The translations under genes were made by a program, and so were the position numbers. This document shows, one piece after another, positions 1 through 64,000 of a DNA stretch of 64,000 nucleotides. Location of the stretch: the NCBI RefSeq assembly GCF_018603885.1, contig NZ_JAHGAW010000001.1, forward strand, positions 62,001 to 126,000, given 5' to 3'. Positions within the stretch are counted from its first letter, which is position 1, and the number at the start of each line of letters is the position of its first letter. Below the pieces are notes generated by a model. It saw nothing but the letters and a program-made list of their open reading frames with translations, had not been told where the DNA came from and made no database searches. This DNA is from Sphingobium nicotianae (lineage in GTDB: Bacteria > Pseudomonadota > Alphaproteobacteria > Sphingomonadales > Sphingomonadaceae).

Positions 1-1794
1 TTCACCACCTCGACTCTGCAGCAGGAAGCCGCACGCAAGCTCGGCCTCTCCGCCAGCGACACGATGCGCGTTGCCCAGCAGCTCTATGAGGACGGTGCGA
101 TCACCTACATGCGCACCGATGGCGTGCAGATGGATTCGAGCGCCATCTCGGCTGCGCGCAAGGCGATCGCGGATCGTTATGACGCTGGTTATCTGCCGGA
201 CAAGCCGCGCGTCTATCAGACCAAGGCGAAGAATGCCCAGGAAGCGCATGAAGCGATCCGCCCGACCGAGTTCACCCGGCAGACGGTCGGCTCTGGTGTC
301 CATGCCAAGCTTTACGATCTCATTTTCAAGCGCGCTTTGGCGAGCCAGATGGCGTCCGCGCGAATGGAAAGGACCAGCATTGAGCTGACTGACGGCACGG
401 GCCAGCATGCGTTGCGGGCAACGGGGCAGGTCGTGCTCTTCCCTGGCTTTCTCGCGCTCTATGAGGAAGGGCGTGATGACGCCGAAGATGAGGATGGCAA
501 GCTGCTGCCCTTGCTGAAAGCGGGCGATCAGCCGGCGAAAAAGGCCGTGCGCGCCGAGCAGCATTTTACCCAGCCGCCGCCGCGCTACAGCGAAGCGAGC
601 TTGGTCAAGCGGCTGGAGGAATTGGGCATCGGCCGCCCGTCGACTTATGCTTCGACGCTGCAGACGCTCAAGGACCGCGACTATGTCCGGATCGAGAAGA
701 ACCGCTTTTTCGCCGAGGAGAGCGGCAAGCTGGTGACGGCTTTTTTGGAGCGTTTCTTCGAGCGTTATGTCGCTTATGATTTCACGGCCGGTCTGGAAGA
801 CGAGCTCGACGAGATTTCCGGCGGCCGGGCGCAATGGCAGCAGGTGCTCGAGGCTTTCTGGCGCGACTTCAAACCCAAGACCGCCGAGATCATGGAGCTC
901 AAGCCCTCGGAAGTCACCGCGCAACTCGACGAGTTCCTGGCGCCAATGCTGTTCCCCGACAAGGGCGATGGCAGCGATCCGCGCCTGTGCCCGCTCTGCA
1001 AGGAGGGGCGTCTGTCGCTGCGCGGCGGCCGTTATGGCGCGTTCATCGCCTGCTCCAATTATCCCGAGTGCAAATATACCCGCAAGTTCGGCCAGCCCGG
1101 CGGCAGCGATGGCGCGGCGGAATCGAACGGTCCCGAGGAACTTGGCAAGCATCCCGAGACCGGCGAGCCGATCCTGCGCAAGGCCGGGCGCTTCGGCCCC
1201 TATATCGAGACGGTCAGCGGCGACGAGACGAAGCGCGCCTCGATCCCCAAGGATCTGCCGGACGGCGAACTGACGCTCGACTGGGCGGCGAAGCTGCTCT
1301 CGCTGCCCCGCACGGTCGGCGATCATCCGGACACCGGCAAGCCGATCACGGCGAGCATCGGACGCTATGGCCCCTATCTGGCGCATGACGGCAAATATGC
1401 CCGGCTCGCTTCGACCGCCGAGGTGTTCGAGACCGGCATGAATGCCGCCGTCGCCAAGCTCGCCGATGCCGCCAATCGCGGCGGGGCGCGGCGTGGCACG
1501 GAGCCACTCAAGGTGCTGGGCGCGCATCCGCGCACCGAGGCGGAGATCAAGCTGATGGCTGGCCGCTTCGGTCCCTATGTAACCGATGGCACGACCAACG
1601 CGACCTTGCCCAAGACGATTGCGCCAGAAGAGCTGACGCTCGAGGAAGCGGCGCAGCTCATCGACGCGCGGGCAGCGGCCGCGCCGGCGAAGAAGAGCAA
1701 GGGCAAAGCGAAGAAAACGGCGCCGAAGAAAACCGCAGCCAAACCCAAACCCAAGGCCAAGGCGGCGCTAAAGGCGAAGAAGGCGGCAGGATAG
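1..1794 (+). CDS. topA: DNA topoisomerase I, 3' part (5' end outside window)
   Basis: Type IA topoisomerase that relaxes negative supercoils. The open frame runs in from base 1 (FTTSTLQQEAARKLG), so the gene is truncated by the window edge and the ATG at 64 is internal. Visible are the conserved YMRTDGVQMD segment, the HEAIRPTEF motif and GIGRPSTYAS of the catalytic core. A zinc-finger-like block follows (CPLCKEGRL and CSNYPECKYT), then repeated C-terminal topoisomerase modules (GRFGPYIET, GRYGPYLAHDGKYA, GRFGPYVTDGTTNA). The protein ends in a Lys/Ala-rich tail that probably contacts DNA. The active-site tyrosine lies upstream and is not seen. The gene is followed at once by a REP-like hairpin. 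Confidence 0.97.
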   Translation, partial: FTTSTLQQEAARKLGLSASDTMRVAQQLYEDGAITYMRTDGVQMDSSAISAARKAIADRYDAGYLPDKPRVYQTKAKNAQEAHEAIRPTEFTRQTVGSGVHAKLYDLIFKRALASQMASARMERTSIELTDGTGQHALRATGQVVLFPGFLALYEEGRDDAEDEDGKLLPLLKAGDQPAKKAVRAEQHFTQPPPRYSEASLVKRLEELGIGRPSTYASTLQTLKDRDYVRIEKNRFFAEESGKLVTAFLERFFERYVAYDFTAGLEDELDEISGGRAQWQQVLEAFWRDFKPKTAEIMELKPSEVTAQLDEFLAPMLFPDKGDGSDPRLCPLCKEGRLSLRGGRYGAFIACSNYPECKYTRKFGQPGGSDGAAESNGPEELGKHPETGEPILRKAGRFGPYIETVSGDETKRASIPKDLPDGELTLDWAAKLLSLPRTVGDHPDTGKPITASIGRYGPYLAHDGKYARLASTAEVFETGMNAAVAKLADAANRGGARRGTEPLKVLGAHPRTEAEIKLMAGRFGPYVTDGTTNATLPKTIAPEELTLEEAAQLIDARAAAAPAKKSKGKAKKTAPKKTAAKPKPKAKAALKAKKAAG

Positions 1795-1798
1795 AAGT

Positions 1799-1826
1799 CG
1801 TCATCCCTGCTTGCGTCGGGATGACG
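1799..1826. repeat. REP-like palindrome after topA
   Basis: Perfect 9-bp arms (cgtcatccc at 1799-1807 and gggatgacg at 1818-1826) enclose a 10-nt loop. The arms match a palindrome seen again upstream of cysNC (5065-5089, ending gggatgacgag), so this belongs to a dispersed repeat family. It may also help end topA transcription, but there is no T run. Confidence 0.6.
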
Positions 1827-1897
1827 GTGGTGGTTCGTGGCGCCTTGCGCTCGCGCACGCTTTGTCGCAGCCTGTCCGCCGGCCGAAGGGGATTGTC

Positions 1898-3937
1898 ATG
1901 CGACCGATCAGTTTGCTGCCATGCGCCATGTCATTGCTGCTCGCGTCGAGCGTTCTCGCCCAGGTCCCGAAGGATCAACTCGCCCACCCGCCCGCTGACG
2001 CCGTCCACTACCTGATCGTCTCGACCGGGGGCCAGCACGGCGAGAGTTGGATTTGGACCGCGCCCGATGGCCGCAAGATGGGCCGCGAGAGCTTGAACCT
2101 GCGCGGCCAGATCTGGGAGATCGACAGCGCCGAAACCGACGATCCGGTCAATCCACCCACAGCCATCGCCATCCGGGGAACGACGCCGCAGGGCGACGCG
2201 GCCGAGACCTATGCGCTCAAGAATGGCTCTGCGAATTGGACGAGCCCCGTCGACAAGGGGACCACCAAGGTCAGGACGCCGCATTTCTACATGAGCCAGG
2301 GCGGTCCGGTGTCACTGCTCGCCTCGTTCGTCCAGCATCTCCTCGCGCAGCCCGACAAGACGCTCGATCTGCTGCCGGGGGGCAAGGCCAAGGCCGAGAA
2401 GCTTACCACGATCGAGATCGGCGAGGGCGACAAGAAGAAGACGGTGGTGTGCTGGTCGATCACCGGGCTCTTCAACACGCCGTTCCCGGTCTGGACGGAC
2501 GCGGACGGGCGTTTCTTCGGCTACAGCAATTTCCTCGCCTGGTTGCCCGCGGGCTATGAGGGCGAGCAGGCAAGGCTCGACGCGGCGCAGACCAGGGCGC
2601 TGTCCGCGCAGATGCCGGCCCTCGCAAGGTCGTTGATCACGACGCCGGCCGGCCCGGTCGCCTTCACCCATGTGAAGACCTATGACGCGGACAACATGCT
2701 GTTCCTCGCCGACCAGACCGTGCTCGTCTCGGGCAGCAAGATCGTTGCGGCGGGGCCATGGGGCAAGGTCAAGGTCCCGGCCAAGGCGCAGATCATCGAC
2801 GGCAAGGGCAAGACGCTCGTCCCGGGCCTGTGGGACGCGCATATGCATGTCGGCGGAGACTATACCGGAATTCAGGAGCTCTCGTTGGGCGTCACCTCGG
2901 TGCGCGATCCGGGCAATGACGACAAGCTGACCATCGATCGCCGCGAGCGCACCGCGAAGGGCGATCTGCTGATGCCCAATGTCTATCCTTCCTCGCTGAT
3001 CGACGGGAAAGGGCCGAACACCGCGCAGGTCGCCAACGTCGCGACCAGCGAGGAGGAGGCCATCGCCTGGGTCCGCAAAGCCAAGGAAAACGGATTCACC
3101 GGCGTCAAATTCTACGGGACGATGAATCCGGTCTGGATGCCCAATACGATCGCGGAGGCGCATCGGCTGGGGCTGCACGTCCACGGTCATATCCCTCAGG
3201 GCATGCGTCCGATGGATGCTATCCGCGACGGCTATGACGAGATCACCCACATCAACTGGGTGATCATGCAGGCGATGCCGGACGACGTGATCGCCTCCGA
3301 CAATGGCATCGCGCGCTTCGAGGGGCCGGGGCGCTACGCCAAGGATGTCGATCTCAACGGCCCGGTGATGAGCGAGATCATCCACGCCATGGCGGCGAAG
3401 AAGATCGCCAACGATCCGACTGCCGTCGCCTTCGAGGGCCTCTACGTGCCGGACAATGGCGAGGTCATCGGCGCCTATACGCCGTTCCTGGGCACGCTGC
3501 CGCCAGCGGTGGAGCGCAGTTACAAAACCGGCGGCTTCGCCGTGCCGAAGGACCTGACCCGCGCCGACTATCGCAAGAGCTTCACGATGATGCTGGTGCT
3601 GATCAAGAAGCTGTTCGATGCGGGCGTGCCGATCGTTGCCGGCACCGACGGCAGCGGGATCGAGCTGGTCCGCGAGCTGGAGCTTTATGTGGCCGCGGGC
3701 ATGACCCCGGCCCAGGCCCTGTCGACCGCCACCATCGCGCCGGCGCGCCTGATCGGCGTGGACAAGACGACGGGATCGATCGTGCCAGGCAAGACCGCCG
3801 ATCTCGTGCTGGTCGAGGGCGATCCTTCCCAGTCGGTCAGCGCGCTGCGCCAGACGCGGGTCGTGATGATGGGCGGCAGGATGATGGATGCCGATGCGTT
3901 GCGCGCCGCGGCGGGCTTTTCCGGCCGTCCACACTGA
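1898..3937 (+). CDS. Secreted amidohydrolase-family protein
   Basis: A 679-residue protein of the metal-dependent amidohydrolase superfamily. I chose ATG 1898 because it gives a clean signal peptide (MRPISLLPCAMSLLLASSVLA, cut before QVPKD), so the protein should act in the periplasm. Residues 25 to about 240 are a sphingomonad-type N-terminal extension without a motif I recognise. The catalytic half starts near VPGLWDAHMHVGG, the HxH metal pair. Further metal ligands are likely in LHVHGHIPQG and EITHINWV, and the catalytic Asp in VAGTDGSG. The end (PGKTADLVLVEGDP) is the usual composite-domain strand. The substrate (dipeptide, imide or lactone) cannot be told. It is not obviously linked to the cys genes that follow. 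Confidence 0.85.
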   Translation: MRPISLLPCAMSLLLASSVLAQVPKDQLAHPPADAVHYLIVSTGGQHGESWIWTAPDGRKMGRESLNLRGQIWEIDSAETDDPVNPPTAIAIRGTTPQGDAAETYALKNGSANWTSPVDKGTTKVRTPHFYMSQGGPVSLLASFVQHLLAQPDKTLDLLPGGKAKAEKLTTIEIGEGDKKKTVVCWSITGLFNTPFPVWTDADGRFFGYSNFLAWLPAGYEGEQARLDAAQTRALSAQMPALARSLITTPAGPVAFTHVKTYDADNMLFLADQTVLVSGSKIVAAGPWGKVKVPAKAQIIDGKGKTLVPGLWDAHMHVGGDYTGIQELSLGVTSVRDPGNDDKLTIDRRERTAKGDLLMPNVYPSSLIDGKGPNTAQVANVATSEEEAIAWVRKAKENGFTGVKFYGTMNPVWMPNTIAEAHRLGLHVHGHIPQGMRPMDAIRDGYDEITHINWVIMQAMPDDVIASDNGIARFEGPGRYAKDVDLNGPVMSEIIHAMAAKKIANDPTAVAFEGLYVPDNGEVIGAYTPFLGTLPPAVERSYKTGGFAVPKDLTRADYRKSFTMMLVLIKKLFDAGVPIVAGTDGSGIELVRELELYVAAGMTPAQALSTATIAPARLIGVDKTTGSIVPGKTADLVLVEGDPSQSVSALRQTRVVMMGGRMMDADALRAAAGFSGRPH

Positions 3938-4073
3938 TCAAGCCACGGCGGAGGAAAGACAAAGTGTCGCGCATCGTAGCAAAAGCTTGCTGCGTGTGAC
4001 ATTGGGCTGAGCTAGCAGCGCCCCTACATGATGGCGGCGCCATGCGCGCCCACCACGCTATTCAGGACGCCGA

Positions 4074-4979
4074 ATGACCCGTACGCTGACCCATCTCGAA
4101 CGCCTGGAAGCGGAGAGCATCCACATCATGCGGGAGGTCGTGGCGGAAGCGGAAAAGCCGGTGATGCTCTATTCGGTGGGCAAGGATTCGGCGGTGATGC
4201 TGCATCTCGCGCGCAAGGCTTTCTATCCCTCGCCGCCGCCATTTCCGCTGCTCCATGTCGACACGACCTGGAAGTTCAAGGCGATGTACGAGCTGAGGGA
4301 CCGGATGGCTAAGGAGAGCGGCATGGAGCTGCTCGTCTACCAGAACCCGGAAGCGAAGGAGCGGGGGATCAATCCGTTCGATCATGGCCCGCTGCACACC
4401 GACATGTGGAAGACGGAAGGGCTCAAGCAGGCACTGAACCTGTACGGCTTCGACGTCGCCTTCGGCGGCGCGCGGCGCGACGAGGAGAAGAGCCGCGCCA
4501 AGGAGCGCATCTTCTCGTTTCGCACGGCTAGCCACGGCTGGGACCCCAAGAATCAGCGCCCGGAGCTGTGGAACCTCTACAATGCCCGCAAGAACCGGGG
4601 CGAGAGCATCCGCGTCTTCCCGATCAGCAACTGGACCGAGCTGGACATCTGGCAATATATCCAGCTCAACGACGTGCCCATCGTGCCGCTCTATTTCTCC
4701 GCCCCGCGCCCCACGGTGGAGCGGGACGGGCTGTTGCTGATGGTCGATGACGAGCGCTTCCCGCTTCTGCCCGGCGAGACGCCGCAGATGCGCTCGATCC
4801 GCTTCCGCACCTTGGGCTGCTATCCGCTGACAGGCGCCGTCGAGAGCGAGGCGGCGACCTTGCCCGATGTCATCCAGGAAATGCTGCTGACCACTACCAG
4901 CGAGCGCCAGGGCCGCGCGATCGACAAGGATGCCGGCGGCGCGGGCATGGAGAAGAAGAAGCAGGAGGGCTATTTTTGA
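4074..4979 (+). CDS. cysD: Sulfate adenylyltransferase subunit 2
   Basis: Small catalytic subunit of ATP sulfurylase, which makes adenosine 5'-phosphosulfate (APS) from sulfate and ATP in the cytoplasm. Its 301 residues fit the family. The PP-loop motif [17 protein letters not shown] binds [31 protein letters not shown] and [15 protein letters not shown] are typical CysD segments. It begins after a short AGGA ribosome site and pairs with the GTPase subunit in cysNC, 117 bases downstream. The gap between them holds REP-like palindromes. Confidence 0.97.
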
Positions 4980-4986
4980 CGCGCCA

Positions 4987-5089
4987 CGGAATGCGAAGCG
5001 TTCCGAAGCGTCAACCCCGGACTTGATCCGGGGCCTAGTGCGGTCTGGTCCAACATCGATGGAGATCCCAGCTTTCGCTGGGATGACGA
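4987..5089. repeat. Cluster of REP-like palindromes between cysD and cysNC
   Basis: Three hairpins lie in a row: cggaatgc/gcgttccg near 4987-5004 (one G-T pair), ccccgga/tccgggg at 5015-5021 and 5027-5033, and atcccagc/gctgggat at 5065-5072 and 5077-5084. The last ends gggatgacgag, like the repeat after topA, and reaches to within 10 bases of the cysNC start codon, so it occupies the ribosome-binding region. It may set the ratio of CysD to CysNC. Confidence 0.7.
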
Positions 5090-5096
5090 GATTGAA

Positions 5097-7025
5097 ATGA
5101 GCGAAGTGCAGGTACCTATCTACCAGACCGAAGCCCTCATTGCGGAGGATATCGACGCCTATCTGGAGCAGCATCAGCACAAGTCGATGCTGCGCTTCAT
5201 CACCTGCGGATCGGTGGACGACGGCAAGTCCACGTTGATCGGCCGCCTGCTCTACGACAGCAAGATGATCTTCGAGGATCAGCTGGCGGCGCTGGAGGCG
5301 GACAGCAAGCGCGTCGGCACGCAGGGGCAGGAGATCGATTTCGCGCTGCTGGTCGATGGCCTCGCCGCCGAGCGCGAGCAGGGCATTACCATCGACGTCG
5401 CCTACCGCTTCTTCTCGACCGAGAAGCGCAAGTTCATCGTCGCCGATACGCCCGGCCACGAGCAATATACCCGCAACATGGTGACCGGCGCCTCGACCGC
5501 CGATCTTGCCGTTATCTTGATCGATGCGCGCAAGGGCGTGCTGACCCAGACACGCCGCCATTCCTATCTCGCCCAACTCGTCGGCATCCGCCACATCGTG
5601 CTGGCGGTGAACAAGATGGACCTGGTCGACTATGACCAGGTGCTGTTCGATGCGATCGTCAAGGATTATGCAGACTTCGCGCGTGACATTGGCATCAAGA
5701 GCTTCGTGCCCATGCCGATCTCCGGTTTCAAGGGCGACAATATCATCACGCTCTCGCCCAACACGCCCTGGTACACCGGGCCGACGCTGATCGATCATCT
5801 CGAGACAGTCGAGGTCGACAACAGCGCCGATCAGACGAAGCCATTCCGGTTGCCGGTGCAGTGGGTCAATCGCCCCAATCTCGATTTCCGCGGCTTTGCC
5901 GGCCTGATCGCCAGCGGCTCGGTCAAGCCGGGCGACGCGATCCGCGTGCTGCCCTCGGGCAAGACCAGCACGGTGAGCCGGATCGTGACGCTCGATGGCG
6001 ATCTCGACGAGGCGGTTGCCGGCCAGTCGGTCACGCTAACATTCGCTGACGAGATCGACTGTTCGCGCGGAGACGTCATCGCGAATGCCGGCAGTCCGCC
6101 CCAGGTTGCCGATCAGTTCGAAGCGACCGTCGTCTGGATGGCGGACGAGGCGATGAAGCCCGGGCGCGCCTATTGGCTCAAGATCGGCACGCAGATGGTC
6201 TCGGCGACCGTGCAGGCGCCGAAATATGAGATCAACGTCAACACGTTGGAGCATCTTGCTGCCAAGACGCTAGAGCTGAACTCCATCGGCGTCGCCGAGG
6301 TGGCGACCGACAAGCCGGTCGTGTTCGAGCCTTATGCCGATAATCGTACCCTTGGCGGTTTCATCCTTATCGACAAGATCAGCAACGCCACCGTTGCCGC
6401 TGGAATGCTGCACTTTTCTCTGCGCCGCGCGCAGAATGTGCATTGGCAGGCGGTCGACATTGGCCGTGACGCCCATGCCGCGCAAAAGGGGCAGACGCCG
6501 GCTGTGCTCTGGTTCACTGGCCTCTCCGGCTCGGGCAAATCGACCATCGCTAACATCGTCGAGAAGAAGCTCTACGCGCTCGGCCGCCACAGCTTCCTGC
6601 TCGATGGCGACAATGTGCGGCATGGCCTCAACAAGGATCTCGGCTTCACCGAGACGGACCGGATCGAGAATATCCGCCGCGTCGGCGAGGTTACCAAGCT
6701 GATGGCCGATGCCGGGTTGATCGTGATCACCGCCTTCATCTCGCCGTTCCGCGCCGAGCGCGACATGGTGCGGGCGATGCTGCCGGCGGGCGAGTTCATC
6801 GAGATCTTCATCGATACGCCGCTCGCCGAGGCCGAGAGCCGTGACGTGAAGGGCCTCTACAAGAAGGCGCGGGCCGGGGAGCTCAAGAACTTCACTGGCA
6901 TCGACAGCCCCTATGAGGTACCGGCGCGGCCGGAGATCCGCATCGACACCACCAAGGTCACGCCGGAAGAGGCAGCCGACCGTATTGTCGAGCGGATAGT
7001 GGGCGTGTGGAGTCCGGACCTGTGA
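5097..7025 (+). CDS. cysNC: Bifunctional sulfate adenylyltransferase subunit 1 / APS kinase
   Basis: A fusion of the CysN GTPase and CysC APS kinase, 642 residues. Residues 38-46 (GSVDDGKST) are the GTPase P-loop. ERGITI-type switch sequence ([15 protein letters not shown]), [12 protein letters not shown] and NKMDLVD complete the G domain, followed by EF-Tu-like beta domains. From about residue 470 comes the APS kinase domain with its own P-loop GLSGSGKST, then [17 protein letters not shown] and FIDTPL. With CysD it makes APS, and the kinase part turns APS into PAPS. The stop codon overlaps the GTG of cysQ (GTGA), so translation is probably coupled. Confidence 0.97.
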
Positions 7026-7759
7026 ACGACGCCGAACTTGCCGCTCAACTCGCCGAGGCAGCGGGCAAGCTCCTGCTGGAGGTGCGGGCCTCGGGCGTGT
7101 TCGAGGGGAAGGCGCTCGGCAAGGCCGGCGACGAGACGTCCAACCAGTTCCTGGTAACGGCGCTGCGCGAGCAACGTCCCGAGGACGGTCTGCTGTCGGA
7201 AGAGAGCCAGTGTGATGGCACGCGCCTCACCAAATCGCGCGTGTGGATCGTCGATCCGGTCGATGGCACGCGCGAATATGGCGAGGAGGGGCGCACTGAC
7301 TGGGCCGTGCATGTCGCGCTCGCAATCGATGGCATCGCGACGGTTGGCGCCGTGGCGCTTCCGGGCCTCGATACGGTGCTGCGCTCGGACCAGCCCTTCA
7401 TCGTGCCGCCTGCCCCCGAACTGTTGCGCATGGTCGTGAGCCGGACCCGCCCCGCTGCGGAAGCGATCATGGTGGCAGACAAGCTGGGCGCCGAGCTGAT
7501 CCCGATGGGATCGGCGGGGGCTAAGGCCATGGCGGTCATTCGGGGCGAGGCCGACATCTATCTGCATTCGGGCGGCCAATATGAATGGGACAGTTGCGCG
7601 CCGGTTGCCGTCGCGCTTGCGCACGGCTTGCATTGCTCGCGGATCGACGGCTCACCGCTCATTTACAATCAGGAAGACGTCTATCTGCCCGATCTCCTGA
7701 TCTGCCGGCCAGAGCATGTCGGGCGCGTGCTGACGCTGGTGCGCGAGGCCGCCGGCTGA
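7022..7759 (+). CDS. cysQ: 3'(2'),5'-bisphosphate nucleotidase
   Basis: Inositol monophosphatase-like enzyme that removes PAP, the by-product of PAPS use. I start it at GTG 7022, which overlaps the cysNC stop by four bases, giving 245 residues; an ATG at 7007 would start 16 bases before the end of cysNC. The metal-binding motif [12 protein letters not shown] and the C-terminal [17 protein letters not shown] are diagnostic of the CysQ group. Its place as third gene of the sulfate-activation operon supports the PAP role over an inositol phosphatase role. Confidence 0.93.
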
Positions 7760-7779
7760 TGGAATGGATTTGCCCACTG

Positions 7780-7810
7780 CCCTGCCAATGCGATAGGTTC
7801 CATTGCAGGG
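7780..7810. terminator. Imperfect hairpin between cysQ and the DUF2235 gene
   Basis: Arms ccctgccaatg (7780-7790) and cattgcaggg (7801-7810) pair with one bulged base around a 10-nt loop. It sits after the cys operon and 32 bases before the next start codon. There is no T run, so it may be a Rho-linked end or a 5'-leader hairpin. Confidence 0.35.
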
Positions 7811-7841
7811 ACGCCCCAGAAGACCATAGTCAGGGGGGATC

Positions 7842-9059
7842 ATGGGCAAGAATATCGTCATCCTGTTCGACGGGACGTCCAACCAGATAACCGAGGACCG
7901 CACGAACATCCTGCGGCTCTATGGCATGCTCGAGAAGAGCGACCGGCAACTCGTCTATTATGATCCCGGCGTCGGCACGCTCGGTGTGCCGGATAGCTGG
8001 GGTCGCCTCTGGCCGCGCATCGTGGAGTTTTGGGGCCTGGCCACAGGGTGGGGTCTCGATCGCAATGTGAAGCAGGCCTATCAGTTCCTGGTCGACAACT
8101 ATGAGCGGGGCGGGGGTGGGGCGGATCGCGACCGCATCTACCTCTTCGGTTTCAGCCGGGGGGCCTACACGGCGCGAGTGCTCGCGGGCTTCATCAATGC
8201 GGTCGGCTTGATAGAGCGGCGCAACCTCAACCTGCTCGATTATGTCTATCGCGCATACAAGCTTGTCGGCAGCCGTCGCTCGTCGGATGATGATGAGGAG
8301 CGGCCCGGGGTGGGCGAAGAAGGGACGGACAAAGCCAGAAACTTTGCCGAGGTGCGCCTCTACGAGCGTGTGCTGCGCCCGGATAGGCCGCCGATCCGGT
8401 TGCTTGGCCTGTTCGACACCGTCGCCTCGGTGATCGAGAGCGGTCCCAAGGGGCCGCGATTACGCTCGCATGCCTATACTCGGCATAATCCCAGCGTCGA
8501 GGCAGTGCGCCACGCCGTGGCGATCGATGAACGGCGGACCATGTTCACGCCGCAGCTCTGGCCGGTCGGCGCGCCGTATTGGGCCGGTCCGTTCAAGTCG
8601 ACCGATGCTCCTGCACAGGACGTACGGGAAGTCTGGTTTGCCGGCGTCCATGGCGATGTCGGCGGCGGCTACCCCGAACTCGAGAGCGGCCTGTGCAAAG
8701 TGCCGCTCGAATGGATGATCGAGCAGACCGGGCCGACCGGGCTTCATTATGTGACGCGGACAGTGAATGCCGTCGTCCTCGGAAAGCGCGCCGACCAGCG
8801 CTACGTCAAACCTGATCCGCTCGGGGAACCGCATCACACGATGACGGGGCTATGGCCCCTGCTCGAGTTCGTGCCGCGCAGGCGTTCGCGTCTTTCGCGC
8901 CGCCCCGCGTTGTTCGGATGGACGCTACCGCTATTCGAGCGGCGCGTGATACCGGAGGGTGCCATGATCCACGGCTCCGTGGCGGAACGGATCGCGAGGG
9001 ATGGAGCATCGCCGCCCAATCTGCCGGCCGACCATGTGGTCGAAGGTGGTAGCTGGTGA
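7842..9059 (+). CDS. DUF2235 alpha/beta-hydrolase-like protein (Tle1-type fold)
   Basis: A 405-residue protein of the DUF2235 family, whose studied relatives include type VI secretion phospholipase effectors (Tle1). The start KNIVILFDGTSNQ is the family signature. GFSRGAY near residue 102 is the nucleophile elbow (GxSxG), and HGDVGGGY near residue 270 likely carries the catalytic Asp and a metal-binding loop. A predicted signal peptide and T6SS genes are absent here, so a cytosolic housekeeping hydrolase is as likely as an effector. The last codons and the TGA stop lie in a tRNA-Glu-like sequence (9054-9097). This suggests the 3' end was fixed by an integration event. Confidence 0.85.
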   Translation: MGKNIVILFDGTSNQITEDRTNILRLYGMLEKSDRQLVYYDPGVGTLGVPDSWGRLWPRIVEFWGLATGWGLDRNVKQAYQFLVDNYERGGGGADRDRIYLFGFSRGAYTARVLAGFINAVGLIERRNLNLLDYVYRAYKLVGSRRSSDDDEERPGVGEEGTDKARNFAEVRLYERVLRPDRPPIRLLGLFDTVASVIESGPKGPRLRSHAYTRHNPSVEAVRHAVAIDERRTMFTPQLWPVGAPYWAGPFKSTDAPAQDVREVWFAGVHGDVGGGYPELESGLCKVPLEWMIEQTGPTGLHYVTRTVNAVVLGKRADQRYVKPDPLGEPHHTMTGLWPLLEFVPRRRSRLSRRPALFGWTLPLFERRVIPEGAMIHGSVAERIARDGASPPNLPADHVVEGGSW

Positions 9060-9097
9060 CCCCTGCGGGAATCGAAGCCGCGTTTGACCCGTGAGAG
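9054..9097 (-). repeat. 3' half of tRNA-Glu, candidate attachment-site copy
   Basis: The sequence begins tggtgacccctgcgggaatc (read on the plus strand). It matches the 3' end of the intact tRNA-Glu(CTC) at 37597-37671 over 44 bases with three mismatches, including the encoded CCA, T arm and anticodon loop. Beyond 9097 the match stops. Both copies point the same way. An intact tRNA at one end and a 3'-end copy at the other is the usual footprint of a tRNA-targeted integrated element. Confidence 0.7.
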
Positions 9098-9399
9098 AGG
9101 GGCCGTAAAACGCCCATGGACGCCCTTTGATAATATATAAATCAGATGCTTAATCGAATGTCGTTCATTCCAATCTGATGGAATCCGGGGGAATATGTGG
9201 GTGATGCCAGCGTGGGGCAGCCGTTTCCCATGTCTCGCTCCAAAAGCCCTGGTCCTCACTCGCATACAGACCATCGGATTCAGGGTCGCACGGCTCCTTT
9301 ACGCCTGGAGCAGCGTAAAGGAGCCTTCTAGCTTCGAGTAGCCCGAAGGGTTCAAAGAAGGTCGGAGATCTCAATTTCGCGAGAACTCGGGACTCAGCA
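9098..9399. other. Gene-free stretch inside the left island end
   Basis: About 300 bases, less GC-rich than the flanks, between the tRNA remnant and the hydroxylase gene. The only structure I see is the hairpin at 9292-9325. A minus-strand open frame (9165-9407) crosses it but has no recognisable motif and odd codon use. Confidence 0.5.
9292..9325. terminator. Strong hairpin, likely terminator of the minus-strand pair
   Basis: Perfect 13-bp arms (ggctcctttacgc at 9292-9304 and gcgtaaaggagcc at 9313-9325) with an 8-nt loop. It lies 75 bases downstream of the fatty-acid hydroxylase-type gene in the direction of its transcription, so it may end that transcript. The T run is weak. Confidence 0.5.
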
Positions 9400-10239
9400 T
9401 TATGCATCTCCTGTCACCGGCCGGGCGTCGGGCGGCGCGACCAGGACGGCAATCTTCTCACGCAATCTACGGGTCCGGCAGGCGTCTCGCAGCATCAGCC
9501 GCCATTCCTCGAAGGAGATGTGGATCGGATTGTGCGAGGTTTCGTGCCCGATGAGCCCATAGCGCGGCGGCTCGTCCGCTCGTTCGGCAGCAAAAGTACC
9601 AAACAGCCGATCGAACAGGATCAGCACCCCACCATAGTTTCGGTCGATATAGCCCTCGTTCGAGGCATGATGCACACGATGGTGCGACGGCGTGTTGAGC
9701 ACCCATTCGAATAGGCCGAGCTTTCCGACCGCCTCGGTGTGCAGGAAGAACTGGTAACGAAGATCGAAGGCGCGCAGGACCGCGACCATGACCGGCGGGC
9801 AGCCTGCGATCAGCAGCGGCAAGTAGAAGGCCCAGCCGAAGGAAATGCCATTGGTCCAGCCCAGCCGTATCGAGGCAAGTAGGGTCAGCTGCTCGGAACT
9901 ATGGTGGACGCGGTGCGATGCCCAGAGCCAGCGCATGCGATGGTTGGCACGATGGAACCAATAATAAGCGAACTCGAAGGCGAGGAAACCCGCGACCCAG
10001 CTCCGCCAGTCGTAGAGCGGCCATTGCACGGGCGCCAACGCCGCGACGCCAAGCGCGACGCTACCGATGATCGCGCCGTTAAGCAGCGCAAAAGGTACAT
10101 TGCCGAGCAAAAGGCCGATGCTGGCCAGAGCAGCCCGCCCGTCATAGCCGCGCTTCGTGCGCAGCCGCCAGATCAGCTCAACGATCACCAGCAGGAGGAG
10201 GGTCGCGAGCCAGTAAGGCGAGCGGGCGAACAACTCCAT
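9400..10239 (-). CDS. Sterol desaturase / fatty acid hydroxylase family membrane protein
   Basis: Integral membrane di-iron enzyme of 279 residues. Several hydrophobic segments (residues 8-25, 40-70, 80-95, 140-160) flank the three histidine boxes of the family: HRANH, HRVHHS and HHRVHHASN. These bind the two irons that activate oxygen to hydroxylate or desaturate a lipid. The substrate (fatty acid, hopanoid, carotenoid) is not visible. The ATG overlaps the stop codon of the upstream EF-hand gene by one base (TGATG), so the two are translationally coupled. Confidence 0.9.
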   Translation of the reverse strand: MELFARSPYWLATLLLLVIVELIWRLRTKRGYDGRAALASIGLLLGNVPFALLNGAIIGSVALGVAALAPVQWPLYDWRSWVAGFLAFEFAYYWFHRANHRMRWLWASHRVHHSSEQLTLLASIRLGWTNGISFGWAFYLPLLIAGCPPVMVAVLRAFDLRYQFFLHTEAVGKLGLFEWVLNTPSHHRVHHASNEGYIDRNYGGVLILFDRLFGTFAAERADEPPRYGLIGHETSHNPIHISFEEWRLMLRDACRTRRLREKIAVLVAPPDARPVTGDA

Positions 10240-10685
10240 CAGCGCTTCGCCTTCGCGCGGAGGTTGTCGGTAAGTTCCTTTGCCGCCGCACGCTCCTGTG
10301 CGTCGACCCGGCTGTCGCCATTGGTATCGGCACGGTCGAAGAGCGGCATCGGTGCATGATCGAGCTCGGCGCGGGTCAGGCTGCCGTCATGATTGGCGTC
10401 GGCTTCGGCCAGCATGTCATCCAGCCGCTGTCCGGCCTCGGGGCGAAATTTGAGGATGCGGCCGAAATCGTCGCGGCTGACTGCGCCGTCACCGTTGCGG
10501 TCCATCTGCTTGAAGCGCGCCGAGCGCGAGGTCTTGAACTCCTCGCGCGTGACGACGCCGTCGCCATTGCTATCGGCTTGTGCAAAGCGGTCACTACCGC
10601 CGCGCCGGCCAAGCTGGGCCGCGGCAGGAGCGGCAAGGATCGCAATGCCGGCTAAGGAAATAGCGAAAAATGTGAGGGTCTTCAT
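10239..10685 (-). CDS. Secreted EF-hand calcium-binding protein
   Basis: I start this at the ATG at 10685, which gives a signal peptide (MKTLTFFAISLAGIAILAA, then PAAAQ) after an AAGGA ribosome site; the open frame runs further upstream but as GC-rich noise. The mature part has four EF-hand loops: DSNGDGVVTREEF, DRNGDGAVSRDDF, DANHDGSLTRAEL and DTNGDSRVDAQER. All keep the acidic calcium ligands, the last with a partly changed 12th position. At 148 residues it is a small periplasmic calcium binder. The one-base stop/start overlap with the hydroxylase gene suggests a linked job. Confidence 0.88.
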   Translation of the reverse strand: MKTLTFFAISLAGIAILAAPAAAQLGRRGGSDRFAQADSNGDGVVTREEFKTSRSARFKQMDRNGDGAVSRDDFGRILKFRPEAGQRLDDMLAEADANHDGSLTRAELDHAPMPLFDRADTNGDSRVDAQERAAAKELTDNLRAKAKR

Positions 10686-10755
10686 CGGAGTGCTTCCTTG
10701 TGGGGTGGCGACCGCGCGGGAGGGGAAAGGCGCGGCCGCCTGAATGAGATGGGGA

Positions 10756-11241
10756 TTACGGGCGCGCGACGGTGCCGCTGACGGTCCGGCTGCCGCCATT
10801 GGGACCGTTGAGCGTGGTCGAATAATCGGCCGTACCGTCGCCATTGGCATGAGCACTGGTCGTGCGGCTGAGGCTGCGGCCATCATTGGTGGTGGTGACG
10901 CGGCTGTGGGCGTAGCTGCCGTCGCCCCAACTGGTCGAGCGGGCGGTGGCGGCGCCGCGCCCGTCATTGGTCTGGAAACTACGCGAGCTTGCGCAGGCAC
11001 CGGGCGCGCAGCTCCGGCTGCGATTGGTCTCATAGCCCCGGCCATTGTTCCAGTCGACGTCGCGTCGGGCACTGACCGATCCCGGCTGGCGCGTCACCGC
11101 GCGTTCGCGGACGACGCCATGGCCATAGGCGCCCTGGATGCTCACCCGATGCCCATGACCGCGCGCCAGCGCGGCCTCCGGCAGGGTGCTGGCAATCAGG
11201 CAGAGGGAAAGGGCCGACAGGCCCGAAATTGTCTTGCGCAC
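10756..11241 (-). CDS. Secreted Gly/Ser/Thr-rich protein of unknown function
   Basis: A 161-residue protein starting at GTG 11241, chosen because AAGGAG lies 6 bases upstream and the frame then opens with RKTISGLSALSLCLIASTLP, a signal peptide ending near ALARG. The mature part is hydrophilic, rich in Ser, Thr, Gly, Asn and Arg, with repeated GDGS/NDGRS-like turns (TSWGDGSYAHSRVTTTNDG). It has two cysteines (SCAPGACASS). I do not recognise a family. It lies upstream of the EF-hand gene on the same strand and faces away from the two-component genes. Confidence 0.6.
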   Translation of the reverse strand: MRKTISGLSALSLCLIASTLPEAALARGHGHRVSIQGAYGHGVVRERAVTRQPGSVSARRDVDWNNGRGYETNRSRSCAPGACASSRSFQTNDGRGAATARSTSWGDGSYAHSRVTTTNDGRSLSRTTSAHANGDGTADYSTTLNGPNGGSRTVSGTVARP

Positions 11242-11400
11242 GAAAATCTCCTTTGAACACAGGTGCATCATGCCCCTTGCCGCCGCTATGAAGGGCTAGC
11301 GTAAGTTGGTTGCGTCGAGCCCATGTCGATTGGTGACAAAGTGTAACAGTGCTTTCGTCTGGCTTGCGCAGGAGCGCCACGCGCGCATGGAGTGCGATGC

Positions 11401-12117
11401 ATGGAAGAAAGCTGCATTGCCGTCGTCGAGGATGACCGCGAGATACGCGCGATGGTCATCGACTTGCTGAAGCGCGAGGGCTTCACTGTGCTGGGCTGCG
11501 GCACCACGGCCGAGTTCGATCAACTCCATGCCCGCCAGCGCATCGATCTCGCAATTCTCGATGTGATGTTGCCGGGTGAGGACGGTCTCTCGCTCTGCCG
11601 GCGCCTGCGCACCAAGGGCGAGGTGCCGGTGCTGATGGTCACTGCCAAGGGTGACGATATCGACCGGATCGTGGGGCTGGAGATCGGCGCGGACGATTAT
11701 CTTCCCAAGCCGTTCAATCCCCGTGAGCTCGTCGCCCGTGCGCGCGCTATCCTGCGTCGCACGCGCGATGCCCAGCGCGTTGTCTCGGCGCTGCCGGTCG
11801 AGCGCTATCGCTTCGGGCGCTGGACGATCGACGTGGGCAGCCGCAGTGTGACCGATCCCGGCGACGAGGAGCTGGATCTGACTGGCGGCGAGTTCGACCT
11901 CCTGCTGTGCCTGGTCACGCATCCCCAGCGCGTGCTCAATCGCGACCAACTGCTCGATTGGACTCGTGGCCGCAGCGCCACCGCTTTAGATCGTGCGGTC
12001 GACGTCCAGCTCTCGAGGTTACGCCGCAAGCTTGCGTTGCGTCCGGGTGGCGAGGCGCTGATCAAGACCGTGCGCGGCGGTGGCTACCAGTTCACCCTTG
12101 CGGTTGAGCGCGCATGA
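11401..12117 (+). CDS. Response regulator, OmpR/PhoB type
   Basis: A 238-residue transcription factor. I take ATG 11401, with GGAG eight bases upstream, over the GTG at 11392. The receiver domain shows the acidic pair VVEDD, the phosphoacceptor in LAILDVMLPGEDG, the switch Thr in MVTAKGDD and the lysine in YLPKPFNPRELVARA. Residues from about 140 form the winged-helix DNA-binding domain (LTGGEFDLLLCLVTHPQRVL to KTVRGGGYQFTLA). Its stop overlaps the ATG of the kinase gene (ATGA). It diverges from the secreted protein gene at 11241, a possible target. Confidence 0.93.
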   Translation: MEESCIAVVEDDREIRAMVIDLLKREGFTVLGCGTTAEFDQLHARQRIDLAILDVMLPGEDGLSLCRRLRTKGEVPVLMVTAKGDDIDRIVGLEIGADDYLPKPFNPRELVARARAILRRTRDAQRVVSALPVERYRFGRWTIDVGSRSVTDPGDEELDLTGGEFDLLLCLVTHPQRVLNRDQLLDWTRGRSATALDRAVDVQLSRLRRKLALRPGGEALIKTVRGGGYQFTLAVERA

Positions 12118-13463
12118 AGCTGCAGACAAGGCTTACGGTTCAGGTCGTCATGATCCTGCTCGCGGGATTCATCGCTTTCCAACTGCTGATCGTGCTCGCC
12201 ACCACCCTGCCTTCGCGCGGCAGCGAGCAGCGGCCCTATGGCCTGCCCCTGCCCAGGGAGGTCGCAGCCATGATCGCCGCAATGGAGCGTACGCCGAATG
12301 CGGAGCGACCGGCGCTCATCCATGCCTTCGATCAGGGGCTCTATGGCGTCAGCCTAGCGCCGGGGGGTGTCAGGCCTTCTCCGCATGACAGCACCGAGGA
12401 TTTGGTGCGGCTCGGGGATTATTATGCAGCGATGTTGCCCGGTCATGCCGTCGCGGTCGATGCCAGGCGGCCGTTTCTCGGTGCATTGCTCGGCTCGCGC
12501 CCGCGACCGGCCCGCTTCTTCGCCCCCGTCCGCGTCGCGATCAGCCTGGATGATGGCAGCGCTCTCGTTCTCACCAGCCAACCCTCGGGTGCAATCCGCG
12601 GCTATCTGCGCCGCCGCTCCATGTTGGGTGCGATCGGGGGGCTCATCCTGCTCGCGATCCTGCTCGTGGCGATGCGTCAGACGATGCGCCCAGTGGTCCA
12701 GCTTGCAAATGAGGTACGCCGCTTCGGATCAAATCTGGAAGCGCCAGATCTTCCAGTCGAGGGCACCCGCGAAGTGCGCGACCTCGCGCTCGCATTCAAC
12801 GACATGAAGCGGCGCGTTGCCGATCTGATGGCCGAGCGGACGCGCACGCTTGCCGCCATCGCGCATGACATGCGCACCTATCTGACCCGCCTGCGCCTGC
12901 GCGCCGACTATATCGAGGATGCCGATCATCGCGAGCGGGCGGTGCGGGATCTCGATGAGATGGCGGCACTGCTCGACGACACGCTGCTGCTCGCACGCGC
13001 CGATGCCGGCGAGAGCGAGAAGGTTCCGGTTGTCGATCTGCGGGTAGCCGTCGTCGATGCAATCGCTATGCGCGGCCACGAACCCGGCGAGATTCTTGTC
13101 GAGCTGCCATCCGGGCCGGTGCCGGTGCGGGCGCGTCCGCTCGCGATACGGCGCATCCTCGGCAATCTCGTCGATAATGGCCTGCGCCACGGCACGCAGG
13201 TGCGCGTAAAGCTCACGGTTCAGGAGGGGAATGCTTCGCTTGTCATCGCCGACAATGGTCCCGGCGTGGCACCGGATCATTTGCCCCGGCTCGGTGAACC
13301 CTTCCACCGCGCCGATCCCTCCCGCAACCGCCAAGCAGGTGGTGCCGGCCTGGGGCTTGCTATCGTGGGGGCACTTGCGTCACGCGACGGTGCCCAGCTG
13401 AGCTTCAGCAATGGGCCGACGAACGGCCTTCTCGTGACCGTGCGTTATTCCCTCGTCTCGTAG
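12114..13463 (+). CDS. Sensor histidine kinase, EnvZ type
   Basis: Membrane sensor of 449 residues, partner of the preceding regulator. One transmembrane helix lies near residues 10-30 and a second near 165-185, enclosing a periplasmic loop of about 130 residues. A HAMP linker follows (MRPVVQLANEVRRFG). The H box is LAAIAHDMRTYLTRLRLRAD, with Thr-Tyr-Leu in place of the usual T/S-P-L. The ATPase domain has the N box NLVDNGLRHG, the G1 box IADNGPGVAPDHL and the G2 box GGAGLGLAIV. The stimulus is unknown. Confidence 0.93.
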   Translation: MKLQTRLTVQVVMILLAGFIAFQLLIVLATTLPSRGSEQRPYGLPLPREVAAMIAAMERTPNAERPALIHAFDQGLYGVSLAPGGVRPSPHDSTEDLVRLGDYYAAMLPGHAVAVDARRPFLGALLGSRPRPARFFAPVRVAISLDDGSALVLTSQPSGAIRGYLRRRSMLGAIGGLILLAILLVAMRQTMRPVVQLANEVRRFGSNLEAPDLPVEGTREVRDLALAFNDMKRRVADLMAERTRTLAAIAHDMRTYLTRLRLRADYIEDADHRERAVRDLDEMAALLDDTLLLARADAGESEKVPVVDLRVAVVDAIAMRGHEPGEILVELPSGPVPVRARPLAIRRILGNLVDNGLRHGTQVRVKLTVQEGNASLVIADNGPGVAPDHLPRLGEPFHRADPSRNRQAGGAGLGLAIVGALASRDGAQLSFSNGPTNGLLVTVRYSLVS

Positions 13464-13552
13464 GTGGCCGGTGCTGCCAATTTCCCTGACGTTCCCAGAT
13501 CAAATTGCCAGGCCCGAAAGCTGACGCGCGTTCATCGTACTAAATTATGAGT

Positions 13553-13797
13553 CTAGGAGGCCCAATCCTGAAGTAGCCGTTGCGCATCCGCGTCGTAGCC
13601 AGGTCGTGGATGCGCAGCATCAGCGGCATCTGGTCGGCCGATGCGATACATATGGTCGGCCGATGCGATACATATGGTCGGCCGATGCGATACATAGCGC
13701 ATTGATGACCGATCCACGCCCAGCGCCAGACAACTGCGCCGCTCGCTCACACCGTAGGACGCCGGGACACGCGCAACAATCTCGCGCCGCCGCCCAG
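13553..13797 (-). pseudogene. Truncated IS3-family orfB (transposase) with inserted tandem repeats
   Basis: Reading on from orfA after a -1 slip at its A6G run gives ALTPGRRREIVARVPASYG, then GVSERRSCLALGVDRSSMRY. This is the usual N-terminal start of an IS3-family integrase (OrfB). A 22-base unit is then present three times, which changes the frame; the frame after it contains an IHDLATTRMRNGYFRI-like stretch that fits the next OrfB segment. The rest of OrfB, with the DDE residues, is missing. The element cannot move by itself. Confidence 0.7.
13631..13696. repeat. Three perfect tandem copies of a 22-bp unit
   Basis: The unit begins tggtcggccgatgcgataca and repeats at 13631-13652, 13653-13674 and 13675-13696 without mismatch or spacer. 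Because it lies inside the orfB remnant and one copy corresponds to RYVSHRP coding sequence, I read it as a replication-slippage expansion and not an iteron or CRISPR array. Confidence 0.9.
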
Positions 13798-13800
13798 GCG

Positions 13801-14094
13801 TCAGAGCTTTTTTGGCGGAACGTCCTGCAGGATATGCTCGTCCAGGCTCAGATCCGCGACCAGTTGCTTGATCTTGTGGTTCTCATCCTCGAGCTGCTTC
13901 AGGCGCTGCAGCTCGCCCATGCCAACCCCGCCATACATCTTCTTCCAGCGGTAGAATGTCTGCTCAGAAACGCCCAATTGGCGGATCACCTCCGCCGCCC
14001 GTGTCCCCGTCTCGGCTGCCTTCAACGCGAATGCAATCTGCTCTTCCGTGTACCTCGTCTTCCTCATCTCCAGCTCCTTCCTCATGATCTTCAC
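13801..14094 (-). CDS. IS3-family transposase OrfA (HTH protein)
   Basis: A 97-residue protein; the likely start is one of the Met codons in MKIMRKELEMRKTRYTEEQI. RKTRYTEEQIAFALKAAETG to GVSEQTFYRWKKMYGG is the helix-turn-helix of IS3 OrfA, followed by a leucine-zipper-like stretch (LQRLKQLEDENHKIKQLV). The end ...PPKKL* is encoded over a run of six A and a G, the classic site for the -1 frameshift that makes OrfAB. A G/C-rich end resembling an IS3 inverted repeat lies near 14125-14145. The partner orfB is broken. Confidence 0.88.
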   Translation of the reverse strand: MKIMRKELEMRKTRYTEEQIAFALKAAETGTRAAEVIRQLGVSEQTFYRWKKMYGGVGMGELQRLKQLEDENHKIKQLVADLSLDEHILQDVPPKKL

Positions 14095-14239
14095 AAGGCC
14101 GGAAAACTCTCGATCAATCGGGAGGAAAAACGGGGGGCGTCGCTCCTGTGGTTAAGACGATAAATAAATTTTCGGCGAGGCTGCTGCTCGGCAGGCGGAA
14201 TTGGATTGCCTGCTCCCAAGGCGAAAATCGCGAGACAGG

Positions 14240-14268
14240 GCCGGATAATGGGAAATCCATTATCCGGC
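14240..14268. promoter_or_regulatory. 12-bp inverted repeat upstream of the first TonB receptor
   Basis: Perfect arms (gccggataatgg at 14240-14251 and ccattatccggc at 14257-14268) with a 5-nt centre. It lies about 190 bases before the receptor start in the 360-base gap after the IS remnant. It could be an operator or the end of an upstream transcript; no T run follows. Confidence 0.5.
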
Positions 14269-14284
14269 ATCACCCATATTACAT

Positions 14285-14297
14285 CACAGAATCTGTG
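14285..14297. promoter_or_regulatory. Small dyad cacaga-a-tctgtg
   Basis: A perfect 6-bp dyad around one base, between the larger inverted repeat and the receptor gene, in an AT-rich stretch. Possible operator half-sites; weak on its own. Confidence 0.3.
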
Positions 14298-14453
14298 CCA
14301 TTTTGCCAGACATGACAAGCTGCGGGCATATGTATATATTTATCGTGTGAAGTGTTCTAGAATGCGAAAATCGTCGTAAGAAAATTTCACATGCCGCTTC
14401 CGCCATCCTTGATGGCGATCGAGACCGGCGGCGAACAGGGAGAGGATGAAGGG

Positions 14454-17012
14454 ATGATCACCCCCAAACATGCCCGTGATTTGCCTGCCTTAAAGGGGCT
14501 GCTTCTTAGCACCAGTCTTGCTGCGCTCGCGGTATTTTCTTATCCCGCACTCGCGCAGGAAGGAGTGGCTTCGTCGCAGAATGGTGGGAACTTGGACGAA
14601 AGTGGTCTTGAGGACATTGTCGTCACTGCCCGCTTCGTGAACGAGAATGTTCAAGACACGCCGATGGCGATTTCAGCTCAAACTGACACTCAACTCAAGG
14701 CAGCCAATGTCACCAACATCGGCACGCTTGGTTCGGTTATCCCGAATCTGCAGACGATGCCGGGCCACTCCTACTCCGCCGGCACGCCGCGCATTTCGCT
14801 TCGCGGCGTCCAGCAAGGCGCCTCTTCGAGTCTAGCAGTACCACCAGCGCTCGCGATCTACACTGACGATGTCTACCACTCGACGACTGCAGGTTCGGAT
14901 CTCGACTTCACTGACGTTGTTCGCGTCGAGGTCAATCGCGGTCCTCAAAGCACGCTGTCCGGCAATGCCTCGATCGGCGGCTCGATCAAGCTGTTCACGC
15001 AGGACCCCAAGGGTGACGGCTCGGGCTTCATTTCGCTGGGCTACGGCGTGCGCAAGCATATGGAAGCGTCGGGCGCGATCGACCTCGGCATCACGCCGAA
15101 CCTGTCGATGCGTATGCTCGGCCATTTCAACAGCCAAACCGGTTTCGGCAACCGCCTCGACTTTTCCTGCATGATGGACAAGCTCGGCACGCCGGCTCTC
15201 AAGGGCTCAGTCCCGTATTTCCAGCCGGATTCGGCGAACCGCGGTTGCGTCATCGGCCATACCGGTGGCGGCACGACCTCGGTCGGCCAGGTCAAGCTGC
15301 TTTGGAAACCGATGGACGATGTCTCGCTGCTCCTAACGGTACGCCATCGCGAAGAAGACCTGGAAGAAACGCCCGAAGTCACGCTGGGCTTCCAACCCTC
15401 CTGTGTGCAGCCCGTCGCGGGCTACCCTGCCGGCATTGGCCAGCAGCCATGCCCGGCACCGGCAAGCAACCAAGTCTATTACCTCGCAGCCTACAAGGCG
15501 TTTGGCGTATTGCAGGACAATCGTTTTGTCGTGCCGATGCGCAATGGAGGCATCTACGACACTTACGGTACGATGTGCCGTCCGCTCCTCGACAAGTCCG
15601 GCAAAGTCGGCACTGCCGGCTTCCCATCCGACTTCCCAGTCGGCCTGTGTTATGATCAGGGCAAGACTGCGCATCACACGTTGGTATCTGGCAAGCTGCA
15701 GGCCGCTCTTTCCGACAATGTCAACGTGACGGCGATCGGTGGATATACGGACTACCGCAACGAGTTCACGCAGAATGGTGACAATTCGCCCCTGGGTTCG
15801 CTCCTGTCGCACTTCATCAACCTGGATGAGATGTGGTCAGGCGAGCTGCGCTTCGACGGCAAGCTCTTTGATGACAGGCTGCAGTGGGTTCTTGGTGGCT
15901 TCGCGGTAAAGACCGACGGCTATCAGAACAACAATATCGGTTTCGTGACGACCTATCAGTTGAGCAGCGTCCACGGCATCAACAAGTCGCAGTCGGCGTT
16001 CGCTCATCTCGATTTCAACATCACGGATGCCTGGCGTGTTTCCGGTGGTGGTCGCTATTCGCACACCAACATCGCGATCACGATCGACAATCCGCAAGCC
16101 GTTACGGTCACTGTTCCGATCAGCGCGATCGAGAACCGTTGGGACTGGCTGATCTCGACCGATTACAAGATTACGGACGATATCCTGGTCTATGCATCGG
16201 CTGCGTCTGGTTCGCGCCCGCCGGGCCTCACGACGATCGTCAACACGGCGCGCCAGCTTTCGCCCACCTCGGCGGAGGATCTGATCAGCTACGAGCTTGG
16301 CCTCAAAGCTGACTGGCTGGACCGCCGGCTTCGCACCAATATAACCGCCTTCTACATGGACTACCGGAAGCTAGCGACCTCGGTCCAGGGCACCGAATGC
16401 AAGAACCAGCCGGGTCCGATCGCGACATGGTTCAACGTGAACGCCAACACGGCGGCCGGCGTTGCGATCTGCCAGCAATTTCCGGGCACGTCGGACCCGA
16501 TCAACTTCTTCAACAATGTCGGCATCCCGGCAAAGGTGAAGGGCATCGAGTTCGAGATCACCGCTATTCCGATCCACGGCCTGCGCATCGACTGGTCCGG
16601 CGGCTATAACAAGTTCACGACAAGCATCGTGCCGCCTGCACCCGGATCGCTCTTTCCGGGCAATCTGCGCCAGCCTGAGCTGAACATGCATGCCAACATC
16701 TCATACGATATCGAGACGTCGATCGGCACGTTCACGCCTCGTGCCGATTGGAACTTCGTGTCGAAACAGACATGGGATACGGCGCCCAATGCCCATGCGC
16801 CCGATCCGGCTTTCGTGATCGATGCCTACGCGATCTGGAACGCCCAGCTGCAGTATGAGGCGCCGTCGCGCGATTGGACCGCGACCTTCTCGGTCACCAA
16901 TGTCGCGAACAAATGGTATCATTATCAGAACCAGCTACTTGGCGGCATCAACTACTCCACCCGCGTGGCGCCGCCGCGCGAATGGATGCTGACGATCAGG
17001 AAGGACTTCTGA
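14454..17012 (+). CDS. TonB-dependent outer-membrane receptor
   Basis: An 852-residue receptor. I use ATG 14454, behind a GAGAGG ribosome site; the frame is open from 14391. The signal peptide (LLLSTSLAALAVFSYPALAQ) is followed by a TonB box-like DIVVTARF and the plug domain (DTPMAISAQT to RGPQSTLSGNASIGGSIKL). The 22-strand barrel ends in a terminal Phe (MLTIRKDF), as needed for outer-membrane assembly. It lacks siderophore-specific features. With the MFS carrier next to it, import of an organic compound is more likely than iron uptake. Confidence 0.93.
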   Translation: MITPKHARDLPALKGLLLSTSLAALAVFSYPALAQEGVASSQNGGNLDESGLEDIVVTARFVNENVQDTPMAISAQTDTQLKAANVTNIGTLGSVIPNLQTMPGHSYSAGTPRISLRGVQQGASSSLAVPPALAIYTDDVYHSTTAGSDLDFTDVVRVEVNRGPQSTLSGNASIGGSIKLFTQDPKGDGSGFISLGYGVRKHMEASGAIDLGITPNLSMRMLGHFNSQTGFGNRLDFSCMMDKLGTPALKGSVPYFQPDSANRGCVIGHTGGGTTSVGQVKLLWKPMDDVSLLLTVRHREEDLEETPEVTLGFQPSCVQPVAGYPAGIGQQPCPAPASNQVYYLAAYKAFGVLQDNRFVVPMRNGGIYDTYGTMCRPLLDKSGKVGTAGFPSDFPVGLCYDQGKTAHHTLVSGKLQAALSDNVNVTAIGGYTDYRNEFTQNGDNSPLGSLLSHFINLDEMWSGELRFDGKLFDDRLQWVLGGFAVKTDGYQNNNIGFVTTYQLSSVHGINKSQSAFAHLDFNITDAWRVSGGGRYSHTNIAITIDNPQAVTVTVPISAIENRWDWLISTDYKITDDILVYASAASGSRPPGLTTIVNTARQLSPTSAEDLISYELGLKADWLDRRLRTNITAFYMDYRKLATSVQGTECKNQPGPIATWFNVNANTAAGVAICQQFPGTSDPINFFNNVGIPAKVKGIEFEITAIPIHGLRIDWSGGYNKFTTSIVPPAPGSLFPGNLRQPELNMHANISYDIETSIGTFTPRADWNFVSKQTWDTAPNAHAPDPAFVIDAYAIWNAQLQYEAPSRDWTATFSVTNVANKWYHYQNQLLGGINYSTRVAPPREWMLTIRKDF

Positions 17013-17178
17013 GGTTCATCTTGTCACTTCCCCTGTCCTGGGCCCGCAGCGCAAGAACCGCGGTTCGAAAGCGCCGCACCTTTTCCCGCGTGCGGAACGA
17101 GGAGAGAGCGCTATCTGGTGCGAAAGCGCAGAGGGGGAGGGTGGGCGCAATGAAGGCCATATTGGCAGGAGTGGGTAG

Positions 17179-17247
17179 ATGAGCGTATCCGAGCTTATCG
17201 CAGCCGGCGGGATATCGCGCACGTCGCTTCCAATATGTCGGCGGTAA
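17179..17247 (+). CDS. Short leader ORF overlapping an MFS start
   Basis: A 22-codon frame begins at ATG 17179, seven bases after AGGAG, the best ribosome site in this gap. It reads MSVSELIAAGGISRTSLPIC plus two Arg and stops at TAA 17245-17247, overlapping the start region of the MFS gene in another frame. It could couple translation of the carrier. Alternatively, a frameshift separates a former N-terminus from the MFS gene. Confidence 0.35.
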   Translation: MSVSELIAAGGISRTSLPICRR

Positions 17248-18596
17248 ACATGCGGACATCCAAGATCGCGCTCTTCGTGCTGTTCGTGGTCTATTTCTTC
17301 AGTTCGATCGATCGCTCGATCGTCGGCATCCTTGCGCAGCCGGTCAAGGAGGAACTGCTGCTATCCGACACGGAGCTGGGATTTCTCACCGGCTTCGCCT
17401 TCAGCGCCGTGTACATGCTGTTCGGTCTGCCCATGGCACGGATCGCGGATCAGGGCAGGCGAGTGAACATCCTCGCCCTCTGCGTCGCCTTTTGGTCGAT
17501 CATGACCGCGCTGTGCGGGATGAGCCTTAACTTCATGCAGCTCTGCCTCGCGCGGATGGGCGTCGGCGTCGGCGAGGCCGGTTGCCTGCCCACCTCGCAT
17601 TCGCTGATCAGCGACTATTTCCCGCCCAGCCACCGCACCAAAGCGCTCGCCATTTATGGCCTCGGCTATCCCGCAGGCGCTTTGGCCGGCTCGATTATCG
17701 GTGGTTTCGTGCTGGATCACTGGGGTTGGCGCACTGCTTTCTATGTAGTGGGTTTGCCCGGACTTCTCGTCGCGCTGGCCACATGGTGGGTGGTCAAGGA
17801 GCCGCAACGTGGACAGTCAGATTCCAGCGATGACCCGGATTCCAGCCTTACCGAACCGCGCTCGTTTCGTGACGTTGCCGCAATGCTGTGCGGGTCACAG
17901 GTGCTGCGGCACATGCTCTTTGCGATGACCGTCCTCGCCATCTTCACCAGCCCAACCGCCACCTTCCTCGGTGCCTTCCTGGTGCGCAAGTTTCATATCT
18001 CCTACACCGAGGTCGGAATGATCTTCGGCATTTCGATGATGCTCGCCGCGTCATTCTCGACATTGTTTGGCGGCATCCTCGCGCAACGTCTGGCACGGCG
18101 TGACCAGCGCTGGCTATTGTGGTTTCCGGCGATCAGCGTGTCGATCGCCATGCCATTCTATGTGACGGCGCTCCTACAGGACAGCCCCTACCATCTCGGC
18201 TATTGGCTGTTCTTCGGCGCCTTGTGCAACGCCACTTACCTCGCGCCCTGCTATACCGTGCTTTACAGCATCATCCCTCCGGGCGGGCGCGCCAAGGCCG
18301 CTGTAATCGTGAGTATCCTGATCGGTCTGGTCGGACAGAGCTTCGGCCCTCTCCTTGCCGGCATCGCCAGTGACATGATCGCCGCCGACCGGTTCGGCCA
18401 CGGTTTTGCGGCGGCATGTCCTGGCGGCATGGCGCCAAAAGGTGCCGCCGCTGTGCTTGACGCCGCGTGCCGTGGCGCCGTGGTCGATGCGACGCAGATT
18501 GTACTCATCGTCACGATGATCATCACGGTGTGGCCGGCTTTTCACTTCTATCTGGCGGCCCGGAAAATGACCCCGCCGTTCGGACGTGCACTATGA
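17235..18596 (+). CDS. MFS transporter, spinster type
   Basis: A 12-helix major facilitator of 453 residues (start ATG 17235 or 17250). The first helix has YFFSSIDRSIVGILAQPVKE, the spinster-like signature of sphingomonad carriers. The helix 2-3 loop is GLPMARIADQGRR and helix 4 has RMGVGVGEAGCLPTSHSLI. A cysteine-containing loop before the last helix (AACPGG, DAACRG) is unusual. Together with the TonB receptor before it, it should move the same solute across the inner membrane. Confidence 0.9.
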   Translation: MSAVNMRTSKIALFVLFVVYFFSSIDRSIVGILAQPVKEELLLSDTELGFLTGFAFSAVYMLFGLPMARIADQGRRVNILALCVAFWSIMTALCGMSLNFMQLCLARMGVGVGEAGCLPTSHSLISDYFPPSHRTKALAIYGLGYPAGALAGSIIGGFVLDHWGWRTAFYVVGLPGLLVALATWWVVKEPQRGQSDSSDDPDSSLTEPRSFRDVAAMLCGSQVLRHMLFAMTVLAIFTSPTATFLGAFLVRKFHISYTEVGMIFGISMMLAASFSTLFGGILAQRLARRDQRWLLWFPAISVSIAMPFYVTALLQDSPYHLGYWLFFGALCNATYLAPCYTVLYSIIPPGGRAKAAVIVSILIGLVGQSFGPLLAGIASDMIAADRFGHGFAAACPGGMAPKGAAAVLDAACRGAVVDATQIVLIVTMIITVWPAFHFYLAARKMTPPFGRAL

Positions 18597-18666
18597 CTGA
18601 AGATCGCCGCTACGTAGCACGGTCTCGCAGATTACCGATACCCTCCAGCCAAGCGAAGGAGCATCA

Positions 18667-19113
18667 ATGACTAGTCACGCAACGGAGATGGCGGATCGCG
18701 TTGCGATCCACAATCTGCTCATGGAATATGGCGCCGCCCTCGACCGGCGAGATTTTGACGCCTTTGGCAAATTATTTGGCGCCGACGGCCGCTACGGAAC
18801 GCTTGAAAACGCCTCCATCGGGCCGGAAGCAGGCGCGATGATGCGAGAACGCTATGAGACCGGTAATAACACGATCCATGTTCCCAATTTCCACCTCTTC
18901 TTCAACGAGGTTATTTGGTTTGAGACACCGGATCGGGCTCGCTCCACCTCCGCCTGCATGTTCATGACGACCCCGGACCAGGAGTCGCGGCAGCTCTCGA
19001 TCGCCGTCGCGGCGACCTACGACGACGAAATCGTGCGCGAAAAAGACGGCACCTGGCGCTTCGCACGCCGCACGTTGCTACCCTTCAAGAATGGCCCGAC
19101 GACACCCAAGTAG
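18667..19113 (+). CDS. SnoaL-like / NTF2-fold protein
   Basis: A 148-residue protein with the start of the SnoaL-like family: DRVAIHNLLMEYGAALDRRD, then DAFGKLFGADGRYG. This small alpha+beta barrel fold serves as polyketide cyclase, dehydratase, isomerase or ring-hydroxylating beta-like subunit. The Tyr and Asp of the pocket (EYGAALDRRDF) are present, plus a His pair (TIHVPNFHLFF) like the active-site His of the family. AAGGAG precedes ATG 18667. Placed 70 bases after the MFS gene in the same direction, it probably acts on the imported compound. Confidence 0.82.
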   Translation: MTSHATEMADRVAIHNLLMEYGAALDRRDFDAFGKLFGADGRYGTLENASIGPEAGAMMRERYETGNNTIHVPNFHLFFNEVIWFETPDRARSTSACMFMTTPDQESRQLSIAVAATYDDEIVREKDGTWRFARRTLLPFKNGPTTPK

Positions 19114-19379
19114 GGAAACGCGGCCGGCTTCGTATCCGAATCGTGCGAGGGCAAAAGCGCGGGCGCCTTTCCGGGGCAGCCTCACGAGACCATTTTGAGC
19201 CGGTTTCACTCGCGGTGACGACATTTCCTCCGAAAAAAGAACTTTGGTATAGGTTCGAAAATCTTGGCGCAGTGTCTTGGCAAGATGAACCGGGAATGCC
19301 TCAAAAGCGGGCGTTCAAAGGGCCACATTGCACGCCCGATATCGCCCATTCGTTCATGTGATGGAGATTGGCGTGAGCC
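19114..19379. other. Gene-free stretch before an SDR remnant
   Basis: The gap 19114-19975 is 862 bases. Its first 270 bases show no coding signal I can assign and no strong hairpin. The rest contains a decayed SDR gene and AT-rich regulatory sequence, listed separately. Confidence 0.4.
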
Positions 19380-19813
19380 TTCGGTTTGCAGGCTCGGCGC
19401 TAGGAGATCTGGCAATCCCGCCTCCTGCCAAGCGCGACACCTCACAGCTCGCCCCGCGTCTAATGTGACCTCGAGCGTCACACTCGGCGATTTCCCCGTT
19501 CGCTTCGGCCTACAGGGCGACGAAGCAAGCGATCGAGGGCGCACTGTGCATGCTATTTCGATGTGCGCGAGTAACGGTCAAGCCCGGCTATGCGCCGACC
19601 GCCCGCTTCGGGGCCAATGCCATCGTTCCGGGCCATCAGCTTCCGGTTGACAATACCGCCTTTGCCCGACGAATCCTCGAAGGCTTCGGCCAGCCGGCCG
19701 TGGCCACCAAAGAGTGCGACGTCGCAGAGCGATCTTACCTGACAGCCACGCTTTCCCGCCGGTCCAGAGCGCCGTCACGCTTGCCAGGTGCCTCAACTGC
19801 CGCACCATGCTGA
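19380..19813 (+). pseudogene. Decayed short-chain dehydrogenase/reductase gene
   Basis: Read by hand. In one frame, about 19463-19498 gives NVTSSVTLGDFPV, the SDR strand-5 motif with its catalytic Ser. One base later, from 19499, another frame reads FASAYRATKQAIEG, the YxxxK active site, then VTVKPGYAPTARFGANAIV, an SDR substrate loop, and FARRILEGFGQPAVATKE with DVAE. A second shift seems to follow near 19800. The N-terminal Rossmann half cannot be followed. At least one frameshift makes this a pseudogene, perhaps a former catabolic step of this cluster. The 5' limit is approximate. Confidence 0.6.
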
Positions 19814-19897
19814 TCTCCCCGCGAAGCTGGCATAGAGGCGAGCCAGGGCCGACGGCACCGAGCCAAACAATAGAACTCATAAAAAATCATCTTAAAA

Positions 19898-19924
19898 AAA
19901 ATGAATTGCAGAACAATTCATTTT
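19898..19924. promoter_or_regulatory. AT-rich inverted repeat upstream of the second MFS gene
   Basis: Perfect 11-bp arms, aaaatgaattg (19898-19908) and caattcatttt (19914-19924), with a 5-nt centre, 52 bases before the MFS start. Just upstream, ataaaaaatcatct resembles tcaaaaatcatct at the UGSC operon promoter, and aaaaaaatgaattg resembles the reverse of caatcatttttttt there. A shared MarR-type operator is plausible. Confidence 0.5.
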
Positions 19925-19975
19925 GATCCATCTGGTCTGGAAGAAAATGATATTCTGCGCAACGGATAGGGGTGG

Positions 19976-21343
19976 ATGAGCGCAATAACCGAAGCAGATG
20001 CTGGATCGGCCAGTGAACCGGAAACTGCCTCCTCTCGGGGGGCGGGATGGATGGTCTGGTACTCGGTCGTGCTTATCGCTCTGGTCTCGACCATGTCGAA
20101 CATCGATCGCGGCATCATCAACCTGCTCGTCCAGCCGATCAAGGCTGATCTGGCGCTGTCAGACACATCGGTCAGCCTGCTGGTCGGCTTCGCTTTCTCC
20201 TTCTTCTACATGCTGTGCGGCCTGCCAATGGCTCGCGTCGCCGACGCAGGCAACCGCAAGATCATCCTGACGAGCGCACTGGCAATCTGGAGCTGCGCGA
20301 CGGCCCTATGTGGCCTCGCGCAAAGCTTCTGGCAGTTATTTGCCGCGCGCGGCCTCGTCGGCGGGGGCGAGTCAGTGAAGGGCCCCTGCTCGATGTCGAT
20401 GATCTCGGACATCGTCCCCCGCCATCATATGCCCCGCGCCTTCGCCATCTATCAGCTTGGCATCAATGCCGGCCAGGGTGGCGCGCTGATCATCGGCGGC
20501 TTTCTCATCGCCTGGCTGGCGGGCATGCCGCCCATCGAGTTGCCCGCCGGCATTGTCATCAAGGAATGGCATGCCGTCTTCCTGCTCTGTGGCTTTCCCG
20601 GCCTGTTGCTGGCGCTCCTGATGCTGCTCACCATCAAGGAGCCTGTCCGTCGCGGGCGCAAGGTGAGAGGCAGCGTCCCGATCAAGGATGTCGTTAAATT
20701 TTTCGGCTCGAACTGGCGCATCTATCTGCCGCTTTTGCTCAGCATCGCGATCGCATCGATCGAATCGTTCGGGATGATCGTCTGGCGGCCGGCCTTTTTC
20801 GAGCGCAGCTTTGGCTGGGGGCCCGAAGTTGTCGGACCGCTGCTCGGTACGATGATGTTGATCTCGACGCCGATTGGCTTGGGAATCGGCGCGTTCATCG
20901 CGGAACATTTCGTGCGCCAAGGCCGCAATGACGCGATGCTGCGCGTGGTCTTCCTATCGCATGTGGTCGCTCTGCCCCTGGCGATTGCAATGCCGCTGAT
21001 GCCAAACCCCTGGATGGCCTTCGGTATGGGGTTTCTCGCATCCGTGGCGGCGTCGATGGCGGCCCCCGGCCAGAATTCGGCCTTCCAGATCATTACGCCC
21101 AACGAAATGCGGGGGCAGATCAACGCCGTTTATCTGTTCAGCATCAGCGTGATCGGCGGGGGGCTCGGGCCGACGGCCATCGCCCTCATCACCGATTTCG
21201 TTTTCGAAGACGAGAATATGCTGCGCTACGCAATGGCGCTCTTCGTCGCCATCGTCGGCCCGATCGGCGTGTTGCTGACCTGGCTCGCAATGAAACCTTA
21301 TGGCGAGGCGGTCCGCCGCTTCGATCTGGAATCGCCTGGCTGA
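19976..21343 (+). CDS. MFS transporter, spinster type (second copy)
   Basis: A 455-residue carrier related to the one at 17235: both have the SNIDRGIINLLVQPIKADL/SSIDRSIVGILAQPVKEEL first-helix pattern, PMARVADAGNRK and a GGGESVKGP helix 4. Twelve hydrophobic helices are evident. Loop 6-7 is hydrophilic (IKEPVRRGRKVRGS). It starts at ATG 19976 behind ggataggggtgg. It stands between the SDR remnant and the second TonB receptor, forming a second receptor/carrier pair of the cluster. Confidence 0.9.
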   Translation: MSAITEADAGSASEPETASSRGAGWMVWYSVVLIALVSTMSNIDRGIINLLVQPIKADLALSDTSVSLLVGFAFSFFYMLCGLPMARVADAGNRKIILTSALAIWSCATALCGLAQSFWQLFAARGLVGGGESVKGPCSMSMISDIVPRHHMPRAFAIYQLGINAGQGGALIIGGFLIAWLAGMPPIELPAGIVIKEWHAVFLLCGFPGLLLALLMLLTIKEPVRRGRKVRGSVPIKDVVKFFGSNWRIYLPLLLSIAIASIESFGMIVWRPAFFERSFGWGPEVVGPLLGTMMLISTPIGLGIGAFIAEHFVRQGRNDAMLRVVFLSHVVALPLAIAMPLMPNPWMAFGMGFLASVAASMAAPGQNSAFQIITPNEMRGQINAVYLFSISVIGGGLGPTAIALITDFVFEDENMLRYAMALFVAIVGPIGVLLTWLAMKPYGEAVRRFDLESPG

Positions 21344-21449
21344 GACCGGCGGGCTGAGCGCCGGCAGTCGATCGACCGGTGAATCACTTTAGGCAACCGC
21401 CGGCAAACGACCGGGGCCTGTTTTGCGACGTCAGCTTTGGGAGAGAGAG

Positions 21450-24329
21450 ATGCTCATGCCACGAATGAATGGTCTTCGTATGAAGGTATATATGAGCCTG
21501 TCGGCAAGTGCCGTTGCATGTGCCTGGGTGACAGCCTTGCCGCAGGCTGCTTTCGCGCAGGAGACGGCCGGCGCGGCTGCCGAACAAGCCGGCGAGGCAG
21601 GAACTGCCGGCGATGAGGCGATTGTGGTGACCGGTTCGCGGCTCGCTGGTGGCTTCAAGGCGCCGACGCCCGTCACTGTTTTGGGCGAGGACAGGATCAC
21701 CGCGCTCGCAGCAACCAATCTCGGCGATGTCATGAACCGGCTGCCCGCCTTCCGGATGGCGACTGCGCCGACGACCGCTCTCTCCAGCACGGGTTCGGGC
21801 GGCAATCTGGGCGCGCGCTATCTCGACTTGCGTGGTCTTGGTGCAAGCCGGACACTTTTGCTGGTCGACGGGAAACGCTTCGTTCCCAGCTCAATTCTGG
21901 GCTCGGTCGACGCCAATCTCATTCCCGCCCTGCTCGTCAAACGGGTGGAGATCGTGACAGGCGGCGCGTCCGCGGCCTACGGGTCGGACGCCGTCGCCGG
22001 TGTCGTCAATATCATTCTCGACAGCAAGCTGGATGGGTTCCGCGCCCAGGTACAGGCCGGCACGTCGCAGATTGGCGATGCCAATACGCGGCAGGCATCG
22101 CTCGCGGCCGGGACCGGATTCGCCGGCGGCCGCGGACATATTGTCGTGGCGGGCGAGTGGTCCGATGACGGTGCGGCCGGGGGCTGTTATACGCGCGACT
22201 GGTGCTCCGCCGAATGGGGCATCTTCCAGAACACGGCCTTCCGCACCAATGGCCTGCCGGCGAGCATCTGGACGCCCGGCGTGCGCGCGGCGACGATGAC
22301 CCAGACCGGCATCATCAACAGCCCCAATGCGCTGCGTGGTATCACCTTCAATCCCGATGGCTCCGTGCGCGCGACGCCGTTCCAATATGGCGCGACGCCG
22401 GGAGTCGAGACGATGATTGGCGGCGAAGGCTATGGCAGCAACTGGCGCCTTGCCGTTCCATATCTCAAGATTCCGGTGCAGCGCTACAGCCTGTTTGCCA
22501 ATCTTGAATATGACGTGACCGACAGCATCAAGGCCGTGGTTACGGCTTCCTACGGGCAAAGCGAGGCGCAGAACCGCGGCGCCGCGCTGTTCGAGCGCGC
22601 CCTCACCATCAACGCGGCCAATCCCTTCATCCCAGCCCCGCTCAAGGCCCAGCTTGCGGCCAACAACGTCTCATCGTTCGTGTTCGGGCGGTTGGGTTCG
22701 TTCATCCTCGGCAGCCAGGATATCGATCCCACGGCCGCACGGGGCAAGGCCACGACCTTCCGCATCGCGAGCGGCCTTCAGGGCTCCCTGGGCGGCTCAT
22801 GGCGTTGGGATGCCTATTATCAATATGGTGCCAGCGATTATCGGGTGAACAGCTACAACATCAAGAATCTCGCCAATTTCCCGCTGGCGCTCGATGCCGT
22901 GATGGGCCCGAACGGACCGATGTGTCGCTCGACGCTCACGAATCCCACCAATGGCTGCGTGCCGCTCAACCTCTTCGGCAGCGGAAATTTCAGCCAGGCG
23001 GCGTTCAACTATGCCTTCGGCTCGCCATGGCAGACGCAGAAGTTGCGGCAGCATGTCGCCGCCGTGAACATCCGTGGCAACCTCGTCGATCTGTGGGCGG
23101 GACCGCTCGCAGTCGCCGCGGGCCTGGAATATCGCCGCGACACGACCAAGACCGATGCCGACGCGATCGGCCAGGCGCTGGGCTGGCAATATGGCAATGG
23201 CGCCCGATACAGCGGCCGCATCATCACCAAGGAAGGCTATGTCGAGGGTCTGCTGCCGCTCGCCAAGGACATGTCCTTCGCCAAGCTGATCGAACTAAAC
23301 GCCGCCGCACGCGTCACCGACTATAGCACGAGCGGCACGGTCACGACCTGGAAGGCCGGACTGGTTTACGAGCCGATCGACGGCATCCGCTTCCGCGTGA
23401 CGCGCTCGCGCGACATTCGTGCCCCCAACGCGCAGGAACTCTTCAACCCGGGCGGCGCGACGCCGGGCAATGTGGTCGACCGCCGCACCAATATCTCGAC
23501 GATCGCGCGCGTGCGGACGGGTGGCAACCCCAACCTTGTCCCGGAGATCGCCAAGACATGGACGGCAGGCGTCGTCCTGACCCCCGGCGGCGAAGGCATA
23601 TTGAAGCCACTTCGCCTGTCGGTCGACTGGTTCGATATCTCGCTGAACGGTGCCATCTCGACGATCAGCGCGCAGACGATCGTCGATCGTTGTCAGCTCC
23701 AGAACGCAACCGACTATTGCAGCCTGATCACCCAAGGACCTGACAATGTCATCACCGAGGTGCGTGCCTTCTCGCTCAACCTCAATCAGCTGATTGCGCG
23801 CGGCGTTGACGCGGAACTGGCTTACCGGGTTCAGCTGGGCAGCAAGAGCAGTGTCGATTTCAACATATTGGGCACTTACAACAAGGATCTCATCACCGTG
23901 GACTCGGTCGGCGCGATAAATCGTGCCGGTCAGACCGGCATGCAGAATCTGGGCGCGACCGGCATCCCGCGCTGGAGCGTGACCTCGACGACGACGATCC
24001 AGACCGGCCCGGTCAAGACCACGATCGAGAATCGCTACATCCCCAAGGGCATCTATGATCCGACTTTGATCGGTCCGGAGGATGCGGGCTATGCCAACAC
24101 GCTGACCAACAGCATCTCGACCAATCGCGTGTCCGGGCGCTTCTATACCAATCTGGGCATTTCGGTGGCGGTCGAGAGTGGCGCGCGGACGCAGTTCGAG
24201 CTCTATGGCTTCGTCGGCAATCTGTTCAATCAGGATCCGCCGATCTCGCCGGGATCGACATCGACCAATCCCGCACTCTTCGACACGATCGGCCGCTCGT
24301 TCCAGGCCGGCGTACGTGTCCGCCACTGA
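21450..24329 (+). CDS. TonB-dependent outer-membrane receptor (second)
   Basis: A 959-residue receptor; I use ATG 21450 after GGGAGAG. The signal peptide ends near LPQAAFAQE. The TonB-box-like EAIVVTGSRLAGG opens the plug (SRLAGGFKAPTPVTVLGED to GGASAAYGSDAVAGVVNI). The barrel ends RSFQAGVRVRH, with His and not Phe last, a less common ending. It is of the group often named after the sphingomonad TonB-dependent receptors that take up organic compounds. It is not closely similar in length or sequence to the receptor at 14454. Confidence 0.93.
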   Translation: MLMPRMNGLRMKVYMSLSASAVACAWVTALPQAAFAQETAGAAAEQAGEAGTAGDEAIVVTGSRLAGGFKAPTPVTVLGEDRITALAATNLGDVMNRLPAFRMATAPTTALSSTGSGGNLGARYLDLRGLGASRTLLLVDGKRFVPSSILGSVDANLIPALLVKRVEIVTGGASAAYGSDAVAGVVNIILDSKLDGFRAQVQAGTSQIGDANTRQASLAAGTGFAGGRGHIVVAGEWSDDGAAGGCYTRDWCSAEWGIFQNTAFRTNGLPASIWTPGVRAATMTQTGIINSPNALRGITFNPDGSVRATPFQYGATPGVETMIGGEGYGSNWRLAVPYLKIPVQRYSLFANLEYDVTDSIKAVVTASYGQSEAQNRGAALFERALTINAANPFIPAPLKAQLAANNVSSFVFGRLGSFILGSQDIDPTAARGKATTFRIASGLQGSLGGSWRWDAYYQYGASDYRVNSYNIKNLANFPLALDAVMGPNGPMCRSTLTNPTNGCVPLNLFGSGNFSQAAFNYAFGSPWQTQKLRQHVAAVNIRGNLVDLWAGPLAVAAGLEYRRDTTKTDADAIGQALGWQYGNGARYSGRIITKEGYVEGLLPLAKDMSFAKLIELNAAARVTDYSTSGTVTTWKAGLVYEPIDGIRFRVTRSRDIRAPNAQELFNPGGATPGNVVDRRTNISTIARVRTGGNPNLVPEIAKTWTAGVVLTPGGEGILKPLRLSVDWFDISLNGAISTISAQTIVDRCQLQNATDYCSLITQGPDNVITEVRAFSLNLNQLIARGVDAELAYRVQLGSKSSVDFNILGTYNKDLITVDSVGAINRAGQTGMQNLGATGIPRWSVTSTTTIQTGPVKTTIENRYIPKGIYDPTLIGPEDAGYANTLTNSISTNRVSGRFYTNLGISVAVESGARTQFELYGFVGNLFNQDPPISPGSTSTNPALFDTIGRSFQAGVRVRH

Positions 24330-24339
24330 CGATTGGTCA

Positions 24340-24368
24340 GACGCCGCCGGTCCGGCATCGGCGGCGTC
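24340..24368. terminator. Hairpin between convergent receptor and marR genes
   Basis: Perfect 9-bp arms gacgccgcc (24340-24348) and ggcggcgtc (24360-24368) around an 11-nt loop lie between the receptor stop (24329) and the marR stop (24393). A two-way transcription end is likely, although no T run is present. Confidence 0.5.
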
Positions 24369-24392
24369 ACGGCTCCTGACGCACGTGGCAGA

Positions 24393-24902
24393 TCAATCGT
24401 CCCGCTGGTCTTCAGTGGCGAGAATCTGGTATGCCCGCTCGAGAAATTCGAAGAACTGGGCCATCTCGCCCGGCGAGAAGGCAGCGCGAATGGAGGTTTC
24501 GGTTTTCATCGCCTCGACGAACATTTCGTTCATCAGCGTCTCGCCTGCCGGGGTCAGATATAGCGAACTGCGCCGCCGATCGACCGACGAGCGCGCGCGA
24601 ATGGCGAGGCCTCGCCGTTCGAGTTCATCGACGATCGCCACGAGCAGCGAGCGATCGAGACCACCGACGCGGGCGAGATCAATCTGCGAACAGCCCGGAT
24701 TGGCAGCAATCAGGGCCATGGTGGTGAATGTGCCGGAGCGCATCCCATATGGCGCGAAGGCCGCCGTCACCCGTTCGCCGAGCAATGTCAGAAGGCCGCG
24801 TAGCCGAAACGAGAGGCGATTTGCCATGAGCCCCGATTTGAGCTGCTGGTCGCCCGTCGTTTCCCGCTGTTCGCTGACCGTCACTGGGTCTTCTGCTGCC
24901 AT
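24393..24902 (-). CDS. MarR-family transcriptional regulator
   Basis: A 169-residue winged-helix dimer. GMRSGTFTTMALIAANPGCS followed by QIDLARVGGLDRSLLVAIVDELE is the recognition helix region, and RGLAIRARSSVDRRRSSLYLT is the wing with its Asp-Arg-Arg motif. It faces away from the UGSC operon across a 157-base gap with a good promoter and AT-rich dyads. I expect it to repress that operon and itself until the substrate or a metabolite binds. Confidence 0.9.
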   Translation of the reverse strand: MAAEDPVTVSEQRETTGDQQLKSGLMANRLSFRLRGLLTLLGERVTAAFAPYGMRSGTFTTMALIAANPGCSQIDLARVGGLDRSLLVAIVDELERRGLAIRARSSVDRRRSSLYLTPAGETLMNEMFVEAMKTETSIRAAFSPGEMAQFFEFLERAYQILATEDQRDD

Positions 24903-24977
24903 GCGTCACTCCGGTGTCCGATCTAGGATGACCGTCGCGAAATGGCAAAACTTATCTGCCTGTCAAAAATCATCTCG

Positions 24978-25015
24978 TTGACAATCATTTTTTTTCAACT
25001 TATTTTTTAAATGAT
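24978..25015 (+). promoter_or_regulatory. Promoter and probable MarR operator of the UGSC operon
   Basis: A -35 box TTGACA (24978-24983), a 17-base spacer and a -10 box TATTTT (25001-25006) fit a sigma-70-type promoter, 54 bases before ATG 25060. Dyads cover it: atcattt (24984-24990) with aaatgat (25009-25015), and gtcaa (24962-24966) with ttgac (24978-24982). Such overlap is what a MarR repressor site would show. Confidence 0.6.
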
Positions 25016-25059
25016 CAATAGCGCTGCAGGCGCTTGCCCTCGCGAGGGAAAGGATTTCC

Positions 25060-26736
25060 ATGAACACTGCCGTGGCCACCCGCACCGCCATTGACGAGGG
25101 CAAGATCGTCGTCCTGAATCCCACGGGCTATCCTCCCGCGATCAGCGCGAAGCAACTCGCGCCGCGCCTGGAGACGCTGGACGGCAAGACCATCTACCTC
25201 ATCGACAGCCGCTTCGATGACTCCCTCGAGCTGCTCAAGCAGGTTGCAGCCTGGTTCGAAGCGAAGATGCCCTCGGTAACGGTTCGGCTGGTGTCCCTGA
25301 AAGGCACTTACGGCCGCGACGATCCCGAACTCTGGGCGGACATCAAGGCGAACGGGCATGCCGCGATCCTCGGCGTCGGCCATTGCAGCACCTGCGCCCC
25401 GGCCGTCGCGACCCATGGCGTGACCCTCGAAACCAAATACAGCATCCCGACGGTCGCCATTCACACCGACAAGTTCGACAAGGTGGTGCGGTCGGTCACG
25501 CGCATGGCTGGCCTGCAGGATGCGCCGACCGTGTTCGTGCCGCAGCCGGTGATGGGGCGAACGGCTGAGGAATTACGCGGCTATGTCGAAGGTCTCGACC
25601 CGGTCAGCGGCATCGCCGTGATGCGCGAAATCATCGATGCGCTGACCATCGGCCTGCCTGCGCCCGAAGCAAGCAGGAAGCCTGCGCCGCGATCGACGCC
25701 GCGCCTGCTTGAGCCGGATACGGAGGACGCGCTCCACGAATTGTTCCTGACCAATAACTGGACCGACAAGCTGCCGATCGTGCTTCCGACCGAGGCGCGC
25801 GTCGCGGCCATGCTCGCGGGCACCAGCCGCAAGCCCGACGAAGTCGTTGGCCGGATGGAGCCCACCGCCAATCGCGGCAAATGGGAATATACGGTCGAGA
25901 AGGTCGCCGTGAACGCCGTGATGGCGGGTGCGAAGCCGGAATATTTCCCTGTCATTCTGGCCCTGGCAGCGTCCGGCGTGACGGCGCGCAGCAGCACCTC
26001 CAGTTCCGGCTCGGCCATGGTTGTCGTCAATGGCCCGGTTCGCAATCAGATCGGCATGAACAGCGGCATCGGCGCGATGGGCCCCTATAATCATGCCAAT
26101 GCGACCATCGGCCGTGCCTATGGGCTTCTGTCGCAAAATCTGCAGGGCGGCTCGGTGCCCGGCGAGACCTATATGGGCTCGATCGGCAATGCCTATAATT
26201 ACAGCAGCATCACCTTCGCCGAGAATGAGGAGCGCAGCCCCTGGGAGCCGCTGCATGTGCAGAAGGGCTTCGATGCCGATGATAGCGTCGTCAGCATTTT
26301 CTTCGGATGCCGCTCCACCTCCTTCGGTCTCGGTTTGCGGGAGACCTATTGGCGCGAGCATGTCCGCGACATGCTGCTCGCCGTCGACACGGTCGGCCCT
26401 CCGGTGTTGCTGCTCGATCCGATTACCGCGCGCCAGTTCGTCGAAAGGGGCGGTTTCGACACCAAGGACAAGCTGATCGATTTCGTCCACGACACGGCGC
26501 AGATGCCGGCCGCGCGCTATTGGGACATGCAACTCGTCCAGAATTATATCTACCCGAACGCAACCATGGGTGACGAACCGCTGGCGAGCTATCTCGATGC
26601 GGCGCCGGACGAACTGATCCCGATGTTCCGCAAGAAGCAGATCAACGTCGTCGTGGTTGGCGGCGAGAGCAATGGCTACTGGCAGATCATGGGGACGGGC
26701 TATCGCGGGAGCGTCCTCGTCGATGACTGGCGCTGA
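25060..26736 (+). CDS. UGSC-family (seleno)protein homologue, Cys form
   Basis: A 558-residue protein. The N-terminal 180 residues look like the UGSC domain. The segment AILGVGHCSTCAPAVATHGV, followed by LETKYSIPTVAIHTDKF, aligns with the family pattern in which selenocysteine-Gly-Ser-Cys precedes a D/H..LE..GIP stretch. Here C109-S-T-C112 replaces it, with no in-frame TGA. Residues 230-558 form a second conserved domain (KLPIVLPTEARVAAMLAG, KVAVNAVMAGAKPEYFPVIL, IGAMGPYNHANATIGRAYG, FAENEERSPWEPLHVQKGF). The function is unknown. The CxxC and two thioredoxin-reductase genes right behind it point to a thiol-dependent redox reaction. Ribosome site AAGGA; first gene of the operon. Confidence 0.72.
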   Translation: MNTAVATRTAIDEGKIVVLNPTGYPPAISAKQLAPRLETLDGKTIYLIDSRFDDSLELLKQVAAWFEAKMPSVTVRLVSLKGTYGRDDPELWADIKANGHAAILGVGHCSTCAPAVATHGVTLETKYSIPTVAIHTDKFDKVVRSVTRMAGLQDAPTVFVPQPVMGRTAEELRGYVEGLDPVSGIAVMREIIDALTIGLPAPEASRKPAPRSTPRLLEPDTEDALHELFLTNNWTDKLPIVLPTEARVAAMLAGTSRKPDEVVGRMEPTANRGKWEYTVEKVAVNAVMAGAKPEYFPVILALAASGVTARSSTSSSGSAMVVVNGPVRNQIGMNSGIGAMGPYNHANATIGRAYGLLSQNLQGGSVPGETYMGSIGNAYNYSSITFAENEERSPWEPLHVQKGFDADDSVVSIFFGCRSTSFGLGLRETYWREHVRDMLLAVDTVGPPVLLLDPITARQFVERGGFDTKDKLIDFVHDTAQMPAARYWDMQLVQNYIYPNATMGDEPLASYLDAAPDELIPMFRKKQINVVVVGGESNGYWQIMGTGYRGSVLVDDWR

Positions 26737-26739
26737 GCC

Positions 26740-27675
26740 ATGACATCAGTCGATCTCGTGGTGGTGGGCGCCGGAACGGCCGGCCTGACAGCGGCAGCGG
26801 TGGCAGCGGCCGACGGCCTGCAGGTGCTCGTGGTCGAGCAGCTCGCGCCCGGCGGCCAGATCGCCACCGTCGACAAGATCCGCAATTTTCCGGGATTCCC
26901 CGACGGGATTGGCGGCTATGAGCTGGGGCCATTGCTCCAACAGCAAGGCGCTGACGTTGGCGTCGACTTCCTGCTCGATACGGTCGAGGGCATCGATCCG
27001 TCCGCGAACGGCTTCGTCGTCCGCTGCGCCGAAACGACGCTGGAAGCACGCGCCGTCATTCTGGCGATGGGATCGCGGCGCCGCGCGCTCGATGTACCGG
27101 GCGAGGCCGATCTGGAGGGGCGGGGCGTCTCGCATTGCGCGTCCTGCGATGGCCACTTCTTTCGGGGCAAGACGGTTGTGGTCGCGGGCGGCGGGGACTC
27201 CGCCTTCGACGAAGCGGAAGTCCTTGCCGGGATCGCGAAGGACGTGGTGATCGTCCACGAAAGCGCCAAACCGCGCGCCCAGCGGTTGACGGTCGAGCGG
27301 GTCAGCGCGCTCCCCAATGTGCGCATCCTGCCGGAAGCCCGCATCGCGGCCGTCGGAGGCACACAGGAAGTCGAGCATATCATCGTCGATGGTCCCGGCG
27401 GACGCTCGGAAGAACCGGCAGCCGGACTATTCGTCTATGTCGGCCTGATCCCGAACAGCGCCATCGTCGCGGGCCTCGTCGAAACCGATGATGCCGGCGC
27501 GATCATTGCCGATCGCGATTTTCAGACTGCGGTCCCCGGTCTCTTCGTCGCTGGCGATTTGCGCAGCGGCGCGCGGGCGCTGCTGGCGAGCGCCGCCGGG
27601 GACGGCGCCTCTGCCGCGGCCGCCGCCGTCCGTCATATTCGCCAGATCGCATCGGTGGGGGAGGTTGCGGCATGA
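26740..27675 (+). CDS. Thioredoxin reductase-like flavoprotein without HRR motif
   Basis: A 311-residue FAD enzyme, three bases after the UGSC gene. FAD site: VVVGAGTAGLTAAAVAAADG. Redox pair: C133-A-S-C136 in SHCASCDGHFF. The NAD(P)-binding motif is AGGGDSAFDEAE. Where normal NADPH-dependent TrxB has HRRxxxR, this has HESAKPR (from His173), so the 2'-phosphate of NADPH is probably not bound. It may use NADH, another flavin or ferredoxin, as some divergent thioredoxin reductases do. A partner role for the UGSC protein is inferred from position. It ends in an ATGA overlap with the next gene. Confidence 0.85.
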   Translation: MTSVDLVVVGAGTAGLTAAAVAAADGLQVLVVEQLAPGGQIATVDKIRNFPGFPDGIGGYELGPLLQQQGADVGVDFLLDTVEGIDPSANGFVVRCAETTLEARAVILAMGSRRRALDVPGEADLEGRGVSHCASCDGHFFRGKTVVVAGGGDSAFDEAEVLAGIAKDVVIVHESAKPRAQRLTVERVSALPNVRILPEARIAAVGGTQEVEHIIVDGPGGRSEEPAAGLFVYVGLIPNSAIVAGLVETDDAGAIIADRDFQTAVPGLFVAGDLRSGARALLASAAGDGASAAAAAVRHIRQIASVGEVAA

Positions 27676-28643
27676 CCGTCGATCGCCATAGTCGTCTTCT
27701 CATCATCGGCTCGGGCCCTGCCGGCTATACGGCGGGCATCTATGCCGCGCGGGCAGCGCTGGCGCCGGTTCTCGTCCAGGGCATGCAGCCCGGCGGACAG
27801 TTGACGATCACGACGGAAGTCGAGAACTGGCCGGGCGATACCAGCGTTCTTGGTCTCGATCTCATGGCCAGGATGGAGAACCAGGCGCGTCACATCGGTG
27901 TCGAACTGATCACCGACATGATCACCGAAGTTGATCTCGCACAATATCCCTTCAAGGCCCGCGCCGAGAGCGGTCTCCACTTCAGCGCCGACGCCATGAT
28001 CGTGGCGACCGGCGCGCAGGCGCGATGGCTCGGTCTTGAGGCGGAAGAGCGCTTTCGCGGCTTTGGTGTATCGGCATGTGCGACCTGCGATGGCTTCTTC
28101 TATCGCGGCCGGACAGTCGCGGTCGTCGGCGGCGGCAATAGCGCGGTCGAGGAAGCCCTGTTCCTCACCAACTTCGCCGAGAAAGTCTATCTGATCCATC
28201 GCCGCGGCGCCCTGCGCGCGGATCAGGTCAATCAGGCCAAGCTCTTCGCGCATCCCAAGATCGAGATGATCTGGGACACGGCGGTCGTCGATATTGTCGG
28301 GGATGAGCAAGGCATGGGCGTCGGCGCGATCGACCTCAAGCATTTGACCAGCGGCACCGTCACGCGCTTGCCGGTGCATGGCCTGTTCGTGGCGATCGGC
28401 CATGATCCCGCGACAGCCCTGTTCAAGGGGCAACTCGACCTCGACGCGGAAGGCTATATCCTTACCGCACCGGACTCCACCGCCACCTCGACGCCGGGCG
28501 TGTTCGCGGCGGGCGATGTGCGCGACAAGATTTTTCGTCAGGCTGTCACGTCCGCGGCCATGGGCTGCATGGCGGCGCTGGAGGCGGAACGGTGGCTGGC
28601 AGAGCGGACATTGGCGCAGGCGGCTATATCCGTGGCTGCCTGA
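27672..28643 (+). CDS. trxB: Thioredoxin-disulfide reductase
   Basis: A 323-residue NADPH-dependent flavoprotein of the classical TrxB type: FAD site IIGSGPAGYTAGIYAARA, redox pair C136-A-T-C139 in SACATCDGFFYRG, NADPH sites VGGGNSAVEEALFL and H176-R-R-GALR, and C-terminal FAD contact FAAGDVRDKIFRQAVTSAAMG. It overlaps the divergent reductase gene by four bases. No thioredoxin gene is seen nearby, so it may reduce the UGSC protein directly or through the cell's own thioredoxin. A housekeeping trxB likely exists elsewhere. Confidence 0.93.
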   Translation: MTVDRHSRLLIIGSGPAGYTAGIYAARAALAPVLVQGMQPGGQLTITTEVENWPGDTSVLGLDLMARMENQARHIGVELITDMITEVDLAQYPFKARAESGLHFSADAMIVATGAQARWLGLEAEERFRGFGVSACATCDGFFYRGRTVAVVGGGNSAVEEALFLTNFAEKVYLIHRRGALRADQVNQAKLFAHPKIEMIWDTAVVDIVGDEQGMGVGAIDLKHLTSGTVTRLPVHGLFVAIGHDPATALFKGQLDLDAEGYILTAPDSTATSTPGVFAAGDVRDKIFRQAVTSAAMGCMAALEAERWLAERTLAQAAISVAA

Positions 28644-28675
28644 GGGATTGAGTCTCACATATTGGAGACGGGGCG

Positions 28676-29992
28676 ATGCTGAAGACCTGGACAAGCGACC
28701 TCTATGACCGGATCGCGGCGCTGGCCAGTTTCGGCGCCGACAAGCTGCCAGAACCGATCGAAGCCCTGTGCGATCGCCTGCTCGCGCCAGCATCGCCCAA
28801 CGCCAGGCTGCGCGCGGCGGGCGAGATCCATGCGCGGTTCGCCGCCGCCGGCGATGCGGGCAAGCGCGCGTTCCTGTCGCTGCTGGCCGATCGCTATACG
28901 GCCGATCCGGCGCGGCTCGACCTCGCCATCCTGGCCTATCAGGCTGACCGGAGCGCCGAGCGGCTGGCCGATCTCCACGCCGCCTCCGAGCCGCGGCGCC
29001 AGCAAATCCTGCGCCGCCTGAACGAGGTTCCCGATGGCACGACGCTGCTGCTCGCGATGCGCGGCGCCTTGCTCGGCATGGCGCGGGATGATCCCGGTCT
29101 CGCCGCGCTGGACGGTGATTTCTCCCGTCTCTTCAGTTCCTGGTTCAACGGCGGTTTTCTCGTCCTGCGCCAGCTGGACTGGTCGACCTCGGGCGCAGTG
29201 TTGACCAAGCTCATGCATTATGAGGCCGTGCACCCGATCGAGTCCTGGGAGGCGCTGCGTGCCCGCCTCGAACCGGCCGATCGACGCTGCTACGGCCTGT
29301 TTCACCCGATGATGGACGCAGAGCCGCTGATCTTCGTCGAGGTCGCGCTGACCCGGGGTATTCCGATCAGTATCGCCCATATCCTGCGGGCCGATCGCGT
29401 CGCACTGGACCCTGACAAAGCCGATACGGCGGTCTTCTACTCGATCTCGAACTGCCAGGACGCGCTGCGCGGCGTGCCATTCGGCGGGCCGCTGATCAAG
29501 CAGGTCATGGATCGATTGCGGCGGGAACTGCCGGGCTTGCGCCGGGCGGTGACGCTCTCGCCCATGCCGGGCTTTGCCAGATGGCTGCGCGGGCGGGCGG
29601 ATCAGGATCCGGCCGATCTTGCCCTTGTCGGCCAGCTGGCCGAGCCCGACTGGCATCTTGACCCGGCCAGCGAGGCGCGCATCAAGGCGCCGCTGATGCG
29701 CGCCGCCGCCCGGTATCTGACGATGGCGAGCGGACGCGATGCCGATCCCGTCGCCCGCTTCCATCTCGGCAATGGCGCGAGGATCGAGCAGCTCGACTGG
29801 CTGGGCGATGTCTCGCCCAAGGGTCTGCGACAGTCGCACGGCATGATGGTCAATTATCTCTACGATCCGGCCCATATCGACGACAATCATTTCGCCTTCG
29901 CCGAGAGCGGCGCGATCGCAGCCAGCGGGCGGCTGCGTCGTCAGGCGCGCGAGGAGCCGTCGTCGCGGCTGCCATGGCTGTCAGGCCGCTGA
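28676..29992 (+). CDS. matA: Malonyl-CoA decarboxylase
   Basis: A 438-residue enzyme that converts malonyl-CoA to acetyl-CoA and CO2. An N-terminal helical domain (residues 1-130) precedes a GNAT-like catalytic domain. VFYSISNCQDALRGV holds the catalytic serine of the family, and FHLGNGARIEQLDWLGDVS the catalytic histidine. SHGMMVNYLYDP is the conserved C-terminal strand. GGAG lies before ATG 28676. Together with the next gene it forms the standard malonate-to-acetyl-CoA pathway. Confidence 0.93.
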   Translation: MLKTWTSDLYDRIAALASFGADKLPEPIEALCDRLLAPASPNARLRAAGEIHARFAAAGDAGKRAFLSLLADRYTADPARLDLAILAYQADRSAERLADLHAASEPRRQQILRRLNEVPDGTTLLLAMRGALLGMARDDPGLAALDGDFSRLFSSWFNGGFLVLRQLDWSTSGAVLTKLMHYEAVHPIESWEALRARLEPADRRCYGLFHPMMDAEPLIFVEVALTRGIPISIAHILRADRVALDPDKADTAVFYSISNCQDALRGVPFGGPLIKQVMDRLRRELPGLRRAVTLSPMPGFARWLRGRADQDPADLALVGQLAEPDWHLDPASEARIKAPLMRAAARYLTMASGRDADPVARFHLGNGARIEQLDWLGDVSPKGLRQSHGMMVNYLYDPAHIDDNHFAFAESGAIAASGRLRRQAREEPSSRLPWLSGR

Positions 29993-30006
29993 CCAGGAGA
30001 GGCGTG

Positions 30007-31518
30007 ATGAACCACAGTCTGTTTGCGGCCCTATGCGCGGGCAAGGATTTGGATGAGCCGGCCATCCTGTGCGGATGGGATCGCATGATCAGCTATGGTG
30101 CGCTGTTCGAAGCGAGCGGCCGTCTGGCCCATCGTCTGATCGCGCTTGGCGTTGGTCCCGGTGACCGCATCGCCGTCCAGGTCGGCAAGAGTGCGGAAGC
30201 GTTGATCCTCTATCTCGCGTCGCTGCGCGTGGGTGCGGTCTATCTGCCGCTCAATACCGATTATACGCCGGCAGAGATCGGCTATTTTCTCACCGATGCC
30301 GAGCCAGGCCTGTTCATTGTCGATCCCGCCGACGCTGATGCCGCCGCGCCGCTGGCGGCCGGGATCAGCGCGCGTCTCGCGACACTGGGGACCGATGGCG
30401 AGAGCGGCAGCTTGCTGGAGCATATCGATACGCTCCCCGCATCCTTTACGGACATGCATCGCGCCGCCGACGACCTTGCCGCGATCCTCTACACCTCAGG
30501 CACCACCGGCCGCTCCAAAGGCGCCATGCTGACCCATGGCAATCTCACATCCAATGCCGCGACATTGGTCGATGCCTGGCGGTTCACCGCTGACGACGAG
30601 TTGCTGCACGCGCTTCCGGTCTATCATATCCACGGCCTGTTCGTGGCGACCAACGTGCCGCTGCTCGCCGGCGCACGCATCCGGCTCCTGCCGAAGTTCG
30701 AGCCCGGCGCGGTGCTCCGCGGGCTGGAGACCGCCACCGTCATGATGGGCGTGCCGACCTTCTATACCCGCCTGCTCGCCGACCCGCGCCTCGACAGGAA
30801 CGCGACCAAGGGCATGCGCCTGTTCGTGTCCGGCTCGGCGCCTTTGCTCGCCGAGACGCACCGCGCCTGGGAAGAACGCACCGGCCACCGCATCCTCGAG
30901 CGCTACGGGATGAGCGAGACCGGCATGAACACCTCCAATCCCTATGAGGGCGAGCGGCGGCCCGGCACGGTCGGACCGGCCTTGCCGGGTGTTTCGATCC
31001 GCATCGTCGATGAACAGACTCGCACCATGCTCCCGGCGGGCGAGATCGGCATGATCGAAGTCAAAGGACCGAACGTGTTCAAGGGCTATTGGCGCATGCC
31101 GGAAAAGACGGCTACCGAACTGAAGGAAGACGGTTATTTCATCACCGGCGATCTCGGCCGCCTGAGCCTCGACGGTTATCTGGAAATCGTCGGCCGCGAC
31201 AAGGATCTGGTGATCACCGGCGGGCTCAACGTCTATCCCAAGGAAGTCGAGACCGAGATCGACACGCTCGATGGTGTCGAGGAAACGGCAGTCATCGGTC
31301 TGCCCCATCCCGATTTTGGCGAAGCGGTTACCGCGATCGTCGTCCGCTCGAGCGGAAGCAAGATCGGATCGGCCGATATTCTCGAAGCGATCTCGGCGCG
31401 TCTGGCGCGCTTCAAACTACCAAAGACCGTCTTCTTCGTGGACGCACTTCCGCGCAATGCCATGGGCAAAGTGCAGAAAAATATCCTCCGCGAAGAGCTT
31501 TTGGATATCGTTTACTGA
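30007..31518 (+). CDS. matB: Malonyl-CoA synthetase
   Basis: A 503-residue AMP-forming acyl-CoA ligase that activates malonate. I start at ATG 30007, after AGGAG, 14 bases past the decarboxylase stop. The P-loop is ILYTSGTTGRSKGAMLTHG. ERYGMSETGMNTSNPYEGER is the signature that separates malonyl-CoA synthetases from other acyl-CoA ligases. TGDLGRLSLDGYLEIVGRDK and the catalytic lysine in PRNAMGKVQKN complete the domain set. Last gene of the UGSC operon: it implies that malonate is produced or imported. Confidence 0.93.
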   Translation: MNHSLFAALCAGKDLDEPAILCGWDRMISYGALFEASGRLAHRLIALGVGPGDRIAVQVGKSAEALILYLASLRVGAVYLPLNTDYTPAEIGYFLTDAEPGLFIVDPADADAAAPLAAGISARLATLGTDGESGSLLEHIDTLPASFTDMHRAADDLAAILYTSGTTGRSKGAMLTHGNLTSNAATLVDAWRFTADDELLHALPVYHIHGLFVATNVPLLAGARIRLLPKFEPGAVLRGLETATVMMGVPTFYTRLLADPRLDRNATKGMRLFVSGSAPLLAETHRAWEERTGHRILERYGMSETGMNTSNPYEGERRPGTVGPALPGVSIRIVDEQTRTMLPAGEIGMIEVKGPNVFKGYWRMPEKTATELKEDGYFITGDLGRLSLDGYLEIVGRDKDLVITGGLNVYPKEVETEIDTLDGVEETAVIGLPHPDFGEAVTAIVVRSSGSKIGSADILEAISARLARFKLPKTVFFVDALPRNAMGKVQKNILREELLDIVY

Positions 31519-31690
31519 CCTTCGAGACCATTCCAACATAGAATGAAGAAGACTTATCAGAGGAAGCCACCGTCCTGGGCAAAGCCCGCGACGCCGTCAG
31601 CAGGCTGCGACCGCGCCTTCCGGCATGTCGATGGGAATCGCGTTACAATCGCGTCGGTGGCTGATTGACGACGCACCGTGATTCGAGCGG

Positions 31691-31966
31691 TCAGACCATG
31701 CCTTGCGTCACCGACTTGAACGGCTTTCCTTCGCAGTCGGCGCCGGCTGTGACCCAAAAGTTGTCGACCTGGTCGGTCAGAAGCAAAATCTCGATGCTCC
31801 GGGCGCGAAAGTCTTCAAGCTGTGGCGAAGAAGCAAGTCGATCGAGATCCGAACCGGTGGCCTAATGGATTGCCGTCTGGTTCTCCTTCATTCCGCCGAC
31901 ATGATCCTTGAGCGATCGCCAACTCTCGCCAGACACGGTCGATCTGAAACGAAACCCGTCAATCAT
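31691..31966 (-). pseudogene. htpG: Fragment of htpG (Hsp90) with an in-frame stop
   Basis: Read by hand on the minus strand. The frame gives FRFRSTVSGESWRSLKDHV, GGMKENQTAIH*ATGSDLDR, ASSPQLEDFRARSIEILL and LTDQVDNFWVTAGADCEGKP, ending FKSVTQGMV*. This is the middle-to-C-terminal part of bacterial Hsp90, where the family has ...YY.TG. An amber codon (31862-31864) stands for a tyrosine, and both ends of the gene are missing. It starts one base after the LysR stop. It is a non-functional scrap, perhaps brought by rearrangement. Confidence 0.82.
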
Positions 31967-32899
31967 TCAGGCTTGTTGCAGGATATCGGGCCCCATGGCC
32001 AAAGCAGAAGCAAGGTTCTGCTGAAGGAAGGCGATGAACAGCTTCACATTCCTCGGGGTGTAAGTTCGGTTGGGATAGACGGCGGAGATAACGGTCTGAA
32101 AATTGCTCGGGGTGGCGACATGATCTGGGAACAGATCGATCAGCCGGCCTGCAGCGAGATCCGCGCCGATGAGCCAGTCGCTGAGCAGGACGATGCCAAG
32201 CCCCTGCAATGCGCAATCGCGTAGCACGATGCCACTGTTCACCGACATCCCACTGCGCACGGGAATGTCATGCTCGTGTCCCTCGGCATCCCGCAGACGC
32301 CACACGTCCGAGAAGCCCGGCAGCGGAAACGTGAGACAGTTGCGCCCGCTGATCTCGCCCGGCTCCCGTGGGTGGCCCATCGCCGCGAGATAGGCGGGGC
32401 TGGCGCACATATGATAGCGGGTACGCAGGACCGGCATCGCGATCATGCTGGAGTCCCCGAGCGGGCCGTGGCGAAGGGCAAGATCGAATCGCTCGCCGAC
32501 AATGTCCACGAGCTGATCGGTGAGCGTCAGGTCGATCCTGACACCCGGATAAGCGCGGCAGAAGGCCGGGATGATAGAGCCGAGGCAATGGATGCCGAAT
32601 GCATGCGAGGCGGAGATTCGCAGGACGCCACCGGGTGCGTCCGCCTTATCCGAAAGCGTGGTCCGCAACGAACGAAGCGCATCCAGATGCTGTTCGACCT
32701 CCTGCATGAGCAGGCTTGCCGCTTCCGTTGGGGCGATCTTGCGCGTCGTGCGGTAGAAGAGGAGCGTACCAAGCTCCGCCTCGAGCCCGGAAATTGCTCG
32801 GGAGATGACGGACGGCGCGACATTGCGCGATCGCGCGACGGCACTGAGGCTGCCGCGACGATAGACATCCTCAAACAATTCGAGATTGGCGAGCTTCAT
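31967..32899 (-). CDS. LysR-family transcriptional regulator
   Basis: A 310-residue regulator. I use the ATG at 32899 (MKLANLELFEDVYRRGSLSA), the normal start for the family, although the frame is open to 32971. The helix-turn-helix is GSLSAVARSRNVAPSVISRAISGLE and the rest is the effector-binding domain (PGVRIDLTLTDQLVDIVGER). It diverges from the PEP mutase/isocitrate lyase-type gene at 33007 with about 107 bases between, the classic LysR layout, so it most likely controls that gene. The stop abuts the htpG fragment. Confidence 0.92.
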   Translation of the reverse strand: MKLANLELFEDVYRRGSLSAVARSRNVAPSVISRAISGLEAELGTLLFYRTTRKIAPTEAASLLMQEVEQHLDALRSLRTTLSDKADAPGGVLRISASHAFGIHCLGSIIPAFCRAYPGVRIDLTLTDQLVDIVGERFDLALRHGPLGDSSMIAMPVLRTRYHMCASPAYLAAMGHPREPGEISGRNCLTFPLPGFSDVWRLRDAEGHEHDIPVRSGMSVNSGIVLRDCALQGLGIVLLSDWLIGADLAAGRLIDLFPDHVATPSNFQTVISAVYPNRTYTPRNVKLFIAFLQQNLASALAMGPDILQQA

Positions 32900-33006
32900 T
32901 ATTGCTTCAATCGCAAAAGTGATTTCCAACTTATGCCATATCCGCAATCCCACAGGGCGTCTATTTGCCATTTCAGCACAGGAACCAGGAGTCAGCGAGG
33001 CCGACC

Positions 33007-33771
33007 ATGACCGACCAGAAGATCAAGGCAAAGCAGTTCAAAGCGCTTCATGTGGCCGGGGCACCGCTCATTCTTTTCAACATTTGGGATGCGGGCAGTG
33101 CACGCGCAGTGACATCGGCGGGCGCATCAGCCCTCGCTACCGGCAGCTGGTCGGTGGCGGCAGCACATGGCACGACGGACGGAGAAAAACTCCCGCTCGA
33201 TCTCGCTATCGCCAATCTGGCGCGGATCGTCGCCGTCACCGATCTGCCGGTTAGCGTCGATCTCGAAAGTGGTTATGATGATCCGGCACAAACCATCGAA
33301 CGCGCGATTGAGGCAGGCGCGATCGGCTGCAATATTGAGGACAGCTTCCCGCAGGACGGGACATTGCGAAAATTATCAGATCAGGTCGCCCGAATCCGGC
33401 AGGTGCGAGGCATCGCCGATGCATCGGGTGTCGCCTGTTTCATCAACGCGCGCACCGATGTCTTCTTTCAAAAGGATGCGTCAGATCCCGCGCTACAGTT
33501 TCAGTCGGCCCTTGAACGCGCGCGGGCCTATGCGGACGCAGGGGCAGATGGCATCTTCGTTCCGGGCCTGTCGGATATCGAGCAGATCGCGCAGTTCGTG
33601 GCGGCGAGCCCGCTGCCGGTCAACATCATGCTGGGGGCAAATTCTCCTCAGCCAGGCGAATTTGCGCGGGTGGGCGTCGCAAGGCTGAGTTATGGTCCGA
33701 CACCTTATTCGGTCGCGATGAAGGCGTTGGAAGAGGCCGCGAACAATGCGTTAAAGGGAGTGACGCACTGA
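33007..33771 (+). CDS. Isocitrate lyase / PEP mutase family enzyme
   Basis: A 254-residue TIM-barrel enzyme that makes or breaks C-C or C-P bonds next to a carboxylate. I use ATG 33007. LILFNIWDAGSARAVTSAGA and LPVSVDLESGYDD (metal-binding acid) are family motifs; GCNIEDSF and FINARTDVFF are others. The KKCGH loop of true isocitrate and methylisocitrate lyases is absent, so oxaloacetate decarboxylase, 2,3-dimethylmalate lyase-like or phosphonopyruvate hydrolase-like activity is more likely. It faces the LysR gene and is separate from the malonate operon. Confidence 0.85.
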   Translation: MTDQKIKAKQFKALHVAGAPLILFNIWDAGSARAVTSAGASALATGSWSVAAAHGTTDGEKLPLDLAIANLARIVAVTDLPVSVDLESGYDDPAQTIERAIEAGAIGCNIEDSFPQDGTLRKLSDQVARIRQVRGIADASGVACFINARTDVFFQKDASDPALQFQSALERARAYADAGADGIFVPGLSDIEQIAQFVAASPLPVNIMLGANSPQPGEFARVGVARLSYGPTPYSVAMKALEEAANNALKGVTH

Positions 33772-33882
33772 AAGTGTCAAGCCCAGACGCGGTGCCAAGT
33801 TGTTGTTGATGGCACTGGCTGCTTTTGCTTCAAAATTTGGTGCCGAGGCGGAATTGAAGGGGGCCTTTGCAGTGCGCCGAAA

Positions 33883-34389
33883 CTATCGCGCGTGGCGCAC
33901 AGGCGTGTTGGCGTCGCCGCTCTGGCTGGTCAGATCGTCTCTCAGCCGTCGGGCATTGCGCGCCAGGAAATCCGCGATCACGTCCAGCTGTCCCGGATTG
34001 TAGCGCGCGCATAGATCGGCCAGAGACGGATTGGGCGAAGCGAAACCGCGTCGGGCCTTGCTCACCGCATTTTCAACCAACGTGACGACGATCCGCCGAC
34101 GATCTCCGGGATGGGGCGAGCGGGTGACAAAGCCCTTGTCGACAAGGCGATCGATCAGATCGGTTACCGAGGCTGTCGCCAGCCCGGTCTCTTTCGCGAT
34201 CTCTCCTGCGCTGAGCGGCCCCAGGCGATTGAGGAGGAATAGGGCTTTATAGGCTGTCGGATCGAGCCCCATGCTTTGAGCGATCGCAGAGTGAAACAGC
34301 ACCACGGCTTCGCTGTGCATGTTCAGCGCAGGAACGAGCGCTGCCATTGACGTCTCGTGGGACCTCGCGAGTTGATCATCGCTTGACAT
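33883..34389 (-). CDS. MarR-family transcriptional regulator (second)
   Basis: A 168-residue regulator. I start at ATG 34389 (MSSDDQLARSHETSM) with GAGG seven bases upstream, because the longer frame from GTG 34431 would run through a clear operator. AGEIAKETGLATASVTDLIDRLVDKG is the recognition helix and SPHPGDRRRIVVTL the wing. It diverges from the membrane protein gene at 34526; the dyad in between suggests that it controls both itself and that gene. Confidence 0.9.
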   Translation of the reverse strand: MSSDDQLARSHETSMAALVPALNMHSEAVVLFHSAIAQSMGLDPTAYKALFLLNRLGPLSAGEIAKETGLATASVTDLIDRLVDKGFVTRSPHPGDRRRIVVTLVENAVSKARRGFASPNPSLADLCARYNPGQLDVIADFLARNARRLRDDLTSQSGDANTPVRHAR

Positions 34390-34400
34390 CGGATACCTCA

Positions 34401-34422
34401 ATATTACGGTATGCCGTAATAT
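34401..34422. promoter_or_regulatory. Operator dyad of the second MarR regulator
   Basis: Perfect 9-bp arms, atattacgg (34401-34409) and ccgtaatat (34414-34422), around tatg. A partial copy (gtacaccgta) follows at about 34426. It lies just upstream of the chosen marR start, as an autoregulatory MarR site would. Confidence 0.65.
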
Positions 34423-34525
34423 AGGGTACACCGTAGAGAATCAATGCCGCGCAAAAGCTGGAAGGGGGTCACCGCTTGGGATGAGCGGCTGCGGCTTGTC
34501 ACTCTGATGATGATGCGAGGACCGA

Positions 34526-35563
34526 ATGCTCGAAGGCTCCGTCCAGGAAGAAATGGCGCACATGCGGTCCGGACGCATCGTCCCGACGCCTATGCTGCCA
34601 TGGCTGCCCGTGGCGACGGCGCTCGCTTATCCATGGGTGCTTCGCCTGTTTCACGCGGCGATCGCTTCCGCCACTTATGGCGTCGCTCCCGCGCTCTGTC
34701 TTGCCGCGGCGTTCGCTCTGCCGTTGTCGTGCATTTTGATTGCCTGGCGATATTCGAGTGGAGCCAGCGACGCCTGTCTTCTTCGAGTGCGGCGCACCGC
34801 TTTTGCCGCCTTGGCGGCGCCACCGCTGTTCGTCTTGGTCGGCGTGCTGTCGGGCTTGCTCCATTCGCCGATCAAGGATGTATGGGTCTGGTCGTTGCTT
34901 TGGCTGGTTGTCGGTATCACCGCAACGATCACGCGCGCGGAACCCAAACGCGAACCCAGCTCCGGCACGATAGGTCGGACGCGGGTGCTTCATGGCATTT
35001 CCGCTTCGATCATATTGTTGTTCATCGGCTTCCACCTGTTCAACCATCTGACTGGTCTGCTTGGCCCCGATGTACACGCGCGCGTCATGGCGTTCGGTCG
35101 AGTGGCCTATCGTTCGCACGCAATTGAACCCGTCCTCGTTGCTCTGCTGCTGTTCCAGATCGCGAGCGGCGCCAGACTGGCGTGGCGATGGAGCGTTGGC
35201 CCGCTCGACTTCGCGCGCACGGTTCAGATTGGATCGGGCGCCTATCTGGCGGCATTCATCCTGACGCATCTCAATTCGGCGATTGTATCGGCGCGGTGGG
35301 TACACGGCATAAAAACGGATTGGGCGTGGGCCGCCGGCGCGCCCGATGGTCTGCTGATCGACGCCTGGAACACCAGGCTCGTGCCGCATTATGCCCTCGG
35401 CGTTTTCTTTGTCATTACGCACCTTTTCTGCGGCCTTCGCATCGTCATGTTGGCACACGGCGTCCGGACCTCGACGGCAGACCGGGTTTGGAAAATCGGA
35501 TTGCTGTGCGCGGGCACAGTCTCGCTTCTGATCACGGCCGCGCTGTGCGGATTACGCATTTGA
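34526..35563 (+). CDS. Multi-spanning membrane protein, possible cytochrome b-type
   Basis: A 345-residue integral membrane protein with about eight hydrophobic helices. Residues from about 155 show a pattern like succinate dehydrogenase cytochrome b subunits: LLFIGFHLFNHLTGLLGPDV, then RSHAIEPVLVALLLFQIASG, FILTHLNSAIV and HYALGVFFVITHLFCGLRIV. Several of these histidines could bind haem. No redox partner is encoded nearby, so a b-type haem protein is an inference from pattern only. It diverges from the second marR gene. Confidence 0.6.
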   Translation: MLEGSVQEEMAHMRSGRIVPTPMLPWLPVATALAYPWVLRLFHAAIASATYGVAPALCLAAAFALPLSCILIAWRYSSGASDACLLRVRRTAFAALAAPPLFVLVGVLSGLLHSPIKDVWVWSLLWLVVGITATITRAEPKREPSSGTIGRTRVLHGISASIILLFIGFHLFNHLTGLLGPDVHARVMAFGRVAYRSHAIEPVLVALLLFQIASGARLAWRWSVGPLDFARTVQIGSGAYLAAFILTHLNSAIVSARWVHGIKTDWAWAAGAPDGLLIDAWNTRLVPHYALGVFFVITHLFCGLRIVMLAHGVRTSTADRVWKIGLLCAGTVSLLITAALCGLRI

Positions 35564-35974
35564 GGCCCTACGAGCAGCAAGGCTGCTGCCCGAAATTGTT
35601 GATGCGCGTGATATGATGCGCGTGATATGATGTCGTCGGAGGTTGTGCCTGGATGTCGACCTGTCGTTCGGCCATGCACGATCAGGTGGCGATGCTGTGA
35701 GTGCCTGGAAGACCAGATTGCCGCCTGTCGCCGTGGATCCGTCGGATAGGCGGTTTGAGCAAGGCTCGGATCTGACGCACATGCACCGCTTCAGGTCGAG
35801 CAAGCTTTCGGAAGCGCTCTGCTTGATCGGCTGATCGGCCATACGCTTTTCTAAGTAGCATTCCCGATTTTGGTCGCGCCTGACGAAGGTCCATTGACTG
35901 GGCATTCGATGCGCCGTCCTTCCCCTGGGGGACGGGCACGATCGATCCTTGCACGGCAGTCAGGAGCCAAATCG
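35564..35974. other. Gene-free stretch upstream of adh
   Basis: A 411-base gap. Two direct copies of gatgcgcgtgatat lie at 35601-35628. I see no coding signal that I trust on either strand, no clear promoter and no strong hairpin. It likely holds the adh promoter. Confidence 0.4.
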
Positions 35975-37045
35975 ATGCAGAAGACCATGAAAGCCGCAGT
36001 CGTCCGCGAGTTCGGCAAGCCGCTCGTCATCGAAGAAGTGAAGGTGCCGGACGTCGGTCCGGGTCAGATCCTCGTCAAGATCGCCGCCACCGGCGTCTGC
36101 CACACCGATCTCCATGCCGCCGAGGGCGATTGGCCCATCAAGCCCAAGCCGCCTTTCATTCCGGGTCATGAAGGCGTCGGCCATGTCGTCGCGGTGGGTC
36201 GGGGCGTCACCCATGTGAAAGAAGGCGACCGGGTCGGCGTGCCTTGGCTCTATACCGCCTGCGGCCATTGCGTGCATTGCCTGGGCGGCTGGGAGACGCT
36301 GTGCGAGCAGCAGCAGAATACCGGATATTCGGTGAACGGCAGCTTCGCCGAATATGTCCTGGCCGATCCCAATTATGTCGGGCACTTGCCGGCCAATGTC
36401 GGATTCATCGAGATCGCGCCGGTCCTGTGCGCGGGCGTGACGGTCTACAAGGGCCTTAAGGTCACGGACACCAAGCCGGGCGATTGGGTCGCGATTTCCG
36501 GCATTGGGGGTCTCGGGCACATGGCCGTGCAATACGCCAAGGCGATGGGGCTCAATGTCGTCGCGGTGGACATAGACGACGAAAAGCTGGCTCTGGCCAG
36601 GCGGCTCGGCGCCGACCTCTCGGTCAATGCGCGCACCAAGGACCCGGTCGCCTTCATCAAGGAAGCGATCGGCGGCGCTCAAGGCGTGCTGGTCACGGCT
36701 GTCAGCCCGAAGGCGTTTCAGCAGGCGGTCGGCATGGCGCGCCGTGGCGGCACAGTGTCGCTCAACGGCTTGCCGCCCGGCGATTTCCCGATCTCCATCT
36801 TCGACACGGTGCTCAACGGCACAACGATCCGCGGCTCGATCGTGGGAACGCGGCTCGACCTGCAGGAAGCCCTGGATTTCGCGCAAGCGGGTAAGGTGCA
36901 CGCAACGGTGAAGACGGAAACGCTGGAGAATATCAACGACGTGTTCGCCCGCATGCACCATGGCGACATCGAAGGCCGCATCGTCCTCGATTTCGAGGGC
37001 TTGGGAGACGCCGCGCCAAGCGCCGCGGCCGCCATGCACGCCTGA
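35975..37045 (+). CDS. adhP: Zinc-dependent alcohol dehydrogenase, AdhP type
   Basis: A 356-residue medium-chain dehydrogenase that interconverts alcohols and aldehydes with NAD. I start at ATG 35975, after AGGAG. Catalytic zinc ligands lie in [14 protein letters not shown] and [13 protein letters not shown]. Structural-zinc cysteines are reduced to a partial set ([20 protein letters not shown]). [18 protein letters not shown] is the NAD fold and [17 protein letters not shown] ends in the acid that prefers NAD. It follows the usual AdhP length. It is an accessory gene of the island, before the exonuclease scrap. Confidence 0.93.
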
Positions 37046-37098
37046 CCGCTGCCGGATTCTGCAAAACGCCTGCGGTTGGACGCTTCCGTCCCGTAGGA

Positions 37099-37130
37099 TC
37101 AACTACTCCTGCGAATGCAGGAGTAGTTGA
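37099..37130. terminator. Strong hairpin after adhP, REP-like
   Basis: Perfect 14-bp arms (tcaactactcctgc at 37099-37112 and gcaggagtagttga at 37117-37130) with a GAAT loop, 53 bases after the adhP stop. The core ctcctgcgaatgcaggag resembles palindromes spread through sphingomonad genomes. It could end the adhP transcript. Confidence 0.6.
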
Positions 37131-37225
37131 TTGGCTCAATCTAGACCGGAAAGCATCTAGATCCCGCCACGGGGAGTTTTCCCGTCCGTATCATTCCCGA
37201 TGATCTTCCACGCGGCAGTGGATGA

Positions 37226-37399
37226 AGCCTGACTAACCTCGTCCGGTTCGGGTATCGCTGGAATGCTGCGGAAAAGTGCTGGTGGACAGATGTGCGTCCT
37301 GAGCTCGTGGACGCAGAGCACGCGCGGCTGCGCGAGCTCTCGTTCCTCATCGCCCCGGTCGTCAAGCAGATCACCGCGTACGAACGATATCTTTCATAG
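37226..37399 (+). pseudogene. C-terminal scrap of a DnaQ-like 3'-5' exonuclease
   Basis: Read by hand in the frame after a TGA at 37223: SLTNLVRFGYRWNAAEKCWW, then TDVRPELVDAEHARLRELSF, ending ITAYERYLS*. The pattern GYRWN....CWW.DV, followed by a Glu-rich helix and a final LTAxxRY-like stretch, is typical of the C-terminal tail of a 3'-5' exonuclease common in sphingomonads. There is no start codon, and the exonuclease core is missing. It lies next to the tRNA end of the proposed island. Confidence 0.5.
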
Positions 37400-37596
37400 G
37401 TACTCGTCGAACAGGGCACTCCTCGGCAGGACTGCCAGAATCCAAGGTGCGGGAGCGTGGCATCAGGCTGTTGCTGGCCGATACGCCCTTGGCCGAATGG
37501 TCGCCCGAATGCGTAGGAGACCGCCTGTGACGTTCCGCGTATATTTGATGGATAATTGACAGTAGCCGCTGAAGGTGGGCTAACCCGTTGATATTA

Positions 37597-37671
37597 TGGT
37601 GACCCCTGCGGGAATCGAACCCGCGTTTCAGCCGTGAGAGGGCCGCGTCCTGACCGCTAGACGAAGGGGCC
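37597..37671 (-). tRNA. tRNA-Glu (anticodon CTC)
   Basis: The minus-strand sequence starts GGCCCCTTCGTCTAGCGGTC and folds as a cloverleaf. Acceptor arm GGCCCCT pairs with AGGGGTC (one G-T). The anticodon stem CGGCC/GGCTG encloses the loop CTCTCAC (anticodon CTC), the T arm is GCGGGTTCGATTCCCGC, and the CCA is encoded. The acceptor and D arms match bacterial tRNA-Glu. It lies just past the 3' end of recJ on the same strand. A copy of its 3' half is at 9054-9097. Confidence 0.97.
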
Positions 37672-37748
37672 ATAAGGCCGGCGGGCGCCATGCGCCGCCG
37701 CGGTGAGAGGGCGCCTTTAGGGGCGTCGTCGGGTCGGGTCAAGGCCAA

Positions 37749-39497
37749 TCAGAGCGGCGCCAGATCCTCGATGTGAAGCTCGGCCGCCGGGCGCGCGCCC
37801 CAATCATCGATCTTCGCGCGGCCGGCGAGCCAGAAGCGGCGCGACGGGTCCGATCCGAGCAGGGCCTGGCCGAGCGCGGTCTGCGACTGGCGGAAGGCGA
37901 CGGCCTTGATCGACTTGCCGTCCTCGCCAGCCACGACCGCGCGGACATGATCCGTGCCGACGATGTCGGCCCTGATCACGCGGACCGGCCCCAGCGCGAT
38001 ACGGGGTGCGGGCCAGCCATTGCCGAACGGGCCGGCCTCATCCATTTGCGTCACCAGTTCGGGTGTCAGGCCACCGGGCGCGACGAGCAGATCGATGAGC
38101 AGCGCCTTGGTGGCGGCGGCTCGCTTGACGTCTTCGCGCAACCGCTCCTCGAGAAAATCGGCGAAGGCGGCGAGGTGGCCGCGCTCGATGGTGAGGCCGG
38201 CCGCCATCGCGTGGCCGCCGCCAGCGACCAGCAGGCCATGATCTTTGGCAGCGAGCACGGCCGCACCGAGATCGACGCCGTTGATCGACCGGCCCGAGCC
38301 CTTGCCGATGCCGGCATCATCCAGCGCGATGACGATGACGGGTATGCCGGCCTTCTCCTTGAGGCGCCCGGCGACGATGCCGATGACGCCGGGGTGCCAG
38401 CCGGTGCCGGCGACGACGGCGACCGCGCTGTCGCCCAACTCGGCCAGGATACGTTCCGCCTCCTCCTGCACCGCGCCTTCGATGGCGCGGCGCTCGGCAT
38501 TGAGCTGATCGAGTTCGCGGGCGATGCTGGCGGCCTCGTCGGGATCCAGCGTGGTGAGCAGGCGCACGCCGAGGTCCGAACGGCCGACGCGGCCGCCGGC
38601 ATTGATGCGCGGACCAAGCGCGAAGCCGAGATCGGAACATTGCGGCGCGCGCTCCAGCCTGCTCGCGGCGAGCAACGCGTTGAGGCCGATATTGCCGCGC
38701 CGCGCCATCGCCTTGAGCCCCTGCGCGACGAAGGCGCGATTGAGGCCGCGAATCTGCGCGACATCGGCGACGGTGCCGAGCGCGACGATGTCGAGCAGGT
38801 CCATCAGGCGCGGCTCGGGGCGCGTGGCGAACCAGCCGCGCGCGCGCAGCGTGCGGATCAGAGCAGCGCCGAGCAGGAAGGCAACGCCCACGGCGGCGAG
38901 ATGGCCATGACCCGCGCCTTCGTCGCTCTCGTCGAGCCGGTTGGGATTGACCAGGGCATGGGCGACGGGGAGGGCGGCGGCGCATTTGTGGTGATCGACG
39001 ACGATCACGTCGAGACCTGCCTCGCGCGCCGCCTCCAGCGCATCGAACGCCTGAGCGCCGCAATCGACGGTGACGACGAGGCTCGATCCCTGCCGGGCGA
39101 GGGCGACCAGTGCCTCGCCGGAGGGACCATAGCCCTCCATCAGCCGATCCGGAATATAGGCGCCTGCCTCAAGACCGAGATCGCGCAACAGGCGGATCAG
39201 CAGGGCCGCGCTGGTGGCGCCATCGACGTCATAGTCGCCGAAGATCGTGACCGATTCGCGATCGATGACGGCGGCGGCGAGGCGCTCGGCGGCGCGGTCC
39301 ATGTCGCGGAAGACGGACGGGTCCGGCATGAAGGCGCGGATGGTCGGGGCGCGCTCGCGCTCCAGGGATTCATTGGTGCAGCCGCGGGCGCGCAGCAGAT
39401 CGTCGATCAGCGCGCCGGCGCTGCCGGCCGGCTCGGCACCGCGCCAGCGCCATGCGCGGCCGGTGAGGGAACGATCAATCTCGAGAGCGAAACGCAT
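37749..39497 (-). CDS. recJ: Single-stranded-DNA-specific exonuclease RecJ
   Basis: A 582-residue 5'-3' exonuclease for repair and recombination. I use the ATG at 39497 (MRFALEIDRSLTGRAW); the open frame extends 39 bases further. The DHH domain has IFGDYDVDGATSAALLIRL, TVDCGAQAFDAL and VIVVDHHKC, and LVNPNR and DIVALGTVADV follow. The DHHA1 domain has RINAGGRVGRSDLGVRL and LVAGGGHAMAAGLTIE. Neighbours tRNA-Glu and glpX agree with the common order in sphingomonads. Confidence 0.96.
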   Translation of the reverse strand: MRFALEIDRSLTGRAWRWRGAEPAGSAGALIDDLLRARGCTNESLERERAPTIRAFMPDPSVFRDMDRAAERLAAAVIDRESVTIFGDYDVDGATSAALLIRLLRDLGLEAGAYIPDRLMEGYGPSGEALVALARQGSSLVVTVDCGAQAFDALEAAREAGLDVIVVDHHKCAAALPVAHALVNPNRLDESDEGAGHGHLAAVGVAFLLGAALIRTLRARGWFATRPEPRLMDLLDIVALGTVADVAQIRGLNRAFVAQGLKAMARRGNIGLNALLAASRLERAPQCSDLGFALGPRINAGGRVGRSDLGVRLLTTLDPDEAASIARELDQLNAERRAIEGAVQEEAERILAELGDSAVAVVAGTGWHPGVIGIVAGRLKEKAGIPVIVIALDDAGIGKGSGRSINGVDLGAAVLAAKDHGLLVAGGGHAMAAGLTIERGHLAAFADFLEERLREDVKRAAATKALLIDLLVAPGGLTPELVTQMDEAGPFGNGWPAPRIALGPVRVIRADIVGTDHVRAVVAGEDGKSIKAVAFRQSQTALGQALLGSDPSRRFWLAGRAKIDDWGARPAAELHIEDLAPL

Positions 39498-39726
39498 GAC
39501 CAGACTAGAAATGATCGGCCATGGGACAGCGATCATTCCTTGCGCTGTTCCGCAATTTTCGTCCGAAGTTCACGAAAGTCACAGTGTAAATCATATTTTC
39601 TGAAGGCGCCCGGGCTGACCGGATCCGGATCCGCGCACCGCTCGACAAGGGAAAGGACATCGCCATCCGTCGAGCCTAGCATGGTCCGACGGCCGTAGGA
39701 CAGCCGCAAACGTCGACAGGCAGGAC

Positions 39727-39993
39727 CTAGTGGTCGTCCGGTCCGCAGGCGCCGTCGCGGACGACAGTGTAATTTTCGACGCGCGCCATGCAGGCATTGC
39801 TGAAGGTCTTGCGGCGCATGCCCTTTGCCGCGCAGACCGGCGCATATTCGCGCGTACAGGCGATTGGCTTTTCGGGGCGAGGGCGGGGCGGGCGCTCCGG
39901 CCGGGGCATATTTTCCATGCATCCGGTCAGAAAAAGAGCGGCGGCGAGGCCGAGCGCGGGCAGGGGCGAACACATCATCGCTAGTCCCTTCAT
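39727..39993 (-). CDS. Small lipoprotein with Kazal-like domain
   Basis: An 88-residue lipoprotein. I start at ATG 39993 (MKGLAMMCSPLPALGLAAAL), which puts the lipobox LFLTGC at the right distance. A Pro/Arg-rich linker (PRPERPPRPRPEKP) leads to a cysteine-rich module CTREYAPVCAAKGMRRKTFS then NACMARVENYTVVRDGAC. The cysteine spacing with PVC and NAC is that of Kazal serine-protease-inhibitor-like domains. A protease-inhibiting or protein-binding role in the envelope is possible. Confidence 0.75.
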   Translation of the reverse strand: MKGLAMMCSPLPALGLAAALFLTGCMENMPRPERPPRPRPEKPIACTREYAPVCAAKGMRRKTFSNACMARVENYTVVRDGACGPDDH

Positions 39994-40137
39994 GTTTCCC
40001 CCGAGCGAAGAATGATCTCGGGCAATGCTCTTTGCAAGCTGCATGACCAGACGATGCTCGTTCGGTGTATTTGGGTCGTGCTTTCGCGCCATCCCTCGAT
40101 CGCTTTGCGAGCTTGGCGCGGATCGCGCCCTTAAACT
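39994..40137. other. Gap between lipoprotein and SDR fragment
   Basis: The lipoprotein gene and the ABC exporter are 391 bases apart (39994-40384). The first part shows no coding signal that I can defend. The second holds the SDR scrap at 40138-40326. Confidence 0.4.
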
Positions 40138-40326
40138 ATGCGGCGCGGCGCATTCGCCAATGCGGTCAATTCCGGAGACCCTGGCGCGGCGGAAGGCAGG
40201 GCGATCGATGCCGACTTCGGGTCGCCCGCCGACATGGCCTTTGACATCCTGTATCTCGCCTCCGATGAGGCGAAGTTCGTCACCGGGTCCGATCTCGTCA
40301 TCGATGGCGGTCGAATGCTGAAATAG
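40138..40326 (+). pseudogene. C-terminal fragment of an SDR-family dehydrogenase
   Basis: A 62-codon open frame whose last 36 residues (GSPADMAFDILYLASDEAKF, VTGSDLVIDGGRMLK) are the conserved C-terminal end of classical SDR enzymes, where the pattern is G.P.D.A....LASD....VTG..L.VDGG. The NAD-binding fold and catalytic SYK residues are missing, and no ribosome site is apparent. I take it as the tail of a deleted gene. Confidence 0.75.
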
Positions 40327-40384
40327 AAGCTCGCGGCTGCTTGTGAGCCCTTGTATTCACGGTCCAATCGACTAGCTCCGAGCC

Positions 40385-41326
40385 ATGGCTTCCATCCTGT
40401 CAGTCCGCGGCATTTCCAAAACCTATGCCGGGGGCCATCAAGCGCTCGGCACGATCGATCTCGATGTGGCGGAGGGCGAGATCTTCGCGCTGCTCGGTCC
40501 CAACGGGGCGGGCAAGACGACGCTCATCTCGATCATCTGCGGCATCGTGAACGCGAGCAGCGGCACCGTCACAGTGGACGGGGAGGACATCATCAAGGGC
40601 TATCGCCACACGCGATCGACCATCGGGCTGGTGCCGCAGGAGATCAGCACGGACATGTTCGAGCGGGTGATCGACACGGTCGCGCTCAGCCGTGGCCTGT
40701 TCGGCAAGCCGCGCGATGACGCCCATATCGAGAAGGTGCTGCGCGAGCTCTCCTTGTGGGACAAACGCTTCGCCAAGGTGCAGGAGCTCTCCGGCGGCAT
40801 GAAGCGCCGGGTGATGATCGCCAAGGCGCTGAGCCACGAGCCCAAGCTGCTGTTCCTCGACGAACCGACTGCGGGCGTCGACGTCGAGCTGCGCCGCGAT
40901 ATGTGGGAACTGGTGCGGCGGTTGCGCGACGGTGGCGCGACGATCATCCTCACCACCCATTATATCGAGGAAGCCGAGGATATGGCCGATCGGGTCGGCG
41001 TTATTTCCGGCGGCAAGCTGATCCTCGTCGAAGAAAAGACGGCGCTCATGAAGAAACTCGGCCGCAAGTCTTTGCATGTGACGTTGAGCGAGCCGTTGGG
41101 CGCTATCCCTGCCGGGCTATCGAGCTGGTCCCTGACGCTCGCTGACGATGGGCATATGCTCGACTATCAGTTCGACGCCCATGCCGAGGACACTGGCGTT
41201 TCGGCCCTGCTGAGTCGTCTCGGGGAACTCGGCATCGGCTACAAGGATCTCAACACAGAGGAAAGTTCGCTGGAGGACATCTTTGTCGATCTGGTCCACC
41301 GCCCCGCGCGGGAGGCGGCCGCATGA
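40385..41326 (+). CDS. ABC-2 transporter ATP-binding protein
   Basis: A 313-residue ATPase with Walker [20 protein letters not shown] loop LVPQEIS, signature [15 protein letters not shown], Walker [13 protein letters not shown] and switch His in [19 protein letters not shown]-terminal extension (residues 225-313) is typical of the ABC-2/NodI-type exporters. It overlaps the permease gene (ATGA). The pair exports an unknown drug, lipid or polysaccharide. Confidence 0.93.
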
Positions 41327-42090
41327 TCATGAACATTCACGCCATCAAGGCGATCTACAAGTTCGAGCTGCATCGCTTCGGTCGGACGATGCTGACCAGC
41401 CTGTTCGTTCCCGCGATCACCACCTCGCTCTATTTCATCGTGTTCGGCAGCGCCATCGGATCGCGCATGCGCGAGGTGGACGGCGTGCCCTATGGCGCCT
41501 TCATCGTGCCGGGGCTGATCATGCTCTCCATGTTCACCGAGAGCATCTCCAATGCGAGCTTCGGCATCTACATGCCCAAGTTCACCGGGACGATCTACGA
41601 ACTGCATTCCGCGCCGGTCTCGCCGCTGGAGACGGTCATCGCCTATGTCGGGGCGGCCGCGACCAAGTCGGTGATCATCGGCCTGATGATTCTCGCGACC
41701 GCCTATCTGTTCGTCTGGGTGCCGATCGCCCATCCGCTCGCGATGCTCGGCTTCATGGTGCTGATCGCGGTCAGCTTCTGTCTGTTCGGCTTCATTCTGG
41801 GCATCTGGGCGCAGAGCTTCGAGCAGCTCTCGGTGATCCCGATGCTGGTGGTGACGCCGATGACCTTCCTGGGCGGTGCCTTCTATTCGGTCCACATGCT
41901 GCCCGAGCCCTGGAAGACGATCACCCTGTTCAATCCGGTGGTCTATCTGATCAGCGGGTTCCGCTGGACCTTCTTCGGCAAGGGCGATGTGGCGATGGAC
42001 GTCTCGCTGGCGTTCGTCGCCGCCATGCTGGTGGTGTGCTTCGGCGTGATCGTCTGGATGTTCAGGACGGGCTATCGACTGAAGAAGTAG
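41323..42090 (+). CDS. ABC-2 transporter permease
   Basis: A 255-residue membrane protein with six helices and the ABC-2 motif pattern ([20 protein letters not shown], then [19 protein letters not shown] near the end of helix 5). It forms the channel for the ATPase encoded just before it; the genes overlap by four bases. Similar pairs are annotated as multidrug or polysaccharide exporters. The substrate is not evident. Confidence 0.9.
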
Positions 42091-42098
42091 GGACTTCA

Positions 42099-42204
42099 CC
42101 CCTCCCGTTTACGGGAGGGGTCGGGGGTGGGCTTTTAACATTGGCTTCGGGCGCCGACGGGGCGGTGCATACCCACCCCTAACCCCTCCCGCCTGCGGGA
42201 GGGG
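42099..42204. repeat. REPIN-like doublet (two REP hairpins in inverted order)
   Basis: Hairpin one pairs cccctcccgt with acgggagggg (42099-42120). Hairpin two pairs cccctcccgc with gcgggagggg (42183-42204). Around them, ggggtcgggggtggg and cccacccctaacccc are inverted copies, so the whole can fold as one long stem. It fills the gap between the converging permease and glpX genes. A related doublet lies at 58629-58721. Confidence 0.75.
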
Positions 42205-42218
42205 GACTGGTCAGCCTC

Positions 42219-43202
42219 TCACTTCACCCGATGCTCGGCCCTGACCCAGCGGACCGTGCCAGACGAGGCGCGCATCACGACGCTCTCGGTCGTCATCTTG
42301 CCATCCCGCGTCGTCTTGACGCCGTCGAGCAGCGAACCGTCGGTGACACCGGTCGCGGCGAAGATGCAGTCGCCCTTGGCGAGATCCTCGAGCTGATAGA
42401 TGCGATCGAGATCCTCGATGCCCAACTTCCGCGCGCGGGCGCGCTCGTCGTCATTGCGGAAGAGCAGCTTGCCGTTGAACTGGCCGCCCACGCAGCGCAG
42501 TGCGGCGCAGGCCAGGACACCCTCGGGCGCGCCGCCCGAGCCCATATACATGTCGATCGTTGTATCCGGATTGGTCGTCGCGATGACGCCCGCGACATCG
42601 CCGTCGCCGATCAGGACGACACCGCAGCCGATCTGGCGCAGCTCGGCGATCAGCTTCTCGTGGCGCGGACGATCGAGCACGCAGACGATGATGTCGCCGG
42701 GCGCGACGCCCTTGGCTTTGGCGAGGGCCTCGACATTTTCCGTCGGTGTCTTGGCGAGGTCGATGATGCCCTGAGGGTAGCCGGGACCGATCGCGAGCTT
42801 TTCCATATAGACGTCGGGTGCGTTGAGGAGATTGTTTCCCTCGGCCGCAGCCAGCACGGCGAGCGCATTGGGTCCGCCCTTGGCGGTGATGGTTGTGCCT
42901 TCCAGCGGATCGAGCGCGATGTCGATCTTGGGCCCCTTGCCAGGCGCGCCGCCGACCTTTTCGCCGATATACAGCATCGGCGCTTCGTCGCGTTCGCCTT
43001 CACCGATCACGACGGTGCCGTCGATATAGAGTCCGTCGAACGCCTTGCGCATCGCCTCGACGGCGGCGGCATCGGCCGCCTTCTCGTCGCCACGACCGAT
43101 CAGCTTGGCCGCGGCGATCGCGGCGGCTTCGGTCACGCGCACCATCTCGAGCACGAGCACGCGATCGAGAACGGAACTGGCTTTGACGGTTGACTTCCCC
43201 AT
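42219..43202 (-). CDS. glpX: Class II fructose-1,6-bisphosphatase
   Basis: A 327-residue gluconeogenic enzyme that hydrolyses fructose 1,6-bisphosphate. I use the ATG at 43202 (MGKSTVKASSVLDRVLVLEM). The motifs GEGERDEAPMLYIGE, DPLEGTTITAKGGPNALAVL, DIDMYMGSGGAPEG-like TIDMYMGSGGAPEGVLA and ATGVTDGSLLDGV are characteristic of GlpX. Neighbours hom and recJ fit the usual sphingomonad order. No other gluconeogenesis gene is adjacent. Confidence 0.96.
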   Translation of the reverse strand: MGKSTVKASSVLDRVLVLEMVRVTEAAAIAAAKLIGRGDEKAADAAAVEAMRKAFDGLYIDGTVVIGEGERDEAPMLYIGEKVGGAPGKGPKIDIALDPLEGTTITAKGGPNALAVLAAAEGNNLLNAPDVYMEKLAIGPGYPQGIIDLAKTPTENVEALAKAKGVAPGDIIVCVLDRPRHEKLIAELRQIGCGVVLIGDGDVAGVIATTNPDTTIDMYMGSGGAPEGVLACAALRCVGGQFNGKLLFRNDDERARARKLGIEDLDRIYQLEDLAKGDCIFAATGVTDGSLLDGVKTTRDGKMTTESVVMRASSGTVRWVRAEHRVK

Positions 43203-43458
43203 CCCACGGCATCCTTCAGACAATTGAGGCGCTTCCGATAGGGGAGGATTGTTGCATTGTCGATAATGGAGATGGTGCGCCCCGGGTCATTCGACGTGGT
43301 CTGGCGACCGTTCGCCCCGCGCTATCGCCCCCGCGCCGGCTGTCCCATATTGGGTCATTATGCTCCATTGCGGTGCAAGATGTCCATTTGAGAAACAATC
43401 AAACTGGCATAGCCTGCTAACACATTGCAATTCCGCAATTAGTCTGTGGGGGATACAG

Positions 43459-44109
43459 ATGATGAAAAAGCTTCTTGTTGCAGTAGCGTTGGCTGTGGTC
43501 GCCGTTCCGGCTGCCGCCCAGACCGTTTCCAACACGAATGCGATCGGCATCGTCGATGGCGGCGAAGTCACGAGCGACATCGTCGTGGCTGGCCTGAGCG
43601 GCAACATCACGAGCCTGACGCTGTCGATCAATAGCCTGTCGCATACCTATCCGGACGATCTGGTGTTCGGCCTGCTCAACACGAGCGCGAATCTCGGCTT
43701 CGTGTTCCTGAGCGGCGTCGGCGGCAGCGCTGACATCAGGGACGTCGACCTGACGTTCAGCGATAGCGCGAGCGGCTTCCTGCCGGAATCGTTCGTCGAC
43801 GCCTTCCCGGTGACCAGCGGCACCTATCTGCCGTCGAACTTCTATCTCTATGAGTTCACTTTCTATCCCAACGCGACGGCGTTCGGCGATTTCGCCGGTA
43901 TCACGCCCAACGGCACCTGGACCTTGGTCGTCGACGACACGTTCCCGGCCGACACCGGCACGATCAGCGGTGGCTGGAGCCTGACCTTCACGACGGACGC
44001 GACGGCTGCGGTTCCGGAGCCGGCGACCTGGGCGATGATGATTGGTGGCCTTGCTCTGGCGGGCGCGACGATGCGTCGCCGGCAGGTCCGGGTGGCCTTC
44101 GCCGCCTGA
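43459..44109 (+). CDS. PEPxxWA-CTERM sorting-domain exported protein
   Basis: A 216-residue secreted protein. The signal peptide is MMKKLLVAVALAVVAVPAAA. The body is rich in Ser/Thr/Gly and aromatic strands and ends in a proprotein-convertase-like beta-sandwich pattern (NGTWTLVVDDTFPADTGTIS, GGWSLTFTT). The C-terminal signal VPEPATWAMMIGGLALAGAT plus MRRRQ is the PEPxxWA-CTERM sorting tag, processed by an exosortase encoded elsewhere. It is followed by a clear terminator. I infer a surface or exopolysaccharide-linked role. Confidence 0.88.
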   Translation: MMKKLLVAVALAVVAVPAAAQTVSNTNAIGIVDGGEVTSDIVVAGLSGNITSLTLSINSLSHTYPDDLVFGLLNTSANLGFVFLSGVGGSADIRDVDLTFSDSASGFLPESFVDAFPVTSGTYLPSNFYLYEFTFYPNATAFGDFAGITPNGTWTLVVDDTFPADTGTISGGWSLTFTTDATAAVPEPATWAMMIGGLALAGATMRRRQVRVAFAA

Positions 44110-44131
44110 GCGCGTTCGTTGATCTGAGATG

Positions 44132-44166
44132 AAAAGGCCGGGCCGGCGACGGTCTGGCCTTTCTTT
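44132..44166 (+). terminator. Rho-independent terminator after the PEP-CTERM gene
   Basis: The arms aaaaggccgggcc and ggtctggccttt pair with two G-T wobbles around ggcgac, and a T-rich stretch (tttcttta) follows. It lies 22 bases past the stop and also faces the end of hom on the other strand. Confidence 0.8.
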
Positions 44167-44197
44167 ATACGGTATATGCGGCAAGCAGACGTCCGGG

Positions 44198-45508
44198 CTA
44201 ATCCAGGATGTGCATGACCATTGGCGCGCCAAGCAGGCTGTCCGATCCGCCGAGCCGGCGCAGCACGTCCTCGACGCACGAGAGAGCACCGGCATGCGTG
44301 ACGATCGCCACGAGCACGCCGCCATCCTCATGCTGCGCGCGCTGGATGACGCTCTCGATCGAGACCCCGGCATCGCGCATTGCGGCCGTGATTTCGGCGA
44401 GCACGCCGGGGCGATCCTTGACGAGGAAACGCAGATAGGCGCGGCCGATGCGCTGGCCGGCGTCGGCCTTGACCTGGCGCTGCAGCCATTCGGCGGGCAT
44501 GGCGAAAGCCGGGCCATATTCATCGCGCGCAATATCGATGATGTCTGCGACGACGGCCGAAGCGGTGGGGCCTTCGCCGGCACCTGGCCCCTGGAAGAAG
44601 AGGCGGCCGACGAAATTGCCCTCGGCGACGACGGCATTGAGCGCACCGTCGACATGGGCGAGCGGATGGTCGGTCGGCACCAGCATCGGATGGACGCGCT
44701 GGAACAGGCCGACATTTTCGCCGCCTTCAGCCTCACACTCGGCCATGCCGACCAGACGGATCTTGTAGCCCAGTGCGGCCGCCTCGCGGATGTCGGCGGC
44801 CAGGACATGGCGAATGCCGGTGATGTCGACATCCGGAAAGTCAATCTCGGTGCCGAATGCGAGGCTGGCGAGGATCGAGAGCTTGTGAGCAGCATCGATG
44901 CCGTCGATGTCGAAGGTCGGGTCGGCCTCGGCATAGCCCTTGGCCTGAGCGTCCTCCAGCACATCGGCGAAGGCCGTGCCGTCGCGCTCCATGGTCGAGA
45001 GGATGAAATTGCAGGTGCCGTTGAGGATGCCATAGACGCGCATGATGCGGTTCGCGGCGGCACCCTCGCGCAGGCCCTTGATGACCGGCACGCCGCCCGC
45101 GACGGCGGCCTCATATTTGAGCGCGACGCCGGTCCGCTCCGCCTCACGGGCGAGATCAAGGCCGTGATGGGCGATCATCGCCTTGTTAGCGGTGACGAAG
45201 GGCTTGCCCTGGCCCAGGCACTGGCGGGCGAGGGTGAGGGCAGGGCCGTCCGATCCGCCGATCAGCTCGACGACCGTGTCGATGTCGTTGCGGGTGGCGA
45301 GCGAGCCCATGTCGTCGACCCACTCATAAGCGGAGAGGTCGACGCCGCGATCCTTGTTGCGATCCCGCGCGGAAATGGCGACGACCTCGATCCGCCGCCC
45401 GGCGCGGCGCGCCACCAGGTCGCCATTGACCTCGAGCAGGCGAATGACGCCCGCGCCCACCGTCCCGAGGCCGACAATGGCTAGGCGAAGCGGGGCAGTC
45501 TCGGTCAT
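44198..45508 (-). CDS. hom: Homoserine dehydrogenase
   Basis: A 436-residue NAD(P)H-dependent enzyme of threonine/methionine synthesis. The ATG at 45508 follows AAGGA by six bases. The Rossmann start is LAIVGLGTVGAGVIRLLEVNG, and TANKAMIAHHG, YEAAVAGGVPVIKGLR and GILNGTCNFILSTM are catalytic-domain motifs. A C-terminal ACT domain (LRFLVKDRPGVLAEITAAMR) allows feedback control. lysC, the first enzyme of the same pathway, lies 12 kb away. Confidence 0.97.
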   Translation of the reverse strand: MTETAPLRLAIVGLGTVGAGVIRLLEVNGDLVARRAGRRIEVVAISARDRNKDRGVDLSAYEWVDDMGSLATRNDIDTVVELIGGSDGPALTLARQCLGQGKPFVTANKAMIAHHGLDLAREAERTGVALKYEAAVAGGVPVIKGLREGAAANRIMRVYGILNGTCNFILSTMERDGTAFADVLEDAQAKGYAEADPTFDIDGIDAAHKLSILASLAFGTEIDFPDVDITGIRHVLAADIREAAALGYKIRLVGMAECEAEGGENVGLFQRVHPMLVPTDHPLAHVDGALNAVVAEGNFVGRLFFQGPGAGEGPTASAVVADIIDIARDEYGPAFAMPAEWLQRQVKADAGQRIGRAYLRFLVKDRPGVLAEITAAMRDAGVSIESVIQRAQHEDGGVLVAIVTHAGALSCVEDVLRRLGGSDSLLGAPMVMHILD

Positions 45509-45635
45509 GATCATTCCTTGGCTGGGCTGGGTCTCATAGGCGGGCGTCCGCGCAGGACATGCGCGGGCGCCGCCTCATAGAGCGATTTTTCATCGAGAGG
45601 AAACAGCCAAAGGCGCGCGGAGGCGCTTCGGCGCT

Positions 45636-46529
45636 TCAGATCACGGGTGTAGCCGCCTTGTCGCAGGGCGCGAGGGCCTGACGGAACGCGGCATAATCTG
45701 AGGCTGCGGCCTGCGCGTCGGCTGGGTCGAGGCTGCGCAGCGCCCGGTCCGGCAGAGTCTCCGGCAAACCGCAAGCAAGGCGATACCAAAGCATCGTGCC
45801 GGGCGGCGGGAGGGTGGCGGCATCGTCCACGATCTCGCCGAGCGAGGCGCTGAAGTGCGGTTGCTCGTCGGGGCGACGGATGATCGAGAGCGAGATCGGC
45901 GCGCCGCTGGTTGTCTCGAGGAAGATCTGGGTCTCGCTCTCGCCGACGATCGATCCCGGCACATGGAAGGCCGAACTGATCCGCTTGATGGCAGGCGGAA
46001 GGTCGGGCGCCAGCGCATCGGCCAGCACCTTGCGCACCAACGCCTCATTGGCAGGCGACCAGTCGATCAGCGCGGTGCTGGACGTGAGCTGCAGGAAATT
46101 GACCGGCGATCCGACGCGGCCGAACAGCAGCATGGTGCGTCCCTTGAGGCCGGGCTTCTTCGCCTTCGCGGCGGACCCGTCCATGACGAAAGCGATCTTG
46201 CGGGCAATGACGCTGTCGCCGCGAATCAATCCGCCGGTTTCGGCCTCTACATAGAAGCGCGCCTGCCCCGGATTGAGGCCCGGCGCCTGCTCCGGCTTGA
46301 GGGCCACGGCGGAGGTGACCTTCGCGCGGGCAATTGCGGGTGAGGACAGGACGAGATCGGCGAGGCGCGCATAGGTGACCGTGGGCGGCGCGGGAGCGGG
46401 CGGGACCGGGCGCGTCTCGGCGGCGAGGATCGGCCCAGAAATCCCTAAGATTCCGTAAAGACACAGGGCCGACAGGGTCAAGGAAGCACCGGCGCGGGGG
46501 GCTAGGCTGCGGCTGATACGGTGTAACAT
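45636..46529 (-). CDS. Predicted periplasmic protein of unknown function
   Basis: A 297-residue protein; ATG 46529 follows GGAGA by eight bases. A signal peptide (SLTLSALCLYGILGISGPIL, then AAE) leads to a Pro-rich linker. The rest (RLADLVLSSPAIARAKVTSA, VTLPPP.GTMLWYRLACGLP) resembles a conserved sphingomonad hypothetical protein, but I cannot name a domain. Two cysteines in the mature protein (ACGLP and APCDK) may form a disulfide. Confidence 0.65.
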   Translation of the reverse strand: MLHRISRSLAPRAGASLTLSALCLYGILGISGPILAAETRPVPPAPAPPTVTYARLADLVLSSPAIARAKVTSAVALKPEQAPGLNPGQARFYVEAETGGLIRGDSVIARKIAFVMDGSAAKAKKPGLKGRTMLLFGRVGSPVNFLQLTSSTALIDWSPANEALVRKVLADALAPDLPPAIKRISSAFHVPGSIVGESETQIFLETTSGAPISLSIIRRPDEQPHFSASLGEIVDDAATLPPPGTMLWYRLACGLPETLPDRALRSLDPADAQAAASDYAAFRQALAPCDKAATPVI

Positions 46530-46747
46530 ATAGTGATTCTCCATGCCCCTGTGTGCGGTCGATAACATAAGTAATTTGGGCACGGGGCCATTACCAACAA
46601 AGCGTTTGCCTCATGCGATTAGCCGCGATAGGACAAGGCCCGAAAAGAGAGCCCGAGCGACCAGATCGCGCGGTCGGCATGGTGCTGTGTCGATTCGCCG
46701 TTTTTGGACCACCAATATTGTATCGAGCTAAGGAGCGTCGTTGCTGA

Positions 46748-47404
46748 ATGGCCTATGCTGACCACTCGCAATCGTCCAGTCGGACGGTTTCCATTATCAT
46801 TGTGGCATTGATTCATGTGGTCCTCGGTTACGTGTTTGTGACGGGTCTTGGCATCAAGTATGTCAAGAAAGCTGCAGAGCAGCTGAACGTCATCGACGTT
46901 GCCGAGGAGCCGCCGCCACCGGAGGAGGAGCCGCCGCCACCGCCTCCGCCGCCGCCAGACATGCCGCCGCCGCCGCCGCCGCCGCCGACTTCGCCGCCGC
47001 CGCTGGTGTCGCTGCCGTCGAACGCGCCGGTCTTCGCGCCGCCGCCACCACCGGTTCCGCCGCCATCCGCTCCGCCAGCGCCGCCGGCTCCCCCGCCGCC
47101 GCCGCAGGTGAGCAAGGCTGCGGGTGCGAAGGGCAACCCGGCACTCTGGATCACGAACGACGATTATCCTTCGCGCGCCCTGCGTGACGAAGCGCAGGGT
47201 ACCGTATCGATCGCCTGGGATATCAACACCCAGGGCCGCGTCGAGAATTGCCGTGTGACGGCATCCAGCGGAAACGCCGACCTCGATGAAGCGGCCTGCT
47301 CGCTCATCACGCGTCGCGGGCGGTACTCACCGGCCCTCGACCAGGCCGGCAATCCGATGAGGACGTCCGATCGTCGTCGCGTGGTTTGGCGTCTGCCAGA
47401 GTAA
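46748..47404 (+). CDS. tonB: TonB energy transducer
   Basis: A 218-residue protein that carries the proton-motive force from ExbB-ExbD to outer-membrane receptors. One N-terminal membrane anchor (IIIVALIHVVLGYVFVTGLG) is followed by a very proline-rich periplasmic spacer (residues 52-120, several runs of five to nine Pro). The C-terminal TonB domain (DYPSRALRDEAQGTVSIAWD, RVTASSGNADLDEAACSLI) is of the short type. Next are exbB and two exbD genes. The two receptors of the island presumably use this or another TonB. Confidence 0.93.
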   Translation: MAYADHSQSSSRTVSIIIVALIHVVLGYVFVTGLGIKYVKKAAEQLNVIDVAEEPPPPEEEPPPPPPPPPDMPPPPPPPPTSPPPLVSLPSNAPVFAPPPPPVPPPSAPPAPPAPPPPPQVSKAAGAKGNPALWITNDDYPSRALRDEAQGTVSIAWDINTQGRVENCRVTASSGNADLDEAACSLITRRGRYSPALDQAGNPMRTSDRRRVVWRLPE

Positions 47405-47479
47405 TCGCTCCCATCACGGCCGTCCCGGACTGGGGCCAGGGGCGGCCACTTCACTGACTGGTTTGAGAGGAATAACCCA

Positions 47480-48235
47480 ATGTTCACCCTTATTTCCGCA
47501 GCGGCCGCTCCGGCCGCGAACTCCAATCCCTACGGCCTGGTGGAAGCCCTCGAGCAGGGCGGTGTCATCGCCATCTCGATCTTCTGCATCCTGGTCGGCA
47601 TGTCGATCTTCTCCTTCTTCATCCTCTTCTCGAAGCTGATCGAGCAGCAGAAGGTCATCGGCCAGGCCAAGAAGGTGAAGGCCAGCTTCTGGCGCGCGCC
47701 TTCGCTCAAGGACGGCTCGGCCAAGCTCGAGAAGAACAGCGCCTACAAGCAGCTGGTCGACGACGGCATCCTGGCCCAGGAGCAGCACGGCAAGCTGATC
47801 AATCCGGTCGAAGCGCATGACTGGCTCCACGCCTCGCTCAACCGTTCGGAAGCCTCGATCAACTCGAAGCTCAACGGCGGCCTGGCCTTCCTCGCCACCG
47901 TCGGCGCCACCTCGCCGTTCATCGGTCTGATGGGTACGGTTATCGGTATTTACCGCGCGCTCATCAAGATCGGTGCGTCGGGTCAGGCATCGATCGACGC
48001 GGTCGCCGGTCCGGTCGGTGAGTCGCTGATCATGACCGCGCTGGGTCTCGCCGTGGCCGTTCCGGCGGTGCTTGCCTATAACTGGCTGCAGCGCCGCAAC
48101 AAGGCGATCGCCGAGGATCTCTCCGCGTTCAACAACGATCTGCTTGGCTACATGGTGTCGAACGGCGCCGTCCGTCCCGCGATCGCAGCGGCGCCTGCTG
48201 CTCCGGCTCCCAAGCCGGCCGCTGCCAAGGCCTGA
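47480..48235 (+). CDS. exbB: ExbB/TolQ-family proton channel protein
   Basis: A 251-residue inner-membrane protein with three helices. Residues 30-55 form the first helix (GGVIAISIFCILVGMSIFSF), and the last two surround the conserved GLAFLATVGATSPFIGLMGT and ALGLAVAVPAVLAYNWL of the MotA/TolQ/ExbB family. The C-terminal tail is Ala/Pro-rich. It pairs with the two ExbD proteins encoded after it and energises TonB. Confidence 0.95.
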   Translation: MFTLISAAAAPAANSNPYGLVEALEQGGVIAISIFCILVGMSIFSFFILFSKLIEQQKVIGQAKKVKASFWRAPSLKDGSAKLEKNSAYKQLVDDGILAQEQHGKLINPVEAHDWLHASLNRSEASINSKLNGGLAFLATVGATSPFIGLMGTVIGIYRALIKIGASGQASIDAVAGPVGESLIMTALGLAVAVPAVLAYNWLQRRNKAIAEDLSAFNNDLLGYMVSNGAVRPAIAAAPAAPAPKPAAAKA

Positions 48236-48332
48236 TCGCAAAAGGGCGAGCGGCGAGCGGACTTCGATCCGGCCGCCGCTCCGCCCGTCAACAGGAAGCA
48301 CGTGGCTTCAGCCCACAGTTAGGATTTGATCG

Positions 48333-48818
48333 ATGGCAATGAGTTCTGGGGGCGGCGGCGATGACGCCCCGATGTCGGATATCAACACGACGCCTCTCGT
48401 GGACGTCATGTTGGTGCTTCTCATCATCTTTCTGATCGCGGTTCCGGTCGTGATCCAGACGGTGAAGGTGAAGCTTCCAAAGATCGCGTTCGAGCCGACG
48501 ACCACCAAGCCGGAAAACGTCGCGCTGACGGTCCGCGCGGTCGACGGCAAGTGCGAAGTTTACTGGAATATGACGAAGGTGAACGCGAGCGACTTGCTGA
48601 ATCGCGCCGTGAAGAAGCTCGAAGCCGACATCAAGAAGGCCGGTGGCGTTGAGAATATGAACCCGGATGACCTGCCCGAGGCCCATATTCGCGCGGACAT
48701 CGATACGCCCTATCGGTGCATCGGCGGCACCATCTTCACGATGCAGCGCGCCGGCTATCCGAAGGTCGGGTTCATCTCTGAGCCTGAGCCGGGTTCGATC
48801 CAAGTCCGTCGCCTTTGA
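48333..48818 (+). CDS. exbD: ExbD-type biopolymer transporter (first)
   Basis: A 161-residue protein with one N-terminal helix (LVDVMLVLLIIFLIAVPVVI) whose start carries the proton-carrying Asp (DINTTPLVDVML). The periplasmic part is longer than usual and contains KCEVYWNM and DTPYRCIGGTIF with two cysteines. It is the first of two exbD genes in a row. Having two different ExbD proteins is known in some proteobacteria such as Xanthomonas. Confidence 0.93.
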   Translation: MAMSSGGGGDDAPMSDINTTPLVDVMLVLLIIFLIAVPVVIQTVKVKLPKIAFEPTTTKPENVALTVRAVDGKCEVYWNMTKVNASDLLNRAVKKLEADIKKAGGVENMNPDDLPEAHIRADIDTPYRCIGGTIFTMQRAGYPKVGFISEPEPGSIQVRRL

Positions 48819-48843
48819 CGCCCAGATTTAGGAGACCAGTTCC

Positions 48844-49269
48844 ATGGCAATGAGTGGCGGCAAAGACGATGGTGAGCCGATGATGGAGATGAACACGACG
48901 CCGTTGATCGACGTCATGCTCGTGCTCCTCATCATGTTCATCATCACCATCCCGATCCAGACCCACGCGGTGAAGATCGACCTTCCGCAGAATGCGGAGC
49001 AACCGCTGAACGCGATCGACCCGGTGAAGAACCGGCTGACGATCGACCCCCAGGGCATCATCTACTGGAACGGCTCGCCCGTCGACCGGGTGACGCTGGC
49101 TCAATATCTGCGGCAAACCAGGCAGATGAATCCTGAGCCTGAGCTCCAGTTCGAGCCCGATCAGTCGGCGCGTTATGTGGTGGTCGACGATGTTCTCGCG
49201 ATCATCAAGCGCTCGGAAGTGACGAAGCTCGGCTTCGTCGGCAACGAGCGTTACGGCGGCGTGTTCTGA
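48844..49269 (+). CDS. exbD: ExbD-type biopolymer transporter (second)
   Basis: A 141-residue ExbD/TolR protein with the helix LIDVMLVLLIMFIITIPIQT and the Asp in MNTTPLIDVML. GGAG lies before ATG 48844, 26 bases after the first exbD. It differs from the first in the periplasmic domain (QSARYVVVDDVLAIIKRSEV), which is closer to the standard ExbD. A terminator follows at 49335. Confidence 0.93.
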   Translation: MAMSGGKDDGEPMMEMNTTPLIDVMLVLLIMFIITIPIQTHAVKIDLPQNAEQPLNAIDPVKNRLTIDPQGIIYWNGSPVDRVTLAQYLRQTRQMNPEPELQFEPDQSARYVVVDDVLAIIKRSEVTKLGFVGNERYGGVF

Positions 49270-49334
49270 TCACGGACGCGGCGGATCGAGCCAGGCGTCG
49301 AGCCAGGCAAGGCCAGCCGATCGGATAGGATTTT

Positions 49335-49360
49335 GAAAGGGGGCTTCGGCCCCCTTTCTT
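49335..49360 (+). terminator. Rho-independent terminator of the tonB-exbBDD operon
   Basis: Perfect 10-bp arms, gaaagggggc (49335-49344) and gccccctttc (49349-49358), with a TTCG tetraloop, followed by TT. It is 66 bases past the last exbD stop. Confidence 0.85.
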
Positions 49361-49524
49361 GCGTCCGGGAGATGAACGCCTTGGCCGTCGGCCGTCGGAA
49401 AGACGGGATGGAGCATTCCATGCACTGATCGCGCACCGGCAACGCTCTGGCGCAAGGCCGTCGTCGTTAGGACGTTGGTAATCTTCCGCGATCTATCTTC
49501 GCTCGATTGAGGCGAACAAGATCG

Positions 49525-49854
49525 ATGAACGCGCTTTCCGAGATGGCGGACCAGCACACGTCCCGGCTGCACAGCCGCCAGACGGTGCTGATCGGTGTCC
49601 GCTTCCGGCGCAAGGGCGAGAGCTGGTTCAAGAGCCGCATCACCGACATGTCGCTGGGCGGATTTCGCCTGTTGAGCTTCGTCAAGCTGCAGGTCGGCAT
49701 GGAGGTCTGGGTGATGTTTCCCGGTTTCGAAGGCCGCAAGGCGACCGTGGCGTGGGTCGCGAATCATGAGGCCGGTTGCGAATTCGAGGCGCCGCTCCAC
49801 CCCGCGATCTTCGATCATATCGTGCGGATGTCGGACCCGCGCGCGCGCGGATGA
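49525..49854 (+). CDS. PilZ-domain protein
   Basis: A 109-residue protein starting at ATG 49525. RQTVLIGVRFRRKGESWFKS followed by ITDMSLGGFRLLSF shows the D/NxSxxG motif of PilZ domains, and the first motif has RxxR-like basics (FRRKG). Cyclic di-GMP binding is likely but the RxxxR motif is not perfect. No flagellar or exopolysaccharide genes adjoin it. Confidence 0.8.
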   Translation: MNALSEMADQHTSRLHSRQTVLIGVRFRRKGESWFKSRITDMSLGGFRLLSFVKLQVGMEVWVMFPGFEGRKATVAWVANHEAGCEFEAPLHPAIFDHIVRMSDPRARG

Positions 49855-49949
49855 GCGCTGCAGGTCGCGCCACGCCGCGGGCGTGACGCAATCGGGCGCT
49901 CACCCTTCTGAGCCGTTGCAGACTTCGCCCGACGGCCTACACAGGATGC

Positions 49950-50462
49950 GTGAGCCGCGATGTCGAAATTGTCGTCCATGATCATATGCAGCAGGGCTAT
50001 CGCTATACGCGCTCGGCCCCAAGCGGGCAGGATTTCGATCCCGATTTCCGGCCCGAGCTGACCCCGGCGGAGATGCTGGAGCTCGGCGTTTTCTGCGGAA
50101 AATATATGACGGATTGCCGCGAGGAGTTTCCCGCGAGCTGGTTTGCGAAGGCCAGACTGGCGCCAGACGGCCCGGACTGTGCGCTGAACCATTTCGGTGT
50201 TCGCGCAAGCGTGCCGCTGCGCGTATGGATCGAGAAGGGATGGATCCACCCGGACGATCCGCGCGGATGGTTCCAGTGGTATTGCCGCTATTATTCGGGC
50301 CGCAGGATGCCGGACGAGGACCGGCGGCAGATCTCGCGCTGGCGCGCCTTCCGGCGTCATGCCGCGCAGATCCGGAAACATTGCGAGCCCGGCGATCCAT
50401 TTTGCCGGCCCAGACAAAGGCAGGCGCTGCTGCAATGGGCTTATGACAGCCGCCATATCTGA
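49950..50462 (+). CDS. Conserved protein of unknown function, Trp/Tyr-rich
   Basis: A 170-residue protein starting at GTG 49950. I do not know its activity, but the segment RVWIEKGWIHPDDPRGWFQW, then YCRYYSGRRMPDEDRRQISR, and RPRQRQALLQWAYDSRHI near the end, looks strongly conserved. The N-terminal half has DHMQQGYRYTRSAPSGQDFD and GVFCGKYMTDCREEFPASWF. The many aromatics and Arg resemble a nucleic-acid- or metal-binding protein. No signal peptide. Confidence 0.7.
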   Translation: MSRDVEIVVHDHMQQGYRYTRSAPSGQDFDPDFRPELTPAEMLELGVFCGKYMTDCREEFPASWFAKARLAPDGPDCALNHFGVRASVPLRVWIEKGWIHPDDPRGWFQWYCRYYSGRRMPDEDRRQISRWRAFRRHAAQIRKHCEPGDPFCRPRQRQALLQWAYDSRHI

Positions 50463-50572
50463 GGCCGGACGCGCCCGAGACATTGGATGAACATCCCTGC
50501 CCAGCCAGGCGCGCAGCGCTTTACACGCCGGGTGAGGCGCAACGGTTGGGCGTCCAGCCGGCCGGGATGCTG

Positions 50573-52360
50573 TCAGGCCGTCTCGGCGAACTGCAGTGCC
50601 GCGAGCCGCGCGTAGAGGCCGCCATTGGCGCTGAGTTGGGCATGGGTCCCGATCTCGACGATCCGTCCTTCCTCCATCACCACGATGCGGTCGGCCGCGC
50701 GTACGGTGGCGAGGCGGTGGGCGATGACGATCGTGGTGCGATCTTTCATCAGCAGCGCCAGCGCTTCCTGGACGAGCCGCTCGGATTCGGCATCGAGCGC
50801 CGAGGTCGCCTCGTCGAGCAGAAGCAGCGGCGCGTCCTTGAGCAGCGCGCGCGCGATGGCGAGGCGCTGGCGCTGGCCGCCGGAGAGGCGTGCGCCGCCT
50901 TCGCCGAGCTGCGTGTCAAGACCGGCGGGCAGGGCGGCGAGGAAATCCGCTGCATTGGCGGCGCGGGCGGCGGCCAGCAATTGCGCGTCGCTGGCGTCCC
51001 ACTGGCCGTAGCGCAGATTGTCGCGGGCGCTGGCGGCGAAGATGATCGTCTCCTGCGGGACCAGCGCGATCATGGCGCGGATGATGGCGGGATCGGCCGT
51101 GCGCAGGTCAACGCCGTTCAGGAGGATGCCGCCTTCGGACGGATCGTAAAAGCGCTCGGCGAGTTGCAGCAGCGTCGACTTGCCGGCGCCCGAGGGGCCG
51201 ACGATGGCGACAGTCTCGCCAGGCGCGACGTCGAGCGTGAAGTCGTCCAGCGCCAGCGTGTCCGGCCGCGTCGGGTAACGGAAGCGGACATGGTCGAAGG
51301 TGAGGCGCGCCTGATGTGCGGCGGGGATCGGCACGGGATCTACGGGCGCGCGAATCGTCGGGACGGCGGCGGTCAGCTCATTGAGGCGCCCGGCCGCGCC
51401 GGCACCGCGCAAAAGATCGCCATAAACCTCGGTCAGCGCGCCGAAGGCGCCGGCGACGAGGCCGCCGGTGATCACGAAGGCGGCGATGCTGCCGCCCGAC
51501 ATGCGGCCCGAAGCGACATCTAGCGCGCCCTGCCACATGATCATCGTGATCGAGCCGAAGATGATGAGGATGATGACCGCTGTCATCCCTGCGCGCATCA
51601 TGATGCGATGCCGCGCGGTGCGAAAGCCGTCCTCGACAGCGCTGGAGAAGCGCGCGGTCTCGCGCTGCTCCTGGACGAAGGCCTGCACGATCTTCATCGC
51701 GCCCAGCACCTCGGTCGTGATGCTGCCGACGGCGGCGAGCCGGTCCTGGCTGGTGCGCGAGAGCGCGCGCAGGCGGCGGCCGATGATCACGATCGGCCCC
51801 AGGAGCAGCGGAATGCCGAGCAGGAGCATGGCGGTCAGCTTGGGCGCCAGCGTGAAGAGATAGATGATGCCACCGGTACCGGTGAGCAGGTTGCGCAGGG
51901 CGACCGATGCGGTCGAGCCGACGATCTGCTCGATGACGGCCGTGTCAGCGGTCATGCGCGAGGCGATTTCGGATGGGCGATTCTGCTCGAAGAAGGCCGG
52001 AGCCTGGCGCAGCAGGTTGGCCTGCGCGGCGATCCGCATGTCCGCGACGACGCGCTCGCCGAGCCAGGAGACGAAATAGAAGCGCAGTGCGGTGGCAAAG
52101 GCCAATATGACCACGATCATCAGCAGATAGCGGAAGGTGCTTCCGATATCGCCGCCGCCGGCGGTGAACCCTTTGTCGACCACGCGCCGGAACCCGTCTG
52201 GGATTGCCAAGGTCGCTGCCGATGCGAGGCTGAGGGCGATGCCTGCGCCGACGAGGCGGCCGGGATAGCGCAGCGCAGCGCGCCAGATCAGCGTCAGATC
52301 GCCGAGATCCTTCGCTTTGGGTGGTTCATCGACGGAGAGCATGACGGGACGACGGGCCAT
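50573..52360 (-). CDS. ABC transporter, fused permease and ATPase (half-transporter)
   Basis: A 595-residue exporter subunit that dimerises. I use the ATG at 52360 (MARRPVMLSVDEPPKAKDLG). Six helices cover residues 30-310, with VADMRIAAQANLLRQAPAFF and EIASRMTADTAVIEQIVGS as coupling loop signs. The ATPase has Walker A VGPSGAGKSTLLQLAERF, Q loop LVPQETIIF, signature LSGGQRQRLAIARALLKD, Walker B LLLLDEATSALD and IVIAHRLATV. The lipid/drug-exporter family (MsbA-like) is likely; the substrate is not clear. Confidence 0.94.
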   Translation of the reverse strand: MARRPVMLSVDEPPKAKDLGDLTLIWRAALRYPGRLVGAGIALSLASAATLAIPDGFRRVVDKGFTAGGGDIGSTFRYLLMIVVILAFATALRFYFVSWLGERVVADMRIAAQANLLRQAPAFFEQNRPSEIASRMTADTAVIEQIVGSTASVALRNLLTGTGGIIYLFTLAPKLTAMLLLGIPLLLGPIVIIGRRLRALSRTSQDRLAAVGSITTEVLGAMKIVQAFVQEQRETARFSSAVEDGFRTARHRIMMRAGMTAVIILIIFGSITMIMWQGALDVASGRMSGGSIAAFVITGGLVAGAFGALTEVYGDLLRGAGAAGRLNELTAAVPTIRAPVDPVPIPAAHQARLTFDHVRFRYPTRPDTLALDDFTLDVAPGETVAIVGPSGAGKSTLLQLAERFYDPSEGGILLNGVDLRTADPAIIRAMIALVPQETIIFAASARDNLRYGQWDASDAQLLAAARAANAADFLAALPAGLDTQLGEGGARLSGGQRQRLAIARALLKDAPLLLLDEATSALDAESERLVQEALALLMKDRTTIVIAHRLATVRAADRIVVMEEGRIVEIGTHAQLSANGGLYARLAALQFAETA

Positions 52361-52552
52361 GGCCGCGCCTCTAGACGAAAGTTGCAGCCATGGGGAGCGC
52401 TTTTGCATCTGCGCTGGCCCGGCAAAGCTGGCATTGCGGGGGGCGATTGCGACTGGCAGCAAAATTCTTAACGCGGATCGGCTAAACCTGCTTTATTGCA
52501 TCGCAACAGCGAAGCCACTGGCCTATAAGGCCGGCGCAATAGCGGGGAACGC

Positions 52553-53788
52553 ATGCTTTACAATGCCTACGAAATTCAGCGCAGCCTTCTCGCCAGCGCC
52601 AGCGCAATGGCCACGGCAGGCGCGGAAATGCTTCAAAATCCGGCCAACCCCTTCGCCTATTTCGGCGGTGGGCCGCTTGTCGCGTCCGCGCTCGACGTAT
52701 TCGCACATGCAGCAGCGCCGCGCGGCAAACCGGCCTTCGAACTGCTCACCACCGAGATAGATGGTGAAATCGTCCCGATTCACGAGGTGATCGAGGCGCG
52801 CAAGACCTTCGGGCAGCTCAAGCATTTCGTTCGCAAGGGGCACGAAGGGGGAGGCCCCAAGCTCCTGATCGTCGCGCCGATGTCCGGCCATTTTGCGACT
52901 CTGCTGCGCGGAACCGTCGCGCGCCTGCTGCCGGGCCACGACGTCTATATCACGGATTGGCGTGACGCGCGGAACGTGCCGGTGTCGCAGGGCTCGTTCG
53001 ATCTCGACGATTATGTCGACTATCTGGTCGAGTGGCTCGAGCATATCGGCCCGGGCGCGCATATGCTCGCCGTCTGCCAGCCCTCGGTTCCGTGCCTTGC
53101 CGCGGCGAGCCTGATGTCCGCCCAGAAGCATCCCTGCCGTCCGCGCACGCTCACCATGATGGGCGGGCCGATCGATACGCGCCAGGGGCCGACAGCCGTC
53201 AACCAGCTGGCCCAGGAGCGGCCGCTGAGCTGGTTCAGCCAGAATGTCGTGGCGACCGTGCCTTTCAGCTATGCCGGTGCCGGGCGGCGCGTCTATCCTG
53301 GCTTCATGCAGCTTGCCGGGTTCATGACGATGAACCTCGGCAACCACCTCATGAGCCACTGGACGATGTTCAAGCATCTGGTCCAGGGCGATGAGGAAAG
53401 CGCGGACGCGACCAAGAAATTCTACGACGAATATCGCTCGGTCTGCGACATGACGGCGGAATTCTACCTGCAGACAGTCAACGAGGTGTTCAAGAAGCAC
53501 AGCCTGCCCAAGGGCGAGTTCCTGCATCGCGGCCAGCTCGTCGACACCGGCGCGATCACCGACGTCGCCCTGCTGGCGGTCGAAGGCGAGAATGACGATA
53601 TTTCCGGCATCGGCCAGACGAGGGCGGCGCTCGACATTTCGAAGAACCTGCCTGACGCATATAAGCAATATTTTCTCGCCAAGGATGTCGGCCATTATGG
53701 CATCTTCAACGGCTCGAAATGGCGCAACCGGATCGCACCGGTGGTCGAATCCTGGATTGCGCAGCACGACGATCTGCCGCGTGGCTGA
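52553..53788 (+). CDS. phaZ: Intracellular polyhydroxyalkanoate depolymerase
   Basis: A 411-residue alpha/beta hydrolase that breaks down stored polyhydroxybutyrate in the cytoplasm. The nucleophile elbow is MLAVCQPSVPCLAAASLM, with Cys as nucleophile as in the PhaZ group. DVYITDWRDARNVPV, FDLDDYVDYLVEWLEHI and the C-terminal Asp/His region (LLAVEGENDDISGIGQT, KDVGHYGIFNG) are conserved. It starts with ATG 52553. It lies 10 bases upstream of the epimerase gene. Confidence 0.93.
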   Translation: MLYNAYEIQRSLLASASAMATAGAEMLQNPANPFAYFGGGPLVASALDVFAHAAAPRGKPAFELLTTEIDGEIVPIHEVIEARKTFGQLKHFVRKGHEGGGPKLLIVAPMSGHFATLLRGTVARLLPGHDVYITDWRDARNVPVSQGSFDLDDYVDYLVEWLEHIGPGAHMLAVCQPSVPCLAAASLMSAQKHPCRPRTLTMMGGPIDTRQGPTAVNQLAQERPLSWFSQNVVATVPFSYAGAGRRVYPGFMQLAGFMTMNLGNHLMSHWTMFKHLVQGDEESADATKKFYDEYRSVCDMTAEFYLQTVNEVFKKHSLPKGEFLHRGQLVDTGAITDVALLAVEGENDDISGIGQTRAALDISKNLPDAYKQYFLAKDVGHYGIFNGSKWRNRIAPVVESWIAQHDDLPRG

Positions 53789-53798
53789 CTGACCCGGG

Positions 53799-54830
53799 AT
53801 GACGGCCGCCGCACAGACGACCAGCCTGCGCTTGCTTGGGGCCAAGGTCGAGCGCTTTCCAGTTGCCGGCGCCTTCACGATCAGCCGCGGTGCCAAGACC
53901 TTCGTTGATGTGGTGACCTGCGCCGTGACGGACGGCAGTTATGTTGGCCGTGGCGAAGGCACGCCGATCTACTATCACGGCGAGACAGCGCAGGATTGCG
54001 CGGCCGCAATCGCGCGTGTCGCCAATGAACCTGACGCATTCCATCGAGAGCGCCTGCGCGCCCTGTTGCCGCCGGGCGCGGCGCGCAATGCGCTGGATTG
54101 CGCACTCTGGGATCTGGAAGCGCAGCAAGCGGGCGCGCCTGTCTGGGAGCTGGCCGGCTTAACGGCGCCCGAGCCCGTGCGCACAGCCTTCACGATCAGC
54201 CTCGATACGCCTCAGGTCATGGCGGAGGCCGCGCGGCGTGCCCGGGGCCGGGGCTTTGCGCTGCTCAAGTGCAAGTTGACCGGAGAAGGCGATCGCGAAC
54301 GCATTGCCGCCATTCGCGCGGGCGCGCCCGATGCGGCGCTGATCGTCGACGCGAACGAGAGCTGGGCGGGCCTGGACGTCGCGGCCGAGGCATCGGCGCT
54401 GGCGGCGTTAGGGGTATCGCTGATCGAGCAGCCGCTGCCAGCGGCCGATGATTCGGGCCTTGCGAACCTGTCGCTCTCGTTGCCCATCTGCGCTGACGAA
54501 AGCTGTCAGAGCCTCGCGGACATCGCCCGGCTCGGCGCTTACCAGGCGATCAACATCAAGCTCGACAAAGCGGGTGGCCTCACTGAGGCGCTGGCCATGG
54601 CACAAGCCGCGCGGGCGCACGGCCTCAAAATTATGATCGGCTGCATGTTGGCAACCTCGCTCGGGATCGCACCGGCTTTCCTGCTGGCTGGCCTCGCTGA
54701 CTGGGTCGATCTGGACGGCGCCTTGCTGCTCGCGGAAGACCGCAGCGGAGCGTTGGAACTCGTCGATGGAATGCTTCATCCCGGCACTTTGTGGGGCGCT
54801 GGGAGAATAATTAAAGGTTTACCGGCTTGA
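53799..54830 (+). CDS. dgcA: Dipeptide epimerase (L-Ala-D/L-Glu type)
   Basis: A 343-residue member of the enolase superfamily. FALLKCKLTGEGD holds the KxK acid/base, LIVDANESWAG the first metal ligand, LIEQPLPA the second and PICADESCQS the third; INIKLDKAGGLTEAL has the second catalytic lysine. These fit the L-alanyl-glutamate epimerase group used in murein peptide recycling. It follows phaZ closely and may be cotranscribed. Confidence 0.88.
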   Translation: MTAAAQTTSLRLLGAKVERFPVAGAFTISRGAKTFVDVVTCAVTDGSYVGRGEGTPIYYHGETAQDCAAAIARVANEPDAFHRERLRALLPPGAARNALDCALWDLEAQQAGAPVWELAGLTAPEPVRTAFTISLDTPQVMAEAARRARGRGFALLKCKLTGEGDRERIAAIRAGAPDAALIVDANESWAGLDVAAEASALAALGVSLIEQPLPAADDSGLANLSLSLPICADESCQSLADIARLGAYQAINIKLDKAGGLTEALAMAQAARAHGLKIMIGCMLATSLGIAPAFLLAGLADWVDLDGALLLAEDRSGALELVDGMLHPGTLWGAGRIIKGLPA

Positions 54831-54920
54831 CTTAAATCGCACCTATCGGTCACTCGGCATATCGAGCCGATGCTGTGGGTGGGACTTAGGTCCTTTGGTC
54901 ATGATCTGAGGAGGCGTTAA

Positions 54921-55295
54921 GTGCGATTTGCACGAATTCTCGCACTGCTGCTCGTTGCGGCCACCTTGGGCATATCCGGCTATCTACTATATAAAATGAG
55001 TTTTGCTTGGCTTCATCTGATCCCGGCAAATATCGGTGCGCTGGGCAGCCTCTATTTTTGGCGCAAGCCGCCGAAGCGCAAGAAGGCTCGCAAGGCCGCC
55101 GCGCTGGCGAGCGTCTGCGTCGTGCCGTTCATGGGCGCGAGCGCAGTGGCGAGCCTCTATGTCTCGCCGATGCCGGTGTGGCCGGTGTTTCTCTCGCTCG
55201 CGGCGCTCGCCGTCATGGTCGCGGTTGTGGCGATCATGCGCATCGAGCGCAAGCAGGCCCATGTCTGGGCCGATTATTATTCCGATGTCGCCTGA
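54921..55295 (+). CDS. Small membrane protein of unknown function
   Basis: A 124-residue protein starting at GTG 54921, six bases after a perfect AGGAGG. It has hydrophobic helices at about 4-22, 25-45, 60-83 and 86-108, separated by a Lys/Arg-rich loop (RKPPKRKKARKAA). The tail KQAHVWADYYSDVA overlaps the 3' end of the MscS gene on the other strand by 19 bases. I recognise no family. Confidence 0.65.
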   Translation: MRFARILALLLVAATLGISGYLLYKMSFAWLHLIPANIGALGSLYFWRKPPKRKKARKAAALASVCVVPFMGASAVASLYVSPMPVWPVFLSLAALAVMVAVVAIMRIERKQAHVWADYYSDVA

Positions 55296-56443
55296 CGCGC
55301 TGAACGCCGGGCCGGGCTCTCCGTCGTTTTTGCCGGCTGCGGATAAGGCATGATCATCTGCCCGTCGGGCGCAGCAGTGAAGCTCGTCTGCGTCGGATAG
55401 GCGAACGCGATCCCCTCCTCATTGAAGCGCCGGAGGAGGCTCAGCGCGACACGATGGCGGCTCATGAAATAGTCGGTATCGTCCGGATCGGGCACGTCGA
55501 ATTCCAGCTCGAAATCGAGTGAGCTCGTTCCGAAGGCTACCATCCCGGCGTGGACATAAACCTGCCCCTCGACCTCCACTACCTGCCGTAATATCTCCGG
55601 TATGCGGGCGATCAGCTCGATGGGTGTCTGATAGACGATGCCGAGTGTGAATTTGACGCGCTTGCTCTCAAGCCTTTGCTGTCCCGTGATCTCCTTCTGC
55701 AAAAGATTCGCATTGGAGATGACCTTGCGCTCGCCAGTTACCGCGCGAAGGCGTGTGCTCTTGAGCCCGATCCGCACGACGCGCGCGGTGGTCTGGTCAT
55801 AAGTGATGACGTCGCCCTGACGGAACGGTTTGTCGAACAGAATGGAGAGCGCCGCGAACAGATCGGCGAAGATGCCCTGGGCGGCGAGACCGATCGCGAT
55901 ACCGCCGATGCCGAGGCCCGCCACCAGACCGGTGACGTTGACTCCGAGATTGTCCAGCACGACGATGGCGGCGATCGCGAAGACCGCGACAGAGACGAGG
56001 ATCCGGATGATCCCCATCGCCATCGCAAGGCTTTCTGCGCCTTCCTGCCCGGCGCGCCGTTCGACCAGCCCGACGATGATCTCACGCAGCCAGATCGCGA
56101 CCTGGAAGGCCGCGCTGATCGTGAACAGGAAGTTTATCGTTGCCAACACCAGCTCGGGCGGATTGGCGTAGCCCGCAACCAGCCTCGCCGCGACGAGCAT
56201 CATGAAGAAATGGCCGGTCTTGCGCGCGGCACGCCCGGCGACCGTGACCAGACCCGGAACATATTCGCGCTGGCAAACTCGTTTCACCAGCTCGCGCAGG
56301 AAATTGAGAGCCAGATAGATAGCGATGCCGGCACCAATCGCGAGGGCGATCTGCAGCCAGTGAACCGCGAGCCAATTGGATATGTCGTCCATCAGGGCGA
56401 TGGGGTCGGCGAGGTGGGGAAGGGGCGACGCGGCAGCAGCCAT
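55277..56443 (-). CDS. MscS-family mechanosensitive channel
   Basis: A 388-residue channel. The helices lie in residues 25-170, and the pore helix region is VNVTGLVAGLGIGGIAIGLA. The beta-domain follows with FSILFDKPFRQGDVITYD-like LSILFDKPFRQGDVITYDQT and VRIGLKSTRLRAVTGERKVI, then SNANLLQKEITGQQ, and a C-terminal alpha/beta cage. It opens on membrane tension to release solutes in osmotic downshock. It is not part of an operon. Confidence 0.93.
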   Translation of the reverse strand: MAAAASPLPHLADPIALMDDISNWLAVHWLQIALAIGAGIAIYLALNFLRELVKRVCQREYVPGLVTVAGRAARKTGHFFMMLVAARLVAGYANPPELVLATINFLFTISAAFQVAIWLREIIVGLVERRAGQEGAESLAMAMGIIRILVSVAVFAIAAIVVLDNLGVNVTGLVAGLGIGGIAIGLAAQGIFADLFAALSILFDKPFRQGDVITYDQTTARVVRIGLKSTRLRAVTGERKVISNANLLQKEITGQQRLESKRVKFTLGIVYQTPIELIARIPEILRQVVEVEGQVYVHAGMVAFGTSSLDFELEFDVPDPDDTDYFMSRHRVALSLLRRFNEEGIAFAYPTQTSFTAAPDGQMIMPYPQPAKTTESPARRSARQATSE

Positions 56444-56488
56444 GCATTATCCTCTGGAAGCGCGGCCGGCAGGACCGCTATCGAACGG

Positions 56489-57253
56489 TCAACGCGCCGG
56501 CGTTGGCTCGGTTTCGCCGATGCTCTTGCGCGCCGACAGGATGTAATTGACGGCAAGGTCGCGGCTGAGCGTGAAGCCATAGCGCGGATCGGCCACGATC
56601 CCGGTCGTGTCGGTGACGGTCAGGCCGGTGTCGCCCAGCAGGTTGGCCGTTTCATCGGGTGTCAGGAACTTGTGCCAGTCGTGCGTACCCCTCGGGACCT
56701 GGCCGAACCCTTCGGCCAGCGTGATGACCAGCAGTTTCGACTTGGAAGTGCGGTTCGGTGTCGAGAGGATCAGGAGGCCATCAGGCCTGAGCAACCGCGC
56801 GACGGCGCCAATGAACAGCGCCGGGTCGGTGACATGCTCGAGGACTTCGAGCGCGGTAATCAGATCGAACGGCGCGTCGTGCAGCGCTTCCACGCCGCAA
56901 GCCCGGTAATCGATCGGCAGGCCCATGCGCACCGCGTGGGCGGAGGCGACATCGATATTCTCCGGAGCGGCGTCGATCGCGGTGACATCGGCGCCAAGCC
57001 GGCATAGCGGTTCGGCGACGAGACCTGCGCCGCAGCCAATGTCCAGCGCGCGCTTGCCCGCGAGCGGCTTCAGCGCGCCCGGATCGCCATCCCAGTGCCG
57101 GTCGATCGCCTCGCGGATGTAGCGCAGGCGCACCGGATTGAGCTTGTGGAGCATCGCGCTGCTGCCATGGGGATCCCACCAATCGGCGGCCTGCGCGCCG
57201 AAATGCGCGGCTTCCTTCGGATCGATCGTTCCGGTTCCCGGCTCGCTTGCCAT
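56489..57253 (-). CDS. ubiG: Ubiquinone biosynthesis O-methyltransferase
   Basis: A 254-residue SAM-dependent enzyme that does both O-methylations in ubiquinone synthesis. Motif I is RALDIGCGAGLVAEPLCRLG, motif post-I VTAIDAAPENIDVA, and the N-terminal DPKEAAHFGAQAADWWDPHG with LNPVRLRYI is typical of UbiG. GTHDWHKFLTPDETANLL and RDLAVNYILSARK close the protein. It diverges from lysC with 105 bases between. Confidence 0.96.
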   Translation of the reverse strand: MASEPGTGTIDPKEAAHFGAQAADWWDPHGSSAMLHKLNPVRLRYIREAIDRHWDGDPGALKPLAGKRALDIGCGAGLVAEPLCRLGADVTAIDAAPENIDVASAHAVRMGLPIDYRACGVEALHDAPFDLITALEVLEHVTDPALFIGAVARLLRPDGLLILSTPNRTSKSKLLVITLAEGFGQVPRGTHDWHKFLTPDETANLLGDTGLTVTDTTGIVADPRYGFTLSRDLAVNYILSARKSIGETEPTPAR

Positions 57254-57358
57254 TGCCTATCCTGCTGACTAAGAGGGCGCCGGCTCGCAGGCTGGCGAGA
57301 CCGGCACGCCCGGTTTTCCTGCCCCCTTGATAGTCGATGAAAGGTTCGCGGCAAGTCC

Positions 57359-58618
57359 ATGGCGCGCATTGTGATGAAATTTGGCGGCACCTCGATGGCC
57401 GGCATGGAGCGCATCCGCAAGGTGGCTGCGCGCGTGAAGCACGAGGTGGAACGCGGGAACGAGGTTGCCGTGGTCGTCTCGGCGATGGCCGGCGAGACCG
57501 ATCGTCTGGTCGGTTTCTGCAAGGAAGCCAGCCCGCTCTATGACGAGGCCGAATATGATGTCGTCGTCGCGGCGGGCGAGCAGGTCACATCCGGCCTGCT
57601 GGCGATGACACTCAAGGCGATCGGCGTCGATGCGCGCAGCTGGCTGGGCTGGCAACTGCCGATCCGCACGAGCGAGACGCACAGCAAGGCGCGCATCGAG
57701 GAGATCGAGACCAGCGCACTGCTCGCGGCGATGGCCTCGGGCCAGGTCGCCGTCATTCCCGGCTTCCAGGGGCAGATGGCGGATGGTCGCGTCTCGACGC
57801 TCGGCCGTGGCGGCTCGGACACCTCCGCCGTCGCCGTCGCCGCAGCCATCAAGGCGGACCGCTGCGACATCTATACCGACGTCGACGGCGTCTATACCAC
57901 CGATCCCCGCATCGTGAGCCGGGCGCGCAAGCTCGATATGGTCACCTATGAAGAGATGCTGGAGCTGGCGAGCGTCGGCTCGAAAGTGCTGCAGACACGA
58001 TCCGTCGCGCTTGCGATGAAAGAGAATGTGCGCGTTCAGGTGCTCTCCTCCTTCGAGGAGCCGGGCGACGACCCCGAGCCGGGCACGATGATCGTCAGCG
58101 AACAGGAAATCGAGGAAAGCGATATGGAACGGCAGCTCATCACCGGCATCGCCCACGACAAGAACGAAGCCAAGATCGTGCTGACCAAGGTACCGGACCG
58201 CCCGGGCATCGTGGCCGCCATCTTCGGCCCGCTCGCCGACGCCAGCATCAATGTCGACATGATTATCCAGAATGTCGGGCATAGCGGCATCGTGACGGAC
58301 GTGACCTTCACGGTGCCCCGCGCGGACGTGGCCCGAAGCGTCGACATTCTCGAGACCGAGAAGGAGAAGATCGGCTTCGAGTCGATCATCACCGACGTCG
58401 AGGTCGCCAAGATCAGCGTCGTGGGCGTGGGCATGCGCAGCCATGCCGGCGTCGCCGCGACGATGTTCAAGACCCTCGCCGACCGCGGCATCAACATCGA
58501 GGCGATCTCGACCAGCGAGATCAAGGTCTCGGTGATCATCGACGAGGACGAGACCGAGCTCGCCGTGCGCGTGCTCCACAGCGCCTATGGGCTGGATGCG
58601 GAACAGCCTGTCGCTTGA
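57359..58618 (+). CDS. lysC: Aspartate kinase
   Basis: A 419-residue enzyme that phosphorylates aspartate in lysine, threonine and methionine synthesis. The signature MARIVMKFGGTSMAGMERIR opens it; GRGGSDTSAVAVAAAIKADR and CDIYTDVDGVYTTDPR mark the active site. Two ACT domains (GIAHDKNEAKIVLTKVPDRP and KISVVGVGMRSHAGVAATMF) give feedback control by lysine/threonine. The linked hom gene supplies the next dedicated step of the threonine/methionine branch. Confidence 0.97.
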   Translation: MARIVMKFGGTSMAGMERIRKVAARVKHEVERGNEVAVVVSAMAGETDRLVGFCKEASPLYDEAEYDVVVAAGEQVTSGLLAMTLKAIGVDARSWLGWQLPIRTSETHSKARIEEIETSALLAAMASGQVAVIPGFQGQMADGRVSTLGRGGSDTSAVAVAAAIKADRCDIYTDVDGVYTTDPRIVSRARKLDMVTYEEMLELASVGSKVLQTRSVALAMKENVRVQVLSSFEEPGDDPEPGTMIVSEQEIEESDMERQLITGIAHDKNEAKIVLTKVPDRPGIVAAIFGPLADASINVDMIIQNVGHSGIVTDVTFTVPRADVARSVDILETEKEKIGFESIITDVEVAKISVVGVGMRSHAGVAATMFKTLADRGINIEAISTSEIKVSVIIDEDETELAVRVLHSAYGLDAEQPVA

Positions 58619-58628
58619 CATACGTTGA

Positions 58629-58721
58629 CCCCTCCCTTTCAAGGGAGGGGTTGGGGTGGGTGTCGCGCAGCGATCCTAAGCGCCCGAGCCCTACCCCACC
58701 CCTCCTTTTGAAGAGGAGGGG
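58629..58721. repeat. REPIN-like doublet (second copy)
   Basis: Two hairpins in inverted order: cccctccctt/aagggagggg (58629-58650) and cccctcct/aggagggg (about 58699-58721). The inner flanks gttggggtggg and ccctaccccacc are inverted copies. Layout and sequence match the doublet at 42099-42204. It fills the gap between lysC and the next gene. Confidence 0.75.
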
Positions 58722-58735
58722 CTAAAGGAATTTCT

Positions 58736-59746
58736 ATGACCGACCGTCTCACCTCCCTCATGGCCCGCGGCACGGCCTTCCTCGGCAGCGAGACGGCGAT
58801 CATCTGCGGTGCGATGAGCTGGGTGTCGGAGCGCCATCTCGTCTCGGCGGTCAGCAATGCCGGTGGTTTCGGTCTCATCGCATGCGGCGCGATGACCCCG
58901 GCGCTGCTCGACGCGGAGATTGCGGCGACCAAGGCGCTGACGAGCAAGCCGTTCGGCGTCAATCTGATCACCATGCACCCGCAGCTGTTCGACCTGATCG
59001 ACGTGTGCAATGCCCATGATGTGAGCCATATCGTGCTGGCCGGCGGTCTGCCGCCGCGCGGCAGCATCGAGGCGATCAAGGCCAATGGTGCGATGGTGAT
59101 CTGCTTCGCCCCGGCGCTGGCGCTGGCGAAGAAGCTGCATCGCTCGGGCGTCGATGCGCTGGTGATCGAGGGCATGGAGGCGGGCGGCCATATCGGCCCG
59201 GTCGCGACCGGGGTGCTGGCCCAGGAGATCCTGCCCGCAATGGCGCGCGAGTTGCCTGTGTTCGTGGCCGGCGGCATCGGCCATGGCGAGGCGATCGCCG
59301 CCTATCTGGAGATGGGCGCCGCCGGCGTGCAACTCGGTACGCGCTTCGCCTGCGCCGCCGAGAGCATAGCGCATCCGAACTTCAAGAAGGCCTTCTTCCG
59401 CGCCTCGGCGCGCGATGCGGTAGCGAGCGTCCAGGTCGATCCGCGCCTGCCGGTCATCCCCGTGCGCGCTCTCAAGAATGCCGGCACCGAGGCCTTCACC
59501 GCCAAGCAGCGCGAGGTCGCGGCATTGCTGGACGCGGGTCAGGTCGACATGGGCGAGGCGCAGCTCCAGATCGAGCATTACTGGGCCGGCGCCCTGCGCC
59601 GCGCGGTGATCGATGGCGATGTCGAGAATGGCTCGCTGATGGCGGGACAGTCGGTCGGCATGGTGACGGGCGAGGAGCCGGTCGCGCAGATCATCGCGAC
59701 CCTGATGAGCGAAGCCCGCGCCGCGCTGGAGCGCCGCGCCGCCTGA
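58736..59746 (+). CDS. Nitronate monooxygenase-like FMN enzyme
   Basis: A 336-residue FMN-dependent TIM-barrel protein of the 2-nitropropane dioxygenase family. IICGAMSWVSERHLVSAVSN and GGFGLIACGAMTP are the N-terminal FMN/substrate region. VIEGMEAGGHIGPVATGVL has the catalytic His, and PVFVAGGIGHGEAIAAYLEM with AGVQLGTRF binds the FMN phosphate. Relatives also include the FabK enoyl-ACP reductases, so the true reaction is uncertain. It is just downstream of the REPIN. Confidence 0.88.
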   Translation: MTDRLTSLMARGTAFLGSETAIICGAMSWVSERHLVSAVSNAGGFGLIACGAMTPALLDAEIAATKALTSKPFGVNLITMHPQLFDLIDVCNAHDVSHIVLAGGLPPRGSIEAIKANGAMVICFAPALALAKKLHRSGVDALVIEGMEAGGHIGPVATGVLAQEILPAMARELPVFVAGGIGHGEAIAAYLEMGAAGVQLGTRFACAAESIAHPNFKKAFFRASARDAVASVQVDPRLPVIPVRALKNAGTEAFTAKQREVAALLDAGQVDMGEAQLQIEHYWAGALRRAVIDGDVENGSLMAGQSVGMVTGEEPVAQIIATLMSEARAALERRAA

Positions 59747-59857
59747 GCTGCCACTATTCCAAACGGTATCTCAGCATAACCGCTTGACGAATGGCTTTGC
59801 TTTGTTGACCTAGGCCGCGACGCGACAAAGACCGCGCACGCGATAGGAGAGAGAAGC

Positions 59858-59920
59858 ATGGCCGTAAGGACCATGAGGTGCAGCGTGGCCGCGAGGCCCG
59901 GAAGGCGCGCGCGATCGTGA
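59858..59920 (+). CDS. Short leader ORF coupled to an MFS gene
   Basis: A 20-codon frame (MAVRTMRCSVAARPGRRARS) begins at ATG 59858 behind AGGAGAGAGAAGC, the only good ribosome site near the carrier gene. Its TGA overlaps the GTG at 59917 by four bases (GTGA), the classical coupling overlap. The peptide is Arg-rich. It may drive translation of the carrier or be the remains of a frameshifted N-terminus. Confidence 0.4.
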   Translation: MAVRTMRCSVAARPGRRARS

Positions 59921-61272
59921 CTGAGGCCGCGACAAGTTCCGAACCGCGCTATGAGTCGGATTTCTCTCTCCGCAAGCTCAAGCTCGTCACGATCATCACG
60001 ATCGCGAACATGTTTGCGACCAGCCTGCTGCCGTTCGGCGCGATCACATTGGTCAACATGCCGATGACCCGGGAATTCGGGTGGACCCAGGCGCAATATG
60101 GCCTGGCGATGACCTCGCTCATGTGGTGCGGGGCCTGCACGCTGATTTTCTACGGTCGCGTCATGGACAAGTTCGGCGTTCGCCTGGCGATCATCGCCGG
60201 GACGGTCGGCGTCGGCCTGTCGACGCTCGCGCTCGGCTTCGTCACCCAGCTCTGGCAATTCTATCTTTGTTTTGCGCTGCTCGGCATTTTCGGCAGTACG
60301 GGCATCGGCTACACCAAGATCGTCAGCGCGCTTTTCACGCAGCATCGTGGCAAGGCGCTTTCGCTGTTCGGCGTCGAGTCGACGCTGGCGGGCGCGGGGA
60401 TTCCGTTCCTGCTCAACTGGCTGATCACCGGTTTTGGCTGGCGTGGCATGTTCATTGCCTGCGGTGGCATCATCTTCGCGCTGATCCCGCTCATTTATTT
60501 CCAGATCGACGAGCCGGGAGAGATCAATAGCGATCGGCGTTTGGTCAGACGCAGGACCGAGGCACGGATCGACCGATCAGCGTCGCTCGAAGGGCTGACC
60601 CAGGGACAGATATTGCGCGACCGCGTGTTCTGGCTGATTGTCGTCGCGACGATTATCGGTACGGCGCCGCGCACCGGCATGATGCCGTCGCTGGTGCCGA
60701 TGCTGCTGGAGAAGGGCTTCACTCAAGCTGATGCCGTTACCTACATGAGCGCCTCGAGCGTTCTGGCGCTGGCTGGCACGGTCGTCGGCGGATGGGCTGT
60801 CGATCGGGTCAATGACAGCCGGATCGCGATCCCCTTCAAGGTGATTTCCTTTCTCGGCCTGCTTTTCTTCATCATGGCGTCGGCGAGTTTCGGCGGCTGG
60901 TACCTGCTCGGGCTGGCGATGGGCTTCGGCGGCTTCTCGCTCGGCACCGCGCGGCCGATCGGCACATATCTCCACGTGCGCTTCTTCGGTCTGAAGTCGT
61001 TCGGCTTCTATCATGGTTTCGAGAATATGTTCCTCGCCTTCGCCATGGGGTGCGCGCCGCCGGTCGTCGGATATCTGCACGACGCCAGCGGTTCCTATAC
61101 GAGCGGCTATGTGGTCATGCTCGTCTCGCTGGCGATTGGCACGATCCTCTATTGGGTGCTTGGCCCCTATCGCTACGCCGCTAACATAGGCGCGGTGCCG
61201 CTGCCGCCCGAGGAACCAGAGCAGGTGAAGCAGAGAGCCGGCGCGGCGACGATCGCCGCTGCGACCGGCTGA
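59917..61272 (+). CDS. MFS transporter
   Basis: A 451-residue carrier with 12 predicted helices. I start at GTG 59917, which overlaps the end of a short leader frame; the frame is open from 59878. It has ITIANMFATSLLPFGAITLV as helix 1 and FYGRVMDKFGVRLAIIAGTV as the helix 2-3 motif. The general pattern resembles oxalate/formate- or monocarboxylate-type carriers. The C-terminal tail is hydrophilic (PPEEPEQVKQRAG). The substrate cannot be told. Confidence 0.88.
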   Translation: MTEAATSSEPRYESDFSLRKLKLVTIITIANMFATSLLPFGAITLVNMPMTREFGWTQAQYGLAMTSLMWCGACTLIFYGRVMDKFGVRLAIIAGTVGVGLSTLALGFVTQLWQFYLCFALLGIFGSTGIGYTKIVSALFTQHRGKALSLFGVESTLAGAGIPFLLNWLITGFGWRGMFIACGGIIFALIPLIYFQIDEPGEINSDRRLVRRRTEARIDRSASLEGLTQGQILRDRVFWLIVVATIIGTAPRTGMMPSLVPMLLEKGFTQADAVTYMSASSVLALAGTVVGGWAVDRVNDSRIAIPFKVISFLGLLFFIMASASFGGWYLLGLAMGFGGFSLGTARPIGTYLHVRFFGLKSFGFYHGFENMFLAFAMGCAPPVVGYLHDASGSYTSGYVVMLVSLAIGTILYWVLGPYRYAANIGAVPLPPEEPEQVKQRAGAATIAAATG

Positions 61273-61371
61273 TGACGAAGCGGGGGACAGCTGATGGGGG
61301 AGAGGATGGCACAGCTTCAGCCTGCGCAATGATCCATTGCTGCGCCATGCCGGTCTGGACGTTGGTCAGTC

Positions 61372-63699
61372 ATGACTTCTTCTGATAGCACGGACTACAT
61401 GGACTCCGCTCGCCGTCAGGACCCCTCGTCAGTTGCCGCCGCCGCCGCCGCGCGCAAGATATTGCTGCGCCTCCATGAAGTGATGGCGGCGCGCACGCAT
61501 GCCCAAGGCAAGCTCAACAAGGTCGTCGAGATTATCGGCGAGGAACTGTCGAGCGAGGTCTGCTCCATCTATCTGCTGCGCGAAGGCATGCTGGAGCTGT
61601 TTGCGACCCGCGGCCTCAAACAAGAAGCCGTTCATGTGACGCGTCTGGCGCCGGGCGAGGGACTCGTCGGCACCATCGCCGCAGACGTTGATTCGCTGAA
61701 TCTGGAAGAAGCCGCCGCGCATCCTGATTTCGCCTACCGGCCAGAAACGGGCGAGGAAATGTTCCACAGCTTCGCCGGCGTGCCGATCGTGCGCCGCGAG
61801 AAGGCGATCGGCGTGCTTTGCGTCCAGCATCTCGATCCGCGGCCCTATGAGGAAGTCGAGATCGAGGCGCTGCAGACCGTCGCGATGGTGCTGTCCGAGC
61901 TGATCACCAATGCCGGCCTGGTCGACGAGAATCCCGGCGAGCACCGGCCGCTGGAGACCGGCGCGACGATCCTGTCGGGCCTGCAACTCGTCATGGGCAT
62001 GGCGCGCGGCCACGCCGTTTTCCACCAGCCACGCATCACCATAGAGCATACTGTCGCGGAGGACATCGAGGTCGAGCGCCAGCGCGTCTATTCCGCCTTC
62101 GCCAAGATGCGCGAGCAGATCGACCGCATGACTGGCCAGGCCGAATTCGGTGTCGAGGGCGAGACCAAGGAGGTGCTCGAGACCTACAAGATGTTCGCCT
62201 ATGACGAGGGCTGGTCGCGCCGGATCAACGAGGCGATCGATGCCGGCCTGACTGCCGAAGCGGCGATCGAGCGAGTCCAGCAGCGCACGCGCATGCGCAT
62301 GCGCCAGATCGACGACGCACTGCTGCAGGATCGCATGCACGATCTGGAGGACCTCTCCAACCGGCTGTTGCGCATCGTTTCGGGCCAGCTCGGCACCGCC
62401 GCGCAGATGGGCCTGCGCCAGGACGCGATCCTGATCGCGCGCAATCTCGGCCCGGCGGAGCTGCTCGAATATGATCGCCGCCGCCTCAAGGGGCTGGTGC
62501 TGGAAGAAGGTTCGCTGACCGCGCATGTGATCATTGTCGCGCGCGCCATGGGCGTGCCAGTGCTGGGCCGCGTCAAGAATATACGGCAGCTCGTCAACGA
62601 GGGCGATCTGCTGCTGCTCGACGTCAACCAGAACCGACTTTACATTCGCCCCTCCGTGCCAATGGACGAGGCATTCGAGAGCGGCCTCGCACTGACCCAG
62701 AAGCGGCGCGCGGCCTATGCGGCGTTACGCGACAAGCCCGCGGTGAGCAGGGACGATGTTCGCGTCGAGCTCATGGTCAATGCAGGGCTGCGCGACGACG
62801 TCGCCGCGCTCGACGTGACAGGCGCAGACGGCATCGGCCTGTTCCGCACCGAGTTCCAGTTCCTCGTCTCCGCGACGCTGCCGCAGCGCGAGCGCCAGCA
62901 GCGGCTCTACAAGGATGTGCTGGACGCGGCCGGCAATCGCCCGGTGGTCTTCCGCACCGTCGACATCGGCGGCGACAAGGCGCTGCCCTACCTCAACAAG
63001 TCGGACATGGACGAGGAGGAGAATCCCGCGATGGGTTGGCGTGCCGTGCGCCTGGCACTGGAGCGAGACGGCCTCATGAAGGCGCAGGCGCGGGCCCTTC
63101 TCGAAGCGGCGGCGGGGCGGACCCTGCATGTCATGTTCCCAATGATTTCAGAACCCTGGGAGCTTGCCCAGTGCAAGGCGCTGTTTAAGAATCAGCATGA
63201 CTGGCTCGCCAAGCGCGACCGCAAGCTGCCCAAGGCGGTGCAATATGGCACGATGCTGGAGGTGCCGGCGCTGGCGGAGACGCTCGACTTCATCCTGCCC
63301 GAGCTGGACTTCCTCTCGATCGGCACCAACGATCTGACACAGTTCCTGTTCGCGGCGGATCGCGCCAACCCGAAACTTGCCGAGCGTTATGACTGGCTCA
63401 GCGTCGCCATCATGCGTTTCCTCTCGCGTATCGTGCGGACTTGTGCCGAGCATGAGGTGCCCGTCGGCGTCTGTGGCGAAATGGGCGGGCGCACGCTGGA
63501 GGCCATGGCGCTACTCGGCATCGGAATCCGCCGCCTGTCGATCACGCCGGCATCGATCGGCCCGGTCAAGGCGATGATTCGTTCGGTCGATGTCGCGGCT
63601 CTCTCCGCCTACTGCGCCGAGCTCATGAACGGTCGCGTCGCCAATTTCCGCGAGCCGCTTGCCCAGTGGGCGCGCGAGAACGACGTCGAGTTCAATTGA
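61372..63699 (+). CDS. ptsP: PTS(Ntr) phosphotransferase EI-Ntr
   Basis: A 775-residue enzyme that passes phosphate from PEP to NPr in the nitrogen-related PTS. A GAF domain comes first (residues 35-170: VVEIIGEELSSEVCSIYLLR), then the EI core. The phosphorylated His lies in LEEGSLTAHVIIVARAMGVP, with Ala where many relatives have Ser. RTEFQFLVSA and VVFRTVDIGGDKALPYL bind PEP, and GICGEMGGR-like VGVCGEMGGRTLEAMALLGI has the catalytic Cys. No PTS transport protein lies nearby, so its role is regulatory. Confidence 0.95.
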   Translation: MTSSDSTDYMDSARRQDPSSVAAAAAARKILLRLHEVMAARTHAQGKLNKVVEIIGEELSSEVCSIYLLREGMLELFATRGLKQEAVHVTRLAPGEGLVGTIAADVDSLNLEEAAAHPDFAYRPETGEEMFHSFAGVPIVRREKAIGVLCVQHLDPRPYEEVEIEALQTVAMVLSELITNAGLVDENPGEHRPLETGATILSGLQLVMGMARGHAVFHQPRITIEHTVAEDIEVERQRVYSAFAKMREQIDRMTGQAEFGVEGETKEVLETYKMFAYDEGWSRRINEAIDAGLTAEAAIERVQQRTRMRMRQIDDALLQDRMHDLEDLSNRLLRIVSGQLGTAAQMGLRQDAILIARNLGPAELLEYDRRRLKGLVLEEGSLTAHVIIVARAMGVPVLGRVKNIRQLVNEGDLLLLDVNQNRLYIRPSVPMDEAFESGLALTQKRRAAYAALRDKPAVSRDDVRVELMVNAGLRDDVAALDVTGADGIGLFRTEFQFLVSATLPQRERQQRLYKDVLDAAGNRPVVFRTVDIGGDKALPYLNKSDMDEEENPAMGWRAVRLALERDGLMKAQARALLEAAAGRTLHVMFPMISEPWELAQCKALFKNQHDWLAKRDRKLPKAVQYGTMLEVPALAETLDFILPELDFLSIGTNDLTQFLFAADRANPKLAERYDWLSVAIMRFLSRIVRTCAEHEVPVGVCGEMGGRTLEAMALLGIGIRRLSITPASIGPVKAMIRSVDVAALSAYCAELMNGRVANFREPLAQWARENDVEFN

Positions 63700-63816
63700 T
63701 CGTGCAATCCGCTCCGTTCGCGGCGGCTTATGGGCCGACACGTTAAGCGCGTTGACAGCCCGCGCGCCGACATGAAACAAGGCAGCGCCTGACCGGGACC
63801 GAAAAACGGACGAAAT

Positions 63817-64000
63817 ATGGCCAAAGAGCCCATTGCGGCAGACGAAAACAAGGCGGTCGCTCCCGACGATATGAGTGCCCCGGCGCAGATGCGCCGCGCT
63901 CGTGAAGCAGCCGGGCTGACTCTCGAGGATTTGGCGGGGCGCACCCGCGTGCCGATGCGGCACCTGGCGGCGCTTGAGACAGGGGATTATGGCGCCTTGC
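63817..64000 (+). CDS. RodZ-like helix-turn-helix protein, 5' part
   Basis: Only 61 codons are inside the window. After a hydrophilic start (MAKEPIAADENKAVAPDD) comes APAQMRRAREAAGLTLEDLA followed by GRTRVPMRHLAALETGDY. This is the HTH_25 domain of the RodZ family, cytoskeletal linkers of cell shape. A transmembrane helix and the periplasmic part would follow beyond the end. Confidence 0.75.
   Translation, partial: MAKEPIAADENKAVAPDDMSAPAQMRRAREAAGLTLEDLAGRTRVPMRHLAALETGDYGAL

Follow-up and report, generated by a model that had tools for sequence, protein, structure and literature searches.

The rhizobial malonate pathway, with its enzymes MatA and MatB, has a known operon organisation. Proteins of the UGSC family rank with the most abundant selenoprotein families of bacteria in water samples according to an ocean survey of 255 selenoproteins (PMC2398784), and they are grouped with thiol oxidoreductases of thioredoxin-like fold both there and in PMC13188914; as far as the accessible text of the UGSC literature goes, these proteins are catalogued and no reaction is assigned to them. 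A "UGSC/Unknown_1" fusion from ocean metagenomes, in which UGSC is also joined to another domain, can be likened to the protein discussed below by its description in the accessible part of PMC2398784, not by sequence. In glycine reductase, as stated in the accessible part of PMC13188914, electrons come from the thioredoxin system.

The window analysed here, a stretch of 64,000 nucleotides from Sphingobium nicotianae, contains an operon of five genes (25060-31518), all on the + strand. Their tight packing, described in an earlier note on this DNA, was reproduced with the same ORF coordinates and intergenic gaps of 3, -4, 32 and 14 bases, the last of them conditional on the MatB start being ATG 30007; the match to NF005702 begins at this codon, at residue 12 of the longest ORF. 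A promoter-like site (TTGACA-17-TATTTT; 24978..25006, + strand), a consensus match only, is located 5' of the operon, and the scan of positions 24300-32000 with the promoter consensus yielded 5 sites vs. 1.4 expected. The single terminator-like match in the same region, obtained by a consensus scan only, is inside matB. The five genes are likely to be on a single transcript.

The first gene (25060..26736, + strand) encodes a 558 aa fusion of a UGSC domain (residues 18-177; 25111..25590, + strand) and a second domain, Unk1 (residues 206-558; 25675..26733, + strand), which comprises about 350 residues and is without a Pfam family. The designation of this product as a UGSC-family CxxC protein in the earlier note holds with respect to PF24696 (E 2.2e-24; 86.9 bits vs. 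the gathering cut-off of 25), but it passes over the second domain, and the UGSC part scores only 53.3 bits, under the 125-bit cut-off of the NCBIfam equivalog NF041046 (UGSC_fam). The UGSC domain, a U/C-x-x-C motif and the occurrence of Sec or Cys forms are common to the fusion and the UGSC (seleno)proteins of PF24696 and NF041046, while the motif itself is UGSC in the latter and CSTC or USTC in the former. In the predicted AF2 model, the UGSC domain seems to have a Rossmann-like alpha/beta arrangement, which would differ from the thioredoxin-like fold assumed in both selenoprotein papers. A fold assignment more specific than this common one was rejected: the best VIA match (8s7v_H, Z 10.7 over 132 residues) was placed amid many unrelated rows. 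Foldseek with the model of the whole fusion gave no match at E <= 0.001, and the comparison of the fusion profile with sequences of solved structures gave one meaningless match (E 0.71). Phage records were without a match, and the papers listed under the name Acidovorax sp. T1, the source of a UGSC plasmid, concern other topics and provide no hint.

The CSTC motif of the fusion (residues 109-112; 25384..25395, + strand) is invariant across 57 aligned rows when TGA is read as Cys. Among 80 fetched loci encoding relatives 62-78% identical to the fusion of the window, 51 have CSTC, and 29 have USTC, the codon of the first Cys being replaced by an in-frame TGA with an open frame on both sides of it. 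The TGA form is present also in a member of the same family as the window organism (L042), where genes of SelA and SelB adjoin. Full-length SelA was found in 23 of 25 genomes with the TGA form vs. 7 of 25 with the Cys form (Fisher p 6e-6). In a SECIS check, the fold after the TGA was better in the TGA rows than in the Cys rows (p 3e-5), with a mean z of just -0.22 and 5 of 29 values below -1.5. Because of the TGA exchange at the first Cys and the distribution of SelA, the fusion of the window is, as judged from sequence, the Cys form of a selenoprotein. Where Cys and TGA alternate at one codon in this way, the residue concerned usually has a catalytic redox function.

Results of the profile comparison by hhalign relate the UGSC domain to the UxxC region of GrdB/PrdB (PF07355) with Prob 97.3 and E 2.4e-11, the motifs being in register, while the best of 38 other gene clusters in the same comparison reached 10.4. 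The quoted GrdB profile consists of 16 rows; profiles of 1-3 usable rows gave Prob 74-89, and PF07355 was absent from the hmmscan matches of the fusion at E <= 0.01. By this profile evidence, homology between the UGSC domain and the GrdB/PrdB selenoproteins exists but is remote, and a thioredoxin-type supply of electrons would be a further likeness to glycine reductase. Unlike those systems, the window is without a detectable PF09338-type (GrdE-like) partner and has Unk1 and its own TrxR1: among the nine scanned proteins of the window, none matched PF09338, the family of the pyruvoyl-type partner, at E <= 0.01. The idea that Unk1 itself is a pyruvoyl subunit like GrdE/PrdA was rejected (hhalign Prob 0.3 and 0.1 vs. 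PF09338, with 13 usable rows out of 14 loci); therefore, substrate activation of the glycine/proline reductase type appears to be missing. The UGSC domain itself gave a weak Prob of 28 vs. PF09338. The fusion hosts Sphingobium, Ramlibacter and Neorhizobium are presumably aerobes, unlike the hosts of GrdB/PrdB.

The Unk1 domain is encoded in other genomes alone, in pairs, fused to UGSC, or behind a thioredoxin-like stretch, and residues D236, N285, N347, R352, N360, E388, E390 and G403 are nearly invariant over 124 rows. Fold searches with its model by Foldseek and VIA indicated no confident relative. The top 24 Foldseek matches were all class I-type fumarate hydratases, which may suggest that Unk1 is a catalytic dicarboxylate lyase or hydratase and that the CxxC is merely a redox regulator. 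We consider this very unlikely, as these matches had E values of 2.8e-3 to 8.5e-2 and a TM of about 0.2, VIA gave Z <= 5.2 across 87-88 residues vs. class I fumarase, and a class I fumarase identity was rejected in the profile comparison (Prob 0.1 and 0.2). Moreover, no Cys able to hold an Fe-S cluster is among the nearly invariant residues, and the use of Sec fits catalysis better than regulation.

The second and third genes encode TrxR1 (26740..27675, + strand), a TrxR-like flavoprotein of 311 aa with a CASC motif (27136-27147), and TrxR2 (27672..28643, + strand), a thioredoxin reductase paralogue of 323 aa with CATC (28077-28088). In comparison with bacterial thioredoxin reductases, TrxR2 passes the cut-off of the TIGR01292 equivalog (372.8 vs. 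343.45 bits), while TrxR1, with the same domains and a CxxC, remains under it (273.1 bits); TrxR1 has HESAKPR at the position of HRRGALR of TrxR2, in what is usually the NADPH-binding stretch. A TrxR1 gene is close to the fusion gene in 36 of the 54 loci with enough flank; the remaining 18 are mostly TGA-form loci of Rokubacteria and Chloroflexota, plus five Cys-form loci. In Haloterrigena and Variovorax plasmids, a TrxR-like gene also adjoins the UGSC/Unk1 genes, and the gene order in Arthrobacter is trxB-trxA-Unk1-UGSC. TrxR2 is an additional ordinary thioredoxin reductase; the genome encodes another TrxR 55% identical to it at a different site, and the operon of Sphingobium L146 lacks a counterpart of TrxR2. 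Of the two dedicated TrxRs proposed in the earlier note, TrxR1 alone is a conserved partner of the fusion, and TrxR2 is an extra paralogue.

The last two genes encode the malonyl-CoA decarboxylase MatA (438 aa; 28676..29992, + strand; PF05292 E 4.2e-88; solved relative 4ksf, E 1e-117) and the malonyl-CoA synthetase MatB (30007..31518, + strand; NF005702, 781 bits vs. 558; 4fuq E 6e-198), whose scores exceed all the cut-offs of the MCD domains PF05292/PF17408 and of NF005702. They are the same enzyme pair as in the rhizobial pathway and are likewise adjacent, but in the window UGSC-Unk1 and TrxR are added, and no GntR-type regulator is present among the scanned neighbours, while the rhizobial loci among the relatives contain a GntR-family regulator gene too. 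The earlier note had regarded UGSC/TrxR genes never linked to matAB in relatives as evidence against its reading. This outcome did not arise: in addition to the linkage of TrxR1 described above, 16 of 80 loci (13 of 41 when both flanks are at least 9 kb) have MatB and/or MCD near the fusion. These linked loci all belong to one clade, show four gene orders and correspond to 5 changes on a tree built without L130, which is interrupted within the matched stretch.

How far malonate belongs to this set is less uniform, as the recurrence of MatA/MatB beside the fusion concerns 16 of 51 Cys-form loci and 0 of 29 TGA-form loci, 11 of the latter having both flanks of at least 9 kb, with flanks short in many loci. 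Because of this distribution, the enzyme family as a whole may include members with a product other than malonate. It may be that the substrate of UGSC-Unk1-TrxR is unrelated to malonate and that MatAB was joined through shared induction by a plant- or soil-derived mixture. The 35 Cys-form loci and all TGA-form loci in which MatB/MCD was not found are consistent with such a scenario, as are the Ramlibacter-type loci, where TctC and an aldo-keto reductase (matched in both L107 and L122) are present instead. Still, we regard it as rather doubtful in view of the recurrence in several gene orders and of the finding that the only PF05292 match in the genome is MatA of the operon, while MCD matches are rare in the order (7 of 147 genomes).

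Upstream of the operon, genes of an MFS carrier (19976..21343, + strand) and a TonB-dependent receptor (21423..24329, + strand) are located, as well as a divergent gene of a MarR-family regulator (24393..24902, - strand). Homologues of the carrier adjoin the operon in L146 (72%) and L082 (59%), that of the receptor in L146 (62%), and those of the regulator are found at the corresponding position in L146 (61%) and L082 (54%); no common palindrome that could be a MarR operator was found 5' of these three operons. A second TonB receptor (14391-17012) and a second MFS carrier (17235-18596) lie farther away, so that all four uptake genes of the earlier note are present, but the support by the L146 flank is limited to the nearer receptor and one carrier. 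Across the loci, the fusion neighbours are TonB/MFS, TctA/TctC and TRAP uptake systems, together with PhnS/PhnU-like and SsuA/TauC-like ABC systems that score under the cut-offs of those models; these are predicted uptake systems for small anions. Cluster 13 of the neighbouring genes occurs in 8 loci, and its three scanned members had no Pfam match. The PEP-mutase-family gene at 32965-33771 is excluded from the system because its likeness to a gene beside the Acidovorax UGSC gene is distant (29% over 236 residues) and tblastn of the 80 loci with it gave no match at E <= 1e-10.

The MarR-type regulators, which often sense oxidants, and the CxxC/UxxC motif with an adjoining TrxR could point to a protective role of the fusion, in which it would serve as thiol reductase or isomerase, acting on disulfides of proteins or small molecules, or as a peroxide or quinone detoxifier, with MatAB merely co-regulated; the listing of UGSC proteins with thioredoxin-like oxidoreductases agrees with it. 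Such a role seems unlikely, since the identified neighbours are mainly uptake and CoA-pathway genes, and Unk1 is a large conserved domain in which many polar residues are nearly invariant, a feature suggestive of a small, specific substrate.

We tentatively favour, as plausible though short of probable, the view that the operon is a reductive catabolic step, in which a thiol enzyme recharged by TrxR1 acts on an imported carboxylate, joined to the use of malonate. The UGSC domain of this enzyme would provide the CxxC in the position that it has in GrdB/PrdB, with Sec-x-x-Cys as its counterpart in sister lineages, and Unk1 would bind a small carboxylate that the flanking carriers bring in. An attack of the first Cys on the substrate might strip a substituent reductively, and the second Cys, by analogy with GrdB/PrdB, would free the product and leave a disulfide, to which TrxR1 may hand electrons of NAD(P)H directly or via thioredoxin, with TrxR2 in support as an ordinary thioredoxin reductase. 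Malonate, or an acid turning into malonate, would be the product in the window's clade; MatB could convert the malonate to malonyl-CoA and MatA further to acetyl-CoA. The whole set may then form a complete route of uptake and breakdown, and it suggests an undescribed way of reducing an imported acid to usable malonate.

A wider and more speculative proposal, which we hold to be improbable enough to be offered with reserve, is that UGSC-Unk1 proteins belong to the GrdB/PrdB selenoenzymes as a widespread branch that functions in aerobes and does without a pyruvoyl subunit. Its selenol or thiol would strip a halogen, S or N substituent from an activated carboxylate, e.g., a substituted malonate, with a stabilised carbanion of malonate as the outcome, and would be recharged by a dedicated TrxR-like flavoprotein. 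In Sphingomonadales, Hyphomicrobiales and Rhodobacterales, this would amount to a complete reductive path as far as malonyl-CoA. Through the link to GrdB/PrdB, UGSC proteins acquire a testable mechanism, and the Cys-form MatAB operons of culturable relatives, such as Neorhizobium, allow the substrate and product to be looked for without selenium chemistry. If the proposal is true, the chemistry of glycine and proline reductases, known from anaerobes, would reach aerobic bacteria.

The five-gene plus-strand operon at 25060-31518, with intergenic gaps of 3, -4, 32 and 14 bases, is borne out by our analysis; a promoter-like site (24978-25006) lies upstream of it and a MarR gene (24393-24902) is divergent from it. 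The first gene (25060-26736) encodes a fusion of 558 aa, in which a UGSC domain with the motif CSTC precedes a region of about 350 residues, designated here Unk1, and is followed by the genes of TrxR1 (26740-27675), TrxR2 (27672-28643), MatA (28676-29992) and MatB (30007-31518). The last two products are well identified, MatA by its match to the solved malonyl-CoA decarboxylase (MCD) 4ksf (E 1e-117) and MatB by that to the solved malonyl-CoA synthetase 4fuq (E 6e-198). The earlier note read this gene set as a possible breakdown route that yields malonate; the observation stands, while the interpretation is supported in part and can be sharpened. On the first-gene tree, the closest named relative of the genome around the window (4.43 Mb, completeness 99.95%) is Sphingobium sp. 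66-54 (locus L146). Just past the operon lie a PEP-mutase/isocitrate-lyase family gene (32965-33771), a distant relative (29%) of whose product flanks a UGSC gene on a plasmid of Acidovorax sp. T1, and a divergent LysR gene (31967-32971). The gene at 7842-9059, away from the operon, encodes a Tle1-like T6SS phospholipase domain (PF09994).

The only Pfam match in the fusion is to UGSC (PF24696), at residues 18-177, and no Pfam family matches Unk1. Whole-protein matches at E <= 1e-10 were found in 6 of 296 genomes of the order (the window genome included), 38 of 385 of the class and 5 of 398 of the phylum. In the survey of the class, many top matches covered only residues ~200-420, that is Unk1, and others were fusions with one in-frame TGA. 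In the 40 fetched stretches, Unk1 stood alone, in fusion with UGSC, behind a thioredoxin-like stretch, or as a pair next to a TrxR-like gene; TrxR-like genes (one blast cluster) were present in 13 of the 40. The thioredoxin-like stretch, recognized by eye N-terminally to Unk1 in proteins of four loci (L047, L052, L061 and L072), carries CPTC, CATC, CHTC or CETC and a GCGSK motif; Pfam named no family in the L072 protein, and the L047 and L061 genes adjoin SelA/SelB-cluster genes. In a stretch from the genus of the window (L043, 8628-10324), UGSC (210 aa) and Unk1 (358 aa) are separate adjacent genes, and one contig (L125) has two diverged fusion genes, at 647-2272 and 7527-9146, whose products share 68% and 53% identity with the window protein. 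A 'UGSC/Unknown_1' fusion was named in a 2008 study of ocean metagenomes (PMC2398784); the comparison is by name only, and Unknown_1 is not equated here with Unk1. Nearly invariant residues of Unk1 (124 rows) include D236, N285, N347, R352, N360, E388, E390 and G403, with no Cys among them.

The profile of the UGSC domain matched 16 GRDB/PrdB-type sequences, the type of the glycine and proline reductase selenoproteins, with a probability of 97.3 (E 2.4e-11) and with the Sec/Cys motifs in register; 38 further gene clusters of these loci reached 10.4 at most, and smaller GRDB sets gave probabilities of 74-89. In the AF2 model of the fusion (mean pLDDT 88.9), CSTC is placed between strand 101-107 and helix 112-125 of a Rossmann-like alpha/beta domain, which differs from the Trx-like fold assumed for UGSC proteins in selenoprotein papers (PMC2398784, PMC13188914). 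Unk1 modelled alone had a mean pLDDT of 87.9, and the top 24 Foldseek rows were all fumarases but weak (best E 2.8e-3, TM about 0.2; VIA Z at most 5.2). Profile comparison found no relation of Unk1 to class I fumarase or to the pyruvoyl subunit family PF09338.

Relatives were sought in a collection of one genome per species (84,980 species), using two peptide patterns derived from the window protein and from L042, a locus of the taxonomic family to which the window belongs. The scan gave 297 stretches with 156 confirmed relatives, the best 80 of which (62-78% identical to the window protein) were kept. Among these 80, the motif is always (C/U)STC, its first position being Cys in 51 and TGA in 29. 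Of 25 TGA-form genomes, 23 have full-length SelA (E < 1e-100), one gave no match and one has a contig-end fragment; of 25 Cys-form genomes, 7 have it, a count that leaves out five more with weak, partial matches as well as locus L128. The window genome gave no SelA match. At L042, a TrxR-like gene, SelA and SelB come after the TGA-form gene. Several loci have a hairpin behind the TGA, a possible SECIS element, and TGA rows fold better than Cys rows, yet the mean z is near zero. Within a selenoprotein branch that resembles GrdB/PrdB and has a TrxR partner, the window protein represents the Cys form.

The proposal that both reductases are dedicated to this system is supported for TrxR1. Among the best 80 of 156 relatives, 54 loci have flanks that reach 3 kb or more before the fusion and 2 kb or more after it; in 36 of these a TrxR1 homologue lies near the fusion, no more than 1.5 kb past it or 3 kb ahead of it. 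Similar genes accompany UGSC and Unk1 on plasmids; TrxR1 is therefore the conserved partner in the window. By tblastn, annotation and motif, these plasmids show the order UGSC-Unk1-TrxR-like in Haloterrigena, a TrxR-like gene, a TctC-type protein and the fusion together in Variovorax, and, in Arthrobacter (L210, 5704-9848), trxB-trxA-Unk1-UGSC and a gene annotated as phosphosulfolactate synthase in a row, a complete thioredoxin system with a hint at sulfonates. The 48 TrxR hit rows, with a few genes counted twice, comprise 44 with CASCD, 2 with CATCD, 1 with CAACD and 1 with no motif. The 18 loci without a nearby homologue are 13 of TGA form (Rokubacteria, Chloroflexota, Rhodospirillales) and five of Cys form (L095, L105, L113, L114 and L149). 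TrxR2, however, is an ordinary thioredoxin reductase by TIGR01292, 55% identical to the product of a gene elsewhere in the window genome, and no separate match to it was found in the L146 operon.

If the fusion works like GrdB/PrdB, its first Cys (Sec) would attack the substrate, the resolving Cys would free the product while a disulfide forms, and TrxR1 would then reduce this disulfide. No pyruvoyl partner was found, and therefore the substrate would presumably be self-activated, as a malonate derivative would be. In the literature searched, unrelated uses of the letters aside, UGSC proteins appear solely in survey or review papers on selenoproteins, on trace elements or on tRNA-Sec (e.g., PMC2398784, PMC13188914, PMC5330540, PMC5029168), and our search, which covered few subscription journals, found no function for them.

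Around the L146 operon there are homologues of the MFS carrier (72%), TonB receptor (62%) and MarR gene (61%) of the window, and around that of L082 those of MarR and MFS. Other loci have ABC neighbours of PhnS/PhnU-like or SsuA/TauC-like systems, with scores below the cut-offs of those models, as well as TctA/TctC, TRAP, amidohydrolase and aldo-keto reductase genes and, in haloarchaea, CoA-pathway genes. The IncP plasmid of Acidovorax sp. T1 carries a TGA-form gene (L203, 8640-10200) whose motif is UGSC; transposase genes of IS1071 and IS91 type are nearby, that of IS1071 no more than 6 kb away, and the family may travel on catabolic plasmids. On a haloarchaeal plasmid (L205, 7885-10584), UGSC is located between two hypothetical genes that are Unk1-like by eye, with genes for a CoA-transferase and TRAP next to them. 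This arrangement suggests an enzyme of three subunits, and the annotated gene order is the same at L208 (7983-10645). These neighbourhoods fit the catabolism of small organic acids.

The search for UGSC/TrxR-matAB neighbourhoods, set beforehand, showed that the linkage recurs: with thresholds of 400 bits or more for MatB and 150 bits or more for MCD within the retrieved stretch, 16 of the best 80 of 156 loci have both (12), MatB only (2) or MCD only (2). Where both flanks reach 9 kb or more (41 loci), 13 are linked (Cys form 13/30, TGA form 0/11). The gene order is MCD-MatB-UGSC-TrxR in Hyphomicrobiales, MatB-MCD divergent from UGSC-TrxR at L115, UGSC-TrxR-MCD-MatB at L146 and, with TrxR2 added, in the window, and UGSC-TrxR-ABC transporter genes-...-MCD at L132 and L144. 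In six rhizobial loci, the malonate genes are directly preceded by a gene of a PHB depolymerase sequence cluster (cluster 18, judged from the L101 copy), and the window has a PHB depolymerase gene at 52553-53788. At Aminobacter L092 and Aquamicrobium L110, MatB adjoins the fusion, yet no MCD match was found genome-wide. Few genomes of the order to which the window belongs have an MCD match (7 of 147, with two of the matches partial), the operon copy is the only one in the window genome, and 26 of 38 fusion carriers examined have an MCD gene anywhere in the genome (Cys form 24/29, TGA form 2/9). In the tree of the fusion (81 rows; quick search, SH-aLRT support only), the linkage label changes 5 times over 45 rows (the linked ones and those with both flanks), every linked locus falls inside one 35-row clade, and, when only the TGA-form rows serve as the contrast, all linked rows lie to one side of a single branch. 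In one clade, this GrdB/PrdB-like selenoprotein branch is joined to malonate use.
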